A stretch of 64,000 nt of DNA from an uncultured Bacteroidales bacterium (GTDB lineage Bacteria > Bacteroidota > Bacteroidia > Bacteroidales > UBA932): positions 113,037 through 177,036 of the forward strand of contig CALUPB010000005.1 in the NCBI GenBank assembly GCA_944322585.1, written 5' to 3'. The position numbers were made by a program, and so were the translations under genes. This document shows, piece by piece, positions 1 to 64,000 of the stretch (its first letter is position 1; each line of letters starts with the position of its first letter). The notes below the pieces were generated by a model that saw only the letters and a list, made by a program, of their open reading frames with translations, was not told the origin of the DNA and made no database searches.

Positions 1-2412
1 GGAAGATGGCAGCCGACACTTCATCTGACCCGTCTTTACTCTCTGATGAAACTGTACAGGGACCCTTCATCAGGATGGTACGGGAACGGTGAGATGAGAC
101 GTAAATTTCACAGGATGCTTGATTACTGGTTTTCTCTCATGCCGGAAAGCGACAACTGGTGGCACAATGAAATCGGAGTCCCTCGCAAGATGACCGCAAT
201 CCTGCTGATGTTCGGGGATGAGGTTACGGAAAGGGAACTCAGGGGCGGTCTTGCCGTGCTGGAGAAGTCGCAGTTCGGGATGACAGGTCAGAACAGGGTC
301 TGGCTTGCCATCAACAATCTTATGAAGGGCCTGCTCATCGGGGATGAGACTCTTGTCCGGACTGCACGGGACGTGGTAGCGGAAGAGATTTCACTGACTG
401 AAGGCGAGGAAGGGATTCAGAAAGACTGGGCTTTCCATCAGCACGGGCCGCAGATACAGTTCGGCAATTACGGCCTGACCTATGCCGAGTCCGTTTCCTC
501 TCTGTTCCGTGTCCTTGACGGGTCTCCGTATGAATTCTCCGACAGTCAGTACGGGGTTGTGGATTCCCTCCTGATGGAAGGCATTGCCTGGAGCGTCTGG
601 AAAGGCATGTTGGATCCGAGTTTCTGCGGGAGACAGGTGTTCATTGATGCGGGCCGGGGAAAGGCATATTCGACAGCCGTATCGGCCCTTAATCTTGCCG
701 CACTCGGGAAGGACGACAGCGACCGGCTGCGAAGGACGGCGGACAGGATATTCTATCCGGAGAAATATCCCGAGACGATTACCGGTGCCAGATATTACGG
801 TTCCTCTGACTGCGGGATTTACCGTACTGAGGACTGGTATTCTTCGGTGAGGATGCATTCCGACAGGACAGTCGGTTTCGAGTTCACCAACGATGAGAAC
901 ATGAATGCATGGTTTTCCGCGGACGGTGCCCTGCTGTTCATGCAGAACGGGAATGAATACGAAAACATATTCGCCCGCTGGGACTGGCGGAAGGTGCCTG
1001 GAGTCACGGCTTATGACAACGGAAAGCCTCTGAAGACCGATGACGATCCGCTTGCCAAACGGAACAGGACAGGACATGTCGGAGGGGCAGTTGCCGGAGA
1101 CGTGATGTGCACCACTATGGAGATAAACAGGGACAGCCTCCATGCCCTGAAGACAGTCTGTTTTTTCGATGATGTAGTGGTGGCTCTCGGTGCGGCCATC
1201 GGCACGGATGACCCTACTGTCTTTTCGCTGACAACGGCTATCGACCAGACGAACCTTGCCGGAAATGTCGTGCGCGGCAGCAACTGGGTACATCACAACG
1301 GACGGGGTTATGTCCTGCTTCCTCAGCCCGGCGATGCGGCGTCTGCGGGAGAGTCCGGTGTAGTGGCTGCGGGACAATCAGGTGATGCGGTGGAGGATGT
1401 AGTATCTGCGGGACAGTCAGGTGCGGCGGTGTCCTTGGGGCAGACTGGTGATGCAGCATCTGCGGGAGAGGTTGGTGCAGTAGTGTCCGCGGAACAATCC
1501 GGTGTGGTAGTGTCCTTGGAACTGACAGGCGATGCGGTGTACGGATCACCGAACGGAGAAGCAGCATCTACAGGACAGGCCGGTGCAGTGTCTTTGGAAC
1601 AATCCGGTGATAGTGTGAAACCGGCAGCCCGGCCCGGGCGTCTGGTAGTTACCGCTGTCGAACAGTCAGGAAAATGGGATCTGATCGACCCCTTTTATAA
1701 AGACAGATGGGACGCCGGCAAGGTGTTCAAATGCTATGTGGAGCATGACCCGTATGCATCGGACAATACATATGCCTATGCAGTGCTGCCGTGCAGGTCA
1801 TCTTCGGAAACAGAACTGTTTGCCGAGGCTCCGCCAATCCGGATTCTTTGCAACACCGCCCTTTGTCAGGCTGTGGAGTATGGGGATGTCATCTGTGCCG
1901 TGTTCCATGCGGCAGGTTCATTCACGGCACCGGACGGGATCTCCGTTGAGGCGGACGGGCCGGCAGTCATGATATTGCGGGAAGGAGAGTCCGTAGCCGA
2001 AACGGATCTTGAGCCTCTTGCCGCCATTGACATAAATTCATTAAATTTGCAGGACATGAAAACGAGAAGCAAGACATTCCAGATTGAGGACGAGATGGTC
2101 TGGCAGGAAGCCGGGCAGGGCGTCCGGAGACAGATTATGGGTTACGACGGCCAGCTGATGATGGTCAAGGTACAATTCGAAAAGGGTGCGGTAGGTACTG
2201 CGCACAGCCATTACCACAGTCAGTCTACATATGTTGCCAGCGGCAAATTCGAAGTGACCATAGGTGATGAAAAAGCTGTTTTGAGTGCCGGGGAGGGCTA
2301 TTATGTGGAGCCGGACGTTCTGCACGGCTGTGTATGCCTTGAAGCGGGGACTCTTATAGACACATTCTCTCCGGTACGGGAAGACTTTCTGAAAGCTGCC
2401 GGACTGCAATGA
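1..2412 (+). CDS. Polysaccharide lyase family 8 fused to a KdgF-like cupin (5' partial)
   Basis: The frame is open to the left edge, so the N-terminus is missing; the first ATG at 46 is internal. PL8 enzymes cut uronate-containing glycans (hyaluronan, chondroitin, xanthan) by beta-elimination. The toroid motif NWWHNEIGVP lies near 157-186. A His codon at 442, Tyr at 469 and Arg at 631 have the 9- and 54-residue spacing I recall for the catalytic His, Tyr and Arg of chondroitinase AC. The beta-sandwich is interrupted by about 95 low-complexity residues (1330-1620). After an internal Met at 2056 comes a complete cupin with HSHYH and a later His as metal ligands, resembling KdgF, which opens 4,5-unsaturated uronates, the product type of a lyase. 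Substrate cannot be told. The PL8 call is firm; the KdgF assignment is an inference from cupin similarity and pathway logic. Confidence 0.85.
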   Translation, partial: GRWQPTLHLTRLYSLMKLYRDPSSGWYGNGEMRRKFHRMLDYWFSLMPESDNWWHNEIGVPRKMTAILLMFGDEVTERELRGGLAVLEKSQFGMTGQNRVWLAINNLMKGLLIGDETLVRTARDVVAEEISLTEGEEGIQKDWAFHQHGPQIQFGNYGLTYAESVSSLFRVLDGSPYEFSDSQYGVVDSLLMEGIAWSVWKGMLDPSFCGRQVFIDAGRGKAYSTAVSALNLAALGKDDSDRLRRTADRIFYPEKYPETITGARYYGSSDCGIYRTEDWYSSVRMHSDRTVGFEFTNDENMNAWFSADGALLFMQNGNEYENIFARWDWRKVPGVTAYDNGKPLKTDDDPLAKRNRTGHVGGAVAGDVMCTTMEINRDSLHALKTVCFFDDVVVALGAAIGTDDPTVFSLTTAIDQTNLAGNVVRGSNWVHHNGRGYVLLPQPGDAASAGESGVVAAGQSGDAVEDVVSAGQSGAAVSLGQTGDAASAGEVGAVVSAEQSGVVVSLELTGDAVYGSPNGEAASTGQAGAVSLEQSGDSVKPAARPGRLVVTAVEQSGKWDLIDPFYKDRWDAGKVFKCYVEHDPYASDNTYAYAVLPCRSSSETELFAEAPPIRILCNTALCQAVEYGDVICAVFHAAGSFTAPDGISVEADGPAVMILREGESVAETDLEPLAAIDINSLNLQDMKTRSKTFQIEDEMVWQEAGQGVRRQIMGYDGQLMMVKVQFEKGAVGTAHSHYHSQSTYVASGKFEVTIGDEKAVLSAGEGYYVEPDVLHGCVCLEAGTLIDTFSPVREDFLKAAGLQ
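1330..1620 (+). repeat. 27-bp-unit degenerate minisatellite inside the PL8 lyase
   Basis: The encoded segment repeats a nine-residue unit of the form G-Q-S-G-D-A-V-S-A, with variants such as GQTGDAASA, GEVGAVVSA and EQSGVVVSL. Spacers of other lengths interrupt the array. It stays in frame and sits in a beta-sandwich loop between GYVLLPQP and GRLVVTAVEQSGKW. Confidence 0.8.
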
Positions 2413-2475
2413 CATTGCATCACGGACGGAGGTATCGTGATAAATAATTTGATATCAATTGATTATAAAAACATT

Positions 2476-2517
2476 ATTGTCCGCAGTGCATGTTTCTTGA
2501 AGGGTACTGCGGACAAT
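2476..2517. terminator. Probable bidirectional terminator between convergent genes
   Basis: A perfect 12-bp stem (ATTGTCCGCAGT at 2476-2487 pairing with 2506-2517) with an 18-nt loop lies between the stops of the lyase (2412) and rsmA (2574). On the minus strand it runs into a T-rich stretch; the plus strand has only a weak T stretch. Confidence 0.65.
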
Positions 2518-2573
2518 ATGTATTTCATAAATATTTGACAAACAATATGTTGGAGTAAGTGTGCCGTTCGTGA

Positions 2574-3833
2574 TCAAAACATTTCAGTGAGGGAGATGAA
2601 GTCCTCTACACCGAGCCGTTCGGGCCGGAGGTCGAATACAGGATCCGAAAGGAAAGCGGCCATGCGTGCATCGTCCCAGCCTTCACGGGATGCTTTGGCG
2701 TTGATGAGCGGACGGAGCGAGTTGCGCATGGTCTTGCGCCTCTGGTTGAACGCAGTCTTCACTACGGCCTTGAACATGCTTTCGTCGCATCCGAGCGTCT
2801 TCCGTCCGTTCCGGGTGAGTCTTATTACGGCTGACTTGACCTTAGGCGGCGGATTGAAAGCCCCTTCCCCTACAGTGAACAGATACTCGATATCGTACCA
2901 TGCCTGCAGAAGGACGGAAAGGATGCCGTAGGTCTTGCTCCCGGGTCCTTCCGCAATTCTTTCGGCCACTTCTTTCTGGATCATGCACACCACTTGCGGG
3001 ACGGAATTCCTGTAGTCGAGTATCCTGAAGAATATCTGTGATGAAATGTTGTAAGGGAAATTTCCTATTATGCAGAACTGTCCCTTGAAAAAAGTCTCCA
3101 GTCTTAGCTTCAGGAAGTCGGCTTCTATCAGGGCTCCGGACGGTATCGGAAGATTCGTCAGCAGGTAGTCGACTGATTCCCGGTCGATTTCCACCATCTT
3201 CAGTGACAGTTCGGGTCTCTGGAGCAGATACTGTGTCAGGACTCCCATGCCAGGCCCCACTTCCAGCACGTCGGTCCAACGGCCACCATACCCGACCTTG
3301 GTTTCGGCCTCCCTATGGCCAGTGTCTTTCCCGACCTGTGTCTCGGACTCCCTATGGTTAGTGTCATTCCCGACATGCATCGTGGTCTCCATATGACAGG
3401 CCGGCTGGATCGGGGTGTCGGTCCGGTTTTCTGCTGATGTTCCGACATGTCCGTCCATGTCCTTGGCTACGTCCGTGTTGACGGTCTGTTCCCTGTCATT
3501 TCCCGTCTCCGATTCTGTCATGCTTTGCAAGCGTGTTGTCTCCGTCTCCTCTCCTGTCGCCTTATGCAAGCGTGTTGTCTCCGTCTCCTCTCCTGTCGCC
3601 TTCTGCAAGCGTGTTGTCTCCGTCTCCTCTCCTGTCGCCTCCTGCAAGTGCGTTGTCCCTGTCTCCTCTCCTGTCGCCTCCTGCAAGTGCGTTGTCCCTG
3701 TCGCCGATTCTGCCGCGTTCTGCAAGTGTGATGCATCCGGAGACGGGGCAATCAGCGACTCCGCAATCCGCTGCGCTATGGAAAGATCCGTGAGAAAATG
3801 CTGTCCGAGTGATTTTTTTGCCCTGACTTCCAT
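2574..3833 (-). CDS. rsmA: 16S rRNA (adenine(1518)-N6/adenine(1519)-N6)-dimethyltransferase RsmA with a large repeat insert
   Basis: RsmA (KsgA) dimethylates two adjacent adenines near the 3' end of 16S rRNA during small-subunit assembly, using SAM. The product shows KKSLGQHFL at residues 6-14, the SAM loop EVGPGMG at 191-197 and the catalytic-site NFPY. I chose the ATG at 3833 because it gives the family N-terminus MEVRAKKSLGQ; the frame is open further upstream to 3881. At 419 residues it is about 155 longer than usual. The excess is one low-complexity insert at residues 30-184, between the N-terminal helix and the SAM loop, made of 13-residue repeats. Without the insert it has normal length. 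It is divergent from aspS. Identity is secure; how the insert is tolerated is unknown. Confidence 0.95.
   Translation of the reverse strand: MEVRAKKSLGQHFLTDLSIAQRIAESLIAPSPDASHLQNAAESATGTTHLQEATGEETGTTHLQEATGEETETTRLQKATGEETETTRLHKATGEETETTRLQSMTESETGNDREQTVNTDVAKDMDGHVGTSAENRTDTPIQPACHMETTMHVGNDTNHRESETQVGKDTGHREAETKVGYGGRWTDVLEVGPGMGVLTQYLLQRPELSLKMVEIDRESVDYLLTNLPIPSGALIEADFLKLRLETFFKGQFCIIGNFPYNISSQIFFRILDYRNSVPQVVCMIQKEVAERIAEGPGSKTYGILSVLLQAWYDIEYLFTVGEGAFNPPPKVKSAVIRLTRNGRKTLGCDESMFKAVVKTAFNQRRKTMRNSLRPLINAKASREGWDDARMAAFLSDPVFDLRPERLGVEDFISLTEMF
3291..3407 (-). repeat. 39-bp tandem repeat in rsmA (family 2)
   Basis: A second, unrelated sequence repeats with the same 39-bp period (starts at 3291, 3330 and 3369). 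It encodes units of the type VGKDTGHREAETK. It belongs to the same protein insert as family 1, separated by non-repetitive low-complexity sequence. Confidence 0.85.
3526..3730 (-). repeat. 39-bp tandem repeat in rsmA (family 1)
   Basis: Units begin at 3526, 3565, 3604, 3643, 3682 and a partial one at 3721, exactly 39 bp apart. They encode 13-residue repeats of the type LQKATGEETETTR. The three units read first on the plus strand (3526-3642) are nearly identical, and the rest carry a few substitutions, so the array looks young. Confidence 0.95.
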
Positions 3834-3869
3834 AAATGTGTGTTTGAGAAACTGGTTTCTGAATCGCTG

Positions 3870-3877
3870 CAAAAATA
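3870..3877 (-). promoter_or_regulatory. Candidate rsmA -7 box
   Basis: On the minus strand this reads TATTTTTG, matching the Bacteroidota -7 consensus TAnnTTTG, 37 bp upstream of the chosen rsmA start. I see no good -33 TTTG at the expected spacing. Confidence 0.4.
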
Positions 3878-3950
3878 ACAAATTTGAGTCAGGTAATCAT
3901 ATTCTTGCCTTATGTTCTCCGTCAGTCTTCCATTATCAGTACAAATTTAT

Positions 3951-3958
3951 TACTTTTG
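3951..3958 (+). promoter_or_regulatory. Candidate aspS -7 box
   Basis: TACTTTTG matches TAnnTTTG. It would give a transcript with a leader of about 200 nt before the aspS start at 4163. The leader is GC-rich and contains a short hairpin, AGCCGGA-C-TCCGGCT, near 3967-3981. No clear -33 element is present. Confidence 0.4.
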
Positions 3959-4162
3959 CCACGCAAAGCCGGACTCCGGCTGACATGCTTCCGGTCTGAA
4001 GTCAGTGCCCCGCCGGCCGTTAGTGGTTCACATGGATGCCGGTGGATATCCGGAAGCGGGCGGATACCGGGGCGTGGCAGGGATTTGCAGTTCCGTACTG
4101 TTCTGCCTTGCCGGGAGCGGGAGATACCGTTGCAGACAAGAATTTTTAAATACGATATAATA

Positions 4163-5932
4163 ATGTACAGGACACATACTTGCGGGGAGCTCCGCATAGA
4201 GAATGCCGGACAGACAGTCACTCTGGCCGGATGGGTGCAGAAGTCGAGGCGTCTGGGAGGGATGACATTCATCGACCTTCGCGACAGATATGGAATAACG
4301 CAACTTGTCATCGACGAGTCGGCGGCATCCGAACTGAAAGAGGCAGCGGATTCTCTCGGCCGCGAGTTCGTGATCCAGGCTACAGGTACCGTAATAGAGC
4401 GTCAGAGCAAGAACCCGAAGATGCCGACGGGGGACATCGAGATAAGTCTTTCTTCAATCAATATATTGAACAGGGCGCAGACTCCTCCGTTTACAATCGA
4501 GGATGTAAGCGATGGGGGAGAGGAGCTCAGGGCAAGGTACCGTTATCTTGACCTGAGGCGCAATCCTCTCCGCAAGGCATTGGAACTCAGACACAGACTG
4601 GCTCACGAGGTGCGTAATTATCTTGACGGAAAGGGTTTCCTGGAGATAGAGACTCCGTATCTTATCAAGTCCACTCCGGAGGGGGCAAGGGATTTCGTGG
4701 TGCCGTCGAGGATGAATCCGGGACAGTTCTATGCCCTTCCGCAGTCCCCGCAGACGTTCAAGCAGCTGCTCATGGTAGCCGGATATGACCGGTATTTCCA
4801 GATTGTACGCTGTTTCCGCGACGAGGATCTGAGGGCGGACAGACAGCCTGAATTTACCCAGATAGACTGCGAGATGTCCTTCGTGGAGCAGGAGGATGTG
4901 CTGGACACGTTCGAAGGAATGATGAGGACTCTGTTCAGGAACGTACTCAATGTCGAAATCCCTGATCCGCTTCCGAGGATGAGTTGGTATGACGCCATGG
5001 ACTTCTACGGTTCCGACAAGCCGGATATCCGGTTCGGCATGAAGATACATGAAATTACAGGCAAAGTGCAGGGCAAGGGTTTCTCCGTCTTCGACAGCGT
5101 GGATTATGTCGGGGCGATAAACGTGGACGGAGCGGCGGAATATACCCGCAAGCAGATAGACGAGCTCACGGAATGGGTCAAGAGGCCTCAGGTCGGAGCC
5201 AAAGGGCTCGTGTATATCAAATACAATGCAGACGGCAGTTTCAAGTCATCCGTCGACAAGTTCTATACTCCGGACGAACTGAAGGGTATCGCTGAATATA
5301 TGGAATCGAAGCCGGGTGATATGATTCTCGTCCTCTGCGGGCCTAAACGCAAGACCCAGACGATGCTCGGAGTCCTGCGTATAGAAATGGGCAACCGTCT
5401 CGGTCTGAGGGATCCTCATAATTTCGCCCCTCTGTGGATTGTGGATTTCCCTCTTCTCGAATGGGACGACGAGACACAGCGCTTCTATGCCATGCATCAT
5501 CCGTTCACTGCCCCTAAGCCAGAGCACATGGATCTGTTTTACAGTGACAGGAAGGAAGACCTCGAGAAGGTTTGTGCCAATGCATACGACTTCGTCCTCA
5601 ACGGGACGGAGCTTGGCGGCGGCTCTATCAGGATACATGATGCGGAGGTACAGCAGAGGATGTTCGAGGTGCTCGGAATATCGAGGGAAGATGCCGAGTA
5701 TAAGTTCGGCTTCATTATCAATGCATTCAAGTTCGGGGCTCCTCCTCACGGAGGTCTCGCATTCGGTTTCGACAGGGTATGCGCCCTGTTCGGCGGACAG
5801 GAGACCATCAGGGATTACATAGCCTTCCCTAAGAATAACCAGGGACGCGACGTGATGATCGATTCCCCTTCATACATCGACCAGGAGCAGATGGACGAAC
5901 TCTTCCTTGCTTCCACCGCTAAAAAAGAGTGA
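4163..5932 (+). CDS. aspS: Aspartate--tRNA ligase
   Basis: Class II synthetase that charges tRNA-Asp with aspartate using ATP. The product starts [11 protein letters not shown], the usual bacterial AspRS start, so the ATG at 4163 is preferred over the open frame from 3884. The N-terminal OB-fold anticodon domain ([13 protein letters not shown]) is followed by the class II core: motif 2 [18 protein letters not shown] and motif 3 [10 protein letters not shown]. The bacterial GAD insertion lies between them. Length is 589 residues, normal for the bacterial type. It is divergent from rsmA and convergent with yifB. Whether it is the Asp-only or the Asp/Asn type cannot be told from this window. Confidence 0.97.
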
Positions 5933-6057
5933 ACCGCCATTGATACCGCATGGTATGGCCGGCCGTGGCAGGCAAAGGCTTTTCGTCCGGACTGTCATAA
6001 TAATAGCCGAAGTATGGCCGGTCTTTGATCCTGTGTGGAGACACGGATTCCGGAGGG

Positions 6058-7755
6058 CTACATCAGGATGTCCGGCTTGTCGAGAAACCTGTAGCCGATG
6101 GCTTCTGCAAGGTGGTTCATGCTTATTTCCGGACATCCTTCAAGGTCTGCAATCGTTCTGGAGAGTTTCAGTATACGGTTGCAGGCTCTGGCTGACAGAC
6201 CGGCTTTGCCGATCGCCTTTTCCAGAAAATCCTGACACTGTGACGAAAGGTTGCAGTATTGCCGTATCTGTCTGCTGTTCATGGCGGAGTTGGTAAATAT
6301 GCCTTCCCCTTTGAAACGCTCTCCCTGGATATCCCGTGCTTTCATTACCCGTTCTGCAACGGCAGCACTCGTTTCGGTGAGCGGACGCTTTACGATGTTT
6401 CTTGCGTCTACCGGCCTAAGCCAGAGGTGAATGTCTATCCTGTCCATTATAGGTCCGGAAAGTTTGGAGAGATAGGCTGTCCTGCGTGCCGGAGTGCAGG
6501 TGCACCTGTCACCTTCCCCGAAATATCCGCACGGGCACGGATTGGTCGCCGCGATAAGCATGAAATCGGCGGGATATTCTATCTTTGACCGCAGACGGGA
6601 AATGGTGACTTTCTTTTCCTCCATCGGACCCCTCAGGGCTTCGATGACTTTCTTCGGAGCCTCGCACAGTTCGTCAAGAAAGAGTATGCCATTGTGTGCC
6701 AATGAGATTTCCCCCGGCATGATATTATCCGAACCGCCACCGACAAGAGCCGGTATGGAAGCGCTGTAGTGCGGGCTGCGGAAAGGCCTGACCCTGCCTG
6801 TCGCGTATCGTATTCCTCCCTTGCCGGCTACGGAATATATCTTGCTTGTCTGTATGGCTTCTTCGACTGACATGGGTGGCAGGATATTCGCCACGGCTTT
6901 TGCCAAAGAACTTTTTCCCGCGCCAGGCGGCCCTATAAGCAGGACGTTGTGATTCCCGGCGGCGGCAATCTCCAGTCCCCGCTTCGCCCCTTCCTGTCCC
7001 ACGATTTCCGAGAAATCCATGATGTCTTCCTCAGCCGGACATCCGTCTTTCACGTAAATCCCATCTTTCATATCGCCGCTCCGGGGTTCGGATCCGGAGC
7101 CGTTGTCCTGTCCTGCATTATGGCGTCCGTCTTCAGGAAGGCCTTCTGTACATGTAGTCCGGGGACCGGTTCCGGAGGGGAAGTCCGTACCGCAAGCCAT
7201 GGTTCCAGCCGCTTTCAGCGGAGTCCGGAGAAGCCATCTGCCGTTATCCTCTCCTTTCAGGATACGGACGACATCCTCAATCCGTCTTACTCCATGGATA
7301 TCCGTCATATGATATTCCGCAGCCTCACAGCCCGACTCATATGGCAGGATGCATCCTTTGAAACCCGATGCGGCTGCAAGCCCGGCCATTGGCAATGCTC
7401 CTGAAACATTCCTGACAGTTCCGTCCAGTCCCAGCTCTCCCATTATCAGATATTGTCCGGCCAAAGGCAGTTCTTCCTGTCCGGAGGACGCTATGATGCC
7501 AATGGCAATGGGCAGATCGTAGCCGCTGCCTTTCTTGTGCATGTCCGCCGGGGCGAGATTGATGACGATTTTCCTTCCGGGTATCCGGTATCCTATTGTC
7601 TGGAGGGCTGTGACTGTCCTGAGCAGGCTTTCTTTCACCGCAACGTCTGCCAGCCCGACAAGATGTATCCCTATCCCGTTCGTTATGTCCACTTCCACCG
7701 TGACCGGGACAGCTTCTATCCCGACACATTTCGCTCCGTATAAAGTCGTCAGCAT
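6058..7755 (-). CDS. YifB/ComM family Mg-chelatase-like AAA+ ATPase
   Basis: YifB/ComM proteins are hexameric AAA+ ATPases; ComM drives branch migration in natural transformation. The N-terminal Lon-like ChlI domain covers residues 1-165, Walker A GPPGAGKSS is at 275-283, Walker B ILFLDEL follows, then an ATTNPCPCGYFG segment with the conserved cysteines of this family, and the C-terminal Mg_chelatase domain. Length is 565 residues against about 510 in relatives. The excess is a polar, Gly/Asp-rich linker at residues 171-245 between the ChlI and AAA domains. Divergent from mlaE. The family is secure; a role in DNA uptake is inferred from ComM. Confidence 0.92.
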   Translation of the reverse strand: MLTTLYGAKCVGIEAVPVTVEVDITNGIGIHLVGLADVAVKESLLRTVTALQTIGYRIPGRKIVINLAPADMHKKGSGYDLPIAIGIIASSGQEELPLAGQYLIMGELGLDGTVRNVSGALPMAGLAAASGFKGCILPYESGCEAAEYHMTDIHGVRRIEDVVRILKGEDNGRWLLRTPLKAAGTMACGTDFPSGTGPRTTCTEGLPEDGRHNAGQDNGSGSEPRSGDMKDGIYVKDGCPAEEDIMDFSEIVGQEGAKRGLEIAAAGNHNVLLIGPPGAGKSSLAKAVANILPPMSVEEAIQTSKIYSVAGKGGIRYATGRVRPFRSPHYSASIPALVGGGSDNIMPGEISLAHNGILFLDELCEAPKKVIEALRGPMEEKKVTISRLRSKIEYPADFMLIAATNPCPCGYFGEGDRCTCTPARRTAYLSKLSGPIMDRIDIHLWLRPVDARNIVKRPLTETSAAVAERVMKARDIQGERFKGEGIFTNSAMNSRQIRQYCNLSSQCQDFLEKAIGKAGLSARACNRILKLSRTIADLEGCPEISMNHLAEAIGYRFLDKPDILM

Positions 7756-7851
7756 AATCCGAAATTTTTCCGAATATTACCCGTATTGCCGGGAAACGTA
7801 TACAAGAAAGAGAAAAATGTGGCGAAATTCCTCCATATGACGAAAAAAGAG

Positions 7852-7859
7852 TAAATTTG
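7852..7859 (+). promoter_or_regulatory. Candidate -7 box of the mlaE-mlaF operon
   Basis: TAAATTTG matches the Bacteroidota -7 consensus and lies 25 bp before the mlaE start at 7884, in the 128-bp divergent spacer shared with yifB. No convincing -33 element. Confidence 0.45.
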
Positions 7860-7883
7860 TCATGATGAGGACATCCGGATATT

Positions 7884-8630
7884 ATGATCAGGAATTTTTT
7901 TGAAGCAATCGGAAGATATACCCTTTTCCTCGGAATGGTTTTCCGCAAGCCTGAAAAGTGGAGGATATTCTGGCGTCAGTCCGTGCTGGAGGCGGACAAG
8001 CTGATACTTTCATCGATACTCATAGTCAGTGTCATATCCGTCTTTATAGGCGGTGTGCTCGTGATACAGACGGCGTCCAACATGCAGAATCCCCTTCTGG
8101 ACAGGATGTATGTGGGATATATGGTAAGGGAGAGCCTCGTTCTGGAATTCTGCTCCACGATGGTGGCGCTCATCCTTGCCGGGAAGATGGGGTCCAACAT
8201 AGCCTCCGAAATCGGGAGCATGAGGATTTCCGAGCAGATAGACGCGATGGACATGATGGGCATCAATTCGGCCGGGTATCTCGTCCTTCCGAAAATCATT
8301 TCGTCAGTGCTGCTCAGCCCGTTCCTGATGTTGCTCAGCATGGCTCTCGGCATACTCGGCGGCTATGTGGTGGTGGAATTGACCGAGATTATCCCGACAG
8401 CGAAGTATGTTTCCGGGCTGCGGTATTCATTCAACGGATTCTATATTTTCTACAGCTGCTTCAAGATGTCCCTGTTCTGTTTCTTCATATCGTCTATCTC
8501 CGCCTTCAACGGGTATTATGCGAGAGGCGGCTCCCTCGGGGTGGGGTGGTCGAGTACGAGATCCATAGTCGTGGCAAGCATACTCATCCTGATGTTCGAC
8601 CTGATAGTCACACAGCTTATGCTTTATTGA
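7884..8630 (+). CDS. MlaE-family ABC transporter permease
   Basis: Inner-membrane permease of the MCE/Mla type, which moves phospholipid between the two membranes. The 248-residue product has five to six hydrophobic segments and the family signature region with EFCSTMVALILAGKMGSNIA and EIGSMRISEQIDAMDMMGI. The ATPase gene starts 37 bp downstream, so they form an operon. The substrate-binding MCE protein (MlaD), often next in line in this phylum, is not here; a Fic gene takes its place, so MlaD must be encoded elsewhere. Confidence 0.88.
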   Translation: MIRNFFEAIGRYTLFLGMVFRKPEKWRIFWRQSVLEADKLILSSILIVSVISVFIGGVLVIQTASNMQNPLLDRMYVGYMVRESLVLEFCSTMVALILAGKMGSNIASEIGSMRISEQIDAMDMMGINSAGYLVLPKIISSVLLSPFLMLLSMALGILGGYVVVELTEIIPTAKYVSGLRYSFNGFYIFYSCFKMSLFCFFISSISAFNGYYARGGSLGVGWSSTRSIVVASILILMFDLIVTQLMLY

Positions 8631-8667
8631 ATCCGGGAGGAGCCGTTCCGGAGAAATCGCAGACAAT

Positions 8668-9414
8668 ATGATAAGAGTAGAACATTTATACAAGAGTTTC
8701 GACGGTGTACCTGTCCTGAAAGACATATCGGTCGGATATGAGGCAGGGAAATGCAATATGATAATCGGCAAGAGCGGTTCCGGGAAAACGGTCCTGCTCA
8801 AGAACATAATGGGGCTGATGGAGCCGGATTCCGGTGAAGTCTGGTACGGGGACAGCCGTTTGTCTGCGATGTCGTATCAGGAGAGGAATTCCTTCAGAAG
8901 GAATATAGGTGTCCTGTTCCAGGGAAGCGCAATCTTCGACTTCGCCACTGTACTTGAGAATGTGATGTTCCCCATGGAGTTCTTCACTGACTGGACCAGG
9001 GAGCAGAAGGTGGAGAGGGCCAGGTTCTGCCTGGAGAGGGTCGAAGTGCTTAATGCGGAGGACAAATATCCGAGCGAACTGAGCGGAGGAATGCAGAAAC
9101 GGGTGGGGATAGCCCGTGCGATTGCCCTGAATCCTTCATTCCTTTTCTGTGACGAGCCCAATTCAGGGCTGGATCCCCATACGTCCATTCTCATAGACCA
9201 GCTCATCTCGGAGCTTACCAAGGAGTACAACATGACCACTATCGTGAATACCCATGACATGAATTCCATTCTTGAAATAGGGGACAGGATAAGCTATATC
9301 GATGAAGGCAGGCTTCTGTGGCAGGGCAGCAAAGACAATCTGCTCACCACGGACTGTACGGAACTGCAGGATTTCCTCCGTTCCAACACCCTGCTGCGTG
9401 ACCGGGTGAAATAA
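8668..9414 (+). CDS. MlaF-family ABC transporter ATP-binding protein
   Basis: ATPase partner of the upstream permease, on the cytoplasmic face. Walker A GKSGSGKTVLLKN is near residues 35-47, the ABC signature LSGGMQKRVGIARAIA in the middle, and Walker B FLFCDEPNSGLDP follows, then the H-loop NTHDM. Length (248) is normal. The signature with GMQKR and the neighbouring MlaE permease separate it from general ABC ATPases. Confidence 0.9.
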   Translation: MIRVEHLYKSFDGVPVLKDISVGYEAGKCNMIIGKSGSGKTVLLKNIMGLMEPDSGEVWYGDSRLSAMSYQERNSFRRNIGVLFQGSAIFDFATVLENVMFPMEFFTDWTREQKVERARFCLERVEVLNAEDKYPSELSGGMQKRVGIARAIALNPSFLFCDEPNSGLDPHTSILIDQLISELTKEYNMTTIVNTHDMNSILEIGDRISYIDEGRLLWQGSKDNLLTTDCTELQDFLRSNTLLRDRVK

Positions 9415-9479
9415 TCTGCCGGATGTGCGGAAAACAGGATGATGATAAAGATAATGGCAGAATTGCAGGAGGATTACCT

Positions 9480-10463
9480 ATGGACAAGAAAACATATACC
9501 GGATATGTTCCGCCGTTTGAAATTACGGAGGAAATATCAAATCTGATTATAAACATAGCTGAAATAGTCGGACATTTGTCCGCTTTTGCGGGCAATATGC
9601 CTGCACCTATGTTACGGAAGCAGAACAGGATTAGGACTATCCAGTCTTCTTTGGCGATTGAGAACAATTCTCTTTCCGTTGAGCAGGTAACGGCTATTTT
9701 AAACGGGAAAAGAGTATTGGGTGCTCCAAATGAAATCAAGGAAGTCAAGAATGCTGTAGACGCTTATAATCTGCTGTTTGAGTTAAATCCATATAAAGAG
9801 AGCGATCTGTTTAGGGCACACCGTCTGATGATGTCCGATCTGGTATCAGAAAATGGCAGATACCGTTCAGAAGGAGTGGGGATCTTTGACGGCAGTTCAT
9901 GTATCCATTTGGCTCCTCCCGCAATACGGGTACCTGTATTGATGAAGGATTTACTTTTGTGGGCAAGAGATACAAATGTGCATCCGCTTATCCGCAGTTG
10001 TGTATTTCATTATGAATTGGAGTTTATACATCCTTTCGCAGATGGGAACGGGCGGATAGGACGGATGTGGCAGACATTGTTGCTGATGCAATGGAATCCG
10101 ATTTTTGCATGGATTCCAGTTGAAACTATTGTAAAAGAGCACCAGCAGGAATATTATGCGGCGATTGCATCAAGCGACCGGTCCGGCAAGAGTACGGATT
10201 TCATAGTTTTTATGTTGCATTGCCTGTTGGATGCTTTGCAGGAAATGAAAGAAAGTAACCAGAAAAGTAACCAGAAAAGTAACCAGAAAATACTGGAAAT
10301 AATGCAGATGAAACCGGAAGTTTCTATCAGAGAATTACAGGAAATGACAGATTTGTCGGAAAGTGGGGTGAAAAAGATTATCCGCAAACTCAAAGAAGCA
10401 GGATCTATCAGAAGAGTAGGAGGTGCAAAAGGAGGCTATTGGGAGGTTCTGACGGAGCTATAG
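9480..10463 (+). CDS. Fic family protein with a C-terminal winged-helix tail
   Basis: Fic enzymes transfer AMP or another nucleotide group to target proteins. The catalytic loop HPFADGNGRIGR is complete. An N-terminal SSLAIENN fits the class II inhibitory motif (S/T)xxxE(G/N), so the enzyme is probably self-inhibited. After the Fic core come three NQKS tetrapeptides (12-bp DNA repeats, 10254-10289) and a winged-helix domain ending RRVGGAKGGYWEV. The ATG at 9480 gives MDKKTYTGYVPPF, typical of the family; an upstream ATG at 9423 is less likely. Base composition is more AT-rich than the mla genes, a hint of transfer. It ends 6 bp into the convergent gene at 10458. Target unknown. Confidence 0.92.
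   Translation: MDKKTYTGYVPPFEITEEISNLIINIAEIVGHLSAFAGNMPAPMLRKQNRIRTIQSSLAIENNSLSVEQVTAILNGKRVLGAPNEIKEVKNAVDAYNLLFELNPYKESDLFRAHRLMMSDLVSENGRYRSEGVGIFDGSSCIHLAPPAIRVPVLMKDLLLWARDTNVHPLIRSCVFHYELEFIHPFADGNGRIGRMWQTLLLMQWNPIFAWIPVETIVKEHQQEYYAAIASSDRSGKSTDFIVFMLHCLLDALQEMKESNQKSNQKSNQKILEIMQMKPEVSIRELQEMTDLSESGVKKIIRKLKEAGSIRRVGGAKGGYWEVLTEL
10254..10289 (+). repeat. 12-bp tandem repeat in the fic gene
   Basis: Three perfect copies of AGTAACCAGAAA encode the hinge between the Fic core and the winged helix. Gain or loss of units would change hinge length without breaking the frame. Confidence 0.9.
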
Positions 10464-11924
10464 TCTGACACGGAAGCCCATCTCGAAACCGAGGGTGAGA
10501 GGCTGGATGGTTCTGATGCTTTTCGGCTGTCTGTCGTCCGGGAAGTAGTATCTTATGCTCGGGTCGATGTATATTCCCAGCATGTCTGCCACGATGAATT
10601 CCACTCCGAGTCCGGCATTTGCGGAGAACTGGAAGCCCTCGACCTTTTCCCTGTACAGTCCGTCGGTCTCCGCCATCCTGAACCTGTTGCTGACACATTT
10701 CTCTACGGTCCCTCCGGCGTATGCGTAGAAATCGACGGCCTTGCTTTTAACTATGCTGAAATAGGCATTGACAGGAATTCCGACATAGCTCTGTACATTC
10801 CTTATCTTGGAATATGGGGTAACTGTCGGAGCTCCGTCTTCGGCATATGTGGTATATGTTCCGGAGAATGTCCGTGAAAGCATCGAAAAGTTCACACCCA
10901 CTCCGAGCGACCATCTCGGTGTGAATATTATCTTTGCCCCGAGACCGAATGACAGAGGGATGCCGTAGTTGCACGAGCCTTCATTTTCCTTGACAGGGCT
11001 GCCTTCGGTTGCGCTGCCGGGTCTTGACACACTCATCATCGGTCTGCTGATGCCTCCCGAACTGTTCCCCGAGCGCGAATTGCTCGATGCGAGACCTGAA
11101 ATCGTAAGCGCGGTGTGTATTCCGGATCTGCCTTTGTCTTCATCGTCATCAGAGAAACCGGCATCCCACACATCCGCCATATATGTGTCTGCGGAAGAAT
11201 TCCTTATCTGCGAGGCTATCGAACCGTCCCGGTCCGTACCGTCCTCATTGCCGGCTCCGGTTCCGGTTCCGTCGGCATTGTCTGCTCCGGTTTTTATATC
11301 AGTATTGTCGTCGTTCCCGCCGGTATTGCCGGCCGGGACGGATCCCGTTATGGTCTGGTCTGCATTCGGATCACTGGTGCTGTCCGTCGTGGTATCAGCG
11401 TTCCCGGACAGGTCATCTGAGGCTACGGTGCCTTTGCCGCCCTGATATCCGCCGTCCGGAACAGTCGTCGGAACTCTGTCTTCTGTCCCGACAATACCGG
11501 TATTTCCGGTTTTACTGATTGTCTCCTGCCCGTCTGATGAAACAGCCCGGATATCGGCTTCCGCTATCCGCGTACCTGAACCCATTGCACTCCTGTGTCC
11601 GTCAGAAGGAAGCATGTCTCTGTCTCCGGCCGGAGGAATTACGGAGATGGTGTCCTGTTCCGACGAGGCAATGGCATTGTCCTGTGCTTCCGGCCCTGAG
11701 CTCCTGACCCCGAAGAAGACACCGAGTGCCACAGCAGCGGCAGCGGCCACGGCACTGCTGTACCGGATCCACGGCATTATGCCCCTGCGCCGCTTGCCGG
11801 AATATTCAATTCCGTCAAGACGTGCGGAAAGGCTGTCCCAGACTCTGCCGGGGACTTCTTCCTCGGCATTATCCATGATGGCCTTTATCCGGCGGTCAAA
11901 TATGTTGTCTTCAGGTTCAGACAT
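10458..11924 (-). CDS. Putative membrane-anchored anti-sigma-like protein with C-terminal outer-membrane beta-barrel
   Basis: 488 residues. The N-terminus has a cytosolic stretch with VPGRVWDSLSARLDG, which resembles N-termini of sigma-linked membrane proteins in Bacteroidota. One hydrophobic segment follows (IRYSSAVAAAAAVALGVFFG, about residues 49-68), then some 220 residues of Gly/Asp/Thr/Ser-rich disordered sequence. The last 170 residues look like a small porin-type barrel with alternating strands (LSFGLGAKIIFTPRWSLGVG; FYAYAGGTVEK; LGVEFIVADMLGIYIDPSIR). Its ATG overlaps the sigma-factor stop by 8 bp, so the two are translationally coupled. It probably acts as a partner or regulator of that sigma factor. 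The barrel call is by pattern; the anti-sigma role is inferred. Confidence 0.65.
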   Translation of the reverse strand: MSEPEDNIFDRRIKAIMDNAEEEVPGRVWDSLSARLDGIEYSGKRRRGIMPWIRYSSAVAAAAAVALGVFFGVRSSGPEAQDNAIASSEQDTISVIPPAGDRDMLPSDGHRSAMGSGTRIAEADIRAVSSDGQETISKTGNTGIVGTEDRVPTTVPDGGYQGGKGTVASDDLSGNADTTTDSTSDPNADQTITGSVPAGNTGGNDDNTDIKTGADNADGTGTGAGNEDGTDRDGSIASQIRNSSADTYMADVWDAGFSDDDEDKGRSGIHTALTISGLASSNSRSGNSSGGISRPMMSVSRPGSATEGSPVKENEGSCNYGIPLSFGLGAKIIFTPRWSLGVGVNFSMLSRTFSGTYTTYAEDGAPTVTPYSKIRNVQSYVGIPVNAYFSIVKSKAVDFYAYAGGTVEKCVSNRFRMAETDGLYREKVEGFQFSANAGLGVEFIVADMLGIYIDPSIRYYFPDDRQPKSIRTIQPLTLGFEMGFRVRL

Positions 11925-12471
11925 TTCCTTTTTCTTTTATCCTGTTCTGCAGCCATATTCTGGCCCGGCTCAACTGTGTCCTCGATGTCACTTCAGTAAT
12001 GTCGAGCATTTCAGCTATTTCCTTGTGGCTGTATCCTTCGAGAACGTACAGGTTGAACACCGTCCTGAAGCCCGGAGGCAGGGAAGTGATTAGGGACATC
12101 AGTTCCTTGTATCCCATGTCCTGCACCTGGGTCGAATACTCTGAAGTCATGTTTCTGGCATTGTCGATGTCGTCACTCATCTTCAGCGCATCCTTTTTCC
12201 TCAGATACATCAGTGCGGTATTGATAAAGATCCGTCTCGCCCAGCCTTCGAAGGAGCCGTCTCCCTTGTAGCTGTCAAGCTTCGAGAACAGTGTGACGAA
12301 ACCGTCCTGCAGAAGGTCTTCAGCTACTGACCTGTCACCGGCATAACGGATGCAAACGGGAAACATTTTCGACGCCAGCCGGTCATATATGGCCTTCTGG
12401 GCTTTCCGGTCTCCCTTCCTGCACAGGTGTATCAGTCTCTGTTCTGAAGTCTCGGTCACTTTATTCTGCAA
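11917..12471 (-). CDS. ECF-type RNA polymerase sigma-70 factor
   Basis: 184 residues with sigma region 2 (RYAGDRSVAEDLLQDGFVTL and GWARRIFINTALMYLRKK) and region 4 (LPPGFRTVFNLYVLEGYSHKEIAEML, the helix-turn-helix that reads the -35 element). Regions 1 and 3 are absent, as in the ECF group. It overlaps the downstream barrel protein by 8 bp and is divergent from a TPR gene across a 148-bp spacer. It is not next to a SusCD pair, so control of envelope genes such as its own operon is more likely than glycan sensing; that is inference. Confidence 0.93.
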   Translation of the reverse strand: MQNKVTETSEQRLIHLCRKGDRKAQKAIYDRLASKMFPVCIRYAGDRSVAEDLLQDGFVTLFSKLDSYKGDGSFEGWARRIFINTALMYLRKKDALKMSDDIDNARNMTSEYSTQVQDMGYKELMSLITSLPPGFRTVFNLYVLEGYSHKEIAEMLDITEVTSRTQLSRARIWLQNRIKEKGNV

Positions 12472-12560
12472 TTCTGTCCTTCAGCCTATGCAGTTCAAAA
12501 GATGCGATCAGCCCCGGTTTTGTTGCATAAGACTGTAAAAAATCCTTATGGCATATACAA

Positions 12561-12600
12561 GACTGCAAAAATACGCATTTTTTATACTATTTTTGCACTG
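12561..12600. promoter_or_regulatory. Divergent promoter region with inverted -7 boxes
   Basis: A TATTTTTG box on the plus strand (12588-12595) faces TATTTTTG on the minus strand (12566-12573). Flanking bases make an imperfect inverted repeat, ACTGCAAAAATA and TATTTTTGCACT. It lies between the sigma-factor gene and the TPR gene. -33 elements are weak. Confidence 0.5.
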
Positions 12601-12619
12601 TTTTCCTCGGAGGTTTTTT

Positions 12620-14347
12620 ATGAACAGAATAATTTCATCAGCGGTTGTGCTTTGCATCATCTCATGCCTTTTCATGCATGTGGCGGCAGCCCAGTCGTAT
12701 AAGGAAGCGCGGGACAGGGAAAACGTTATCCTCGACGCAGTGTCGGATATCGACAAGGGTGACTATGCCCGGGCCAGGGACAGACTGGAGGATGTCATAG
12801 CGGAAGACCCCGGCAATGATGCTGCCCATTATTACAAGGGTATGTCCGCGTTCATGATGTCGGACTATGATACGGCAGAAGACGAGTTCCTGGTTGCATC
12901 CCGGTTGGATTCCGCCAACTTCTGGTACAGGTACAGACTCGCTGCAGTGTATGCAGTGACCGACAGGAAAGAACTGACGGCGGAGATCTACAACGGCCTG
13001 CTCAGGGATTTTCCGAAAAAGAGCGACCTGTATTACGGACTCATCGACATATATCTGGCCCTTGGCAAGATGGAGGAGGCCCTTTCCACTCTCGACCAGA
13101 TAGATACGGTCTTCGGCAAGAGCGACATGTCCATCATGACGAGGTTCGACATTCTCCGGCGCCTCGGCCGTCAGCAGGAGGCCTATGCTGTGCTGGAGGA
13201 ATTCAACAGGGAATATTCTTCGCCGCAGGTGCTGTCGATGCTCGGGGACTGGCAGATGTCGATGTACAATGATTCCACTGCGCTTGCGTATTATGACGAG
13301 GCACTCGATATTGCCCCCGGTTTCGCCCCTGCGATGCTCGGCAAGGCGGAGACTTTCAGGATGACGAGGCGTTATGATGAATATTTCAGTATCCTCGATG
13401 CGTTCGTTCAGGACAAGGATGTGCCGGCCGAGGGGAAATATGAATATCTCAAGGCTCTGATACAGCATTCCGACCCGAATTTTCTCAGTACTTTCAGGCA
13501 GAGTCTGGATTCGGTCATGACAGACTGCCTCGCGGCATATCCGGGCGACAGTTCCGCAGTAGCCCTTGCCGGTATATATTATTATGGTACGGGACGTCAG
13601 GATAAGGCAAAGGAATATTTCAGGAAAAATGTGGATGCATGGCCGGAAAGCATAGGCGCTGCGGCCAATTATGCAGAGGCTCTGATGTATATGGGGGACT
13701 GGAAGGAGCTTTCCTCCTATTCCAGGGAGGCATATGACAGATTTCCGGATGAACTGGCCTTTCTGGAGATGAGCACCCTGGCGGACTATAATCTCGGTGC
13801 ATATGACGATGTGCTTGCCACCTGTTCCAGGATTGTCTCGGTGGCTCCGGACGACAGTGCCAGGGTCCTTACTGCCTATACGACGATGGGGGACATGTAT
13901 TACCACCTTGGGGAGGCAAAGAAGGCCTACAGATCCTATGATGCCGCACTCCGTATCAATCCCGGTTATCTTCCCGTTCTCAACAATTATGCATATTTCC
14001 TGAGTCTGGACGGCAAGCGGTTGAAGAAGGCTTATGCCATGAGCAAGGTGACGGTCGAGAAGGAGCCGGACAACCCGACCTATCTCGACACTTTCGGCTG
14101 GATCCTGTATCTTCAGGGGAAGGCGGCTGAAGCGAAGCCGTATTTCAAGCATGCCATGCTTTATGGGGGGAAGGACAGTGCCGTGACGCTTGACCACTAT
14201 GCGGAAGTGCTGTTCGACCTGAAGGAATACAGTCTGGCCTTCGTGTACTGGAACCAGGCTCTTGCAAAGGACAAGGACGGAGAGATAGAAGGGCTTGAAC
14301 AGAAGATAAAGCAGCGTAAGTCCGAAATGAACAGAGAGAAGAAATGA
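12620..14347 (+). CDS. Secreted tetratricopeptide-repeat protein
   Basis: 575 residues with a signal peptide (MNRIISSAVVLCIISCLFMHVAAAQ) and TPR-type helix pairs along the whole length, for example AHYYKGMSAFMMSDYDTAEDEF and LYYGLIDIYLALGKMEEALSTL. A good Shine-Dalgarno, CGGAGG at 12608-12613, supports the ATG at 12620 over the open frame from 12548. The stop overlaps the start of the EnvC-like gene (ATGA), so they are coupled. In Bacteroidota a similar TPR protein commonly precedes an EnvC-type gene, with a DUF4292 lipoprotein between them that is missing here. Probably a periplasmic scaffold; exact role unknown. Confidence 0.85.
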   Translation: MNRIISSAVVLCIISCLFMHVAAAQSYKEARDRENVILDAVSDIDKGDYARARDRLEDVIAEDPGNDAAHYYKGMSAFMMSDYDTAEDEFLVASRLDSANFWYRYRLAAVYAVTDRKELTAEIYNGLLRDFPKKSDLYYGLIDIYLALGKMEEALSTLDQIDTVFGKSDMSIMTRFDILRRLGRQQEAYAVLEEFNREYSSPQVLSMLGDWQMSMYNDSTALAYYDEALDIAPGFAPAMLGKAETFRMTRRYDEYFSILDAFVQDKDVPAEGKYEYLKALIQHSDPNFLSTFRQSLDSVMTDCLAAYPGDSSAVALAGIYYYGTGRQDKAKEYFRKNVDAWPESIGAAANYAEALMYMGDWKELSSYSREAYDRFPDELAFLEMSTLADYNLGAYDDVLATCSRIVSVAPDDSARVLTAYTTMGDMYYHLGEAKKAYRSYDAALRINPGYLPVLNNYAYFLSLDGKRLKKAYAMSKVTVEKEPDNPTYLDTFGWILYLQGKAAEAKPYFKHAMLYGGKDSAVTLDHYAEVLFDLKEYSLAFVYWNQALAKDKDGEIEGLEQKIKQRKSEMNREKK

Positions 14348-15528
14348 CGACGCTCTTCCATAGGATATCGGTGGCAGCCGTGGCATTCATCTGCAGTGTC
14401 TGTACCCTGCAGGCTCAGGATGTGAGCCGGCATGAAGCCGAAAAGGCAAGACTGGAGAAAGAGATTGCGATTCTCGACAGACAGCTTGCCGAGAACAGCG
14501 ACCGTTCCAAGGATGCTCTTGCCCAGCTGACTCTCATAAGGAAAAAGATTTCAAGCAGGAAGGCTCTGATAGCAGAGAACGACAGGCAGATAAGGGCGTA
14601 TTCGGATGAGATTTATTCGGCCCAGAGGCAGATAAACCGTCTTCAGGCAAGGGAAGATACCCTTACTGAACATTATTCAAGGCTTGTCAGAAGTGCGTAC
14701 AGGAACCGTGATGTGAAGATATGGTATATGTACATTCTTGCAAGTGAAAATCTCGGACAGGCATTCAGACGTTTCAGCTATTTCAGGGAACTGTCGTCCC
14801 AGATGAAGGCCCAGGCCAAGGAGATAAGGGAAATCCGGTCGGAACTTGAGTCTGAAAAGGCGAGGCTTCAGGAATTGAAGGCAGAGGCGGAGAAGGTCAG
14901 GGCCCGGAGACAGAACGAACTGAAGTCGCTCCAGCAGGAGGAAGGGCAGTCGGCTAAGGTCGTCAGCCAGCTGAAACGTAACAGGACAAAATACCAGAAA
15001 GAGTTGAATGCCAAGCGTAAACAGGTCGAGGCCCTGAACAGGGAGATAAAACGTCTGGTTGAGGCCGCCATGAAGGCTTCTTCGGGGGAGAAGGGGGGCA
15101 AGGAGACCATAGACTATAAGCTGGCAGGGGAATTTTCCGCAAATAAGGGAAAATTGCCATGGCCGGCGGAAGGCCCTGTAATAGACAGGTTCGGGCAGCA
15201 TTACCATCCGGTTTTCACGAAGCTCAAACTGCCTTTCAACAACGGTATTACGATTGCCCTCCCGAAAGGGACGGAGGTCAGGGCCGTATTCGACGGGGTA
15301 GTGAAACAGATTGTGGTAATGCCGGGATACAACCAGTGTGTACTCGTGCAGCACGGCAACTATTTCTCTTTCTACTGCAAGCTCAAGACTACTTCGGTAA
15401 AGGCCGGGGACAGGGTCAGGACAGGACAGACAATAGGGGAGGTCGATACCATCAACGGTCAGACCCAGCTGCATTTCCAGATATGGAAAGACCAGACTCC
15501 GCAGAATCCCGAGACCTGGCTCCGTTGA
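14344..15528 (+). CDS. EnvC-like murein hydrolase activator (degenerate LytM/M23 domain)
   Basis: 394 residues: signal peptide, a long coiled coil (about residues 25-250) and a C-terminal LytM-type domain (about 275-394). The usual zinc ligands are gone: the first HxxxD motif is NNGITI, and the second reads YCKL in place of YxHL; LHFQI remains. That fits EnvC-type proteins, which activate peptidoglycan amidases at the division site and do not cut peptidoglycan themselves. It starts inside the stop of the TPR gene. The amidase partner is not in the window. Confidence 0.88.
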   Translation: MTTLFHRISVAAVAFICSVCTLQAQDVSRHEAEKARLEKEIAILDRQLAENSDRSKDALAQLTLIRKKISSRKALIAENDRQIRAYSDEIYSAQRQINRLQAREDTLTEHYSRLVRSAYRNRDVKIWYMYILASENLGQAFRRFSYFRELSSQMKAQAKEIREIRSELESEKARLQELKAEAEKVRARRQNELKSLQQEEGQSAKVVSQLKRNRTKYQKELNAKRKQVEALNREIKRLVEAAMKASSGEKGGKETIDYKLAGEFSANKGKLPWPAEGPVIDRFGQHYHPVFTKLKLPFNNGITIALPKGTEVRAVFDGVVKQIVVMPGYNQCVLVQHGNYFSFYCKLKTTSVKAGDRVRTGQTIGEVDTINGQTQLHFQIWKDQTPQNPETWLR

Positions 15529-15656
15529 ATTGCCCGTCCCGTACAAGGGGCTCCGCAGAGCGGTTGGGTCTTCTCGTATCCAATGCAGGACCGATGGCCG
15601 CTGTGGTAAAGGGGATCGCATATCGCATTTGATGAATATAAGGACAGACACTGAAT

Positions 15657-17276
15657 ATGAAAACGGTATTTTTGACCGGAGCCACAGGCAACATGGGCTG
15701 GGCCGGCTTCCGGGAACTGTATAGGAAAAGGGACAGATTCAAAATAAGGCTATTGGCAAGACCGAGCCGGAAAAACATGAAATTGCTGGAACCTTACGCC
15801 CACGACCCGGCAGTGGAGATAGTCTGGGGAGATCTTACCGACTACAATGACGTCTGCGCGGGAGTCTCGGGAGCGGACTATGTCCTGCATGTAGGAGGAA
15901 TGGTATCTCCGGCCGCGGATTATTTCCCCGAGAAGACGCTCGAAGTCAATGTCACGGCAGCTGAAAATATAGTTAAAGCAGTACTGGCGCAGAAGAATGC
16001 GGACGATATAAAGGTCGTTTACATAGGGTCCGTAGCCCAGTGCGGCGACAGACTCTGGCCCGTGCATTGGGGTCGGACCGGGGATCCTGTATATGCCAGC
16101 CGTTTCGACAGATATTCCGTATCCAAGTGTATCGCTGAGAAGATAATAACAGACTCCGGAATACGGAAATGGGTTTCTCTGCGTCAGACCGGCATACTTT
16201 ATCCCGGAATACTGAAAGTGTTGAGCCCTACGGCATTCCATGTCCCGATCCAGGGTGTCCTCGAGTGGGCTACAGTGGAGGATTCCGGCAGGCTGCTTGC
16301 CAACGTGGTGGAAGATTGGGTTCCGGAGGATTTCTGGAACAGGTTCTACAACATCAGCAGCGGAGAGCAGTACAGGATGACCAATTACGAATTCGAGAGC
16401 AGGCTGCTCAGAAGTCTCGGGCTGCCGGCACCGGAAAAGGTGTTCGAGCCGCAGTGGTTTGCCACCCGTAATTTCCACGGGATGTGGTATACGGACTCGG
16501 ACCTACTGGAGGATTATCTCCATTTCAGGGCGAACGTGCCTGTGGATGACTATTTCAGAGACATGAAGCGGCATCTGCCGTGGTTCTGGCATCTGGCTTT
16601 CCTCGCTCCGGCCTTTGCTGTGAAACTTTTCATGAAGCCTATCGTGCATGAGAAAGGGATGGGAACCCAGTGGTGGGTAGAACATGACCCGGAGAAGATG
16701 GAAGCCTATTACGGTTCCATTGAAGAATACAGGAATATAAAATCATGGGACCAGATGAAGCCTCCGTGTTGGGAAAAGAATCTTGACAGGGCCAGGGCGG
16801 CAGGCGAAGTCAGGGAACTTGACCATGGATACAATGCATTAAAATCGATCTATTCGCTGACTGATGATGAGATAGAAGAGGCTGCCAGGTTCCGCGGGGG
16901 GCATTTTCTCGGAGTGAAGACAACTGGAACCGGTCACGCAAGTGCCGTGACGGGAAAAACGGAGGCAGACGGTAACTCGACCGAGGGCAGGAATGTCAAT
17001 GCCGGACTTCGCGGGAAAGAATCCGGACAACAGACGGCCGACAGCGGTATAATATCCGGACATCCGCAGGAAGAAGCGGGAATGACGGCATGTCGGGAAC
17101 AGGGAACGGTATACGTGTGGGAATGCGAGAACGGGCACAGGTTCGAAGCATCACTGGAGTATGTCCTGCTCGGCGGGGGCTGGTGTACCGAATGTCCTTT
17201 GGATGAAGTGCATAAATGTACTACAGACAGGAACAGGTTCATTTCACAGGTACTAAGGGTACAGTCCCTGGGATGA
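15657..17276 (+). CDS. NAD-dependent epimerase/dehydratase (extended SDR) with a Cys-rich C-terminal tail
   Basis: The N-terminal Rossmann motif TGATGNMG (residues 7-14) and the active-site YSVSK mark an extended short-chain dehydrogenase. After about 420 residues comes a Gly/Thr/Ser/Glu-rich low-complexity stretch (about 16910-17090). It ends in a small domain with WECENGH, WCTECP and a further Cys, which looks like a zinc-binding ribbon. The last 38 bp overlap the convergent nrdG. Substrate is unknown; the length (539) is well above the usual 320-350. The enzyme class is firm, the zinc-ribbon reading tentative. Confidence 0.8.
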   Translation: MKTVFLTGATGNMGWAGFRELYRKRDRFKIRLLARPSRKNMKLLEPYAHDPAVEIVWGDLTDYNDVCAGVSGADYVLHVGGMVSPAADYFPEKTLEVNVTAAENIVKAVLAQKNADDIKVVYIGSVAQCGDRLWPVHWGRTGDPVYASRFDRYSVSKCIAEKIITDSGIRKWVSLRQTGILYPGILKVLSPTAFHVPIQGVLEWATVEDSGRLLANVVEDWVPEDFWNRFYNISSGEQYRMTNYEFESRLLRSLGLPAPEKVFEPQWFATRNFHGMWYTDSDLLEDYLHFRANVPVDDYFRDMKRHLPWFWHLAFLAPAFAVKLFMKPIVHEKGMGTQWWVEHDPEKMEAYYGSIEEYRNIKSWDQMKPPCWEKNLDRARAAGEVRELDHGYNALKSIYSLTDDEIEEAARFRGGHFLGVKTTGTGHASAVTGKTEADGNSTEGRNVNAGLRGKESGQQTADSGIISGHPQEEAGMTACREQGTVYVWECENGHRFEASLEYVLLGGGWCTECPLDEVHKCTTDRNRFISQVLRVQSLG

Positions 17277-17745
17277 TGTCCTCTTCCTTGCCGTGCAGAT
17301 AGATGATGCGCTGGTTGGAACTTCCCCTGAACAGCAGATCCTTGTCCTTCATGGCCTCTATGAAAGGTCCGTCCACCAATACGTCTATGTATGGAAGCAG
17401 TTGCGAAAGATAAGGGTCTGCCTGAATGTCTTCATACAGGAACCCGGTCCAGCACCAGATGGTCTTGGAGGTCTCTGCCTTTATCCTGCGGGCCAGTTCC
17501 GTAAACCCTTCCACCTGATAGAAAGGGTCTCCTCCGGAAAACGACACGTTGCTGAATTCATCGGAGCGGATGACTTCCATAATATCGTCTATGCTCATCT
17601 CTTTCCCTCCGGACATGTCCCATGACTGCGGGTTGTGGCATCCCGGACAGTGGTGCATGCATCCTGCACAGTATATTGAAGTACGGAGACCAGGGCCGTC
17701 GGCCATGGTCTCCTCTATTATATCCAATATCCTAAGGGTTCCCAT
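17239..17745 (-). CDS. nrdG: Anaerobic ribonucleoside-triphosphate reductase activating protein
   Basis: Radical-SAM enzyme that installs the glycyl radical on NrdD. The cluster motif is CAGCMHHCPGCHNP near residues 27-40, followed by SFSGGDPF, the SAM-binding GGDP element. Length 168 is normal. It lies 46 bp downstream of nrdD on the same strand, the standard operon order. Its 3' end overlaps the convergent SDR gene by 38 bp. Confidence 0.95.
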   Translation of the reverse strand: MGTLRILDIIEETMADGPGLRTSIYCAGCMHHCPGCHNPQSWDMSGGKEMSIDDIMEVIRSDEFSNVSFSGGDPFYQVEGFTELARRIKAETSKTIWCWTGFLYEDIQADPYLSQLLPYIDVLVDGPFIEAMKDKDLLFRGSSNQRIIYLHGKEEDIIPGTVPLVPVK

Positions 17746-17791
17746 AATTCAGGAGATGATGAGACCGGATTCCAAGTTGAATCCATCTTCT

Positions 17792-19999
17792 TTATTTATG
17801 CACGACACGGTCCTTGAGCTCCGCCAGTTTTGCACTGTTCCACCGGCTGGTGGTCCCCACTAAATACCCTGTTATTCTCTGGAGCTTGTCGATGTTGTGC
17901 CCATGGCATTTAGGACATTCCACGAGGTCTGAGTCGGCGCTTTCGTATCCGCAGTCCATGCAGCGGTTCCTGTTGTGGTTCACGGAGCCGTATCCGATGT
18001 TGTATTTGTCCATCAGGTCTACAATCGCCATGATTGCCTCCGGATTGTGGGTGGCGTCACCGTCGATTTCGACATAGAAGATATGGCCTCCCCTTGTAAG
18101 GTCGTGGTATGGGGCCTCCACCTCTGCCTTGTGCTTAGGGGTGCAGTGGAAGTAGACCGGAACATGGTTGGAGTTGGTGTAGTATTCCTTGTCCGTCACG
18201 CCCGGGATTACGCCGAATTTCTTCCGGTCCATCTTGGTGAACCTTCCTGCAAGTCCTTCTGCCGGGGTGGCGAGTACGCTGAAATTGTGCTGGAACTTCT
18301 CGGAGAATTCATTGGCCTTGTCCCTGAAATAGGTGACAATCCTCAGTCCGAGTTCCTGTGCCTCCTCCGATTCGCCGTGATGTTTGCCGATGAGGGCTAT
18401 AAGGGCTTCCGCCAGACCGATGAAACCTATCCCGAGCGTACCCTGATTGATTACGGCTTCGATAGTGTCTTCTTCCTTGAGTTTTTCGCAGCCGAGCCAG
18501 AGGGCTCCCATCAGAAGAGGGAACTGTTTCTTCATGGCCGTCTTCTGGAAATTGTATCTTTCGCACAGCTGCTTGGCGGTGATGTTCAGGGCCCAGTCGA
18601 GTTTCTCGAAGAATTTCCTTATCCTTTCGTTTCTGTCGGGCTCATCCATACACTCGATGGCAAGGCGCACTATGTTGATTGTGGTGAAGGAAAGGTTCCC
18701 CCTTCCGATCGAGGTCTTCGGCCCGAACCTGTTCTCGAACACCCTGGTGCGGCAACCCATAGTGGCGCATTCGTATTCATACCGTTTAGGATCATCGGCC
18801 CTCCATAGCTCATGCTGGTTGAACGTGGCGTCCAGGTTGATGAAGTTAGGGAAGAACCTTCTTGCCGACACCTTGCAGGCGAATTTGTAGAGGTCGTAGT
18901 TCTTGTCTTCAGGCAGGTAGCTGACACCTCTCTTTTTCTTCCAGATCTGGATAGGGAAGATAGCGGTGGAACCGTTGCCGACGCCCTCGTATGTCGTGTT
19001 GAGGATTTCCCTGATGACGCACCGGCCTTCAGCGGAAGTGTCTGTCCCGTAGTTTATCGAGCTGAACACCACCTGGTTGCCTCCCCTGGAATGGATGGAG
19101 TTCATGTTGTGGACAAAAGCCTCCATCGACTGGTGAACCCTGCTGACAGTCATGTTCACTGCATGCTGGATCACCCTTTCCTTGCCCTGGAGTCCGAGCA
19201 GATCTCTCTTGATATAGTCATCTAACTGAATGTCCTTCAGCTCCGAATAGTCCATATTCTCGATTTCGCTGATCTTGTCGATTTCCTCCCGGTATGCCTT
19301 CTTTACGAAAGGAGCCATATAGAAATCGAATGCCGGAATGGCCTGACCTCCGTGCATCTCGTTCTGCACTGTTTCCATGGAGATGCAGCCGAGGATGCTG
19401 GCTGTCTCGATCCTCTTGGCAGGGCGCGACTCCCCGTGGCCGGCGAAAAATCCGTTCTTGAGTATCTTGTCGAGAGGATGCTGGACACAGGTGAGGCTCT
19501 TCGTCGGATAGTAATCCTTGTCGTGGATGTGTATGTATCCGTTCTGGACAGCCTCCTTGACATCTTCCGACAGCAGGCATTCGTCTACGAACGACTTGGT
19601 CGACTCCGATGCGAACTTCATCATCATTCCTGCCGGAGTGTCGGCGTTCATGTTGGCGTTCTCACGGGTGACGTCCGTGGCCTGGGCCTCGATGATCTCC
19701 TGGAAAATTTCCCTCGACTTGGCGGTCCTGGCGAGGTTTCTCTGGTTGCGGTAAGCAATGTATTTCTTTGCGACTTCCTTCCTCGGGCTGTTCATCAGCT
19801 CCATTTCCACACGGTCCTGGATGTCTTCCACACTCATGCTTTCCTGCTCTGACTTTGAAATCCGGGCTGCAATCTCCGCTGCCAGCACGATATCCTCTCC
19901 GGCTTCAGTCACGTCCATCGCCTTGGTTATGGCGTCAATGATTTTCTTCTTGTCGAATTCTACGACTCTTCCGTCGCGTTTAATAACATTTCTTATCAT
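17792..19999 (-). CDS. nrdD: Anaerobic ribonucleoside-triphosphate reductase
   Basis: Class III reductase that makes dNTPs from NTPs without oxygen, matching an anaerobic lifestyle. An ATP-cone domain (residues 1-95, starting MIRNVIKRDGRVVEF) gives allosteric control. Near the C-terminus are the zinc-site cysteines CMDCG and CPKC, followed by RITGYLV, which carries the radical glycine. 735 residues, normal for the family. A minus-strand -7 box TACCTTTG at 20109-20116 may drive nrdD-nrdG, leaving a leader of about 105 nt. Confidence 0.97.
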   Translation of the reverse strand: MIRNVIKRDGRVVEFDKKKIIDAITKAMDVTEAGEDIVLAAEIAARISKSEQESMSVEDIQDRVEMELMNSPRKEVAKKYIAYRNQRNLARTAKSREIFQEIIEAQATDVTRENANMNADTPAGMMMKFASESTKSFVDECLLSEDVKEAVQNGYIHIHDKDYYPTKSLTCVQHPLDKILKNGFFAGHGESRPAKRIETASILGCISMETVQNEMHGGQAIPAFDFYMAPFVKKAYREEIDKISEIENMDYSELKDIQLDDYIKRDLLGLQGKERVIQHAVNMTVSRVHQSMEAFVHNMNSIHSRGGNQVVFSSINYGTDTSAEGRCVIREILNTTYEGVGNGSTAIFPIQIWKKKRGVSYLPEDKNYDLYKFACKVSARRFFPNFINLDATFNQHELWRADDPKRYEYECATMGCRTRVFENRFGPKTSIGRGNLSFTTINIVRLAIECMDEPDRNERIRKFFEKLDWALNITAKQLCERYNFQKTAMKKQFPLLMGALWLGCEKLKEEDTIEAVINQGTLGIGFIGLAEALIALIGKHHGESEEAQELGLRIVTYFRDKANEFSEKFQHNFSVLATPAEGLAGRFTKMDRKKFGVIPGVTDKEYYTNSNHVPVYFHCTPKHKAEVEAPYHDLTRGGHIFYVEIDGDATHNPEAIMAIVDLMDKYNIGYGSVNHNRNRCMDCGYESADSDLVECPKCHGHNIDKLQRITGYLVGTTSRWNSAKLAELKDRVVHK

Positions 20000-20108
20000 G
20001 ACTCAGGTAGTGTTAAAAATACATCCGTCAATCCATCACTGGACAACGGACAACAGGTTTTCAATTGTGTACCGATTGTTTTTCCCGACTGGTCATCCAA
20101 CCGGAAGA

Positions 20109-20116
20109 CAAAGGTA
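20109..20116 (-). promoter_or_regulatory. Candidate nrdD-nrdG -7 box
   Basis: TACCTTTG on the minus strand fits TAnnTTTG. A TTTG at 20141-20144 lies 24 nt upstream, somewhat beyond the usual 19-21. Confidence 0.4.
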
Positions 20117-20268
20117 TCATTTATTATCCACCGGAGATGACAAAAATGATAAAAGTTATTAACAAACGAGGAAAATATTTGTTAAATTACTGATTTGCAA
20201 TGAGATAAAATTATTAGCAAATTGGAAAAATTCAAATTTGGGAACAAATATGTTACCCGGGCCGCATG

Positions 20269-20904
20269 TTATCCGACAACCCACACAAGGACATGCCGGT
20301 CGAATATCATGTACTCCGGTTCGAACTGCTCCTCGTGTCCGTCCTTGTGGATGAACCTCGCATCCAGCTCTCCCTCCTCCTTCGGGGTGAACCTGTCGAT
20401 TTCTATCTGTTCGGAAAAGTCCACCTTGTTCTGGGACATCCTTTTGAAGATGGCTTCCTTCGCGCACCAGTAGATTGCAAGCTGTTCGTTCCTTCTGTCC
20501 TCGTCGATGTCCTCTATCTCCTCCTCGGAAAGCGCCTTTTTCTCTACGGACGAGAAATCCCTGTCCAATGATTCGATGTCAATGCCGACATCGTCATCAT
20601 CATGCGTGATAATGGCTACATACCTGTCCGTATGGGTGATGCTTATATTCGTTATGCAGTTCTCAAGGAAAGGCTTGCCGTTGTCATGATGGTTCAGGTA
20701 CATCTTTTCCTCGAAGACCGTGTTGAGCAGGGCCCTTACGGCGAGTTTCTGCTTCCTGAGGGTTTCGCTGCGTATCAGCGAAATTTCCTCCATCTCATCG
20801 GTCGGAACCGAACTCAGGTTGATCAGTTCCTGTTCGGTTTCCGTTATCTGCCATACCGAAATATCCGCCTTATTGTCGAGTGTCTTTCTAAGATACAGTC
20901 CCAT
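20269..20904 (-). CDS. 4'-phosphopantetheinyl transferase superfamily protein
   Basis: Transfers phosphopantetheine from CoA to a serine of a carrier protein. The Sfp-type motifs are present: VGIDIESLDRD with the metal-binding Asp/Glu, and WCAKEAIFK with the conserved Trp, Lys and Glu. At 211 residues it is the two-lobe Sfp/HetI type, not the 120-residue AcpS type. No carrier-protein or synthase gene is nearby, so it may serve fatty-acid ACP or a pathway elsewhere. Confidence 0.88.
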   Translation of the reverse strand: MGLYLRKTLDNKADISVWQITETEQELINLSSVPTDEMEEISLIRSETLRKQKLAVRALLNTVFEEKMYLNHHDNGKPFLENCITNISITHTDRYVAIITHDDDDVGIDIESLDRDFSSVEKKALSEEEIEDIDEDRRNEQLAIYWCAKEAIFKRMSQNKVDFSEQIEIDRFTPKEEGELDARFIHKDGHEEQFEPEYMIFDRHVLVWVVG

Positions 20905-20915
20905 AGGATAATTGT

Positions 20916-21116
20916 TTAAGATACGATATCGGTTGTCTTGCCTATATACGACAATCCGGTCTGCGATGAATATGCGCAGACGAAAAAACTCTCCTCATCT
21001 TCCGAGGGAGCGTCTAATACCATGAAAATACAGCCCGACAACGGGTCTTCCTGTAATGGATCCGTCAGACCGGATGGATCTGTCAGAATATGACTGGGAG
21101 GTTCCACAGATATCAA
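20916..21116 (-). other. Spacer between PPTase and mdh with a doubtful 66-codon ORF
   Basis: An ORF of 66 codons ends 12 bp before the PPTase start. It resembles no family I know. A candidate minus-strand -7 box (TAGATTTG, 21114-21121) overlaps its start codon, which argues against translation from there. A second -7 match (TATATTTG, 21134-21141) could still cover it. I treat it as a possible leader peptide or chance ORF. Confidence 0.25.
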
Positions 21117-21154
21117 ATCTAAATTTACCGGGACAAATATACTATATTTTTTGT

Positions 21155-21162
21155 TATATTTG
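21155..21162 (+). promoter_or_regulatory. Candidate mdh -7 box
   Basis: TATATTTG followed by CGG matches the Bacteroidota -7 consensus, 28 bp before the mdh start codon. The -33 element is not evident. Confidence 0.5.
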
Positions 21163-21190
21163 CGGAGTTTTGTAAAAAGATGTTTGTATT

Positions 21191-22186
21191 ATGGATTTCC
21201 TTACAAATGAAAAATTGACTATAGTGGGTGCCGCCGGCATGATCGGCTCAAATATGGCACAGACCGCTATGATGATGAAGCTTACTCCCAATCTCTGTCT
21301 CTATGATCCGTATGCACAGGGACTGGAGGGTGTGGCCGAGGAAATGTTCCACTGCGCTTTTGACGGAGCGGACATAACCTTCACATCCGACATCAGGGAG
21401 GCTTTCAAGGATGCAAAATACATAGTTTCATCAGGCGGTGCGCCCCGCAAGCAGGGCATGACAAGGGAAGACCTGCTCAAGGGGAACTGCGAGATCGCCG
21501 AGCAGCTCGGCAAGGATATCAAGGCTTATTGCCCTGATGTGAAGCATGTAGTGATTATCTTCAATCCGGCAGATCTTACCGGCCTTGTGACCCTTCTCCA
21601 TTCAGGTCTGAAGCCGTCTCAGGTGACTACTCTTGCGGCCCTCGATTCCACAAGGCTCCAGAGCGCGCTTGCCAAGGAGTTCGGCGTGCAGCAGTGCAAG
21701 GTGAAGAACTGCCATACATATGGCGGACACGGTGAGCAGATGGCTGTCTTCGCTTCGAAGGTGACGGTAGACGGCAAGCCATTCTCAGAACTTCTCGGAA
21801 GCAGACTGCCTCTCACAAGGTGGGAAGAGATCAAGCAGGATGTCATCCAGGGCGGCAAGAAGATTATCGAACTCCGCGGCCGTTCTTCTTTCCAGAGCCC
21901 GGCATATGTCTCTATCGAAATGATTGCGGCAGCAATGGGCGGGAAGAAATTCGAATGGCCTGCAGGATGCTATGTCAACACCGACAGGTACAGGAACGTG
22001 ATGATGGCCATGCCTACTGTAATCGACGGGACAGGCGTACATTACGGTGCCGTGGAAGGGACAGAGGAAGAAATGGCAGCCCTTGAGGCGTCATATCAGC
22101 ATCTCTGCAAGATGAGGGACGAGATTATAGACCTCAACATCATTCCTCAGGTATCCGAGTGGAAGACAGTGAACCCTAACCTGTAA
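21191..22186 (+). CDS. mdh: Malate dehydrogenase
   Basis: Interconverts malate and oxaloacetate with NAD, as in the reductive branch of the TCA cycle used for succinate fermentation. The Rossmann loop GAAGMIGSN is at residues 13-21 and the substrate-binding arginine segment SSGGAPRKQGMTRED follows. The NAD-contact IIFNPADL and the catalytic histidine region CHTYGGHGEQM are present. 331 residues, close to the family norm. Single gene with its own promoter and a strong terminator. Confidence 0.9.
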   Translation: MDFLTNEKLTIVGAAGMIGSNMAQTAMMMKLTPNLCLYDPYAQGLEGVAEEMFHCAFDGADITFTSDIREAFKDAKYIVSSGGAPRKQGMTREDLLKGNCEIAEQLGKDIKAYCPDVKHVVIIFNPADLTGLVTLLHSGLKPSQVTTLAALDSTRLQSALAKEFGVQQCKVKNCHTYGGHGEQMAVFASKVTVDGKPFSELLGSRLPLTRWEEIKQDVIQGGKKIIELRGRSSFQSPAYVSIEMIAAAMGGKKFEWPAGCYVNTDRYRNVMMAMPTVIDGTGVHYGAVEGTEEEMAALEASYQHLCKMRDEIIDLNIIPQVSEWKTVNPNL

Positions 22187-22206
22187 TCCGGGAGGGTTTC
22201 CATTAT

Positions 22207-22247
22207 AAATCAAGGGACTGGCTCATACCGAACCAGTCCCTTGATTT
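22207..22247. terminator. Terminator between mdh and the metalloprotease gene
   Basis: A perfect 15-bp stem (22207-22221 with 22233-22247) with an 11-nt loop, A-rich on the left and T-rich on the right, lies 21 bp after the mdh stop. It lies between two convergent genes and may serve both. Confidence 0.85.
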
Positions 22248-22267
22248 GTCTGACCCCGGCCGGGTCT

Positions 22268-24838
22268 CTACAGGTTTTTCAGAGCTCCGTTGATTTCATG
22301 GGCGAGATACCTGTAGTGGTCGCCAAGCTCTCCCTTGGCGGAAGCGGCCCTCTTGTTGACAATCTCCTGTATGTCCAGAAGGGTTCCGAACAGTATCTCT
22401 TTTGCACTTATCTTCAGGTCGGATTCTCTCTTGGCCTTTGCAAGCCCGTCCTCCATAGCCTGGCGGCATTCTATGTGCGAGCATGGCCAGCCCTGGCTGT
22501 CGTCAACATAGAAGGCATTGTCATTGAATGACTTCGATCCAGACGATTCGAGCAGGTCGAGATTGTCGAACAGTCCGTAGACAAGGGCATATTCCATGTT
22601 CATGTCGGCCCTGTCAAGTTTCTTGCCCCGGATGGTCTTGCCGAATACGAGCCTGTACACATCTTCGATATATTCTTCCTGGGTATACGGCTCGTCGGAG
22701 AATTTGGCGGTGTAGCCGACTTTCGGATAGAGCATGAGCAATGACCTTACCGTAGATGCCTGGTAATCGTATATTTCAGGGTTGGCAGGGTCGAACAGTC
22801 CGAGAAGGTTCTTGTCCATCATCCATTCCGGAAGTTCCGAAATCTGGTTGAAAGCGAATTCAAGGGCCTCCTGCTGCTTTTCCTTGGATACAGGGATGAA
22901 TCCAGGCTTGCCGTCTCCGTATACCGGATATTCCAGATAATTGCCTCCTATATATTTGGTGACATGTCCCATGTATCTGCGGAACTGGGTCATCACTTCC
23001 TTGTACATTTCTTTGGTGTAGTCGTAGCTTTCCCCTTCCTTTGCCGTCCAGTCCACAAGGTTTTTCATGATTACCTTGAGGTTCCGTATGCCGTACTCGC
23101 TGGCTTTCACGGCATCGTCTCCGAGGGATTCGCTCTGGGATGCAGGGTCGATGTATGTGAATATCTCCTGCTCCCCGTATCTGTACATAGGGTCATTGCC
23201 CTTGTCGAGGATCCATTTGTTGAGTACAGGCTTCTCGTCTTCAGGCGTTGCTGCTTCAAAGATTGGCTTGTATCCCCATGCAATGGCGAACTTGTCGTAC
23301 ACTCCGAGGCGCGGAGGGAACAGCCATTTGACTCCGTCTCCCGGCTGTGCCACGTAATTGTAGCGTGCGTAGTCCATTACGGACGGCGTTGTCCCGTATT
23401 TGTCCGTGAAGGACGCGCTGCGGAGAGAGTCCACAGGATATGCGTAGGATGCCCTCATATTGTGCATCAGTCCGAGGGTATGGCCTATCTCATGTACTAC
23501 GAGATACCTTAGGAGCGGCCCCATCAGATCTGTCTCGAATGTCTCCTTTCTGGCTTCGGGATTTACGACTGAAGTCTGGATAAAGCACCAGTTGTGCAGG
23601 AGTTTCAACACGTCATGGTAGAAGTACACCGAACCGTTGATGATTTCCCCGGAGCGCGGATCAGTCCAGGACGGCCCCATGGCGTTTGCTATTCTCGTGG
23701 AGGCGTAGCGCAGGCAGGAATAGCGGATGTCATCAGGATTGAAGTCCGGGTCATCCTTAGGATAGTCCCTGGCTACAATCGCGTTCTTGAACCCGATTTC
23801 CTCGAATGCCATCTGCCAGTCCTCGATACCCTCTTTCAGGTATTTTCTCCATTTCTCCGGGAAGGCGTCATCCACGTAGTAAACGATAGGCTTTTCAGGT
23901 TCTACAAGTTCCCCGTTTTTGTATTTCTCCATATCTTCAGGCTTCGGGGCAAGGTTCCATCTGTTGATGTACCGCAGAACTTCGCTCCTGTCCTTGTTTT
24001 CGGAGTATTCTATCTGGCTGTTGGTGAAATATCCTATCCTGTGGTCGGCGTACCTCGGCCTCATAGGTGTATCCGGCAGCCTGATCATGGAGACTGACAT
24101 TATGGCCGTGAACGGAGCATCCGATACGGTGTACACCATTCTGGTCCTGAAGACGATGTTCTCTGGAAATGCATTGAAGCTCAGTATCGAGGACATATCC
24201 GATTCGAAGGAGCCCTTCAGCTTCGGCCCTCCGAAAATAGCATCGAACGGAGAGGCGGGAATGAACGGGGACATGTACTGCTCGTTGGCGCAGAAGAACT
24301 TGGACACGTCAATTACCACCGCGGTCGAGTCAGTGTTCACAGCCTTGATGGAGAATGACTTCATGACAGGTTTCATATAGTTGAGAACAACGCCTTTATA
24401 GATGCTTTCAGTGCTGTCGCACACAGCCCGCACATCCGCGTCCAGAAGGTAGACATTCTCCTCGTCGCAGCTCCATTCCACCAGAAGCGGATCCGTAGGC
24501 ATCTGACCGGCGATAACATCGGCGTTGTCGCTTATCGAGGAAACCTTGCTCGCAAGAAGCATCGGCTTGCCCATCAGAGTGTAAGGGATTTCGAGATAGT
24601 ATTTGTCCTTTACCTTGTGGATGTCCATAAGGCCTTTGGATGTCTCTGCCTCTGAAGTGATCACATCGGCATATGCTTTCATCCCGTCCTTGTCGGATTT
24701 TGTCGTGTCCGACTTTTCGGCCTCTTCCGAGACGGCATCTTTAAGCACATCCAGAATGCCCGCGGCAGATGTCTGGCCTGCTGCGGCCTGTAGTGAAAGC
24801 AAGGCGGCTGCTGCCGTCAACCATAGTAAATTCTTCAT
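22268..24838 (-). CDS. Secreted zinc-dependent metalloprotease (DUF5117/DUF5118-type)
   Basis: 856 residues with a signal peptide (MKNLLWLTAAAALLSLQAAAGQ). The zinc-binding motif HEIGHTLGLMH lies near the middle, with three His and the catalytic Glu, a metzincin-like pattern. The flanking regions match the large Bacteroidota metalloprotease family with N-terminal DUF5118 and DUF5117 domains. It is the last gene of the minus-strand SusCD block, 90 bp after the pseudo-peptidase lipoprotein. It may trim peptides outside the cell or in the periplasm; the substrate is unknown. Confidence 0.9.
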   Translation of the reverse strand: MKNLLWLTAAAALLSLQAAAGQTSAAGILDVLKDAVSEEAEKSDTTKSDKDGMKAYADVITSEAETSKGLMDIHKVKDKYYLEIPYTLMGKPMLLASKVSSISDNADVIAGQMPTDPLLVEWSCDEENVYLLDADVRAVCDSTESIYKGVVLNYMKPVMKSFSIKAVNTDSTAVVIDVSKFFCANEQYMSPFIPASPFDAIFGGPKLKGSFESDMSSILSFNAFPENIVFRTRMVYTVSDAPFTAIMSVSMIRLPDTPMRPRYADHRIGYFTNSQIEYSENKDRSEVLRYINRWNLAPKPEDMEKYKNGELVEPEKPIVYYVDDAFPEKWRKYLKEGIEDWQMAFEEIGFKNAIVARDYPKDDPDFNPDDIRYSCLRYASTRIANAMGPSWTDPRSGEIINGSVYFYHDVLKLLHNWCFIQTSVVNPEARKETFETDLMGPLLRYLVVHEIGHTLGLMHNMRASYAYPVDSLRSASFTDKYGTTPSVMDYARYNYVAQPGDGVKWLFPPRLGVYDKFAIAWGYKPIFEAATPEDEKPVLNKWILDKGNDPMYRYGEQEIFTYIDPASQSESLGDDAVKASEYGIRNLKVIMKNLVDWTAKEGESYDYTKEMYKEVMTQFRRYMGHVTKYIGGNYLEYPVYGDGKPGFIPVSKEKQQEALEFAFNQISELPEWMMDKNLLGLFDPANPEIYDYQASTVRSLLMLYPKVGYTAKFSDEPYTQEEYIEDVYRLVFGKTIRGKKLDRADMNMEYALVYGLFDNLDLLESSGSKSFNDNAFYVDDSQGWPCSHIECRQAMEDGLAKAKRESDLKISAKEILFGTLLDIQEIVNKRAASAKGELGDHYRYLAHEINGALKNL

Positions 24839-24928
24839 AAAATATTTTTTTAACGTAGTGCTCTTTTTAACGGGCGGACCGACCGGCAGGTTGTCCGGCC
24901 CATGGCCTGCCCGTTTGTCCTCACCGGT

Positions 24929-25888
24929 TTATTCCGCTCCCTCTTCTTCTGTCTGGTCATCGCCGGCGCCGTCTCCTGCAACAAGCGAGCCGAACTTTGC
25001 GACATTGGCGTTGCCGAGAGCCTGGAGATCTACTCCGCATGCGTCCTTGACGGCATCGATAAGGGCATTATATTTTATAAGAAGGATGTCATAGCCCTCC
25101 ATTTCTGCCCTCATCTCTTCTTCCGTATGGGTCAGGATCATCTCCACGAAGCCCGCCACATCTCCGGCCTCTTCGGGAGCCATTGCGTAATAATCAGGTG
25201 GTTCGGCATAGAACCACATTCCGGCATGTTTGATCATTGTCTCGACCGGTTCATCATCGAATACATTATAAAGGTTTGCCCCGTAATATTCCTGCGATGG
25301 AGTGAAAAAACTTTCAGGAATTGTGATGAGGTTGTTCTCATATATGAAATTCCCCCACAGGATGCCGTTGATTTTCCCGAGATTTTCGAGAGTCTGTGTT
25401 TCGGTCATTGCGGAAAGGATATCTGAACGCAGACGGCCGATTGCAAGGTAGCTCCGTCCGTATCCGCATACCATATCGTCGGCATCTTCCGCCGTAGACA
25501 TGAAGTCGGAAATCTGGCCGGCAAGAAGTATCTTGAACGGGAAATACTTCTTTACGAAATCGTTCCCGTAGACTTCGGTCAGCACGTTCCTCAGATATTC
25601 GACAGCGTCACCGAGAACTCCGGGCTCTATCCTTGTGATTTCATAGTTCGATATGCTGTTCACATTCCACAGATAGTCAACATCGTCGTATTCGGAGAGG
25701 ACATACACTCCGGTATTCTGCCAGAAGCCATACAGATAGTGCTGTGCCGGATCTTCACTGTCCTCGATTACATATTTCGGGGTGTCGTTGTCAGGGGTGA
25801 GAGGGTCTTCCTTGTAACAGGAAGTTACGGATGCCGCCAGAAGTCCTGCCATGACGGCCATCGGAATTGTCTTGTATATCTTGTCCAT
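24929..25888 (-). CDS. SusCD-associated lipoprotein resembling zinc metallohydrolases but lacking HExxH
   Basis: 319 residues with a lipoprotein signal (LLAASVTSCYKE). It is 12 bp downstream of susD. Its layout resembles the substrate-import-associated zinc metallohydrolase lipoproteins found next to SusCD pairs: an early YLRNVLTEVYG segment, then FPFKILLAGQ, then the stretch before IPESFF. Where those carry HExxH this one reads LGKINGILWGNF, and no HE pair occurs anywhere in the protein. It is therefore probably a binding protein derived from a peptidase. The family link is from remembered pattern and neighbourhood, not an alignment. The C-terminal tail is acidic. Confidence 0.55.
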   Translation of the reverse strand: MDKIYKTIPMAVMAGLLAASVTSCYKEDPLTPDNDTPKYVIEDSEDPAQHYLYGFWQNTGVYVLSEYDDVDYLWNVNSISNYEITRIEPGVLGDAVEYLRNVLTEVYGNDFVKKYFPFKILLAGQISDFMSTAEDADDMVCGYGRSYLAIGRLRSDILSAMTETQTLENLGKINGILWGNFIYENNLITIPESFFTPSQEYYGANLYNVFDDEPVETMIKHAGMWFYAEPPDYYAMAPEEAGDVAGFVEMILTHTEEEMRAEMEGYDILLIKYNALIDAVKDACGVDLQALGNANVAKFGSLVAGDGAGDDQTEEEGAE

Positions 25889-25900
25889 AATGCATGCAGT

Positions 25901-27415
25901 TTATTTCGGGTTGCGGACCGGTCTGGAGATATTTTCTATGTCAGTGTCCCTTTCATATACTTCTTCAGGGATGGGGAGGGTGTATGCCGGATCGTTCTCT
26001 TCCAGGACATATGTCTCCAGAACTGTAGGATTTTCGACATCTGGAGTGAAAGTGTGCGTAATGCTCGGACGGTCCCACCTTCTGAGGTCGAACCACCTGT
26101 GCCCCTCGAAACAAAGTTCCATCCTTCTCTCATCGCGCACGGCAATGATTACATTTTCCTGTGAAGCAGCGGTAAGTTCTTTATAAGTTTCCGGGGTGAA
26201 ACGGTTGCGCCTTATCATATTGATATCATCCATGGCATTCTGAAGGGTTTCCCCGCCTTTCATGGCATATGCTTCGGCCCTGTTCAGATATGCTTCGGCT
26301 GTTCTGATAGCTTGTCCATATGCATTTGTGTAGGAGGCCGAAATCGGGTTTGACTTGAATGGGCAATATCGCTTCCCCCCTCCCAGGAAACTGTTCCCGA
26401 GATATCTGATATATGCACCGTCATTGTCGTCAAACCTTAAGTCGCCGTCGATATACATTGCCCGCAGTTCTTCTGATGCAGGGAACATTCCGGCGGCTCC
26501 GGAGGCGAAATATGCGTTATTGTTGTAACCGAAAGAGAAAAGTATTTCAGGATTGTTTTTGCGGAAGAAATATTCGTTGTCTTCATCAGCCGCATCGCCG
26601 ACTCCTTCCTCTTCGAGCTTGGTGTTGAAATTCCACAGATTGGCATTTATCCCGAGGGCGGCATTCGCATAGGATATTGCACCGTCCCAGTCGTGGATGT
26701 ACAGACATATGCGGGACATGAATACGTTTGCCGCTGCAGCGTTCCATCTGTATATCGAAGAACTCTGTCCGGCTTCCTCGAACTGTGCAAGGGCATTCTC
26801 CCCGTCCGACAGTATCAGGTCATAGATTTCAGCGGCGGATACACGCTGGAACTTTTTGTTCTCAGCTCCGATAAGGTCATTGATCGGAACTCCCAATGCG
26901 TCAGGGAATTTTTCCGGATCATACGGTTCCCCATAGAGATTGACCAGCATAAAGTAGGCGAATGCCCTGACCATATGGGCCTCTGCCTTTACCTGTGCCT
27001 TTTCCTGGTCTGTGCCGTTCTTGTCATCCACATCGTACAGAATCATGTTGGCAACCAGTATCTGATGGTAATAGAATGCCCACGCCTGGTCGCTGTTCAG
27101 TGTGCCGGTTATCTGGTGTTCCGGTGACGCCTGCCAGGTGTAGTATCCGAAACCGGAGTTTCTGTTGTCAACTGAAAAAATGCCTCCCTCTGAGGCAAAT
27201 TCCTCGCAGTCGTCTGTCATGATGTCCAGATAGCTGTTGACATTGGAATCATTGGTATTGCTATATATCTCACCCGCTATCAGTTCCAGATAGTCATTCG
27301 CACTGTTGGGCCTTATCTCGTCCTGCGAATATTCCTCAAGGAATTTTCCACATGAGGAAAGGGCGAGCGTCGCTGATATGCAGGCGGCAGTTGTGTAGTA
27401 TATATGCTTTTTCAT
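25901..27415 (-). CDS. SusD/RagB family outer-membrane lipoprotein
   Basis: Surface substrate-binding partner that caps the SusC channel. 504 residues; lipoprotein signal ISATLALSSCGK; the early LEEYSQDEIRPNSANDY matches the usual SusD start. TPR-like helices in the middle (AEAHMVRAFAYFMLVNLYGEPYD) and the late FEGHRWFDLRRW are both hallmarks. It starts 11 bp after the susC stop. The partner lipoprotein and RagB-like features suggest peptide or a non-glycan ligand, but that is only a guess. Confidence 0.95.
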   Translation of the reverse strand: MKKHIYYTTAACISATLALSSCGKFLEEYSQDEIRPNSANDYLELIAGEIYSNTNDSNVNSYLDIMTDDCEEFASEGGIFSVDNRNSGFGYYTWQASPEHQITGTLNSDQAWAFYYHQILVANMILYDVDDKNGTDQEKAQVKAEAHMVRAFAYFMLVNLYGEPYDPEKFPDALGVPINDLIGAENKKFQRVSAAEIYDLILSDGENALAQFEEAGQSSSIYRWNAAAANVFMSRICLYIHDWDGAISYANAALGINANLWNFNTKLEEEGVGDAADEDNEYFFRKNNPEILFSFGYNNNAYFASGAAGMFPASEELRAMYIDGDLRFDDNDGAYIRYLGNSFLGGGKRYCPFKSNPISASYTNAYGQAIRTAEAYLNRAEAYAMKGGETLQNAMDDINMIRRNRFTPETYKELTAASQENVIIAVRDERRMELCFEGHRWFDLRRWDRPSITHTFTPDVENPTVLETYVLEENDPAYTLPIPEEVYERDTDIENISRPVRNPK

Positions 27416-27426
27416 GTCAGAATCAT

Positions 27427-30400
27427 TTAGAATGTGATGTCAAGTCCGAATGAGAATGATGCTACAGGAGGGGTGGTGATACCTATCTCTCCGAAACCGA
27501 GCTGTTCCGGATCCTGTCCGTTGAGATCCTTGGAGCAGACGAGGAAGAGGTTGTTGCCTTCTAATCTTACATTGGCGGCGCTGATGCGCAGTGCATTGCA
27601 GACTTTCTGCGGGATGGCATAGCGCAGGTACGCCGTACGCAGACGGAGAAAATCGCTTGACACTACCCTCAGGTCGCTCTGGTTGTACATCTGCCATTTG
27701 TTGTTGGCTATCTCTATTTCCCTGTCTCCGAGGAAACCGGTGGACATAGAGAGGTCATCCGTGGAAAGGGCAGGGATTACGGCCCATGCCTCGTCGCCCG
27801 GCTGGCGCCATCTGTTCACGAACTCTCCCGACATGTTCTGCTGGGGGTTAGGCAGTTCCTGTCCCGTGTTGCTGTACAGATTGTTCAGCCTCACCTTGGC
27901 GCCGAGGCTGTACGAGAAGAACAGTCCGAGGGTAAAGTTCCTGTATGAGAACGTGGTGCTGAATCCTCCCTGCATGTCAGGAATACGGTTGCCGGAATAG
28001 GAGAATACCTTGGCATACATGTCCTGTTTGGTGGCGCCTTCAGTTTCCTCGGTATCGAGGAATGTCGGAAGTCCGTCGGCGTCCAGCCCTCCGAACTTGT
28101 AGGAGAAGAACGAGTTTATCGGGTAGCCCTGCAGTACGGCGGATCCGTCCACATACTGCGAATAGGTATATTCATCCTCCATTCCTCCCTGGGTAACGAG
28201 GTTGATGTTCTTGGCCGTGTTGAAAGAGAGAGACCAGGTGAAATCCTTTGTCCTGACGGGTATGGCAGTAAGGACAAACTCGTATCCCTTGTTCATGATG
28301 TCCCCGACATTCAGGCTCATGGAAGATGTTCCGGTGGTCTGGGCCACTTCCACAGACACTATCTGGTCATTGCCTTTCTTGTAATAATACTCGAAGGTTC
28401 CGGAAAGCCTGTTCTCGAAGAGGGAGAAGTCGAGACCTATATTGTATGATACGGTCTTTTCCCATTTCAGGAACGGGTTAGGCAGTTTTGAGAGTGTGGA
28501 AATATAGTCTCCCGATATTTCATCCATGGAGCCGAGCTGGATTATCATGCTCGGGGTCTGGTCATCGGAGACATTTCCCTGGATACCGTACGATCCCCTG
28601 ACGGACAGTTCGTTCATCCACATTACATTTTCGAGGAAAGGCTCGTTCATTATGTTCCATCTTGCCGACACGGACCATATTGGGAGGAATCTCGTGCTCC
28701 GGTCCTGTCCGAACTTGTTGGAGCCGTCGGCCCTGATGTTCCCGTTGATGATATAGCGGGACTTGTAGGCATATGACAGGACACCATACCATGACAGGTA
28801 GTTGGAAAGGCTGTTGGTCACGACATCCGGAGAGTTCATGACCATATCGTTATACAGTGGCCACTGGATCGGGTCTATTGTCACGAATGTCTCTCCCCGG
28901 TCAGGGAGATATCCCCACTGGGTGGTGGAGATCCCGTCATATTTCGTGGAGCGGGCTTCGAATCCTGCTGATCCCGAAATATGGTGTCCCTTGATGTATT
29001 TGCTGTAGTCCAGCTGGAGCCGTGCCGTATAGCCGAAATTCCTTGTCTCTGAGCTTTTGAGCTCTCCTCCGTAAGGCAGGCTGCAGAACTGGTTCCTGAA
29101 AACATCTGTGTCGGGAAGAGTGATGCCATAGTCCAGTCCCCTGAGCTGTGCGGCTGCATAGGTGCGGTCATTGAACCACTCTTTGTCCGAGGTGTTGGAT
29201 GTGTTGAGGGCGAAAGTTCCGGTGGCGCGGAGCCCGTCCCAGATGGCCCATTCGAGATTGGCGTTGAAATACAGGGAATTGCTGTTCACTGTCCTGCCCG
29301 AGTTTGCTATTTCGTTGAGAATGTTGTACTGGAGCGGATTGGCATTGAAGCCCTGCTCTGCGTTGTAGTATGACAGGGTTCCGTCAGAGTTGTATGCAGG
29401 GATGGCCCTTGAGGTATTGTATGCATAGCTGTACGGGGATATGCTGGAATGCTGGTAGTCCTTGTTGGTGATGTTTCCGCGCAACTGGACTGTTCCTGTG
29501 AGCCTGGAGGCCAGTTTTGCCTGTACCTTTGCCATTATGTTGTACTGCTCCAGTCCGGTTCCCCTGACATTGGCATTCTCGTCGGTGTAGGCTCCCGACA
29601 CATAATAGTTGACCTTGTCGTCCGCTCCCGAGATGGAAAGGTTATGCTTGTGTGATACCGAGTTGTGGTAGAGCAGGTCGAACCAGTCCGTGTTCATGGT
29701 CTCGAGAGTCTGCACTCCGGAGAGGAACTGGTCATAGCTGATTTTCCTGTCGTACAGATCGAAGAGCAGGCCTTCGTAACCTACGGCAGCCGGCTCGAAA
29801 CTGTATTCAAGGCCCTTGGCCGCTATCTCCTTGGACACATCGATACGTTCCTTTGAATTCATCAGGTTGAGCTTGTTGTAGCTCGGCCGTTCAGTGACGG
29901 TCACTGTCCCCGAATAGTTGACCCTCGGCCGGCCCATCTTTCCTCTCTTGGTGGTTACCACAATGACACCGTTGGCGGCACGTACACCGTAGATGGCCGT
30001 AGCCGAAGCGTCCTTGAGGACGTCGATCTTTTCGATGTCCATCGGGTTGAGACCCGAGATCGCATTACCTATAAGATTGACATTGTCGAGATTGTTGAGC
30101 ATCTCCGTCGAGATGGAGACGGGGTCGTCGAGTATCACTCCGTCTACGACCCAGAGGGGTTCCCTGTTGCCTGAAATCGTGGATGTTCCCCTGATTCTGA
30201 CTTTCGTGGCTGCTCCCGGGGTAGATGATGAACTCAGGACAGTAAGTCCCGGAATCTTTCCCTGCAGCATGTTGTCCAGGCTCGTCGCATTTGCCTGGAG
30301 TACGTCTTCTCCTGAAATGGAAGCGACAGACGAGGTGGACATCCTCCTGTCTATTCTCTGATAACCGGTGTTGATGATGGCGCCGACCAAAGCGGCCAGC

Positions 30401-30746
30401 TCGTCCTCCATCTCTACTTCATAATAGTCTTTGGTGCATCTGATTTCCTGTGTAAGTTTACCTATGCAGGAAAATACCAGAACCGGGGTTTCCACCCCCC
30501 CGTAGCGACTTGCAGTCTGAATTTCCCGTTGTCGTCAGTCAGGGTTCCGTTGGTCGTTCCCTTGACCATGACGGCAATTCCCGGGGCAGGCTCTCCGTTC
30601 TGGTCAGTGACCGTTCCGGTGACTGTCCTGACGGACTCTCCCTTCCGCTCCTGTGACGATGCGGTGAAAGTAAATGCAGAGAGTGTCGCCAGGATGGCGG
30701 CTATCAGAACGATACTCCGCCCTAAAATCTGTAGGCTCTTGCTCAT
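27427..30746 (-). CDS. SusC/RagA family TonB-dependent receptor, frame broken at a poly-G tract
   Basis: Outer-membrane importer. The first 82 codons (from 30746) encode a signal peptide and most of a carboxypeptidase-like domain (TVTDQNGEPAPGIAVMVKGT, DDNGKFRLQVATGG). The frame then breaks at a run of seven G (seven C at 30495-30501 on the plus strand). Everything after it lies in another frame: TPVLVFSCIGKLTQEI, the plug VLQANATSLDNMLQGKIPG and the full 22-strand barrel. One extra G would restore a normal protein of about 1,106 residues, and the restored junction reads as a standard SusC sequence. The gene may be switched off by slippage, be a recent mutant, or reflect a read error. All other parts look intact. 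Confidence 0.9.
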
Positions 30747-30818
30747 ACTCGATTAATTTAGGTGAATAATAATATGGGAATACACATTTGCATGTTTTCC
30801 GGGTTTACACACAGCCGA

Positions 30819-30850
30819 CAAATTTATAAAAACTTTTCGCCAGAATCAAT
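30819..30850 (-). promoter_or_regulatory. Probable susC promoter
   Basis: On the minus strand TAAATTTG (30819-30826) is preceded at 20 nt by ATTG (30847-30850), close to the consensus TTTG-N19-21-TAnnTTTG. It lies about 75 bp upstream of the susC start. Confidence 0.6.
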
Positions 30851-31084
30851 GTTTTGGTCGCTGAAAATATCATTTTGTCAGGTAAATCAACAGACGGGTC
30901 TGATAATGAATTCGCGTTTAGTGAAATAAACTAATTTTATTTCATCAGTCTTCCTGCCGGGCATTTGCTGATATGCAGGCATATATAAAACAAGTGTCAT
31001 ATGTCGGTTTTTATACTTTTTTATGAGAAGAATCGGACGTCAAAATATTTTTTACACAAGTCAATAAAATTTAATCCATACTAA
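30851..31084. other. AT-rich spacer between divergent SusC and lipoprotein genes
   Basis: The full gene-free stretch is 30747-31196. Apart from the two promoters, I see no ORF, no hairpin and no RNA motif. The region is clearly richer in A and T than its neighbours and may hold regulator sites I cannot recognise. Confidence 0.5.
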
Positions 31085-31115
31085 TTTGTAAAAATGTTTT
31101 ATTTATCTAAATTTG
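31085..31115 (+). promoter_or_regulatory. Consensus promoter of the plus-strand surface-protein operon
   Basis: TTTG at 31085-31088, a 19-nt spacer and TAAATTTG at 31108-31115 match the full Bacteroidota sigma consensus. The start codon at 31197 would then have a leader of about 75 nt. This is the best promoter in the window. Confidence 0.8.
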
Positions 31116-31196
31116 CTGCCGAAAGTGGGTGGTTTTGTAACAATTTGTTAACAAATGACCCAAAGCAGAAACAAACGTTTATTAAACAATACTATT

Positions 31197-34100
31197 ATGA
31201 AAATCGGAAAATTATTTCTTTGCGTGATTGCATCGGCAGCAGTGCTTGCAGGATGTAAAGAAAAGGAAGAGGATCTCGGAGTGCCGAAGATTTCGGTAAG
31301 CGAGTCTTCTATTGAATTTGATGAAACAGGGGGGGCAGAATTTGCCAGGATTATATCCCTTAATTCATCACGTGACTGGTCGGTTGCCTTCGATCCGGAG
31401 GATGCATCCAAATGGCTGACAGTCACTCCTGACAATGGCGGCGCTTCCGCCGACCCTCAGGAAATCACAATCTATCCTGAACCGAACCCAGGTGTGGACA
31501 GGACCGCCAAAGTTATTTTCTCCACTTCTACAGTCTCTACTGAAATCACTGTGACGCAGGCAGGCGAGATAGGGGACGCCAATGTGTATTTCAATGATTT
31601 CGACAAGACTCCTGCAGAAAAAACTTATGGAAATGAGGGCAAGAGCTGGCCATATCTCGATCAGTCGGATTGCTGGCAGAACCAGACCGGTTCCGGCGCG
31701 TCTTCAGTGACTTACGGGTATGCAAGTGCATCGGCCAGAAATAACCTTCCTTCGAACGAGGGTAATTACGAAGGTTCCGGCGTAAACAATATTCTGTTCG
31801 GTTCATCGTCCTATTTCCAGGTAAGCAATATCACCCTTGACGGGGAAAATCTGAATTATACTCTTTCTTTCGGTACGATCAGAAATGAATACGAAGCCGA
31901 AGACAATACTTTCAATCCGGAAGAATTCCATGTCTATATAAGCGATACCGGCGAGAAGTGGGTAGAACTCGAATATGCTTTCGCCGACGGTTTCCAGGAT
32001 GACACATGGGACCTCGCGTCGTCGACATTCACTGTACCGGAAGGGACGAAGGCCCTGTATCTGTATTTCACTTCGGATATTGCAAGCAGTCATCGTATAG
32101 ATGACCTTTCTCTCGCAATTTCCGTCGAAGAAGGAACCAAGATAGACTTCTCCCAGGGTGTCGAGATCGGCCCGGGCGGTGGAGACGATCCGGCTCCGGT
32201 ACCTGACGATGCCGTTTACTACAATGATTTCGACAAGGAGGCAGCAACGGAAGGCAGCACTGGATGGCCATATGCAGACAGTTTCGATGGAGCACGAAAT
32301 GACCAGGGGACAGGAGCAGGCTCAGTAACATTCGAGAGTTATAACACATCTGTCCGGACTTCCGGCGCTTCCGATTCTCATTCGGATTATGCCGGTTCCG
32401 GAACCAATAACATTTTCTTCGGGAAAGACAATGCATGGTTCCGTATAAATAATATAACCCTTGACGGCTCTGTGAGCGATTACACTTTGTCATTCGGATC
32501 AGAGAAATTCGGATACGATATTGACAATACTTTCAATCCGGAAGAATTCAAGGTGTATTTGAGTGATGACGGTGAAAAATGGGTCGAGATAGAGTATGCT
32601 TTTCCTGAAGGCTTTAAGGAAGCCACGTGGGATCTTGCTTCATTCACATTTACCGTTCCGTCGGGGACAACGGCTCTTTATATCCATTTTACGGCCAGTG
32701 TTGCAAGTGTATACAGAATTGATGATGTATCACTCGTACCTTCAGAGACGGCCGGCACTTCAATCGACTTTTCTGCCGGTGGTCCTATCGGAGGCGGAGA
32801 GGTTACTCCGAGCCTTTCGGTAGATCCTGAGAACCAGAATGTTGCGGCAGAGGGAGGTGACTATACCTTTACTGTGACTGCTTCTGAAGGAGTGACATGG
32901 CAGGCCACTACTGATGTTGAGTATGTTACAATCAAGGATTTGACCACAGTGACCGGGAACGGAACGGTCGAGGTGAGTGTTCTTCCTAATGAAGGTGAAG
33001 CCAGAACCGCCACGATTACGATTGCTTCAACGGATGCAAATGACGGGGTCTCACCGGTAACCGTGACGATAAATCAGGCCGGGGCCGGTCCTGTGGAGGG
33101 TATGACAATAGAACAGGTATGGGCTGCTGCAGATGGCGATAATGTGACAACCGGAGAGGTACAGGTGGTTGCGAAGACGAAATCCGGTTTCCTTATTTCC
33201 GATGAGACGGGAAGTATATATGTCTATGGTTCCAATGCGGCCGGGCAGGTAGCCATCGGAGACATGATAAGTCTTTCCGGAGAACGTGATGAGTATAATG
33301 GCCTTCATCAGATCCGGGCATCGGAAGTCATGCCGGCAGGGTCAGGCCAGGTTTCATATCCTGCCCCGACAGAGTATACTGCCGACAATGCATCCGAACT
33401 GTCAGGAACCACTGATGTCGTGTATATTACATATGAGGGAGAACTGTCCGTCAGCGGCAATTATGTAAATGTGGAACTTGTAGGAGCAAGCAGTTCCACT
33501 CCGACTATGAGCCTGTATTATCTTCCGGATTCTTTCAATGCCGATGGAATGAATGGCAAGATGGTAAAGGTTACCGGATATTATATTTATACGAGCGGAG
33601 GCAGATACCTGAATACGATTGTGACTGCATTGGAAGAATCGACCACTCCGTATCTTAACCTTTCGGAGACGATGAAGAATGTCGGTGCGGCTGCCGGGTC
33701 GTTCACATTCAATGTCTCATCGAATGTAGATTGGACTGTATCGTCTTCGGATGCGACCAATTTCTCTGTTGATCCCGCATCCGGTTCAAATGACGGTACC
33801 GTTACCGTGACATATACGGAAAATACGGGGACTGATGTAAGGCCGGCAACCATTACCGTAACATACGGCAGCGAAAGCAAGACCTTGACTGTAAACCAGT
33901 CTGCACCGCTTCCGGCAGGCAGTAACTGGACTTTAGTGACATCGGCGTCAGACATAACTACAGGAGGTGAATATGTGATTTTATGTGATTTCTCTAATGT
34001 GTCCGGGAAATCAGGAGTATGGGCTCTTAATACGGCTGAAGCTACAACCAAAGGCAGTGCGGGGGCAACAGACATATCCACAGTTGGCATGACAGAATCT

Positions 34101-34430
34101 TCCGGTATTCTGGAAGGAGTGACAGATGATTATGTATGGACTTTCACGGCAAGTGGAGATGGATTTACTATTAATCCTAAGACTAATGCAGCACTCGGAT
34201 TGGGTTCAATAGCAGATAATAACGGATTGAGGGTAAATACAGACAGTAAAGATCAGGTATGGCAATTGACTGATGTTTCAGATTCATGGGGTTGGGAAAT
34301 CATGACGCAAGATAGTGGAGGAGATTCCCGATATCTCTGTGGATACGAAACTGATAACTGGAGAACTTACAAAGCTATAAATTCATGTCAGACCAAGAAT
34401 TGGACTATTAGGATCTATAAATTAAATTAA
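31197..34430 (+). CDS. Multidomain surface lipoprotein: BACON, two choice-of-anchor-J-like modules, OB-fold
   Basis: 1,077 residues. The lipoprotein signal VIASAAVLAGCKEK fixes the ATG at 31197 over the open frame from 31155. In order: a BACON-like domain (about residues 30-125) and two tandem homologous modules of about 195 residues. Each module starts VYFNDFDK or VYYNDFDK and contains DNTFNPEEF and a late RIDDLSL or RIDDVSL, as in choice-of-anchor-J domains. Then come a second BACON (ending VTINQAG), an OB-fold/DUF5689-like domain (VWAAADGDNVTTGEVQVVAK), a third BACON (ending LTVNQSA) and an unassigned C-terminal domain. BACON domains bind glycans or act as spacers; OB-folds often bind nucleic acid. 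Followed by a terminator, then the nuclease gene. Domain names rest on pattern recognition. Confidence 0.8.
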   Translation: MKIGKLFLCVIASAAVLAGCKEKEEDLGVPKISVSESSIEFDETGGAEFARIISLNSSRDWSVAFDPEDASKWLTVTPDNGGASADPQEITIYPEPNPGVDRTAKVIFSTSTVSTEITVTQAGEIGDANVYFNDFDKTPAEKTYGNEGKSWPYLDQSDCWQNQTGSGASSVTYGYASASARNNLPSNEGNYEGSGVNNILFGSSSYFQVSNITLDGENLNYTLSFGTIRNEYEAEDNTFNPEEFHVYISDTGEKWVELEYAFADGFQDDTWDLASSTFTVPEGTKALYLYFTSDIASSHRIDDLSLAISVEEGTKIDFSQGVEIGPGGGDDPAPVPDDAVYYNDFDKEAATEGSTGWPYADSFDGARNDQGTGAGSVTFESYNTSVRTSGASDSHSDYAGSGTNNIFFGKDNAWFRINNITLDGSVSDYTLSFGSEKFGYDIDNTFNPEEFKVYLSDDGEKWVEIEYAFPEGFKEATWDLASFTFTVPSGTTALYIHFTASVASVYRIDDVSLVPSETAGTSIDFSAGGPIGGGEVTPSLSVDPENQNVAAEGGDYTFTVTASEGVTWQATTDVEYVTIKDLTTVTGNGTVEVSVLPNEGEARTATITIASTDANDGVSPVTVTINQAGAGPVEGMTIEQVWAAADGDNVTTGEVQVVAKTKSGFLISDETGSIYVYGSNAAGQVAIGDMISLSGERDEYNGLHQIRASEVMPAGSGQVSYPAPTEYTADNASELSGTTDVVYITYEGELSVSGNYVNVELVGASSSTPTMSLYYLPDSFNADGMNGKMVKVTGYYIYTSGGRYLNTIVTALEESTTPYLNLSETMKNVGAAAGSFTFNVSSNVDWTVSSSDATNFSVDPASGSNDGTVTVTYTENTGTDVRPATITVTYGSESKTLTVNQSAPLPAGSNWTLVTSASDITTGGEYVILCDFSNVSGKSGVWALNTAEATTKGSAGATDISTVGMTESSGILEGVTDDYVWTFTASGDGFTINPKTNAALGLGSIADNNGLRVNTDSKDQVWQLTDVSDSWGWEIMTQDSGGDSRYLCGYETDNWRTYKAINSCQTKNWTIRIYKLN

Positions 34431-34450
34431 GCCAAGATTGTATTAATATT

Positions 34451-34485
34451 CCAAAGGGAAGTCCGGAATACGGACTCCCCTTTGG
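34451..34485 (+). terminator. Terminator or attenuator after the surface lipoprotein
   Basis: A 15-bp stem with one mismatch (34451-34465 with 34471-34485), a 5-nt loop and a following T-rich stretch, 20 bp after the stop. The nuclease gene starts 31 bp later with no clear promoter, so partial read-through is likely. Confidence 0.75.
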
Positions 34486-34516
34486 TTTCTCTAATAACAT
34501 TGTTTGTATCAGTAAA

Positions 34517-35701
34517 TTGAAAAAATTTCTTTTATATTTTTCATTGCTCGGGCTTATCCTTTCTTCGGGTTCTTGCGAGAAGCAGCTGAAGGGAGACATT
34601 GCCGTGTCGGTGGCGAGGTCTGAGGCAGATAGCGGGGCCGGAAGCCATATAGTGACGGTCAGGGCAGAGGGGGAATGGTTCCTGTCCCTGTATTTTGCGG
34701 ACGGGGCCGAGCCTTGGGCCGAGTTGAGCGAAACCCAGGGGAGCGGTAACAGCAGCAGGGTGATCCTCAAGTATGGGGAGAACACATCCTACAGTTCAAG
34801 GTCCGTGATGCTCATCCTTACAAGTGCAGGGCAGGATGTGTCCTGCACGTTTGTCCAGGACGGTATTCCGAGTGAAGAGGATCCTGACCCTGATCCAGGC
34901 GGAGGCGGTGAATCCGATTCGTCAGCGGCACCGGGCTGGATGGAGCTTCCTGCCATGAGCGAAGAGGACGGTCTCAGGTTCGTGACGCACGATATGACTG
35001 TAGGCGGCATCAGGACAAGAAACTATTCCCTGTATTGGGACAAAGACAATCTTGTTGCCCACTGGGTGGCTTATCCGCTGAACAACTGGACTATCGGCAC
35101 CGAGGATGTCGGGCGTACGGATGCATGGGGATACGACCCGGAGATACCGCGCGACGAACAGCCGAGACTTGACAGAGGATTCGGCGGCAACGGTTATGAC
35201 AGGGGGCATCAGATCCCTTCCGCCGACAGGCAGAACCGTGCCTCCAACCGCGAGACTTTCTATTTTTCGAACATGACACCGCAGATCGGAGCCGGTTTCA
35301 ACCAGAATATCTGGGCGAAATTCGAGGAGACAGTACGTTCATGGGCCGGCAGGTCGGACACTCTTTATGTCGTGACCGGCTGTGTCGTGGAAGGAAGTAC
35401 TAAGTATGCGACCGATAATGACGGGGAGAGGGTCACGGTTCCGGTAGGATATTTCAAGGCATTCCTGAGATATCAGAGGAATTCTACTATCGGATTTGCC
35501 GATTATGCAGGAGCGGCATTTTATCTTGAGCATAGAACCTATTCGGAAAACAACGTTACTCAAGATATGTCCATGTCTATCGATGATCTGGAAAAATTGA
35601 CGGGCATAGACTTTTTCGTAAACCTTCCTGACGCGATAGGTGAGACGGCAGCGGCCAATGTGGAGAAACAGTCTCCGGCTTCAGTCGGATGGTGGTGGTG
35701 A
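34517..35701 (+). CDS. DNA/RNA non-specific endonuclease lipoprotein (NUC1/DRGH family)
   Basis: Cuts DNA and RNA without sequence specificity, here probably on the cell surface or outside. The active site DRGHQIPSADRQNR holds the catalytic histidine, and the metal-binding Asn region FYFSNMTPQIGAGFNQNIW is present. A lipoprotein signal MKKFLLYFSLLGLILSSGSC starts at a TTG codon (34517); no in-frame ATG gives a signal peptide. Residues 27-118 look like a BACON-type module with the typical ending VSCTFVQDG. An acidic, Gly-rich linker (DPDPDPGGGG) joins it to the nuclease. Length 394. Second gene of the plus-strand block. Confidence 0.92.
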   Translation: MKKFLLYFSLLGLILSSGSCEKQLKGDIAVSVARSEADSGAGSHIVTVRAEGEWFLSLYFADGAEPWAELSETQGSGNSSRVILKYGENTSYSSRSVMLILTSAGQDVSCTFVQDGIPSEEDPDPDPGGGGESDSSAAPGWMELPAMSEEDGLRFVTHDMTVGGIRTRNYSLYWDKDNLVAHWVAYPLNNWTIGTEDVGRTDAWGYDPEIPRDEQPRLDRGFGGNGYDRGHQIPSADRQNRASNRETFYFSNMTPQIGAGFNQNIWAKFEETVRSWAGRSDTLYVVTGCVVEGSTKYATDNDGERVTVPVGYFKAFLRYQRNSTIGFADYAGAAFYLEHRTYSENNVTQDMSMSIDDLEKLTGIDFFVNLPDAIGETAAANVEKQSPASVGWWW

Positions 35702-35794
35702 CGCAGAGCCGACAGTAAAGGGCATTTGCGGGAGATGCCGGACATGTCGCAGAGTATTACAGTATGAAAATGATTGATGACTAATAATAATCCA

Positions 35795-36871
35795 ATGAAA
35801 AAAATCCTGAATGCAATTCTCCTGTTTTTGCTGGTTGTCCCTGTGGCAACGGCGCAGACAGACGGGCGGAACAAGACATTTGTGGTCGGATTCTATAACC
35901 TTGAAAACCTTTTCGACATCTATGACGACCCGGCCAAACATGACGAGGAATTCCTTCCAGACGGTAAAAATCAGTGGACGGAAGTGAAATATCAGAAGAA
36001 ACTGCACAATATCGCTACGGTTATACAGTCAATGGCAAAGACTAACGGACGGTTCCACACGCTTCTCGGTGTCAGTGAGATAGAGAACCGGCTCGTTCTT
36101 GAGGATTTGGTGAGTCAGCCTGAAATAGCAGCGGCAAACTACCAGATAGTGCATTACGACGGACCTGATGCGAGAGGCGTGGATGTGGCCCTCCTTTACA
36201 GACCGGATAATTTCAAATTCATTGACAGTGAGTCTATCCCGTTTGATTTCCACAGCGGAACCATTGAGTTTGCAATGGAAGGCGAGGACAGGGCTTCTTT
36301 CAAGACAAGGGATATTCTAATGGTGCACGGACTGCTTGACGGTGAAGAGTTTGCCGTATATGTAGCCCATCTCCCGTCCCGTATCGGAGGCAAGGGCTGG
36401 GATCTGAGGAGCCGCGGGGCCGAGATTATCTACGGTCATGCGCAGAAGATGATGGAGAAATATCCGGGTATCAAGGTTGTCGTGATGGGTGACATGAATG
36501 ACAATCCGTATGACAGAAGTATGGTGGAATTCCTGCACAGCAAGGAAAATCCGCAGGATGTCGGACAGGATGATTTCTTCTCTCCGTTCTGGTCGATGCT
36601 GAAAGCAGGATACGGGTCCCTTGCATATCAGGGAGTATGGAACATATATGACATTATCCTTGTGAATGAAGCTCTCCTGAATTCTCCGGACGGCGGTGTG
36701 AAAATCCGTCCTGTGGGGAAGAAAGGGTTCTATGGCGTCGTCTATAAGAAGCCGTTCATGATCACCCAGTCGGGCCAGTACAAAGGGACTCCGTTCAGAA
36801 CCTTTTCCAACGGATCGTTTATCGGAGGATACAGCGATCATTTACCGACTTATATAGTGCTGGAAAAATAG
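35795..36871 (+). CDS. Secreted endonuclease/exonuclease/phosphatase family protein
   Basis: 358 residues. The ATG at 35795 gives a clean signal peptide (MKKILNAILLFLLVVPVATAQ), preferred over 35774. EEP-fold motifs are in order: VGFYNLENLFD with the metal-site Asn, LLGVSEIENR with the metal-binding Glu, VYVAHLPSR, VVVMGDMNDNP, and a terminal SDHLP with the catalytic Asp-His. Members of this fold cut DNA, RNA, nucleotides or phospholipids. Its position between a nuclease and a TonB receptor favours a role on nucleic acid or nucleotides. It lies 93 bp after the nuclease stop. Confidence 0.9.
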   Translation: MKKILNAILLFLLVVPVATAQTDGRNKTFVVGFYNLENLFDIYDDPAKHDEEFLPDGKNQWTEVKYQKKLHNIATVIQSMAKTNGRFHTLLGVSEIENRLVLEDLVSQPEIAAANYQIVHYDGPDARGVDVALLYRPDNFKFIDSESIPFDFHSGTIEFAMEGEDRASFKTRDILMVHGLLDGEEFAVYVAHLPSRIGGKGWDLRSRGAEIIYGHAQKMMEKYPGIKVVVMGDMNDNPYDRSMVEFLHSKENPQDVGQDDFFSPFWSMLKAGYGSLAYQGVWNIYDIILVNEALLNSPDGGVKIRPVGKKGFYGVVYKKPFMITQSGQYKGTPFRTFSNGSFIGGYSDHLPTYIVLEK

Positions 36872-36964
36872 GATTCCGGTCTTCAGGACTGTATGCAATG
36901 CATACGGGAAGACTGTAATGTCAGAATTCAAAATCTGCATGTGGAAATGTTTAAATTGAATAAT

Positions 36965-39900
36965 ATGTGTAAAAAACTATTGGCAATACTTCTTGCAGCC
37001 GTATTCGCTCTGCCGGCATTTGCCCAGACAGATACCAAGAAGACCTACAAGGGGCGGCTGGAAGTGTATGAGAATCTTGTCAAGGACAACAAGGGCGGGG
37101 TTGAAGGAACGGTAGTGAACAGGAGCGGACGTGTTCCGGTAGCTGATGCCATGCTCACCCTTTACAGGGGCGAGACCGTAGTCCTGAAAGGTTATTCCGA
37201 TACGGACGGATATTTTCTGTTTGAAAATCTTCCGAACGGTATCTACAGAATGACTGTGTCGGCGGCCGGATTCGAACCGTCCGTAGTCAATGTGACGGTC
37301 GAAGGATTTATGAAGGATCTGATGTTCGTGTCACTTGTGGCTTCGCAGACAGTGACATCCGAACTTGATGAATCCAATTTTGCCGAGTTCGACATGATTG
37401 ATTCTGGTTATGATGATTCACCTTCAATCCTTTACGGGAATGATGTCTATACCAACATCGCCGGTTACGATTTCAGCTCTGTACGTTTCAAGAACAGGGG
37501 ATACAACAGCGAGACCCAGGATGTCTATCTGAGCGGTATCAGGATGAATGACGCATTGACCGGATATACGCCGTGGTCCCTGTGGAGCGGGTTGAACGAA
37601 GCCATGAGGAGCAAGGAGACCACAATAGGAGTGGAGCCGTCGGACTATGGGTTCGGAGGGTATAACGGAGTGACGAACATCCTTGCCACGCCTTCTTCCG
37701 TGAGGCCCGGATGGAGATTCAGCCTTCTGACCAACAGTGCCCTGTACAGGTTGAGGCTTATGGCCACGTATGCTTCCGGCCAGCTTGACAACGGGTGGTC
37801 TTATGCATTCAACGTGTCGGCCCGTCTCGGCGGCAATGACTGGGTGCAGGGTGTCTATTACAGATCGTTCGCCTATTATGCTGGAGTGGAGAAGAAGTTC
37901 GGCGACGAGCACAGGCTCAGCCTCATGGTGTTCGCCACGCCGGGACAGAGAGGGGCCCAGAACGCGTCCACGCAGGAGGTATATGACCTTGTAGGAAGCA
38001 ATACCTACAACTCCAACTGGGGTTATCAGAACGGCAAGATGCGCAATGCCCGTGTCCGCAATACCCATGAACCTGTGATGGTCCTGAAGTACACTGCCAA
38101 TCCTCTTGAGAACCTTGAAGCTTCCGCGACCATCCTCTACAGGACAGGAAAGAACGGCTACACCGCCCTTGACTGGTATGATGCGCAGGATCCGAGACCG
38201 GACTATTACCGCTATCTCCCAAGCTATTTCTATATAGAGAATGATGATTATGACAGAGTGGATCAGACCAAATTCGGGTGGGCTACGGAGGCTTGGCAGT
38301 ACAATATCAACAATACGCAGCATATCAACTGGGACCGTCTCTATAATATCAACTATAACAATTTTGTCAACGGAACTGACCGGACACGTTCCAAGTATAT
38401 CCAGGAGGAGCGCAGGACTGACCAGAATGACCTCAATTTCAACGCAAGCGTAAAGTGGAGGGCAAGCAGCCTGTTCACACTCACAGGCGGCGTGGACTAT
38501 AAATGGAACAGGACTGAATATTACAAGAGGGTCAATGACTTGCTTGGAGGAGACTATTATCTCAATATAGACCAGTTTGCCGAAAGGGACTTCGCATCTG
38601 ATGCGGCCAAGATACAGAATGATCTGGATTATTATCTTGCCAACGGAGCTGCGCAGGAACTTGTCAAGGGCGACAAGTACAGCTATGACTATTATGCCAA
38701 TGTCCGCAGGGCGAACATATGGGCGAACGGGAATTTCTCTGCCGGAGCGTTCAAGGGATATGTGGCAGCTGAGGCCGGGTATACGAAGTTCTGGAGGGAC
38801 GGTCTGCTCAGAAAAGGTCTGTTTGCCGGCCTGAATGATGACGGTACCGAGATTGTAAGTCCTGTAACGAATGAAGTCCTTACTTCCTATGACAGCAACG
38901 GGGATGTGATAACTTCCAAAGGGCGGTCTAAGGTGGCTGATTTCTTCACATGGTCGGTAAAGGGCGGTGCCAGCTGGTTCTTTACCGGCGGACATAGAGT
39001 ATATGCCAATGTGGGTTATTTCAACGATGCACCTACCTTTTCCCAGGCTTTCGTGTCTCCGAGGACAAGGAATACCCTAATTCCTAATCTTACGACTACC
39101 AAGACCTTCTCTGCTGATGTCAATTATACCTACTCGAACAACGGTTATGACATCCGCGTGACCGGATTCTACACCAAGATAAATGACCAGACCGATGTCA
39201 TGAGTTTCTATGATGACTCCCAGAATTCATTCACCAATTTTGCCATGAGCGGCATAGATCAGAGGCATATGGGTGTTGAACTCGGATTTAAGGTGCCTTT
39301 GCCTCTTGACGGGCTTTCGTTGCAGGGAGTGTTGAGTTGGGGTGAGTATGTCTATACTTCCAACCCGCGGATGACCCAGACAGTGGATAATAGTGCGGAG
39401 GTGGTGTTCGACAATGCCATTGTCCCGTACTGGATGAGCCATCCTGTATATGCAAAGGATATTGACGGGGTGTATCTGACTGATGATGAAGGCAACTATA
39501 TAGTGGATAAGAACCAGAAACATTATGTGCCGAGTACACCTCAGTTGGCAGCGAGTCTCGGATTCAATTACCGCTTGCCTACCTATTGGTTCTTTGAATT
39601 GAATGCCAATTATTTCGACAAGGCATATCTTGACATGAACCCTCTTTACAGAACGGATCTTGCGGTTCAGGGTATGGACGGGAATGCATCTCCGGTTGAA
39701 ATCGAATATATGGCTGCCCAGGAGAAATTCGATCCGGTTTTTCTTCTCAATGCAAGTGTCGGGAAATCCTGGTATATAGACCGCAAATACAATTTCGGAT
39801 TCTCTCTTGAAATAAAGAACATTCTCAATAACCGTAATGTCAAGACTGGAGGTTATGAACAAACCCGCCTTATTGACAGTGCAAGCGGGGAGAGATATTA

Positions 39901-39970
39901 CCGGTTCGACCCGAAATATTTCTATATGAGCGGGATAAACTATATGTTGAATCTTTATTTCAGATTTTAG
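36965..39970 (+). CDS. TonB-dependent receptor with carboxypeptidase-like N-terminal domain
   Basis: 1,001 residues. The ATG at 36965 gives MCKKLLAILLAAVFALPAFAQ, a signal peptide; the frame is open to 36893. A carboxypeptidase regulatory-like domain (about 37-115; TDGYFLFENLPNGIYRMTVSAAGFEP) precedes a plug-like region and a barrel ending in NYMLNLYFRF, with a terminal Phe. It lacks the SusC plug signature and has no SusD next to it, so it is a different importer class from the receptor at 27427. It is followed by a DUF5689 lipoprotein, its probable surface partner. Confidence 0.9.
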   Translation: MCKKLLAILLAAVFALPAFAQTDTKKTYKGRLEVYENLVKDNKGGVEGTVVNRSGRVPVADAMLTLYRGETVVLKGYSDTDGYFLFENLPNGIYRMTVSAAGFEPSVVNVTVEGFMKDLMFVSLVASQTVTSELDESNFAEFDMIDSGYDDSPSILYGNDVYTNIAGYDFSSVRFKNRGYNSETQDVYLSGIRMNDALTGYTPWSLWSGLNEAMRSKETTIGVEPSDYGFGGYNGVTNILATPSSVRPGWRFSLLTNSALYRLRLMATYASGQLDNGWSYAFNVSARLGGNDWVQGVYYRSFAYYAGVEKKFGDEHRLSLMVFATPGQRGAQNASTQEVYDLVGSNTYNSNWGYQNGKMRNARVRNTHEPVMVLKYTANPLENLEASATILYRTGKNGYTALDWYDAQDPRPDYYRYLPSYFYIENDDYDRVDQTKFGWATEAWQYNINNTQHINWDRLYNINYNNFVNGTDRTRSKYIQEERRTDQNDLNFNASVKWRASSLFTLTGGVDYKWNRTEYYKRVNDLLGGDYYLNIDQFAERDFASDAAKIQNDLDYYLANGAAQELVKGDKYSYDYYANVRRANIWANGNFSAGAFKGYVAAEAGYTKFWRDGLLRKGLFAGLNDDGTEIVSPVTNEVLTSYDSNGDVITSKGRSKVADFFTWSVKGGASWFFTGGHRVYANVGYFNDAPTFSQAFVSPRTRNTLIPNLTTTKTFSADVNYTYSNNGYDIRVTGFYTKINDQTDVMSFYDDSQNSFTNFAMSGIDQRHMGVELGFKVPLPLDGLSLQGVLSWGEYVYTSNPRMTQTVDNSAEVVFDNAIVPYWMSHPVYAKDIDGVYLTDDEGNYIVDKNQKHYVPSTPQLAASLGFNYRLPTYWFFELNANYFDKAYLDMNPLYRTDLAVQGMDGNASPVEIEYMAAQEKFDPVFLLNASVGKSWYIDRKYNFGFSLEIKNILNNRNVKTGGYEQTRLIDSASGERYYRFDPKYFYMSGINYMLNLYFRF

Positions 39971-40034
39971 GGAGAGCCTTGATTTTCAAGACATTTTCCT
40001 GAAATCGTGAGATGAATTAAAATGATCGGAAAAC

Positions 40035-41102
40035 ATGAATAGAATGATAAAGAATATTATTCTGCTTGCAGGAGGAGTCGTCCTTGCATTGTCTGCCATG
40101 TCGTGCGATGAGTTCCCTCCTGTGAAATATGATGATCCTGAGCCGTATAAAGTCTATACGGATGCGGATTTCCCGGGTGTCACTTTCACATCTGTCGCTG
40201 ATCTGAAGGCAATGTACGAAGGTGAGCCGGTCGAAATACGCAGGGATGTTTACATCAAGGCTCAGGTCAATTCTTCAGACCAGTCCGGTAATCTGTACAG
40301 GACTATGTATGTACAGGATGCGACGGGGGGCATAGAAGTCAAGATGGGGACAAGGAATCTCTACAATGAATACAAGTTCGGACAATGGGTTTACATAAAC
40401 TGTAACGGACTGTCTGTCGGGGATTACAACGGCATGGTAGGCCTTGGATACAAGTCTGCCGATCCCAAGTATGAGACTGCATATATCGATTCTCAATATA
40501 TTATAGATACTCATATATTCCGTGGTGAACCGGGAAAATTGGAGCCTATACTTATAGACGAAGCGGGGATAACAGCAAAAGATAATTATGGGCGATACGT
40601 CACAGTCTCCGGTCTGACATATGGCAACCAGATTTTCGCTATCCTGTATAAGGATCCGAATGCCGAACACGAAGGAGACAACAGATGGTTCCTGTCGTAT
40701 GATCCGAGTTATGACGGACCTGTCAATACTTATGGAAATTTCGGCATAGATACATGGGCCATTTCGGAGACAGGCTTCCAGAAACTTCTTGATGATCCGG
40801 ATTTCGATTTCAACGGAGCCATACCGTGTGAAGATATTCAGAGCAAGTCGGAGTTCGTGGCTCCATATTCATACAGTGTCAGTCAGTATTTCAGAAAAGG
40901 CAGTACGGATCTGCAGGTACGATCAAGCGGATATGCACGTTTTGCGGATACGAGGATTGATCAGGAGATACTTGACGGAGCGACGGTCAATCTGACCGGT
41001 ATCCTTACTTATTACAACAGCGGTTCGGGAGCCAATTATCAGATGATACTCAACGATCTCAATGGCGTTGAGATAGTCGGATCCGACGGTGCCGGTGAGT
41101 AG
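40035..41102 (+). CDS. DUF5689 domain lipoprotein
   Basis: 355 residues with a lipoprotein signal (VVLALSAMSCDEF). The first half (DVYIKAQVNSSDQSGNLYRTMYVQDATGGIEVK) has the beta pattern of the DUF5689 OB-like fold. A second similar fold follows (YVTVSGLTYGNQIFAILYKD ... VNLTGILTYYNSGSGANYQMILND). Last gene of the plus-strand block, 64 bp after the TonB receptor and before a strong terminator. Likely a surface binding protein for that receptor; ligand unknown. Confidence 0.8.
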   Translation: MNRMIKNIILLAGGVVLALSAMSCDEFPPVKYDDPEPYKVYTDADFPGVTFTSVADLKAMYEGEPVEIRRDVYIKAQVNSSDQSGNLYRTMYVQDATGGIEVKMGTRNLYNEYKFGQWVYINCNGLSVGDYNGMVGLGYKSADPKYETAYIDSQYIIDTHIFRGEPGKLEPILIDEAGITAKDNYGRYVTVSGLTYGNQIFAILYKDPNAEHEGDNRWFLSYDPSYDGPVNTYGNFGIDTWAISETGFQKLLDDPDFDFNGAIPCEDIQSKSEFVAPYSYSVSQYFRKGSTDLQVRSSGYARFADTRIDQEILDGATVNLTGILTYYNSGSGANYQMILNDLNGVEIVGSDGAGE

Positions 41103-41192
41103 TCCGGTATCTGCAATACATGCGCTGCCGGATTGTTATCCGGCATATTCCTGCCGGGTATGAAAGTCCGGCATTTATCCGACAGTTTATGT

Positions 41193-41224
41193 ATCCGCGT
41201 CCTTTTCCGGGCGCGGATTTTTTT
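41193..41224 (+). terminator. Strong intrinsic terminator of the nuclease/TonB operon
   Basis: ATCCGCG (41193-41199) pairs with CGCGGAT (41212-41218) and is followed at once by seven T. It closes the plus-strand block. Confidence 0.85.
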
Positions 41225-41356
41225 GATGGCGGATATATGCGGTGAAGAGGCCTTGTGGAAGTATATCGGAAATATTTGCTATCTTTGACGATGCCATATA
41301 CGGGCGGTCCTCTGCCCATACTCCGGACCATATACGACCCGATAAAACGAAAAACC

Positions 41357-42964
41357 ATGAAATTCCCTATCGGTATACAGACATTCGAACAAATTATAGA
41401 CGACGGATATGTCTACGTCGACAAGACAGCCCTGATTCATGAACTTGTGCATTCAGGTAAGATCTATTTCCTAAGCCGTCCGAGACGGTTCGGGAAAAGC
41501 CTGCTGGTATCCACACTGAAGGCCTATTTCCAGGGGAAGAAAGAGTATTTCAAAGGGCTTGCCATCGACAGCCTCGAAAAGGACTGGGCGGAGTATCCGG
41601 TGTTTCATATGGACTTCAACGGGGATGACTTCACTAAACCCGGCACACTGGAGCAGAAGATAGAGGGCTATGTATCCAACTGGGAGTCTGTCTATGGGAA
41701 CAATCCCCTCTGGACTACTGTCGGAGACAGGTTCGCCCATGTCCTGTCACAGGCCCACAGGAAGTACGGACGCCGCTGTGTGGTGCTCATAGACGAATAC
41801 AACAAGCCCATTCTGGATGTGCTGGACACGGGGATACGCACAAAAGCAGGAGATGAGGAGATGCTTCTTGAGGAGAGGAACCGGGAGGTTCTGAAAGGGT
41901 TCTATTCCGTGTTCAAGGCCGCCGATGCGGACCTTCAGTTCGTGCTGCTGACAGGAGTGACGAAGTTCTCGCAAGTGAGCATGTTCAGCGGGTTCAACCA
42001 GCCTGCGGACATCAGCATGGATGCCCGTTATGAAACATTGTGCGGCATCACCCAGGATGAACTGGAGCAATATTTTGCAGAGCCGATACGGGATATGGCG
42101 AAGAAATACGGTGAAGACGAAGGAGCCATGAAAGAGCAACTTAAACAGCACTATGATGGTTATCATTTCAGTACAGGGATGACCGATGTCTACAATCCAT
42201 TCAGTCTCCTTAATGCCTTTGCCCAGCAGGAGATACAGGACTATTGGTTCCGGAGCGGCACGCCGTCATATCTGATCCGCCTGATGAACCATACTGACGA
42301 GAATCTGGACGAGCTGACAGGGAAATACTATGAGCCGCAGGAATTCATCGACTACAAGGCCGATGTGGAGAAGCCTCTCCCGATGATATATCAGAGCGGG
42401 TATCTGACCATAAAGGACTACAGACTCAAACGTGGAACTTTCCTGCTTGACTTTCCTAACAACGAGGTCAAGAAAGGGCTCGTGACTCTGGTGGCTGCGG
42501 ATTATCTGAAACCGAAGAATGAAAGTGTCGGCAGCTGGATTCAGCAGGTGATTGATGCCCTGGAAGACGGCAATACAGGGGATCTTCGCAAACTGTTCAC
42601 ATCTTTCCTTGCCAGCATCCCGTACACCATGCGGAGGAAGCAGGACGAGGTGGAGAGGGAAAGGTATTTCCATTATACCTTCTACCTGATTTTCCGGATG
42701 ATAAGCGTCTACACGGTATATACGGAGAAGCAGCAGAGCGAGGGCCGTGTGGACTGCATAGTGGAGACCGACGGCTATGTGTATATCTTCGAGTTCAAGC
42801 TGGACGGCACCGCAGACGAAGCCCTCCGGCAGATAGAAGAGAAGGGGTATGCCCGCCCTTACGAAGCGGATCCGCGTCAGGTCTTCCGTATCGGGGCCGG
42901 CTTCTCCTCCCAGACCGGCACTGTCTCCGACTGGGAATGCGTTATTTCTGCCGGACAATCATAG
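41357..42964 (+). CDS. AAA-ATPase-like protein with PD-(D/E)XK nuclease domain (DUF1703)
   Basis: 535 residues. The ATG at 41357 gives MKFPIGIQTFEQIIDDGYVYVDKT, the standard family start. The P-loop RRFGKSLLVSTL is near residue 46, and the Walker B-type VVLIDEYNKPILD follows. The C-terminal part has YVYIFEFKLDGTADEAL, the E-x-K half of a PD-(D/E)XK site. Such genes are abundant, often multi-copy, in Bacteroidales; their role is not known to me (defence or selfish DNA have been suggested). Stands alone between a terminator and the M3 peptidase gene. Confidence 0.9.
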   Translation: MKFPIGIQTFEQIIDDGYVYVDKTALIHELVHSGKIYFLSRPRRFGKSLLVSTLKAYFQGKKEYFKGLAIDSLEKDWAEYPVFHMDFNGDDFTKPGTLEQKIEGYVSNWESVYGNNPLWTTVGDRFAHVLSQAHRKYGRRCVVLIDEYNKPILDVLDTGIRTKAGDEEMLLEERNREVLKGFYSVFKAADADLQFVLLTGVTKFSQVSMFSGFNQPADISMDARYETLCGITQDELEQYFAEPIRDMAKKYGEDEGAMKEQLKQHYDGYHFSTGMTDVYNPFSLLNAFAQQEIQDYWFRSGTPSYLIRLMNHTDENLDELTGKYYEPQEFIDYKADVEKPLPMIYQSGYLTIKDYRLKRGTFLLDFPNNEVKKGLVTLVAADYLKPKNESVGSWIQQVIDALEDGNTGDLRKLFTSFLASIPYTMRRKQDEVERERYFHYTFYLIFRMISVYTVYTEKQQSEGRVDCIVETDGYVYIFEFKLDGTADEALRQIEEKGYARPYEADPRQVFRIGAGFSSQTGTVSDWECVISAGQS

Positions 42965-43041
42965 TCCACGTTACCTTTTCCCTGAATTCCCTCTTCCAGA
43001 GATGTGGTCTTGCCGTCGGCCTGACGGTCCTGTCATAAGGT

Positions 43042-43073
43042 CTTTCGCAAATGCGAAAGTTAAGTTATCTTTG
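43042..43073 (+). promoter_or_regulatory. Promoter of the M3 peptidase gene with a palindromic operator candidate
   Basis: TATCTTTG at 43066-43073 fits the -7 box; TTTC at 43043-43046 is a weak -33. The 8-bp palindrome CTTTCGCA-AA-TGCGAAAG (43042-43059) covers the -33 and spacer, where a repressor would block polymerase. Confidence 0.55.
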
Positions 43074-43132
43074 CAGGATAATGGCTGTGTTACAGGCATG
43101 GACGCCTGCCATTATGAAAACTGTGTACTGCT

Positions 43133-45208
43133 ATGAAACGGATAATTATAATTTTGGCGATGATGATGTCAATGGCCGGGTGTAACAAGGTGAATCCTTT
43201 CCTGTTCGAGTGGAAGTCCAACTATGGAATGCCGCCGTTCGACGAGATCAGGGAGGGCCAGTATGTGTTGGCCGTAAAAATGGGTATAAGGCAGCAGGCG
43301 TCGGATGTGGATGCCATAATCGCAAATGGCGAGGAACCTACCTTCGAGAATACCATAGCTGCATATGACCGTTCAGGAGGGACTCTCGACAGAGTGACCG
43401 GAGTACTGTTCAACCTTTCGGAGACCGACGGTACGCCGTCCATGCAGAAGATAGTGGAAAGAGTCCTTCCGATGCTGTCTGAGCACAACGACAATATTTT
43501 CATGAATCCGTATTTCTTCGACAGGGTGAAATATCTCTATGAACGGAAGGATACTCTCGGTCTTACACGGGAGCAGGAGATGGTGCTGGACAGGATTTAT
43601 GACAATTTCGTGAACAACGGCATTTCCCTCGATGAAGCCGGGCAGGCGAGGATGAGGGAGATAAACCAGGAGCTCTCCTCCCTTACCTACAGGTTCGGGA
43701 ACAATCTTCTTGCAGAGAACAATGCCTTTGCCGACCGGTTCGGGATTTCCGTGTCGGAATACGTCTCCGAGATGGCTTCCTGCAGCGACAGGGCAAGACG
43801 GGAAGAGATGTTCAGGGCATATTCCTCACGCGGTAACAATGGCAACAGAAATGATACCAAAAGGCTGATACTCGATATAATGCGTCTGAGAATAGAAAAG
43901 GCGCAACTTCTCGGTTACGGAACCCCGGCAGACCAGATACTTTCGGATAAGATGGCGCATGATGCGGCTACGGTCAATGCGTTCCTCGGAAAGATTTTCA
44001 CACCTGCCGTTGCGCGGGCAGAGGAAGAGATTGCAGACATGCAGGCGATTATGGACGAGGATGTGGCAGCAGGTCTGCTTCCGGACGATTCCACTTCCGT
44101 TATCAGGCCTTGGGACTGGTTCTATTATGCCGAAAAGGTGAGGGAACGCAAATATTCCCTCAATGAGGCGGAGACAAAGCCGTATTTCAGAATGGAAAAT
44201 GTGCGGGAAGGGGTATTTGCCAATGCGCACAGGCTTTACGGCCTGAATTTCGAGAAACTCGACAGTGTGCAGGTCTATCATCCTGACGTAGAGGCTTTCC
44301 GAGTGACGGATTCCGACGGGACTCTGATAGGGTATCTTATGACCGACTATTTCCCGCGCAGTACCAAGCGTGGCGGGGCATGGATGAACAATTTCCTGCC
44401 GCAGTATGTGGACAGACACGGGGATGACCACCGTCCTGTGATAGTCAATGTAGGCAATTTCTCGAAGCCGTCTGGCGATACTCCGGCATTGCTCACACTC
44501 GATGAGGTGGGGACTATGTTCCATGAGTTCGGCCACGCCCTTCACGGACTGCTCAGCCAATGCACCTACAAGACTGTCAGCGGTACTTCCGTAGCCCGTG
44601 ATTTCGTGGAACTTCCGTCTCAGATCAATGAGAACTGGGCTTTCCGGCCTGAAGTCCTGGCTACATATGCAAGGCATTATCAGACCGGTGAGGTAATTCC
44701 GGATTCGTTAGTGGCGAAGATAAATGCCGCATCGAAGTTCAACCAGGGTTTCATGACTACAGAACTTGCTGCAGCCGCCATCCTTGACATGAAATGGCAT
44801 GAACTCACGTCGGTGGAGGTGCAGCCGGACTGTCCGTATGCATCGGATATTGCAGCCGGAGACGGCATGAGACTTATCGATCCTGTCAAATTCGAGGAAT
44901 ATGTCTGCAGGCAGATGGGACTTATAGACGAGATCATTCCGCGTTACAGGACAACCTATTTCAATCATATCTTCAACAGCGGTTATGCAGCCGGCTATTA
45001 CAGCTATCTCTGGGCGGAAGTCCTGGACAAGGATGCTTTCGAACTGTTCATGAAAAGAGGCATTTTCGACAGAAGGACAGCCATGTCCTTCAGACATAAT
45101 ATCCTGGAAAAAGGTGGCAGTGAAGATCCGATGGTGCTCTACAGACGTTTCCGCGGAGCCGATCCTGATCCTGCCGCTCTTCTTCGTGCCCGCGGACTGG
45201 CCGACTGA
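43133..45208 (+). CDS. dcp: M3 family metallopeptidase, peptidyl-dipeptidase Dcp type
   Basis: Removes dipeptides from the C-terminus of oligopeptides. 691 residues; the zinc site HEFGHALHGLLS supplies two His and the catalytic Glu, and INENW supplies the third ligand. A lipoprotein signal (MMSMAGCNK) puts it in the periplasm or at a membrane. The N-terminal helical half (PFDEIREGQYVLAVKMGIRQQ) is typical of Dcp. Single gene with its own promoter. Confidence 0.92.
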   Translation: MKRIIIILAMMMSMAGCNKVNPFLFEWKSNYGMPPFDEIREGQYVLAVKMGIRQQASDVDAIIANGEEPTFENTIAAYDRSGGTLDRVTGVLFNLSETDGTPSMQKIVERVLPMLSEHNDNIFMNPYFFDRVKYLYERKDTLGLTREQEMVLDRIYDNFVNNGISLDEAGQARMREINQELSSLTYRFGNNLLAENNAFADRFGISVSEYVSEMASCSDRARREEMFRAYSSRGNNGNRNDTKRLILDIMRLRIEKAQLLGYGTPADQILSDKMAHDAATVNAFLGKIFTPAVARAEEEIADMQAIMDEDVAAGLLPDDSTSVIRPWDWFYYAEKVRERKYSLNEAETKPYFRMENVREGVFANAHRLYGLNFEKLDSVQVYHPDVEAFRVTDSDGTLIGYLMTDYFPRSTKRGGAWMNNFLPQYVDRHGDDHRPVIVNVGNFSKPSGDTPALLTLDEVGTMFHEFGHALHGLLSQCTYKTVSGTSVARDFVELPSQINENWAFRPEVLATYARHYQTGEVIPDSLVAKINAASKFNQGFMTTELAAAAILDMKWHELTSVEVQPDCPYASDIAAGDGMRLIDPVKFEEYVCRQMGLIDEIIPRYRTTYFNHIFNSGYAAGYYSYLWAEVLDKDAFELFMKRGIFDRRTAMSFRHNILEKGGSEDPMVLYRRFRGADPDPAALLRARGLAD

Positions 45209-45451
45209 TTCCCGTGGTGTGCCTGTGTCCCGATGATACAAGGAGACCGTCCATGAAAACAAAAGGAATGACTCTCACCTCCTTCCCCAAAAAAGCATGG
45301 TTTTATGTGGGACTCGTGTCTGGATGGCTTGAGGATTCTGTTTTCCGATGTCATCCCGACATTATGTTTCTATCAAATAAAAACAAGAGAGTGACCCTAA
45401 TGCCTTTATGACTTTTGGGGTTCACCCTCATAATGTTACCCTCAGTATTTG
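45209..45451. other. Convergent spacer between dcp and gpmI
   Basis: 243 bp without a credible gene. Imperfectly paired segments around 45389-45440 (GTGACCC and GGGTTCACCC) could form a weak hairpin shared by the two convergent genes. Nothing else recognised. Confidence 0.4.
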
Positions 45452-46969
45452 TCAGATCAGCGGCTCGCCGGTCATTTCCTCCGGCTGAGGGATGCCCATC
45501 AGTTTGAGGATGGTAGGAGCCACATCGGCGAGCTTGCCGTCCTTAACATGGTCTACGCCGGCGTTGATGACAATGAACTGCACCTCATTCAGCGAGTGTG
45601 CAGTGTTAGGGGAGCCGTCCGCATTGTAGGCATGGTCGGCATTTCCGTGGTCGGCAGTCAGAAGTACGGCATATCCGTTTGCGACGGCAGCTTCCACTAC
45701 TTCCTTGACGCATCTGTCGATTTTAGCCACGGCACGGCAGATGGCTGAGAAGACTCCGGTGTGTCCTACCATGTCCCCGTTGGCGAAATTGAGGATGATC
45801 ATGTCCTGCTTTCCGGTGTTGAGCTCGGCAACGAGTTTTTCGGTCACTTCCTGCGCACTCATTTCCGGAAGAAGATCATATGTCGGGACTTTCGGTGAAT
45901 TGACCAGTATCCTGTCCTCGTTCTCGAACTGGGTCTCACGGCCTCCGTTGAAGAAGAATGTCACATGGGCATATTTCTCGGTCTCCGCGATACGGAGCTG
46001 ATGTTTTCCAGCCTTCGATACGACTTCACCGAGGGTGTTCTGGACATTTTCCTTGTCGAACAGGATATGCAGGCCCTGGAATGAAGCATCGTACGGAGTG
46101 AGACAGCAGTAATACAGCGGAAGGGTCTTCATTCCGAATTCCGGCATGTCCTGCTGGGTGAGCACGGCCGTGATTTCACGTGCCCTGTCATTACGGAAGT
46201 TGAAGAATATCACGGCATCGCCTTCCTGGATGGTGCCGACCGGCTTGCCGTCCTCTCCGGTGATGACTATAGGTTTGATGAATTCATCGGTAACGCCTTC
46301 TGCATAAGATTCCTCGATGGCATCGACGGCGGATACGGCCTTTTTGCCTTCTCCCTTTACGAGCATGTCGTAAGCCTGTCTGATGCGTTCCCATCTCTTG
46401 TCCCTGTCCATTGCATAGTAGCGGCCGCAGACGGATGCTACCTTTCCGGTGCTTTCCTCCATTTTGCTTTCAAGTTCGGCCACGAAGCCCTTTCCGCTCT
46501 TCGGGTCTGTGTCGCGTCCGTCCATGAAACAGTGGACGAAGACCTTGTCGAGACCGTACTCCTTGGCGACGGCGAGGAATTCATATACATGTGCAAGGGA
46601 GCTGTGGACACCGCCCATCGAGGCGAGTCCCATCAGGTGAAGCTGCTTCCCGTTCTGCTTTGCATAGTCGTATGCGGCCTTTATCTCCGGGTTGTCAAGC
46701 AGCTTGTGGTCGCGGCAGGCCCTGTTGATTTTCACGAGGTCCTGGTATACTACCCGCCCTGCGCCGAGGTTGAGGTGCCCAACTTCCGAGTTGCCCATCT
46801 GCCCGTCAGGCAGTCCCACATATTCCCCGCAGGCCTGGAGGTGGCCGAAAGGATATTTTTCCCTCAGAGAGTCGATGTAAGGTGCTCCCTGCGTGTAGAT
46901 TGCATTTGTCCAGTCATGTTTGCCCTCGCCCCATCCGTCGAGGATCATAAGAAGAACTTTTCTGTCCAT
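45452..46969 (-). CDS. gpmI: 2,3-bisphosphoglycerate-independent phosphoglycerate mutase
   Basis: Glycolytic enzyme, manganese-dependent, that interconverts 3- and 2-phosphoglycerate. The ATG at 46969 gives [14 protein letters not shown] with the first metal Asp; the frame continues to 47113 but the extra 48 residues are unlike the family. The phosphoserine site is [15 protein letters not shown]. The C-terminal metal site is TADHGNADH. 505 residues, normal. Candidate minus-strand -7 boxes occur at 47028-47035 (TATATTTG) and 47139-47146 (TAAGTTTG). Confidence 0.95.
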
Positions 46970-47196
46970 AATATCTCTGTATTTTATATCATTCAATGCT
47001 CTGTCTGTTTTTGTCTGCTCTTGCCTGCAAATATATCCGCCTGTGAATCCGCGCATATGTCTGCAAATACGTCCACGCATATGTTCCGCGCATATGGCCG
47101 CAAATGGATGCATTGTACGGCTATCGCATTCGAACCTGCAAACTTACATATAAATTTCCGATTTCTGCACCGGTCGGATAAAAAAGTCAGGGCGAA

Positions 47197-47415
47197 CCCC
47201 TCCATGGCCTTTTACCGTTCCAGGTTTGCACGCTTTTGACAGACCTGGAACGCTTGCCCTTGCCAGAGTGCTCTCTATGGCCTTTTACCGTTCCAGGTTT
47301 GCGTGGTTTTTGCAGACCTGGCACATTTACCCCTGTCAGAGGCCGCTCCAGGGCTTGTCACCGTTCCAGGTTTGCACGCTTTTGACAGACCTGGAACGGT
47401 GTCGTGTCATATTGT
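47197..47415. repeat. Three-copy 73-bp tandem repeat with internal hairpins
   Basis: The motif CCGTTCCAGGTTTGC recurs with CGTTCCAGGT starting at 47216, 47289 and 47362, exactly 73 bp apart. In copies 1 and 3 the inverted arm ACCTGGAACG follows (47243-47252 and 47389-47400), giving perfect stems of 10 and 12 bp with 17-nt loops. Copy 2 keeps only a 6-bp stem. The segments between hairpins are also related, so the whole 73 bp is the repeat unit. It lies in the 728-bp gene-free region between gpmI and the LRR lipoprotein. Confidence 0.9.
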
Positions 47416-47650
47416 GCCGGTTTGGCAGTCTTTGTCGGATGGCACACGAGTTGATGATTCGAGAATAAATTCGGAGGTGTGATTATGAAAACATAAGCCT
47501 TTTATCATTGCTCTCGAAATTGCACCGTGAACCTGCGTCCACAGCCGACATTTCCCAATTGCTTCAGTCAAGCAAAGGCAGCCCCGCGTGAAAGCCATAG
47601 GGGACAGTACAGAAAAATTCATTGCTTTCAGTCAATTATGTTTTATTTTA
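47416..47650. other. Rest of the gpmI-LRR spacer
   Basis: No credible gene or structured RNA seen. The flank nearer gpmI (47050-47096) has three CGCATATG motifs, and the flank nearer the LRR gene is AT-rich and holds the dyad listed separately. Confidence 0.4.
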
Positions 47651-47681
47651 GAAACAGTTTTGAATTAATCAAAATAGTTTC
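47651..47681. repeat. Dyad element upstream of the LRR gene
   Basis: GAAACAGTTTTGA pairs imperfectly with TCAAAATAGTTTC around a 5-nt loop, 16 bp before the LRR start. It resembles a dyad at 53423-53461 (both contain GTTTTGAATT). Confidence 0.55.
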
Positions 47682-47697
47682 TTAACGTGATTTCATT

Positions 47698-48759
47698 ATG
47701 AGAAAAACATTGATGGCTGTAGGTGCGTGTCTTTTATTTGTCCTTACAGCCTGTACCAAAGATTGTTTACGTTGCGTCGAGGTGTATGGAGATGAGGCGA
47801 CTATATATCTTGATGATGCAGGTTCATCGGCAGAAGTGCGGGAGGCGATACTTGATGCAGACAGCAAGGGAGTCGTGTCATATACCGTAATCGGTTCTGC
47901 CGCCAGAGTCGGATTGTCATCTAACCCGTTTGCGGATACGAGAGTCGAAAGCCTTGATCTTAAGTCAGTGACAAGTTGGCCGGCAAGAGCTATTCCGGGG
48001 GCATATTTCTATGGTGAATCTTTTCCTTGTCTTGAAAATGTGATATTGCCGGATGAGGTTCAGAGTATTGGGCGGTCTGCTTTCTATCATTGTGACAGGC
48101 TTAAAAATGTGGAAGGGACAAATGTCACCAATATAGAAGACGGGGCGTTTTTAGGGTGTGCTGATCTTCAGAGTGCCGTTTTCCCGAATGTCATTACTTT
48201 AGGGAGTAATGTCTTTTCTCATTGTATCAGTCTTGTAAGTGCAGAGATGCCAGAGCTCAGGACTACCGGGAACAATACTTTTGACAGTTGCACTTCATTG
48301 AAATCCATAGATTTCCCGAAACTGGAGGTCGCGTATTTGTCATTCTGTTTCGCATGTACAGGATTGGAGTTCGTAAATTTGCCTTCTGCCCGAAAAATTG
48401 AAGGGGATGCGTTTTCCATGTGTTCTTCTTTAAAAGACATATATGTTCCTGAGGCAAGATACGTCAGCGGCTTTCTTGCATGTACATCCTTGACCCGGTT
48501 AAGCCTACAGAATGTAAATGACCTGGGTAATATTGGATTCAGTGAAACACCTTTGGAATATCTTGAACTGTCGGCTTCGGGGAATATAACATATGGAGAA
48601 TATACTTTTGCAAATTCACTCCAGCCATTCGCCAGCGAAAACTGTGTCCTCGTCCTGAATGCGGACAAGCGTCCGGGAGGCGGATGTACGCCGGTAGCTG
48701 ACCCGGAAACGAATACATGGGCCGGAGTACGGTGGAAACAGATACTGTTTGCGGATTGA
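47698..48759 (+). CDS. BspA-type leucine-rich-repeat lipoprotein
   Basis: 353 residues with a lipoprotein signal (GACLLFVLTACTKD). From about residue 100 it carries BspA-like (LRR_5) repeats of about 23 residues, for example CDRLKNVEGTNVTNIEDGAFLGC, with the conserved aromatic and Cys-Leu pattern. Such proteins are surface adhesins or binding proteins. Codons are more AT-rich than in the neighbouring rnr gene. The gene stands alone between the hairpin repeat region and rnr. Confidence 0.85.
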   Translation: MRKTLMAVGACLLFVLTACTKDCLRCVEVYGDEATIYLDDAGSSAEVREAILDADSKGVVSYTVIGSAARVGLSSNPFADTRVESLDLKSVTSWPARAIPGAYFYGESFPCLENVILPDEVQSIGRSAFYHCDRLKNVEGTNVTNIEDGAFLGCADLQSAVFPNVITLGSNVFSHCISLVSAEMPELRTTGNNTFDSCTSLKSIDFPKLEVAYLSFCFACTGLEFVNLPSARKIEGDAFSMCSSLKDIYVPEARYVSGFLACTSLTRLSLQNVNDLGNIGFSETPLEYLELSASGNITYGEYTFANSLQPFASENCVLVLNADKRPGGGCTPVADPETNTWAGVRWKQILFAD

Positions 48760-48776
48760 CGGAATCAGCATTACGA

Positions 48777-48797
48777 GAGGCTGTTTAAAACAACCTC
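48777..48797. terminator. Weak hairpin after the LRR gene
   Basis: GAGGCTGTTT and AAACAACCTC form a stem with one mismatch 17 bp after the stop. No long T run follows. The rest of the 295-bp spacer to rnr shows nothing I can name. Confidence 0.4.
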
Positions 48798-49054
48798 AAC
48801 AAAAATAGTCTCTAAAAATCCCGCCGATGACAACCGTATGCCGATAAAAGAGTTAACTTTGCAGTCGGTCATCAGTCGGCGGGGTCGGCTGTGCCTGAAA
48901 GGAGGAATTTCAAGGTTCGCGAATCAAGCGTAATGCGGAAAGTCCCCCTTTTGCCCCGGCCAGGGAGGCGGGTTTGCGGTGGCATAGGGCACATGGGACA
49001 GTGTTCCGCCTGATCTGACGATGACGCGGAGCGGATTGAATAATTGAATCTTAT

Positions 49055-51700
49055 ATGGCAGAAAAAAAAGGCCGTGGAGGCAAGAAAGGCGGAAGGTTCC
49101 GTCCAGGCAAACAGAAAAAGGAGAAAATCCTGCAGGAATATGTCGGCAGGGTCCAGATGACCCGTGAAGGTTACATCTTTGTGATAGTGGATGACCTTGA
49201 CGATGACGTTTTCGTAAAGGCATCCAAGACTTTGGGGGCGCTCAACGGAGATACGGTCAGGGTTGCGGTCACAAAAGAGAAGACGGACAGGTCGAGAAAG
49301 GAGGGAAAGGTGCTGGAAATTGTCTCCCGTTCCCCAAGGCCGTTCGTGGGTATTCTGCATGTGGTCGGGAATCAGGCGTGGGTGCTGATGCAGAGCCGGA
49401 CAATGCCGTATGATATCGGAGTGTCGGTGGAGGATGCCGCCAGAAAAGGGGCTGTGTCGGGGATGAAAGTGGCGGCCATTGTTGACGGGTGGCCGAAAGG
49501 CGCTCCGAATCCGCTCGGTCATATCGTGGATGTCCTCGGGGAACCGGGAGAGAACGACACGGAGATGCATGCCATTCTGGCCGAGTATGCCCTGCCGTAC
49601 CGGTTCGAGCCGGAGGTGGAGAATGCTGCGGACGGAATTTCCGAGGAAATAACGGCTGCCGACCTGAAGGATCGTCGGGATTTCAGGGACGTCCTCACCT
49701 TTACCATTGATCCGGCCGATGCAAAGGATTTCGATGATGCGCTGTCATTCCGGAGTCTTGAGAACGGGAATTATGAGGTGGGAGTCCATATAGCCGATGT
49801 GACGCATTATGTCCGTCCCGGAACCGTGGTCGATGAGGAGGCACGCAACCGCAATACCTCTGTTTACCTTGTAGACCGTACCGTGCCGATGCTTCCGGAG
49901 AAACTTTCGAACAAGCTCTGTTCCCTCCGTCCTGGAGAGCCGAAGCTGACTTTCTCTGCCGTCTTCGAGATTACCCCTCTCGGCAGGGTGGCCGGGCAGT
50001 GGTTCGGACGTACTGTGATATGCTCTGACTACAGGTTTGCCTACGAGACGGCACAGCAGATAATAGATGCCGGGCAGAAGGCGATGAAGATGGAGCTGAG
50101 GGGAGGTACGGACGGCCGTTCTGTCACAGGAAGTGTGGCTGGAAGGCAGGTCGCGGCTAAGAAAGGTGCTGAATGTCAGGATGGTGCAGCCGGATGTCCT
50201 GTTGCAGGAGGGCAAGACGGGACAGGGAAACAGGCCGATGCCGGAAAGGACAATATTCAGGGGAATGCGCCGGATACAGGCGCACATATCCCGGACAGGG
50301 ACGGGTCGGCGATGGGAGAAGGCATTACCACCGGCATGGTTATCCCGGATGCGCTGAAGTCGGCCATCCTGACGCTGAACGGCCTTGCCATGAAGCTCCG
50401 CAGGAAAAGGTTCGCAGCCGGGGCCATAAGTTTCGAGAGGCCGGAGATGAAAGTCGAGGTGGACGAGAAAGGACGCCCTGTACGGGTATATCAGAAGATT
50501 TCGAAGGAAGCCAACTGGCTGATAGAGGAGTTCATGCTCCTTGCCAACAGAAGCGTGGCGGAGTATGTGGCGCGTCAGAAGAAGACTTTCGTCTACCGTG
50601 TGCATGACGAGCCGAACCAGGAGAAACTGGAAAATCTCCGTTCGTTCATCCATAATTTCGGCTATACCATGGGACCGACCAACAACGGCAAGGAGATATC
50701 GAAGGAACTGAACGGACTTTTTGCTGCCGCTAAGGACAGGCCGGAGTACAATGCGATAGAACTGCTGTCGCTGCGGACCATGGCCAAGGCACGTTACGAT
50801 ACCGAGAACATCGGCCATTACGGTCTTGCGTTCAAATATTACACTCACTTTACATCCCCTATCCGCCGTTATCCGGACATGATGGTGCACAGGCTTCTGG
50901 CAAAATACCTTGCGGGCGCAGAGTCTCAGAAAAAGGACTTCTATGACGTGCAGTGCAAGTATTCGTCGGAGAGGGAAGTCATAGCAGCCGAGGCCGAGCG
51001 TTCCAGCATCAAGTACAAACTGGTGGAATTCATGCAGGACAAGGTAGGCTATGAGTTCGAGGGTCATATTTCCGGGCTGACCGAATGGGGCATGTATGTG
51101 GAGATAGAGCCGACCAAGATAGAGGGAATGGTTGCCCTCAGGGATATACGTTCGGATTATTTCGAGTTCGATGAGGAGAAATACCGCATAGTCGGACGGC
51201 ATTCCCATATAGTCTATACACTTGGTGACCCGGTGAAGATCAGGGTCAAGAAGACCAATTTAGAGCAGAAGCTGCTGGACTACGAATTGGTGGAGACCGG
51301 TCTGGAAACGCGGGAAAAACCGGCTTCCGGCTCCGGTACCGCAAGGCGTCCTTCCTCGCGTCCGGAGAAGTCCCAAATGAAAGGTTCTTCCCCACGGTCT
51401 GGAAAGGCGGAGGGCATGGAACCTGCGTCACGTCAAGGTAAAACGTCCCGGAAAAGGGCATCAGGAACCGGAAAAGCAAAGCCGGCGGGAAAGACAGATG
51501 CAGCAGGGAAAACAGAATCGTCCGGAAAACAGACGTTGCCGGTAAAAGACATGAAGGGAAATGCAGCGGAGGCTTCCGCCCGGTCGGACGTACCTGCCGG
51601 AGGCAACAAGGAGGCGCGGAAGGAAAAAATCCGTCAGGCGATAGCCCTGTCCAAGAAAAAGGCTGTCAGGAAAGCGGCTTCATCCAGAAATAAAAAGTAG
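49055..51700 (+). CDS. rnr: Ribonuclease R with an internal insert and basic tail
   Basis: 3'-5' exoribonuclease that degrades structured RNA. The N-terminus is basic (KKGRGGKKGGRFRPGKQKKEK), then come cold-shock domains. The RNB core has DPADAKDFDDALS with catalytic aspartates (about residues 220-232) and later TSPIRRYPDMMVHRLL. An S1 domain follows (GYEFEGHISGLTEWGMYVEI), then a Lys/Ser/Gly-rich tail of about 120 residues. Length 881 against about 700-760 in relatives. The excess is the tail plus an insert at about residues 345-432 (50085-50350), between YETAQQIIDAG and ALKSAILTLNGLA, rich in Gly, Ala, Asp and Gln. Confidence 0.94.
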   Translation: MAEKKGRGGKKGGRFRPGKQKKEKILQEYVGRVQMTREGYIFVIVDDLDDDVFVKASKTLGALNGDTVRVAVTKEKTDRSRKEGKVLEIVSRSPRPFVGILHVVGNQAWVLMQSRTMPYDIGVSVEDAARKGAVSGMKVAAIVDGWPKGAPNPLGHIVDVLGEPGENDTEMHAILAEYALPYRFEPEVENAADGISEEITAADLKDRRDFRDVLTFTIDPADAKDFDDALSFRSLENGNYEVGVHIADVTHYVRPGTVVDEEARNRNTSVYLVDRTVPMLPEKLSNKLCSLRPGEPKLTFSAVFEITPLGRVAGQWFGRTVICSDYRFAYETAQQIIDAGQKAMKMELRGGTDGRSVTGSVAGRQVAAKKGAECQDGAAGCPVAGGQDGTGKQADAGKDNIQGNAPDTGAHIPDRDGSAMGEGITTGMVIPDALKSAILTLNGLAMKLRRKRFAAGAISFERPEMKVEVDEKGRPVRVYQKISKEANWLIEEFMLLANRSVAEYVARQKKTFVYRVHDEPNQEKLENLRSFIHNFGYTMGPTNNGKEISKELNGLFAAAKDRPEYNAIELLSLRTMAKARYDTENIGHYGLAFKYYTHFTSPIRRYPDMMVHRLLAKYLAGAESQKKDFYDVQCKYSSEREVIAAEAERSSIKYKLVEFMQDKVGYEFEGHISGLTEWGMYVEIEPTKIEGMVALRDIRSDYFEFDEEKYRIVGRHSHIVYTLGDPVKIRVKKTNLEQKLLDYELVETGLETREKPASGSGTARRPSSRPEKSQMKGSSPRSGKAEGMEPASRQGKTSRKRASGTGKAKPAGKTDAAGKTESSGKQTLPVKDMKGNAAEASARSDVPAGGNKEARKEKIRQAIALSKKKAVRKAASSRNKK

Positions 51701-51728
51701 AGAATATCGTAAATGCTGACATAGGGAG

Positions 51729-51761
51729 AATAACCGGGACAGAGGAAATGTCCTGGTTATT
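51729..51761 (+). terminator. Hairpin between rnr and rsgA
   Basis: A 13-bp stem with one mismatch (51729-51741 with 51749-51761) and a 7-nt loop lies 28 bp after the rnr stop and 15 bp before the rsgA start. No T run follows, so it may regulate rsgA translation or act as a weak terminator. Confidence 0.5.
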
Positions 51762-51776
51762 ATGTAAATATCATTT

Positions 51777-52748
51777 ATGGAGGCGACTGTAGTCAAACAT
51801 ACCGGAAGCCATTATCTGCTCTCGGCGTTGCCGCGTTGGGAGCTTTTCCCTGCTGTCCTGAAGGGAAAAATGCGCCTGAAAGGGAGCAGTGCCACCAATC
51901 CAGTAGCAGTAGGGGACAGGGTGAGGTATGAATCGCCCCAGGGAAGGAACACAGTCTGTCCTGCCGAGAAAGCAGGGATGCTTATGGAACAGGATCCGGC
52001 CGTCATAACCGAAATCCTGCCACGGAAGAACTATATCATCCGCCGTTCTACCAACCTTTCCCGTCAGTCGCATATCATAGCGGCCAATGTCGATCGTGCG
52101 TTCATTGTCGTCACCATCGATTTCCCTGAAGTAAAACTGCCGTTCCTTGACCGGCTTTTGGTCACATGCGAAGTCTATAATGTTCCGGTGACAATAGTTC
52201 TTAACAAGTGCGACCTCTATACCGGAGAATATCAGGACCGCCTCTCTGTCTTCCATTCCATTTACGAAGGGGCAGGTTATTCAGTGATGGACGTGTCTGC
52301 CGTGACGGGGCAAGGAATAGATATGCTCAGGGAAGCCTGTAAAGGGGCTGTTTCATTGTTTTCCGGCGTGTCCGGAGTGGGGAAGTCGTCGCTTATAAGG
52401 GCTCTCGACCCGACCCTTGACCCTAAGGTAGGAGAGATTTCGGATGCGCATCTCCAGGGGAAGCATACCACGACTTTCTATGAAATGTATCCCCTTGCCA
52501 CCGGCGGATTTATCATAGATACTCCTGGCATCAGGGGATTCGGGCTGGTTGACATAGCGAGGGACGAGATAGCTCTCTATTTTCCGGAAATGCTCAAGGC
52601 GTCAGCAGGCTGCCGTTTTACGCCATGTACCCATACACATGAACCCGGATGTGCCGTGAAAGCAGCCGTTGAGGACGGGCTTATCAGCTATGAACGGTAT
52701 TCCTCTTATCTCGGTATGCTGGAGGACGAGACCAAATACCGTCATTGA
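51777..52748 (+). CDS. rsgA: Ribosome small-subunit-dependent GTPase A
   Basis: Circularly permuted GTPase that checks late 30S assembly. An N-terminal OB-fold (residues 1-70) is followed by the G4 motif NKCDLY, then the P-loop GVSGVGKSSLI and G3 DTPGIRGFG, the permuted order expected. The C-terminal zinc site has CRFTPCTHTHEPGC. 323 residues. Downstream of rnr on the same strand, and its stop overlaps the convergent recO stop by 7 bp. Confidence 0.95.
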   Translation: MEATVVKHTGSHYLLSALPRWELFPAVLKGKMRLKGSSATNPVAVGDRVRYESPQGRNTVCPAEKAGMLMEQDPAVITEILPRKNYIIRRSTNLSRQSHIIAANVDRAFIVVTIDFPEVKLPFLDRLLVTCEVYNVPVTIVLNKCDLYTGEYQDRLSVFHSIYEGAGYSVMDVSAVTGQGIDMLREACKGAVSLFSGVSGVGKSSLIRALDPTLDPKVGEISDAHLQGKHTTTFYEMYPLATGGFIIDTPGIRGFGLVDIARDEIALYFPEMLKASAGCRFTPCTHTHEPGCAVKAAVEDGLISYERYSSYLGMLEDETKYRH

Positions 52749-53395
52749 AACAGTTCCCGCAGGACTTTAAGGGATTTGACGTTGACTGTAGCCTCGCTGT
52801 GGAACTCTATGTAACGCAGCAGGGTTTCGGCAAGTTCATTCCGGACAGGACCGGACAACGGTATCAGCATCGCTTCTTCAAAAGAGGCTTTCAGGAAGCG
52901 GTCCATCGTCTCCATCCTGTCACCGGCGAAGGGTGCAATATCTTTCCCGTCAGGAGAAAATCCGAGGATTACGGCCAGTTCGAGCAGGAAACGGATGTGG
53001 AAATTGCTGAAACTGCCTTCCATGTTGTCTAACAGCAGAATCTCTTTTTCGCACCATTCTGACAGCCCCTGTTCATTGCTGTCTTCCCGGATGACGCGGT
53101 AGAGAACCTCGCTGATGAACATAGTGATGGAATTCTTGTAGATATTGTTCCGGATTCCGAGCAGTGCGTATTTGGGAGTCAGGTTTTTTACCGTAAACAG
53201 GGTCGATTTGGCGCTTTCCGCGATGTCCGCCTCCAGGATATTCATCGGCAGGAAGAATGATGCCGGCATCCGTTTCCCGATGCCGCGGACTAAGAAACTC
53301 CTCCTCCCGTATTCCCTGCTCAGGGTATGTATCACCAATGAGTTTTCTCCGAACTTGGTAGTATGCAGGATAATTATGTCCGTATTGACTGTCAT
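52742..53395 (-). CDS. recO: DNA repair protein RecO
   Basis: Helps load RecA at gaps together with RecR. 217 residues; the N-terminal OB-fold begins MTVNTDIIILHTTKFGENSLVIHTLSREYGRRSFLVRG, a typical RecO opening. The helical C-terminal half follows, without the zinc cysteines some relatives have, which is usual in this phylum. Overlaps rsgA by 7 bp, tail to tail. Confidence 0.9.
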   Translation of the reverse strand: MTVNTDIIILHTTKFGENSLVIHTLSREYGRRSFLVRGIGKRMPASFFLPMNILEADIAESAKSTLFTVKNLTPKYALLGIRNNIYKNSITMFISEVLYRVIREDSNEQGLSEWCEKEILLLDNMEGSFSNFHIRFLLELAVILGFSPDGKDIAPFAGDRMETMDRFLKASFEEAMLIPLSGPVRNELAETLLRYIEFHSEATVNVKSLKVLRELFQ

Positions 53396-53422
53396 GGCTG
53401 CAAAATTACGATATTATTCCAA

Positions 53423-53461
53423 GAAGCTGTTTTGAATTGTTTCAAAAATTAAAACAGCTTC
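53423..53461. repeat. Perfect dyad between recO and the DUF4143 gene
   Basis: GAAGCTGTTTT (53423-53433) pairs perfectly with AAAACAGCTTC (53451-53461) around a 17-nt AT-rich loop. It lies in the divergent spacer, just before a -7 box. Related to the dyad at 47651-47681. Confidence 0.65.
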
Positions 53462-53484
53462 TAACATCGTCAGAGAAAAATCAC

Positions 53485-53492
53485 TATATTTG
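53485..53492 (+). promoter_or_regulatory. Candidate -7 box of the DUF4143 gene
   Basis: TATATTTG matches the consensus. Transcription would start near 53499, so the 32-bp repeats that follow would form the whole leader. Confidence 0.5.
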
Positions 53493-53498
53493 TAATGT

Positions 53499-53573
53499 TG
53501 CGGAAAATCAATGAAAATCCGAAGTGCAACTGCGGAAAATCAATGAAAATCCGAAGTGCAACTGCGGAAAATC
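53499..53573 (+). repeat. 32-bp direct repeats in the leader of the DUF4143 gene
   Basis: Two perfect 32-bp copies (53499-53530 and 53531-53562) and the first 11 bases of a third run directly up to the coding region. Each copy contains GGAAAATCAATG and CCGAAGTGCAAC. Confidence 0.9.
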
Positions 53574-53587
53574 AAATATAATTTATT

Positions 53588-54736
53588 ATGTATCAGAGAA
53601 TTTTTGATATTACTCCATATCTGGATGATTCTGTTTTCCTGTTCGGTGCCCGCCAGACAGGAAAGTCTACGTTTCTTCTTGATACATTCAGGGATGTACC
53701 GTCCTTTGACCTGTTGGATTATGAATTGCGCTCGCGTTTCAGCAAAAATCCCGGCCTGCTCGGGGAGATACTTCAGGACAGTCCGGACGGCTCCCTCGTT
53801 ATAATCGATGAAATACAGAAGGTTCCGGAACTGCTTGATGAGGTTCACAGGCTTATGGTCCGTAAGAATATGCGTTTTATCCTGTGCGGGTCAAGTGCAA
53901 GGAAGCTGAAGAAAAGTTCCAGCAATACTTTGGGAGGAAGAGCAGTTCCATTGCCGTTTTATCCTCTTGTCAGTGCGGAGGTGCCGGATTTCAATCTTGT
54001 CCGTGCTGTCACCAACGGGATGATACCCCGACATTATATGGTCGAGAATGCCGCTAACAGGCTTAAAGGTTATGTTGAGGTCTATATAAAAGAGGAGGTA
54101 GTGGAAGAGGCTCTCGTGAGGGACTTGGATGCTTTCAGCCGTTTTGTCGAGGTGGCGGCAATAATGGACGGGGAGATATTGAACTACGAGAATATCGCCT
54201 CCGATTGCGGTGTAAGCGCCAATACGGTGAAACAGTATTTCCAGATACTGTATGATACTCTGATCGGCTACGAAATTCCTGCATATACAAAAGCCTTGAA
54301 AAGGAGACTCATGCAATCCCCGCGTTTCTATTATTTCGATATAGGTATAGTGAATTACCTCACAGGGCGTACATCCCTCAAACCAGGTACGGCAGAGTTC
54401 GGCCATGCTTTCGAGCATCTTGTGATACAGGAGATAATAGCATGGCTCGGGTATTTCGGGAGAAAGGAGAAACTTTCCTACTGGAGGACTTATACCGGGA
54501 TAGAGGTGGATGCAGTTATCGGGGATGCCAGGATTGCGATAGAGATAAAGTCGGCCAATGAAGTGAAACCGAAGCACAGGAAGGGGCTACAAGAGTTTGC
54601 GAAAGATTATCCCGGTGCCCGGCTGATCCTTGTCTCCCTTGACAGGCTTTCCAGACGCTCCGGTGATGTCGAATGCCTTTATGTCATGGATTTTCTTCGG
54701 ATGATGTGGTCAGGAGGTCTGGCTGCCAGTCTGTAG
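53588..54736 (+). CDS. ATP-binding protein, AAA_14/DUF4143 type
   Basis: 382 residues. The P-loop GARQTGKST is near residues 19-27 and the Walker B-like SLVIIDEIQKVPELLDEVH follows. A short winged helix (NYENIASDCGVSANTVKQYFQIL) leads to the C-terminal DUF4143 domain, which ends with a nuclease-like segment (YWRTYTGIEVDAVIGDARIAIEIKS; D..x..E-x-K pattern). This abundant prokaryotic family has no settled function; mobile-element and defence roles have been proposed. Its leader is made of direct repeats. Confidence 0.9.
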   Translation: MYQRIFDITPYLDDSVFLFGARQTGKSTFLLDTFRDVPSFDLLDYELRSRFSKNPGLLGEILQDSPDGSLVIIDEIQKVPELLDEVHRLMVRKNMRFILCGSSARKLKKSSSNTLGGRAVPLPFYPLVSAEVPDFNLVRAVTNGMIPRHYMVENAANRLKGYVEVYIKEEVVEEALVRDLDAFSRFVEVAAIMDGEILNYENIASDCGVSANTVKQYFQILYDTLIGYEIPAYTKALKRRLMQSPRFYYFDIGIVNYLTGRTSLKPGTAEFGHAFEHLVIQEIIAWLGYFGRKEKLSYWRTYTGIEVDAVIGDARIAIEIKSANEVKPKHRKGLQEFAKDYPGARLILVSLDRLSRRSGDVECLYVMDFLRMMWSGGLAASL

Positions 54737-54777
54737 GTGGGGGATTTCCTGGTGGATGTATGTTGAATTGACAAGAT

Positions 54778-55287
54778 ATGAAAAACAGGATTTATATACA
54801 GCGGTATCAGGCTCCGTGCGGGGGTCTGCTGTTAGGGTCTTTCGGTGACAGGCTTTGCTTGTGCAACTGGACGGAAGAGAAGCATCCCGGCAGGGTGGAC
54901 AGACGGCTGCAGTCTTTGCTGGATGCAGGGTATGTGGAAGAGCCTTCGGATGTGACGCAGGAGGCCGCCCGGCAGCTGGATGAATATTTCAGCCGCTGCC
55001 GCAGGGCTTTCGACATGCCTCTGCTTTTTGTCGGAACCGATTTCCAGAAAAAAGTCTGGGAGCGGCTGATGGAAATCCCGTACGGACAAACCGTTTCATA
55101 TGGCGGGATGGCTGCCGGACTCGGCGTGCCGGAATCCGTCAGGGCGGTAGCGAACGCCAATGGTGCCAATGCAATTTCCATTTTCGCCCCGTGCCACCGT
55201 GTCATCGGCAGCGACCGTTCCCTTACCGGATACGGTGGCGGCCTCGAAGCCAAGCAATTCCTCCTCTCCCTGGAACGGAATCCGTGA
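54778..55287 (+). CDS. ogt: Methylated-DNA--[protein]-cysteine S-methyltransferase
   Basis: Suicide enzyme that takes the methyl group from O6-methylguanine. The acceptor site APCHRVIG has the active cysteine; the DNA-binding helix segment VPESVRAVANANGANAIS precedes it. Length 169, the Ogt-like size without an Ada regulatory domain. The start codon is 41 bp after the DUF4143 stop. Confidence 0.92.
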   Translation: MKNRIYIQRYQAPCGGLLLGSFGDRLCLCNWTEEKHPGRVDRRLQSLLDAGYVEEPSDVTQEAARQLDEYFSRCRRAFDMPLLFVGTDFQKKVWERLMEIPYGQTVSYGGMAAGLGVPESVRAVANANGANAISIFAPCHRVIGSDRSLTGYGGGLEAKQFLLSLERNP

Positions 55288-55357
55288 GAGATGTGAATAT
55301 AATGCTGTTTATATCCATGGATTTTCATTAAGTTTGCAATATTAAAATTGCAGGGAT

Positions 55358-55978
55358 ATGGACAGAGAGGAATTGATGAAAAGACTTGAGGGGATTGGCG
55401 ATAAAGATTTCTGCCGCAGGCTGAATGTTATTGACAGACATGGATATGTGACTTATGCCGGTCTTATGATGTTCGGGAAGGCTCCTGAAATCTTTGAATA
55501 TATTCCTACATTCTGCGTGGATTATGTTGAGATTCCAGGATCATCCATAGAAAGATCCAATGTGCGGTTTGCCGATTTGTGTGAAAATGTAGGTTTCGGC
55601 ATAGACAGGATTTATGACTGGAAGACCCTCACAGGCAAGGAAGTGACAATTGAATCAATGAAAGACAGGACTGTGGTGACGCTGATGATGGTGCCGGTTA
55701 CGGATGATGTCCGGCGGTCGGATACGGGTCAAATGGAAAAGTTGGGTGAAAAGTTGGGTGAAAAGTTGGGTGAAAAGTTGGGGCGGAGACTGAATGGCAA
55801 CCAGGCCAAGATAATAGGTATGATGATAGAGAACCCGTACGTAAGTATTCCTGAACTTTCCGTACGGGTAGGCATCAGCACCACAGCGGTGGAGAATAAT
55901 ATTTCCCTGTTTAAAAGCAAAGGCCTGATCCGGAGGGTAGGGCCGGACAAAGGAGGCCATTGGGAGGTGGAAATATAG
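55358..55978 (+). pseudogene. Remnant of an AlbA/Schlafen-type ATP-binding protein with winged-helix tail
   Basis: 206 residues. HGYVTYAGLMMFGKAPEIF matches the segment that follows the AlbA_2 ATP-binding domain in full-length members of 400-550 residues. That domain is absent, and much of the middle appears deleted, because soon after comes a C-terminal winged helix ending RRVGPDKGGHWEVEI. Three and a half copies of a 12-bp repeat (GEKL units, 55739-55783) form the hinge. The frame is open from ATG to stop, so a short protein could still be made. The same hinge-plus-tail design is found in the Fic protein at 9480. Confidence 0.6.
55739..55783 (+). repeat. 12-bp tandem repeat in the AlbA-type remnant
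   Basis: AAGTTGGGTGAA repeats three times without change, plus a partial fourth copy, encoding (KLGE)n. Confidence 0.9.
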
Positions 55979-56058
55979 AAAGGAGTTGATCACTCAACCA
56001 TTAAAATTTATTTCCTTTGCTATCAGCAAGTCCCCTGTTGAGGAGGATTTCAATTGAT

Positions 56059-56703
56059 TTATGCCCCAGTAGTTGTACCTTGGGTGGCCAGCCATGAAGA
56101 CATTGCCCGGAGGGCCTTGCCTCTGTGCGATATGGCATTCTTCTGCTCTTCGGTAATTTCGGACAGGGTGTTTGCCGGATATTCGTCCGGTATGAAGACC
56201 GGGTCGTAGCCGAACCCTCCTTTCCCGCTGCGGCAGCGTGCTATCCTGCCTTCGAGAGCTCCTTCGAAATAGTGTTTCTCTCCGTCGAGTATAAGGGTGA
56301 CGACGCATCTGAATCTTGCCTTGCGTCCTGTCGGTTTGATGTGCAGCCCCATCTCCGCTGCCATACTGGCTTCCATTTCCTTGATGGCCATGTCGTCGAG
56401 CAGCTTGTCGATGTTCCTGTCGAAGTCCTTGTCGTCTCCGGCATATCTTGCCGTATGGACGCCGGGCGCCCCTCCGAGAATGTCCACTTCGAGTCCGGAA
56501 TCATCCGAGAAACAGTCGCATCCGCATCTATCCCGGATGTATTCCGCTTTCTGTCTTGAATTTGCGGACAGGGTGTTGCCTGTCTCGGGGATATCTTCAG
56601 TGATACCCATTTCCGCCGGGGTAACGAGCTCGAACCCCCTGCCAAGGATTTCCCTTGCTTCACGCAGTTTTCCGCTATTGCCCGTTGCAAATACGATTTT
56701 CAT
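56059..56703 (-). CDS. rdgB: XTP/dITP diphosphatase (non-canonical purine NTP pyrophosphatase)
   Basis: Cleans the nucleotide pool of dITP and XTP. The start MKIVFATGNSGKLREAREIL is the family hallmark and fixes the ATG at 56703. The metal and active-site segment FSDDSGLEVDILGGAPGVHTARYAG is intact, and GFGYDPVFIPDEY follows. 214 residues, slightly longer than usual because of extra sequence around KEMEASMAAEMGLHIKPTGR and a short tail. Divergent from the S41 protease gene; a minus-strand -7 match, TACCTTTG, lies at 56737-56744. Confidence 0.94.
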   Translation of the reverse strand: MKIVFATGNSGKLREAREILGRGFELVTPAEMGITEDIPETGNTLSANSRQKAEYIRDRCGCDCFSDDSGLEVDILGGAPGVHTARYAGDDKDFDRNIDKLLDDMAIKEMEASMAAEMGLHIKPTGRKARFRCVVTLILDGEKHYFEGALEGRIARCRSGKGGFGYDPVFIPDEYPANTLSEITEEQKNAISHRGKALRAMSSWLATQGTTTGA

Positions 56704-56755
56704 AATAACTGCTTTATAAACTATTCTAAAACGCCGCAAAGGTATAAATTTTTCT

Positions 56756-56763
56756 TAATTTTG
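56756..56763 (+). promoter_or_regulatory. Candidate -7 box of the S41 protease gene
   Basis: TAATTTTG fits TAnnTTTG and lies about 100 bp before the start codon at 56861. The rdgB -7 match on the other strand lies 12 bp away. Confidence 0.4.
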
Positions 56764-56860
56764 CATTTCTGTTTTGCTGATTCTGTATTTTCCGGTCACG
56801 GAGATACAGTGCGGGAGGGGACAGGTGTCAAACTGACGTTAATGATGTAAATTCGGTGAT

Positions 56861-58486
56861 ATGAAAAGAATATTTTTTATGCTGGCGGGCATGGCTGCCT
56901 TCATTCTTATCCAGACGGCGGCATTGGCCCAGAGCAGGAGTTTCAGGCTCGGGCAGTGGGAGGAGATACATGGCTCTATTCTCAAGGAACTCAACAGGTC
57001 TTATGTGGATTCCCTGCCGGTGGACAGAATCATGAGGGCGGGGATAGATGCGATGCTGGGCGAGCTCGATCCGTACACCATATATGTGCCGGAGGAGGAA
57101 AATGATGATTTCCAGATGATGATCTCCAAGACTTACGGGGGTATAGGCGCGATCATCTATAAAAAGAAAGGGGAGAATGTGGTCATCAACGAACCGTATT
57201 ACGGTTCCCCTGCCTTCAAGGCGGGGCTTGTGAGCGGGGATGAGATCATCGAGATAGACGGATATCCTACGAAAGACCTCGAGGCGGCGCAGAGCAGCGA
57301 CAGGATGAAAGGCAAACCTGGAACGACGGTAGTGTTCAAGGTGAAGAAAGTCAGGACCGGAGACACACTGGATGTGCCTATCGTGAGGGAGCGCATACAT
57401 CTTCCGGACGTAGAGTATGTGGGTATGCTGGATGACACGACCGGATATATCGTCCAGACCGGTTTCACTGACAAGGTGTCTGCGGATGTCAGGGCAGGAT
57501 TCCTGAAACTCAGGGATCAGGGGATGAAACGTTTCGTGCTCGATCTGCGGGGGAACGGCGGCGGACTGATGAACGAGGCCATAAATATAGTGTCCCTGTT
57601 TGTGCCCAAGGGTTCTCTTGTCGTGACGGCCAAGGGTCTCGATCCCGAGTCCTGCAGGGAATACCGGACGACGACCGAGCCGATAGACACCCTTATGCCT
57701 CTGATAGTCATGGTGGATTCGGGGTCGGCATCATCTTCGGAAATAGTCGCCGGAGCGATTCAGGACCTTGACAGGGGGACTATTATGGGGACGAGGACTT
57801 TCGGGAAGGGGCTCGTACAGTCTATCCGCCCTGTTGCATATAACGGCCAGCTCAAGATAACGACAGCCAAATATTATACTCCGAGCGGCCGTTGCGTGCA
57901 GGCGATAGACTACAGCCACAGGAATCCGGACGGCAGTGTGGGGCATATCCCGGATTCGCTTACGAAGGAATTCAGGACTCTGCACGGGAGGACGGTGCGC
58001 GACGGTGGCGGTATCACTCCGGATGTCGAGGTCAAGTCTCCGTCCTACAGCAGATTGGTGTATTCTTTGGTCCTTTCAGGTGTGATAGACAATTTCGTCC
58101 TCGATTATGTGCGTGCACATGACAGTATACCTTCGGCCGAAGAATTCCATCTCTCCGATGAGGAGTTCGAGGATTTCATAGAGTTTGCAAAGACACAGGA
58201 ATTCGACTACAGAAGCAGTGCCAAGACCCTTTTCGACCAGATGAAGAAGGAGCTTGAGACGGATGGTCTGGCCGAAAGCATGAAGGCGGAGCTGGATGCC
58301 CTTGAGGCCGGTCTGGAGATGGACAAGGAGAGGTTCATCCGCCTCAAGAAGGATGAGATAGTCCCGTTCATCGAGGAGGAGATTGCCGTACGGTACTGGT
58401 ATCAGGAAGCGGGGGTGAAGATACGCCTGCGGTATGACGACCAGCTGAAAGAGGCCCTGACGAAACCTTACGGAAAAATTTTGTAA
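56861..58486 (+). CDS. S41 family C-terminal processing peptidase
   Basis: 541 residues with a signal peptide (MLAGMAAFILIQTAALAQ), so periplasmic. A PDZ domain (about residues 85-170, with YYGSPAFKAGLVSGDEI) precedes the protease core; the catalytic Ser lies in DSGSASSSE and the Lys in TFGKGLVQS. The long charged C-terminal region is common in Bacteroidota members. It likely trims envelope proteins. Followed by a prenyl synthase 113 bp downstream. Confidence 0.93.
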   Translation: MKRIFFMLAGMAAFILIQTAALAQSRSFRLGQWEEIHGSILKELNRSYVDSLPVDRIMRAGIDAMLGELDPYTIYVPEEENDDFQMMISKTYGGIGAIIYKKKGENVVINEPYYGSPAFKAGLVSGDEIIEIDGYPTKDLEAAQSSDRMKGKPGTTVVFKVKKVRTGDTLDVPIVRERIHLPDVEYVGMLDDTTGYIVQTGFTDKVSADVRAGFLKLRDQGMKRFVLDLRGNGGGLMNEAINIVSLFVPKGSLVVTAKGLDPESCREYRTTTEPIDTLMPLIVMVDSGSASSSEIVAGAIQDLDRGTIMGTRTFGKGLVQSIRPVAYNGQLKITTAKYYTPSGRCVQAIDYSHRNPDGSVGHIPDSLTKEFRTLHGRTVRDGGGITPDVEVKSPSYSRLVYSLVLSGVIDNFVLDYVRAHDSIPSAEEFHLSDEEFEDFIEFAKTQEFDYRSSAKTLFDQMKKELETDGLAESMKAELDALEAGLEMDKERFIRLKKDEIVPFIEEEIAVRYWYQEAGVKIRLRYDDQLKEALTKPYGKIL

Positions 58487-58599
58487 TTTCGTACCCGGTG
58501 GAGTTGTGCGGTTTTTGCCGCTGCGTTCCACAGGGATTAAGCGTACCGCGCACCGGTATTTGTCCGTACATTAACATAAATCCGCCGTGCAGGCGACAA

Positions 58600-59628
58600 A
58601 TGACAGAAACTATGGTCAATGAAAGTCAGATTGAAGAAGTCCTTGACGGACTTTTCGGCAACATGGAATTTACAGCAGAGCCGGCAGGCCTGTATGATCC
58701 TTTGAGGTATATGATAGGGCTTGGGGGGAAGCGGGTGAGGCCTCGCCTGTGTCTTACGGTCTATTCGCTTTTCAAGGATTCGTTTCCGGAAGAAATCCTG
58801 TTCCCGGCCGCTGCGCTTGAGGTGTTCCATAGTTTCACCCTTATCCATGACGATATAATGGACAGGGCGGAGATGCGTCGCGGGCAGCCTACGGTATGCA
58901 GGCAGTGGAATGACAATACGGCAATCCTTTCCGGTGACGTAATGTCCATAGAAAGCTACAGGATGATAGCAAAGGCGCCTGTGTCCGTATTGCCCCAGGT
59001 GCTTGACCTGTTTACTTCGACTGCGGCCAAGGTGTGCGAGGGTCAGCAGTACGACATGGATTTCGAGACCATGGATGAAGTCCCGATGGAGGACTATATG
59101 AAGATGATAGGTCTCAAGACGGCTGTCCTTATCGCCTGCTCTGCAAAGCTGGGGGCACTTATAGCAGGGGCCGGCACCAGGGCGTGCGACTATTTCTACA
59201 GGTTCGGTTATGACCTTGGCCTGGCTTTCCAGATCACTGATGATTATCTCGATACATTCGGCGACCCCGCTGTGTTCGGCAAGACAATAGGGGGCGACAT
59301 AATCAACAACAAGAAGACATGGCTGCTGACAAGGGCCCTGGAGAAGAGCGGAGAGATGGAGAAGTCCGGAGTCATCGCTCCTGAATACGGAAAGACCGCA
59401 CTTTTGGAGGCCATGGGCATGCAGACTTCCACAGACAGGGAGAAAGCAGCCAAGATTGCCAGGGTAAAGGAGATATACGGGGAGATAGGTGTGGATGAAG
59501 ATGCCAAATACGAAATCATAAAGCTCCATGCCAAGGCTATGGACTATGCGGGAATGATAGGTCTCGGCAAGATCCGGTATGAGGTTGTCCACCGTTATGC
59601 CGACAGGCTTATCGGACGGACAAAGTAG
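58600..59628 (+). CDS. Polyprenyl (isoprenyl diphosphate) synthase
   Basis: Builds isoprenoid chains for quinone or lipid carriers. 342 residues; the first Asp-rich motif LIHDDIMDRAEMRRGQPT and the second DDYLDTFGD are intact, with GGKRVRPRL for pyrophosphate binding. The ATG at 58600 is chosen because the upstream frame to 58498 has no family-like sequence. Chain length cannot be told from sequence by eye. Confidence 0.92.
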   Translation: MTETMVNESQIEEVLDGLFGNMEFTAEPAGLYDPLRYMIGLGGKRVRPRLCLTVYSLFKDSFPEEILFPAAALEVFHSFTLIHDDIMDRAEMRRGQPTVCRQWNDNTAILSGDVMSIESYRMIAKAPVSVLPQVLDLFTSTAAKVCEGQQYDMDFETMDEVPMEDYMKMIGLKTAVLIACSAKLGALIAGAGTRACDYFYRFGYDLGLAFQITDDYLDTFGDPAVFGKTIGGDIINNKKTWLLTRALEKSGEMEKSGVIAPEYGKTALLEAMGMQTSTDREKAAKIARVKEIYGEIGVDEDAKYEIIKLHAKAMDYAGMIGLGKIRYEVVHRYADRLIGRTK

Positions 59629-59667
59629 CTTATGCCGGCCGGATTTTACCGACAACCTTAGAACAGT

Positions 59668-61002
59668 ATGATTGAAAGAAAGGGCAAAATAGAAATAATG
59701 GCTCCGGCAGGCAATTTCGAGTGCCTGCATGCCGCGATACAGGGAGGGGCGGATTCTGTCTATTTCGGGGTGGAGAAGCTGAACATGCGTTCCCATTCCG
59801 CCAACAATTTCAGGATGGACGACCTCCCGGAAATCGTGCGGATATGTTCCGGGGCAGGGGTGAAGACATACCTTACTCTCAATATCGTCCTGTATGAGGA
59901 GGATCTGTCCGATATGCGCAGGACTCTCGATATTGCAAAGGAGGCCGGCATCACGGCAGTGATAGCATCTGACATGGCGGCGATAGCTTATGCGCGGGGC
60001 ATAGGTGTGGAAGTGCATATCTCCACCCAGCTCAGCATATCCAATTCCGAAGCCCTCAAGTTCTATGCCCGCTTTGCAGACGTGATAGTTCTGGCAAGGG
60101 AACTCAATCTTAATCAGGTCAAGGAGATACGTTCCGTCATAGACAGGGATGACGTCAGGGGTCCTTCCGGCCGTCGCGTGGAGATAGAGATGTTTGTCCA
60201 CGGTGCGCTGTGCATGGCGATTTCGGGGAAATGCTATCTGAGCCTGCACGAATACGGCGCGTCGGCCAACAGGGGAGCCTGTTACCAGATATGCCGCAGG
60301 GGCTATGAGGTGACTGATCTTGAGACCGGGAACAGTCTTGTGGTGGACAATAAATATATCATGTCTCCCAAAGATCTGTGTACTGTCGAATTCATAGACA
60401 AGATAGTGGATGCCGGAGTGACGGTATTCAAGATCGAGGGGCGTGCGAGGTCTGCCGAGTATGTCCGCAAAGTTGTGTCATGCTATCGCCGTGCCGCTGA
60501 TGCCGTATGCGGCGGGACCTTTACTCCGGAGCTGGGGGCCGGCCTCAAGGAAGAGCTTGCCGAAGTATTCAACCGTGGGTTTTGGGACGGATATTACCAG
60601 GGTGCACGTCTCGGCGAATGGAGCGATGTCTATGGAAGCAAAGCCACGAGACAGAAGGTCTATTGCGGGAAAGTGACCAACTGGTTCGACCGGCTCGGTG
60701 TCGCTGAAATCCTTGTGGAATCCGCGCCACTGTGTAAAGGAGACAGGATACTCATAATCGGTCCGACTACCGGTGTCGTCGAGATGGATGTGGAGGAAAT
60801 AAGGGTGGACCTGAAGCCTGTGGATAAGGCTGGAAAAGGCGTCTATTGTTCCGTCCAGTGCCCGTCTCTCCGCTCTGCCGGTGAGACTTCCGGAAATGGT
60901 GCGGAAACACGCTCCCCTTCACAGCCGGATGCCGCACGGCACCGTCTTCCCTCCAGGCTCCGCCGCTCCGACAAAGTCTACATCTGGCAGCAAAAAGACT
61001 GA
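59668..61002 (+). CDS. Peptidase U32 family protein (TrhP/YegQ-like)
   Basis: 444 residues. It starts IEIMAPAGNFECLHAAIQGGADSVYFG, the U32 signature, and keeps the cysteine cluster region HGALCMAISGKCYLS and NRGACYQICRRGYEV. In E. coli, TrhP-type members are needed for 5-hydroxyuridine at the tRNA wobble position. The last 45 residues before the stop are low-complexity (AGETSGNGAETRSPSQPDAA). It starts 39 bp after the prenyl synthase stop. A tRNA-modification role is inferred from the family. Confidence 0.85.
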   Translation: MIERKGKIEIMAPAGNFECLHAAIQGGADSVYFGVEKLNMRSHSANNFRMDDLPEIVRICSGAGVKTYLTLNIVLYEEDLSDMRRTLDIAKEAGITAVIASDMAAIAYARGIGVEVHISTQLSISNSEALKFYARFADVIVLARELNLNQVKEIRSVIDRDDVRGPSGRRVEIEMFVHGALCMAISGKCYLSLHEYGASANRGACYQICRRGYEVTDLETGNSLVVDNKYIMSPKDLCTVEFIDKIVDAGVTVFKIEGRARSAEYVRKVVSCYRRAADAVCGGTFTPELGAGLKEELAEVFNRGFWDGYYQGARLGEWSDVYGSKATRQKVYCGKVTNWFDRLGVAEILVESAPLCKGDRILIIGPTTGVVEMDVEEIRVDLKPVDKAGKGVYCSVQCPSLRSAGETSGNGAETRSPSQPDAARHRLPSRLRRSDKVYIWQQKD

Positions 61003-61073
61003 AACGTCCCTCTCCCCATTCAGGAAACTGCTGCTACATACAGTCCCGGCTGTCCTGCCCCAAGATACAGCAA

Positions 61074-61982
61074 TCAGTCATTGAAAGGGTCGAACATGGT
61101 GGTGGAGAGGTATTTTTCCGCACGGTCGGGAAGCAGGACCACGATGTTGCCGGACTCTATCCTGGCGGCCGTGCGTACTGCGGCCAGCATCGCCGCACCG
61201 CTGCTCATCCCGGCGAAAATGCCTTCTTTGGCGATGATTTCCCGTGCCATGGCAATCGCTTCCTCACTCTCTATGAGTTCCTGGATGTCAATCTTGGACG
61301 GGTCGTAGATCCCGGGGACAATGGCCTCCTCCATGTTCTTCAGCCCCTGGATATAGTGTCCTTTTGTCGGTTGGGCGCACACTATCTGGATGGACGGTTT
61401 CATGACTTTCAGAAATCTGGACAGTCCCATCAGTGTCCCCGAAGTCCCCAAGGCGCACACGAGATAGTCAATGTTGCCTCCTGTCTGCTGCCATATCTCC
61501 AAGGCGGTGTTTTCGTAATGGGCAAGATAGTTGGCGGCATTGGAGAACTGATCCGGCATGAAATATTTTTCCGGGTTTTCAGCCACCAGTTTTCTCGCCA
61601 GCCGGATAGCCCCGTCGGTCCCTTCTGCGGCCGGAGTCAGCCGTACCGTCCCTCCATAGGCCCGGATAATCTTTCTCCGTTCTATGGATACCGCTTCGCT
61701 CATCACGATCTCGACCGGATAGCCTTTCACGATCCCGACGATTGCCAGTCCGATACCGGTATTCCCTGAAGTCGCTTCGATTATGGTCTGGCCCGGACGC
61801 AGCCTTCCGTCCCTTTCCGCCTCATTTATCATCTTGACTGCAATGCGGTCCTTGATGCTTCCGGTCGGATTGAATCCCTCTACCTTTGCGTATATGTTCA
61901 CTGCAGGATTCGGAGAAAGTCTGTTGATCCTTACCATCGGAGTCATCCCGATAGTCTCGAGTATGTTGTTCTTGATGTTCAT
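61074..61982 (-). CDS. cysK: Cysteine synthase (O-acetylserine sulfhydrylase)
   Basis: PLP enzyme that makes cysteine from O-acetylserine and sulfide. The ATG at 61982 gives the family start; the frame to 62135 is not family-like. The PLP lysine lies in NPTGSIKDRIAVKM, the substrate loop in EATSGNTGIGLA, and a late GMSSGAA. 302 residues, normal. It follows a TauE-type permease on the same strand after 186 bp. The CysK/CysM distinction is not certain. Confidence 0.92.
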   Translation of the reverse strand: MNIKNNILETIGMTPMVRINRLSPNPAVNIYAKVEGFNPTGSIKDRIAVKMINEAERDGRLRPGQTIIEATSGNTGIGLAIVGIVKGYPVEIVMSEAVSIERRKIIRAYGGTVRLTPAAEGTDGAIRLARKLVAENPEKYFMPDQFSNAANYLAHYENTALEIWQQTGGNIDYLVCALGTSGTLMGLSRFLKVMKPSIQIVCAQPTKGHYIQGLKNMEEAIVPGIYDPSKIDIQELIESEEAIAMAREIIAKEGIFAGMSSGAAMLAAVRTAARIESGNIVVLLPDRAEKYLSTTMFDPFND

Positions 61983-62168
61983 GGTCCTTTTATGAATACC
62001 GGCCGATACAGTCAGGTGTATCTCCTTTCTGTCGACCAGGATGCGAAAATAAACAAAACTGCCGTAGTTTACAAAATAAATTGTTGTCAGCAGGCAGACA
62101 ATTGACTGCAATCTGACAGCGTCCGGCAGGGACAAACCTGGAAGATGACCGATGGATAGGGAACGGTA

Positions 62169-62885
62169 TCATACCGAGAGGAACAGCCATATCGAACATA
62201 TGACCATTACGGCTGCCACGATCCTGCGGTACATCTTGCGGCGGATGGTCTGTATCCGTCTCATGGCTATATAGTTTCCTGCAACCATGGCAACTCCGAG
62301 CAGCATACCTTCAAGCAGGATCTGCCGTCCGAGCAATTCGAATTCCCCGTACATTACGAGCTGGATTATGTGCATGACTACGGCTGCTGCCGCTTCGCTT
62401 GCAATGTAGGCTACCGGAGAGAGACCGAGTGTAAGGAATACGGCACTGCTTATCGGACCGGAAAGACACAATAGTCCGTTGACAATACCTGATACCGCAC
62501 CTCCTGCAAGCATTGTCCACCTTGAACGCGGAAGCCTGAATTTTTCCGACAGATCCAACAGCGCAAAGACCGTCAGCAGGACACACAGGATACGTGTCAT
62601 CACTTCTTTCGGAACCACGACAAATCCGTAGGCTCCGACTATGGTAAGGGGAGCCGCCATGATAAGGAAAAATCCTACCTTCCTCCATCGGATGGACTTG
62701 AATCCGGCTCCGGTACGGAATATATTGCTCAGCAGCTGGGCTACGGTCGCCATCGGCACCGCCACCTCTATCCCATAGCATGTCGTTATTGCCGGAAGCA
62801 GTATCATGCTTCCTCCGAAGCCTACGGTGCCGGAAAGAAGTCCGGCAGCAAAGCCTGCAACTGTCAGGATTATGATTTCCCACAT
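62169..62885 (-). CDS. TauE/SafE family sulfite exporter-like permease
   Basis: 238 residues with seven to eight hydrophobic helices and the family start IILTVAGFAAGLLSGTVGFGGSMI. The ATG at 62885 is chosen; the frame continues upstream to 62918. TauE/SafE proteins move sulfite, organosulfonates or other anions. Its position just upstream of cysK on the same strand suggests a sulfur-related role, but the two are 186 bp apart and may have separate promoters. Confidence 0.88.
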   Translation of the reverse strand: MWEIIILTVAGFAAGLLSGTVGFGGSMILLPAITTCYGIEVAVPMATVAQLLSNIFRTGAGFKSIRWRKVGFFLIMAAPLTIVGAYGFVVVPKEVMTRILCVLLTVFALLDLSEKFRLPRSRWTMLAGGAVSGIVNGLLCLSGPISSAVFLTLGLSPVAYIASEAAAAVVMHIIQLVMYGEFELLGRQILLEGMLLGVAMVAGNYIAMRRIQTIRRKMYRRIVAAVMVICSIWLFLSV

Positions 62886-62998
62886 GGTTTTAAGTCGTAT
62901 ACGGGGTCGAACCTGCAATATCGGATTGCAATCCCTTCAGATTTGCCGGAATTTTCCTGGGCACGACAGGGATATTCTGAGGCAAAGATATCGGAGGA

Positions 62999-63637
62999 TT
63001 ATTTCACTGTATTCCTGCGGGTAAGTTCGAACCCTATTTTCATCCCGTCGTACTGGCTGACCAAGGAACCGATGGCCCCGAGTTTTGAATCTTCTGCGGA
63101 TGAAGCGAGTTTGCCTATGAATTCGAGTAGTTTGTCCGCATTGAAAAGCAGCTCCATGCTTCCGGTGCTTACAGTGACAGCGGTCTTCATCGTTATCCCT
63201 TTGAGTTTCCCTGTCTTGCCGTAGTCCAGTTCGATGGTATCCTCTTCAGGGGAGAACGAATAGCTCCCCGGGAACTTCAGCTTGTTGAAGGTGGTTGTGA
63301 ATGTGCTGTCGGCATTGAAGGTATATCCGAAAGCCCCGCCTTTCACGCCTATTGCCTGGAGGTATTCGTCCAGTTTGTTTTCCACCTGGCTTGCCGCAAG
63401 TTCCGATGCGGCGTTCATCAGCACATTATCTCCCGTGAATTTCACGGCTGTTCCGGCATATTCCCAGTCCCCGGTGATGTTTTCCGGGATTATGTCCAAT
63501 TGTTCCACTACCGAACCTACCGCTTCCTTGATATTGTCTTTGCTGAAAAGGTCTTTCCAGGACTGACCCTGTGCTCCGATGCTGCCTGCCGCAAGCAGTA
63601 TGACGGTCAGAATGATGTATTTTTTTTTCATGTTCAT
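62999..63637 (-). CDS. DUF4923 family protein
   Basis: 212 residues with a signal peptide (MNMKKKYIILTVILLAAGSIGAQ). After WKDLFSKDNIKEAV comes a domain with ITGDWEYAGTAVKFTG, which I recognise as the Bacteroidota DUF4923 family. Function unknown. A candidate minus-strand -7 box (TAACTTTG, 63648-63655) is very close to the start, so a near-leaderless transcript is possible. Confidence 0.8.
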   Translation of the reverse strand: MNMKKKYIILTVILLAAGSIGAQGQSWKDLFSKDNIKEAVGSVVEQLDIIPENITGDWEYAGTAVKFTGDNVLMNAASELAASQVENKLDEYLQAIGVKGGAFGYTFNADSTFTTTFNKLKFPGSYSFSPEEDTIELDYGKTGKLKGITMKTAVTVSTGSMELLFNADKLLEFIGKLASSAEDSKLGAIGSLVSQYDGMKIGFELTRRNTVK

Positions 63638-63712
63638 GGTTTTTACACAAAGTTAGAATTCTCCTGTAAGGAGTAAAAATATTACAAAATCCTGATTGTC
63701 AAAGAAAATAAT

Positions 63713-64000
63713 TCAAGACTTCCTGATCTCCTCCTCTGAAAGCCCGGTCAGTTCAGCTATCAGAGCCATTCCGAGACCTTTTGCTTTCATGGCGCGGGCC
63801 ACTTCCATTTTCCCTTTGACTTCGCCTTCCGCAAGTCCCTTGGCTTCCCCGGCAGAGAACCCCTCTGCCCTGCCTTTTGCTTTACCGTCCGAGAACCCTT
63901 TAGCTTCGCCTTCCGCCAAAGCCTCGGCCCGGTAGGTGTTAAGGATATTCGTATAGTCACGTTCGGTCATCATATCGTGTTCGTATTCCAGTTTCTCTTC
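63713..64000 (-). CDS. C-terminal end of an Rpn/PD-(D/E)XK nuclease family transposase-like protein (5' partial)
   Basis: The frame is open to the right edge, so the gene starts outside. The visible part has MTERDYTNILNTYRAEAL and repeated AEGEAKG/SDGKAKG units, then a short helix ending LTGLSEEEIRKS. That is the usual tail of the Bacteroidota PDDEXK_2 transposase-like proteins, where the catalytic nuclease domain comes first and is not visible here. Confidence 0.75.
   Translation of the reverse strand, partial: EEKLEYEHDMMTERDYTNILNTYRAEALAEGEAKGFSDGKAKGRAEGFSAGEAKGLAEGEVKGKMEVARAMKAKGLGMALIAELTGLSEEEIRKS

What the first reader, a model, noticed from the sequence alone, without database searches (positions are those of the whole stretch)
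31197..41102. Candidate system for capture and import of extracellular nucleic acid
One plus-strand block combines an OB-fold/BACON surface lipoprotein, a lipid-anchored DRGH nuclease, a secreted EEP-fold nuclease or phosphatase, a TonB-dependent receptor without SusD, and a DUF5689 OB-like lipoprotein. Together these could bind DNA or RNA, cut it at the surface and import fragments or nucleosides, by analogy with glycan loci. The order, the shared strand, the consensus promoter in front and the strong terminator behind argue for one unit. This is my best candidate for an undescribed system in the window.
Basis: partly seen in the sequence, partly recalled or inferred. Interest (0 to 1): 0.8.

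Follow-up and report, generated by a model that had tools for sequence, protein, structure and literature searches.

The report
Candidate outer-membrane DNA uptake operon
Five neighbouring genes of a Bacteroidota bacterium look like a machine that grabs DNA outside the cell, cuts it and pulls it through the outer membrane; relatives of its two central parts are essential for DNA uptake in another bacterium, so the idea can be tested directly.

Summary
The five-gene block is real: BACON lipoprotein, Endonuclease_NS nuclease, Exo_endo_phos_3 (EEP) nuclease, TonB-dependent receptor, DUF5689 lipoprotein. The receptor is in 100 of 120 genomes of the genus. The EEP/receptor/DUF5689 core spans the class: DUF5689 lies within 1.5 kb downstream of 129 of 135 class-I receptors (133 after inspection) and of 0 of 18 full-length class-II receptors. 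In Riemerella anatipestifer the same trio lies near comEC, and deleting either the receptor or the DUF5689 gene abolishes natural transformation (PMC8459023). The DUF5689 model leans to tandem-OB DNA binders, the receptor model to TonB-dependent transporters. An Elizabethkingia genome holds a second, separately assembled operon with the same parts plus a peptidase. So nucleic-acid capture and import is largely supported, but the core pair is already known from transformation. Whether it serves feeding or transformation here is open: no ligand or uptake is shown, identity to the Riemerella receptor is 29%, the DUF5689 protein is acidic, and g1 may be partly transcribed apart. A new variant of a little-known kind.

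The parts
31085..31115 (+). predicted promoter, TTTG-N19-TAAATTTG
   Evidence: only match to the pattern in 64 kb; 0.61 expected; consensus recalled
31197..34430 (+). g1: 1077-aa lipoprotein, three BACON domains, OB-like stretch
   Evidence: Pfam BACON 5.9e-25; weak hit of residues 661-756 to the ExeM/NucH model, 24 bits against a cut-off of 300; lipobox LAGC
34451..34485 (+). hairpin between g1 and g2 (attenuator, processing site or weak terminator)
   Evidence: MFE -27.9 kcal/mol for 34425-34510, z -4.66; strong hairpins also in the four other genus loci whose g1-g2 gap is 74 bp or more
34517..35701 (+). g2: lipid-anchored Endonuclease_NS (DRGH) nuclease with a weak BACON-like N-terminus
   Evidence: Pfam 3.9e-43; sequence match to solved nucleases of the family, best E 3e-16; RGHQ kept in 25 of 25 members, window included
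35774..36871 (+). g3: EEP nuclease/phosphatase (Exo_endo_phos_3), plain signal peptide, probably periplasmic
   Evidence: Pfam 1.3e-90; GDxND motif in 127 of 127 and SDHxP in 126 of 127 EEP-model hits over 350 bits
36947..39970 (+). g4: TonB-dependent receptor without SusD (class I); the longest ORF starts at 36893
   Evidence: tree; AlphaFold model pLDDT 88.7 matching TonB-dependent transporters
40035..41102 (+). g5: DUF5689 lipoprotein, predicted tandem OB fold
   Evidence: Pfam 4.9e-41; model pLDDT 84.7; fold matches
41193..41218 (+). intrinsic terminator
   Evidence: 10-pair stem then TTTTTT
43133..45208 (+). M3 peptidase lipoprotein gene; follows g5 in most relatives, displaced here
   Evidence: Pfam 5.3e-123; behind the DUF5689 gene in 20 of 25 fetched genus loci

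Best explanation
The block encodes a pilus-free, TonB-energised outer-membrane import machine for extracellular DNA. Proposed steps: (1) the BACON/OB-like and DUF5689 surface lipoproteins hold DNA at the cell surface; (2) the lipid-anchored DRGH nuclease nicks or cuts it, like an entry nuclease; (3) the class-I receptor, with DUF5689 as its surface partner, passes DNA or fragments into the periplasm; (4) the periplasmic EEP nuclease trims it or removes the strand that is not transported; (5) ComEC, DprA and RecA can take up what remains, and the rest is salvaged. Shown in a relative: loss of the receptor or of the DUF5689 protein abolishes natural transformation. Inferred: that the ligand of the window receptor is DNA, the direction of travel, the surface location, and every nuclease role. 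Within this reading I give roughly even odds to scavenging of DNA or nucleoprotein and to transformation as the main benefit in this organism (the first two rivals below are these two halves taken as exclusive).
For: R. anatipestifer deletions of the receptor and the DUF5689 genes: transformation below detection (PMC8459023 section 18). The same locus is found in a named R. anatipestifer record (L155) and in G308, whose gene order recA...comEC...EEP-TBDR-DUF5689 fits the paper's locus tags. Window g4/g5/g3 match it: 29% over 979 columns (E 4e-108), 35% over 103 (E 4e-11), 30% over 410 (E 7e-57). The tree puts the window and Riemerella in one group, support 99. DUF5689 within 1.5 kb downstream: 129 of 135 class-I loci against 0 of 18 full-length class-II; EEP within 2 kb upstream: 120 of 133 against 0 of 18. 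The 50 fold hits listed for the DUF5689 model (of 525 at E<=10) are chains of DNA-handling proteins or complexes: RADX-ssDNA, RPA, CST, POT1, BRCA2, HIN-200, MCM. The receptor model matches TonB-dependent transporters; tonBA and tonBB mutants of Riemerella transform less well, tbfA does not (PMC8383284). Two nuclease families, and a BACON-nuclease fusion (L029), lie in the unit.
Against: No ligand, binding or transport data for any class-I receptor were found; the transformation defects could be indirect. g5 is acidic (pI 4.37) and g1 more so (4.05), unlike typical DNA binders; the Riemerella DUF5689 protein is also acidic (5.4). Fold scores for g5 are low (TM 0.15-0.30 by query, at most 0.41 by target), rmsd is large, and OB folds also bind other ligands. 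Identity to Riemerella is about 30% and the genus sits on a long stem (1.09), which allows a change of ligand. A peptidase travels with both extended forms. The authors ascribe the tonBB effect to iron. A plugged receptor barrel is narrow for duplex DNA (recalled). Flavobacterium johnsoniae was not transformable in the laboratory (PMC7965970 abstract), although named Flavobacterium records (L209-L211, L213, L214, L218) carry the pair. comEC lies near the receptor only in the Riemerella-genus genomes among those compared.
Confidence: 0.62

Rival explanations
1. Nutritional scavenging only: the surface nuclease digests eDNA or nucleoprotein, the receptor imports oligonucleotides, the periplasmic EEP releases nucleosides and phosphate, and the linked peptidase handles bound protein. 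Transformation is a by-product seen in Riemerella.
For: The extended, co-directional form adds a surface nuclease and, in both lineages where it was seen, a peptidase. In G330 it coexists with a core copy, which hints at a second role. EEP enzymes can be phosphatases (recalled).
Against: No nucleoside-transport or salvage gene is among the five or in the M3 and AAA neighbours; regulation was not tested. The core is tied to transformation by genetics and lies near comEC in Riemerella.
Confidence: 0.3
2. Natural transformation as the dedicated function, with g2 as an EndA/NucM-type entry nuclease and the EEP standing in for the nuclease domain that ComEC lacks here.
For: In 20 ComEC proteins scanned no lactamase_B domain was reported at E<=0.01, and the 11 of the window genus also lack DUF4131, which all 9 others have. 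Where pneumococcal ComEC lacks an active domain, EndA does the job (PMC12455585 passage); NucM of Moraxella is a DRGH entry nuclease (PMC6384898 abstract). DprA and an HHH-repeat protein are in the window genome.
Against: The short ComEC of the genus may be degenerate; G029 and G030 have the same short ComEC but no receptor. DprA is in 20 of 20 and ComEC in 56 of 57 genomes searched, so their presence says little.
Confidence: 0.3
3. Receptor for another ligand (peptide, glycan or nucleotide cofactor); the nucleases are incidental or act on other phosphodiesters.
For: BACON domains are usual in glycan loci (recalled); M3 peptidase linkage; acidic surface proteins.
Against: No glycoside hydrolase or SusD among the five; linkage of two nuclease families with the receptor recurs in two separately assembled operons.
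Confidence: 0.25
4. Not one unit: g1 is transcribed largely apart from g2-g5 because of the hairpin at 34451-34485.
For: Hairpin z -4.66 followed by TTTCTCTA, five T in eight bases; a strong hairpin sits in the g1-g2 gap of all five genus loci whose gap is 74 bp or more. I raised this from 0.15 to 0.2 on seeing the tail.
Against: Not picked by the terminator scan; 17 of 23 genus loci measured have g1-g2 gaps of 18 bp or less; the BACON-nuclease fusion in L029.
Confidence: 0.2

Closest known systems
Riemerella anatipestifer RA0C_RS04915/RA0C_RS04920 natural-transformation pair (PMC8459023)
   Same: Orthologous class-I receptor followed on the same strand by a DUF5689 protein, with an EEP gene next to them.
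   Different: The window has the EEP co-directional inside the operon, plus a surface DRGH nuclease, a BACON lipoprotein and (in relatives) an M3 peptidase; about 30% identity; no experiment.
Entry nucleases EndA (pneumococcus) and NucM (Moraxella)
   Same: DRGH nuclease, predicted membrane-anchored.
   Different: Lipoprotein on a Bacteroidota surface, inside a receptor operon; role untested. I did not compare the sequences.
SusCD-type polysaccharide utilization loci
   Same: Outer-membrane receptor with surface lipoproteins and degrading enzymes in one operon.
   Different: No SusD, the receptor is not of the SusC model family, no glycan enzymes among the five.
Elizabethkingia-type extended operon (L149)
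   Same: Endonuclease_NS, receptor, DUF5689, EEP, peptidase on one strand.
   Different: Fimbrillin-like in place of BACON, clostripain family in place of M3, other gene order; a second copy besides the core locus.

Membership tests
Riemerella-type transformation receptor pair (class-I TBDR + DUF5689) | receptor groups with RA0C_RS04915 | tested here: met
   42 class-I rows against 19 class-II rows, support 99
Riemerella-type transformation receptor pair (class-I TBDR + DUF5689) | DUF5689 gene downstream on the same strand | tested here: met
   window gap under 70 bp; 129 of 135 class-I loci within 1.5 kb
Riemerella-type transformation receptor pair (class-I TBDR + DUF5689) | required for natural transformation | not testable with these tools
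   shown only in R. anatipestifer
Riemerella-type transformation receptor pair (class-I TBDR + DUF5689) | competence genes comEC and dprA in the genome | tested here: met
   but the ComEC is short and permease-only
SusCD polysaccharide utilization locus | SusC model (TIGR04056) hit of the receptor | tested here: not met
   no TIGR04056 hit for g4 at E<=0.01, whereas the neighbour at 27427-30495 hits at 2e-193
SusCD polysaccharide utilization locus | SusD partner | tested here: not met
   none among the five
EndA/NucM entry nuclease | Endonuclease_NS/DRGH domain with catalytic His and Asn region | tested here: met
   window DRGH and NMTPQ...N present; among 25 members RGHQ 25, DRGH 5, Asn pattern 21
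EndA/NucM entry nuclease | promotes DNA entry | not testable with these tools
   needs a mutant
ExeM/NucH extracellular nuclease (NF033681) | model score over cut-off | tested here: not met
   g1 24 bits against 300, 96 residues only

The most novel reading that the evidence does not exclude
Bacteroidota have their own pilus-free DNA importer: a dedicated TonB-dependent receptor with a tandem-OB DNA-binding surface partner and its own processing nuclease (EEP), standing in for the type IV pilus, secretin and ComEC nuclease domain. It exists as a widespread core form for transformation and as extended operons (surface nuclease plus peptidase) that harvest extracellular DNA or nucleoprotein. The window holds the extended form of a whole genus.
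Probability: 0.38. Interest if true: 0.92.

Novelty: new variant of a known kind. Interest (0 to 1): 0.74.

Why it matters
How DNA crosses the outer membrane in Bacteroidota is open: PMC8459023 reports no pilus homologues in Riemerella and calls the duplex-to-single-strand step unknown (passages). This work ties that lone genetic result to a locus conserved across a class. It names a nuclease gene next door (RA0C_RS04910 by gene order, an EEP), which the paper's main text mentions once, as an upstream transcription control, and which is not in its Table 2 of mutants. It gives DUF5689 a predicted tandem-OB fold and shows extended operons in a large genus. DUF5689 occurs in one paper of the library searched. 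If right, it would explain a route of gene transfer or DNA feeding in dense communities, testable with a few deletions and binding assays.

Tried and rejected
Rejected: a SusCD glycan locus (no SusD, no SusC model). Not pursued: the B. thetaiotaomicron DNase BT3563 of biofilm work (PMC11078008 passages), for which those passages show no receptor link; I did not compare its sequence. No Rfam match at gathering score and no tRNA in the window. No PDB sequence relative for g5 (E<=0.1) or g3 (E<=0.001); the receptor profile hits only carboxypeptidase-like domains by sequence. A viral-contig scan with a Weeksellaceae receptor found nothing. The fold list for g5 is suggestive only, because solved tandem-OB structures are mostly nucleic-acid binders (recalled). 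DUF6359, methyltransferase, HSP90, primase and carbamoyl-phosphate synthase genes downstream of some core loci (10 neighbours scanned) look lineage-specific and were not counted. Paper searches; the library lacks most subscription journals. Mended on re-checking: 'phylum-wide' became class-wide, 'always single copy' gained the exception G027, the T-rich tail of the g1-g2 hairpin was first overlooked.
Full report
OBSERVATION. The block at 31197-41102 holds five + strand genes. Pfam assigns BACON (g1), Endonuclease_NS (g2), Exo_endo_phos_3 (g3), CarboxypepD_reg with a TonB barrel (g4) and DUF5689 (g5), with no SusD. g4 does not hit the SusC model, while the divergent neighbour at 27427-30495 does. 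The promoter pattern of Bacteroides (recalled) has its only match of the window at 31085-31115, against a chance mean of 0.61. An intrinsic terminator follows at 41193-41218. A stable hairpin lies between g1 and g2 with a T-rich tail. Of 23 genus loci where the g1-g2 gap could be measured, 17 have 18 bp or less and six have 38 to 90 bp; the five with 74 bp or more, window included, each hold a strong hairpin of different sequence. So g1 is probably in the unit, with attenuation or processing at the hairpin, but this is not certain. g1 and g2 carry lipoboxes by a crude pattern; g5 has a cysteine in the expected place (SAMSC) that the pattern missed. g3 has a plain signal peptide (my reading).

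CONSERVATION IN THE GENUS. The receptor was sought in 120 genomes of the genus with at least 90% completeness: 100 match at E<=1e-100, each once; 20 do not. One less complete genome, G027 (78%), has two full-length matches, and its second contig holds the same five-gene block; copy or contamination cannot be told. I fetched 25 loci from the 25 other genus genomes with a full match. With the window, 26 of 26 have the EEP gene directly upstream on the same strand and the DUF5689 gene directly downstream. 25 of 26 have Endonuclease_NS as a separate gene; in the 26th (L029) it is fused to BACON. 24 of 26 show a BACON protein; the two misses (L025, L037) end at contig edges. An M3 peptidase gene follows DUF5689 on the same strand in 20 of the 25, at gaps of 52 bases or less (one of them, L041, in two pieces; L027 overlaps by start call); in L030 it lies 2.9 kb away, and L024, L029, L031 and L034 show none. 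In the window an AAA-ATPase/PDDEXK gene (41255-42964) sits between.

CONSERVATION BEYOND THE GENUS. I split homologous receptors by profile score (my cut: 500 bits) into class I and class II. A tree of 42 class-I and 19 class-II receptors separates the two with support 99. Of 135 class-I loci with room downstream, 129 have DUF5689 within 1.5 kb on the same strand; in some an extra small ORF lies between (e.g. L104). 120 of 133 with room upstream have an EEP gene within 2 kb: 26 co-directional, all in the window genus, and 94 divergent. The six misses for DUF5689 are L052, L097, L151, L179, L185 and L192; the last four do carry it, with start calls that overlap the receptor, so the corrected count is 133 of 135. 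EEP misses are 13: L052, L094, L097, L106-L109, L116-L118, L120, L149 (EEP lies downstream there) and L198. Of 18 full-length class-II loci with room, none has either neighbour by these rules; in L126 an EEP gene lies about 1.2 kb downstream of the receptor. The other class-II hits were broken pieces of class-I genes (L204, L216). Spread: in an even draw of 198 phylum genomes 63 had any match at E<=1e-30; by my count 28 are class I by score (window included; one, G167, in two pieces), all in the window's class (27 of 48 same-class genomes besides the window), while genomes outside the class show only class-II-range scores (four candidates scored per genome, so these are lower bounds). 141 of 148 genomes of one family carry it at E<=1e-100; by shared contig lengths that family holds Riemerella, Chryseobacterium and Elizabethkingia. 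In the window's own order (presumably Bacteroidales; no call names it) 8 of 24 other families, one genome each, had a hit that I count as class I, one of them (G044) not fetched.

THE FUNCTIONAL ANCHOR. A literature search for DUF5689 led to PMC8459023, of which I read passages and section 18. Markerless deletions of RA0C_RS04915 (an outer-membrane protein with the CarboxypepD_reg domain) and RA0C_RS04920 (DUF5689) are below detection for natural transformation, the wild type 5.4e-5. In genome G308 I find recA, then comEC, an EEP gene, the class-I receptor and DUF5689 in the order that the locus tags RS04870, RS04895, RS04910, RS04915 and RS04920 require. Its contig length, 2,164,087, agrees with my memory of strain ATCC 11845, and L155 is a named R. 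anatipestifer record with receptor, DUF5689 and divergent EEP. G000 and G308 each show one class-I receptor at the thresholds used. Window against Riemerella: receptor 29% over 979 columns, DUF5689 35% over 103, EEP 30% over 410. tonBA and tonBB mutants of Riemerella transform less well, the latter ascribed by the authors to iron (PMC8383284 abstract and passages). The authors of PMC8459023 state that no pilus homologues were found and that strand conversion is unknown; RS04910 occurs once in the main text, as an upstream transcription control. comEC lies within about 5 kb of the receptor in G308 and G322 and 12 kb away in G258, all of one genus, and not in the other genomes I compared by eye.

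STRUCTURE. AlphaFold gives the receptor at mean pLDDT 88.7; the best PDB folds are PqqU, YncD, Fiu, FecA and FhuA. DUF5689 is modelled at 84.7. Of 525 fold hits at E<=10, 11 reach 0.001; the 50 listed are all chains of DNA-handling proteins or complexes, led by RADX with ssDNA, a repair complex (9pd4, chain not named), RPA and CST, and with many HIN-200 domains. TM-scores are low (0.15-0.30 by query length), so I take this as tandem OB with a lean to nucleic acid, not as proof. Against it stands the acidic charge of g5 and g1.

NUCLEASES AND ComEC. EEP-model hits over 350 bits keep GDxND in 127 of 127 and SDHxP in 126 of 127. Their median pI is 5.7 in the genus and 9.1 outside it. g2-family proteins keep RGHQ in 25 of 25, the D of DRGH in only 5 of 25 (window included), and my Asn pattern in 21 of 25. 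I scanned 20 ComEC proteins: none shows a lactamase_B domain at E<=0.01; the 9 from outside the genus, the Riemerella one among them, have DUF4131, and the 11 of the genus, the window's included, show neither. PMC12455585 (passages) notes that pneumococcal EndA degrades the non-transported strand where ComEC lacks an active domain; NucM of Moraxella is a DRGH entry nuclease (abstract). The EEP gene beside the receptor is therefore a natural candidate for the missing nuclease, and g2 for a surface entry nuclease. This is inference. G029 and G030 lack the receptor but have the same short ComEC.

A SECOND, SEPARATE ASSEMBLY. L149 (G330; its contig length equals that of the Elizabethkingia miricola record) holds, on one strand: fimbrillin-like plus Endonuclease_NS, fimbrillin-like, class-I receptor, DUF5689, EEP, clostripain-family peptidase. 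The same genome also has the ordinary core copy. Of six genomes of that genus, three (G302, G318, G330) have two receptors, two have one and one (G349) none; re-searched the five with matches. Only L149 was opened for gene content. In the tree the second copy groups with receptors of two families of the window's order, not with its own family. Two lineages thus put together the same kit in different orders with different adhesin and peptidase families. That is the strongest evidence that surface nuclease, EEP, receptor and DUF5689 act together, and, because both forms coexist, a hint that the extended form does something besides transformation.

CONCLUSION. I put 0.62 on nucleic-acid import by this unit, split about evenly between scavenging and transformation as the main benefit. 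What is new is the link of a known transformation pair to a class-wide EEP/receptor/DUF5689 locus and to extended operons; what is known is that the pair is needed for transformation in one species.

Noticed in passing
27427-30746, - strand: The SusC-like receptor reads as two overlapping ORFs in different frames (30462-30746 and 27427-30495) at a run of seven G; either an assembly error or a switched-off gene.
   Followed up: partly
41255-42964: AAA-ATPase_like + PDDEXK_9 gene sits between DUF5689 and the M3 peptidase gene, which are neighbours in 20 of 25 relatives; looks like an insertion.
   Followed up: partly
L149 4803-14330: Second class-I operon in an Elizabethkingia-type genome, with surface nuclease, EEP and clostripain-family peptidase.
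   Followed up: yes
L144 3439-4911 and L223-L232: ComEC of the window genus is permease-only: neither DUF4131 nor lactamase_B reported in 11 of 11 scanned.
   Followed up: yes
L029 6345-8822: BACON and Endonuclease_NS fused in one 826-aa protein.
   Followed up: yes
34451-34485: Stable hairpin between g1 and g2, kept in place but not in sequence in the five genus loci with long gaps; possible attenuator or processing site.
   Followed up: partly
L241 1-7533 (G027 contig 59): A second complete five-gene block in one genus genome, 78% complete; real second copy or contamination.
   Followed up: partly
L062 (G000:C27:869-1456): A second DUF5689 gene in the window's genome, away from the block, in a 731-aa frame.
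   Followed up: no
L204: Class-I receptor of Chryseobacterium angstadtii is split into two ORFs.
   Followed up: no
L095, L096, L099, L115: Methyltransferase or HSP90-family genes follow the core pair in some lineages.
   Followed up: no
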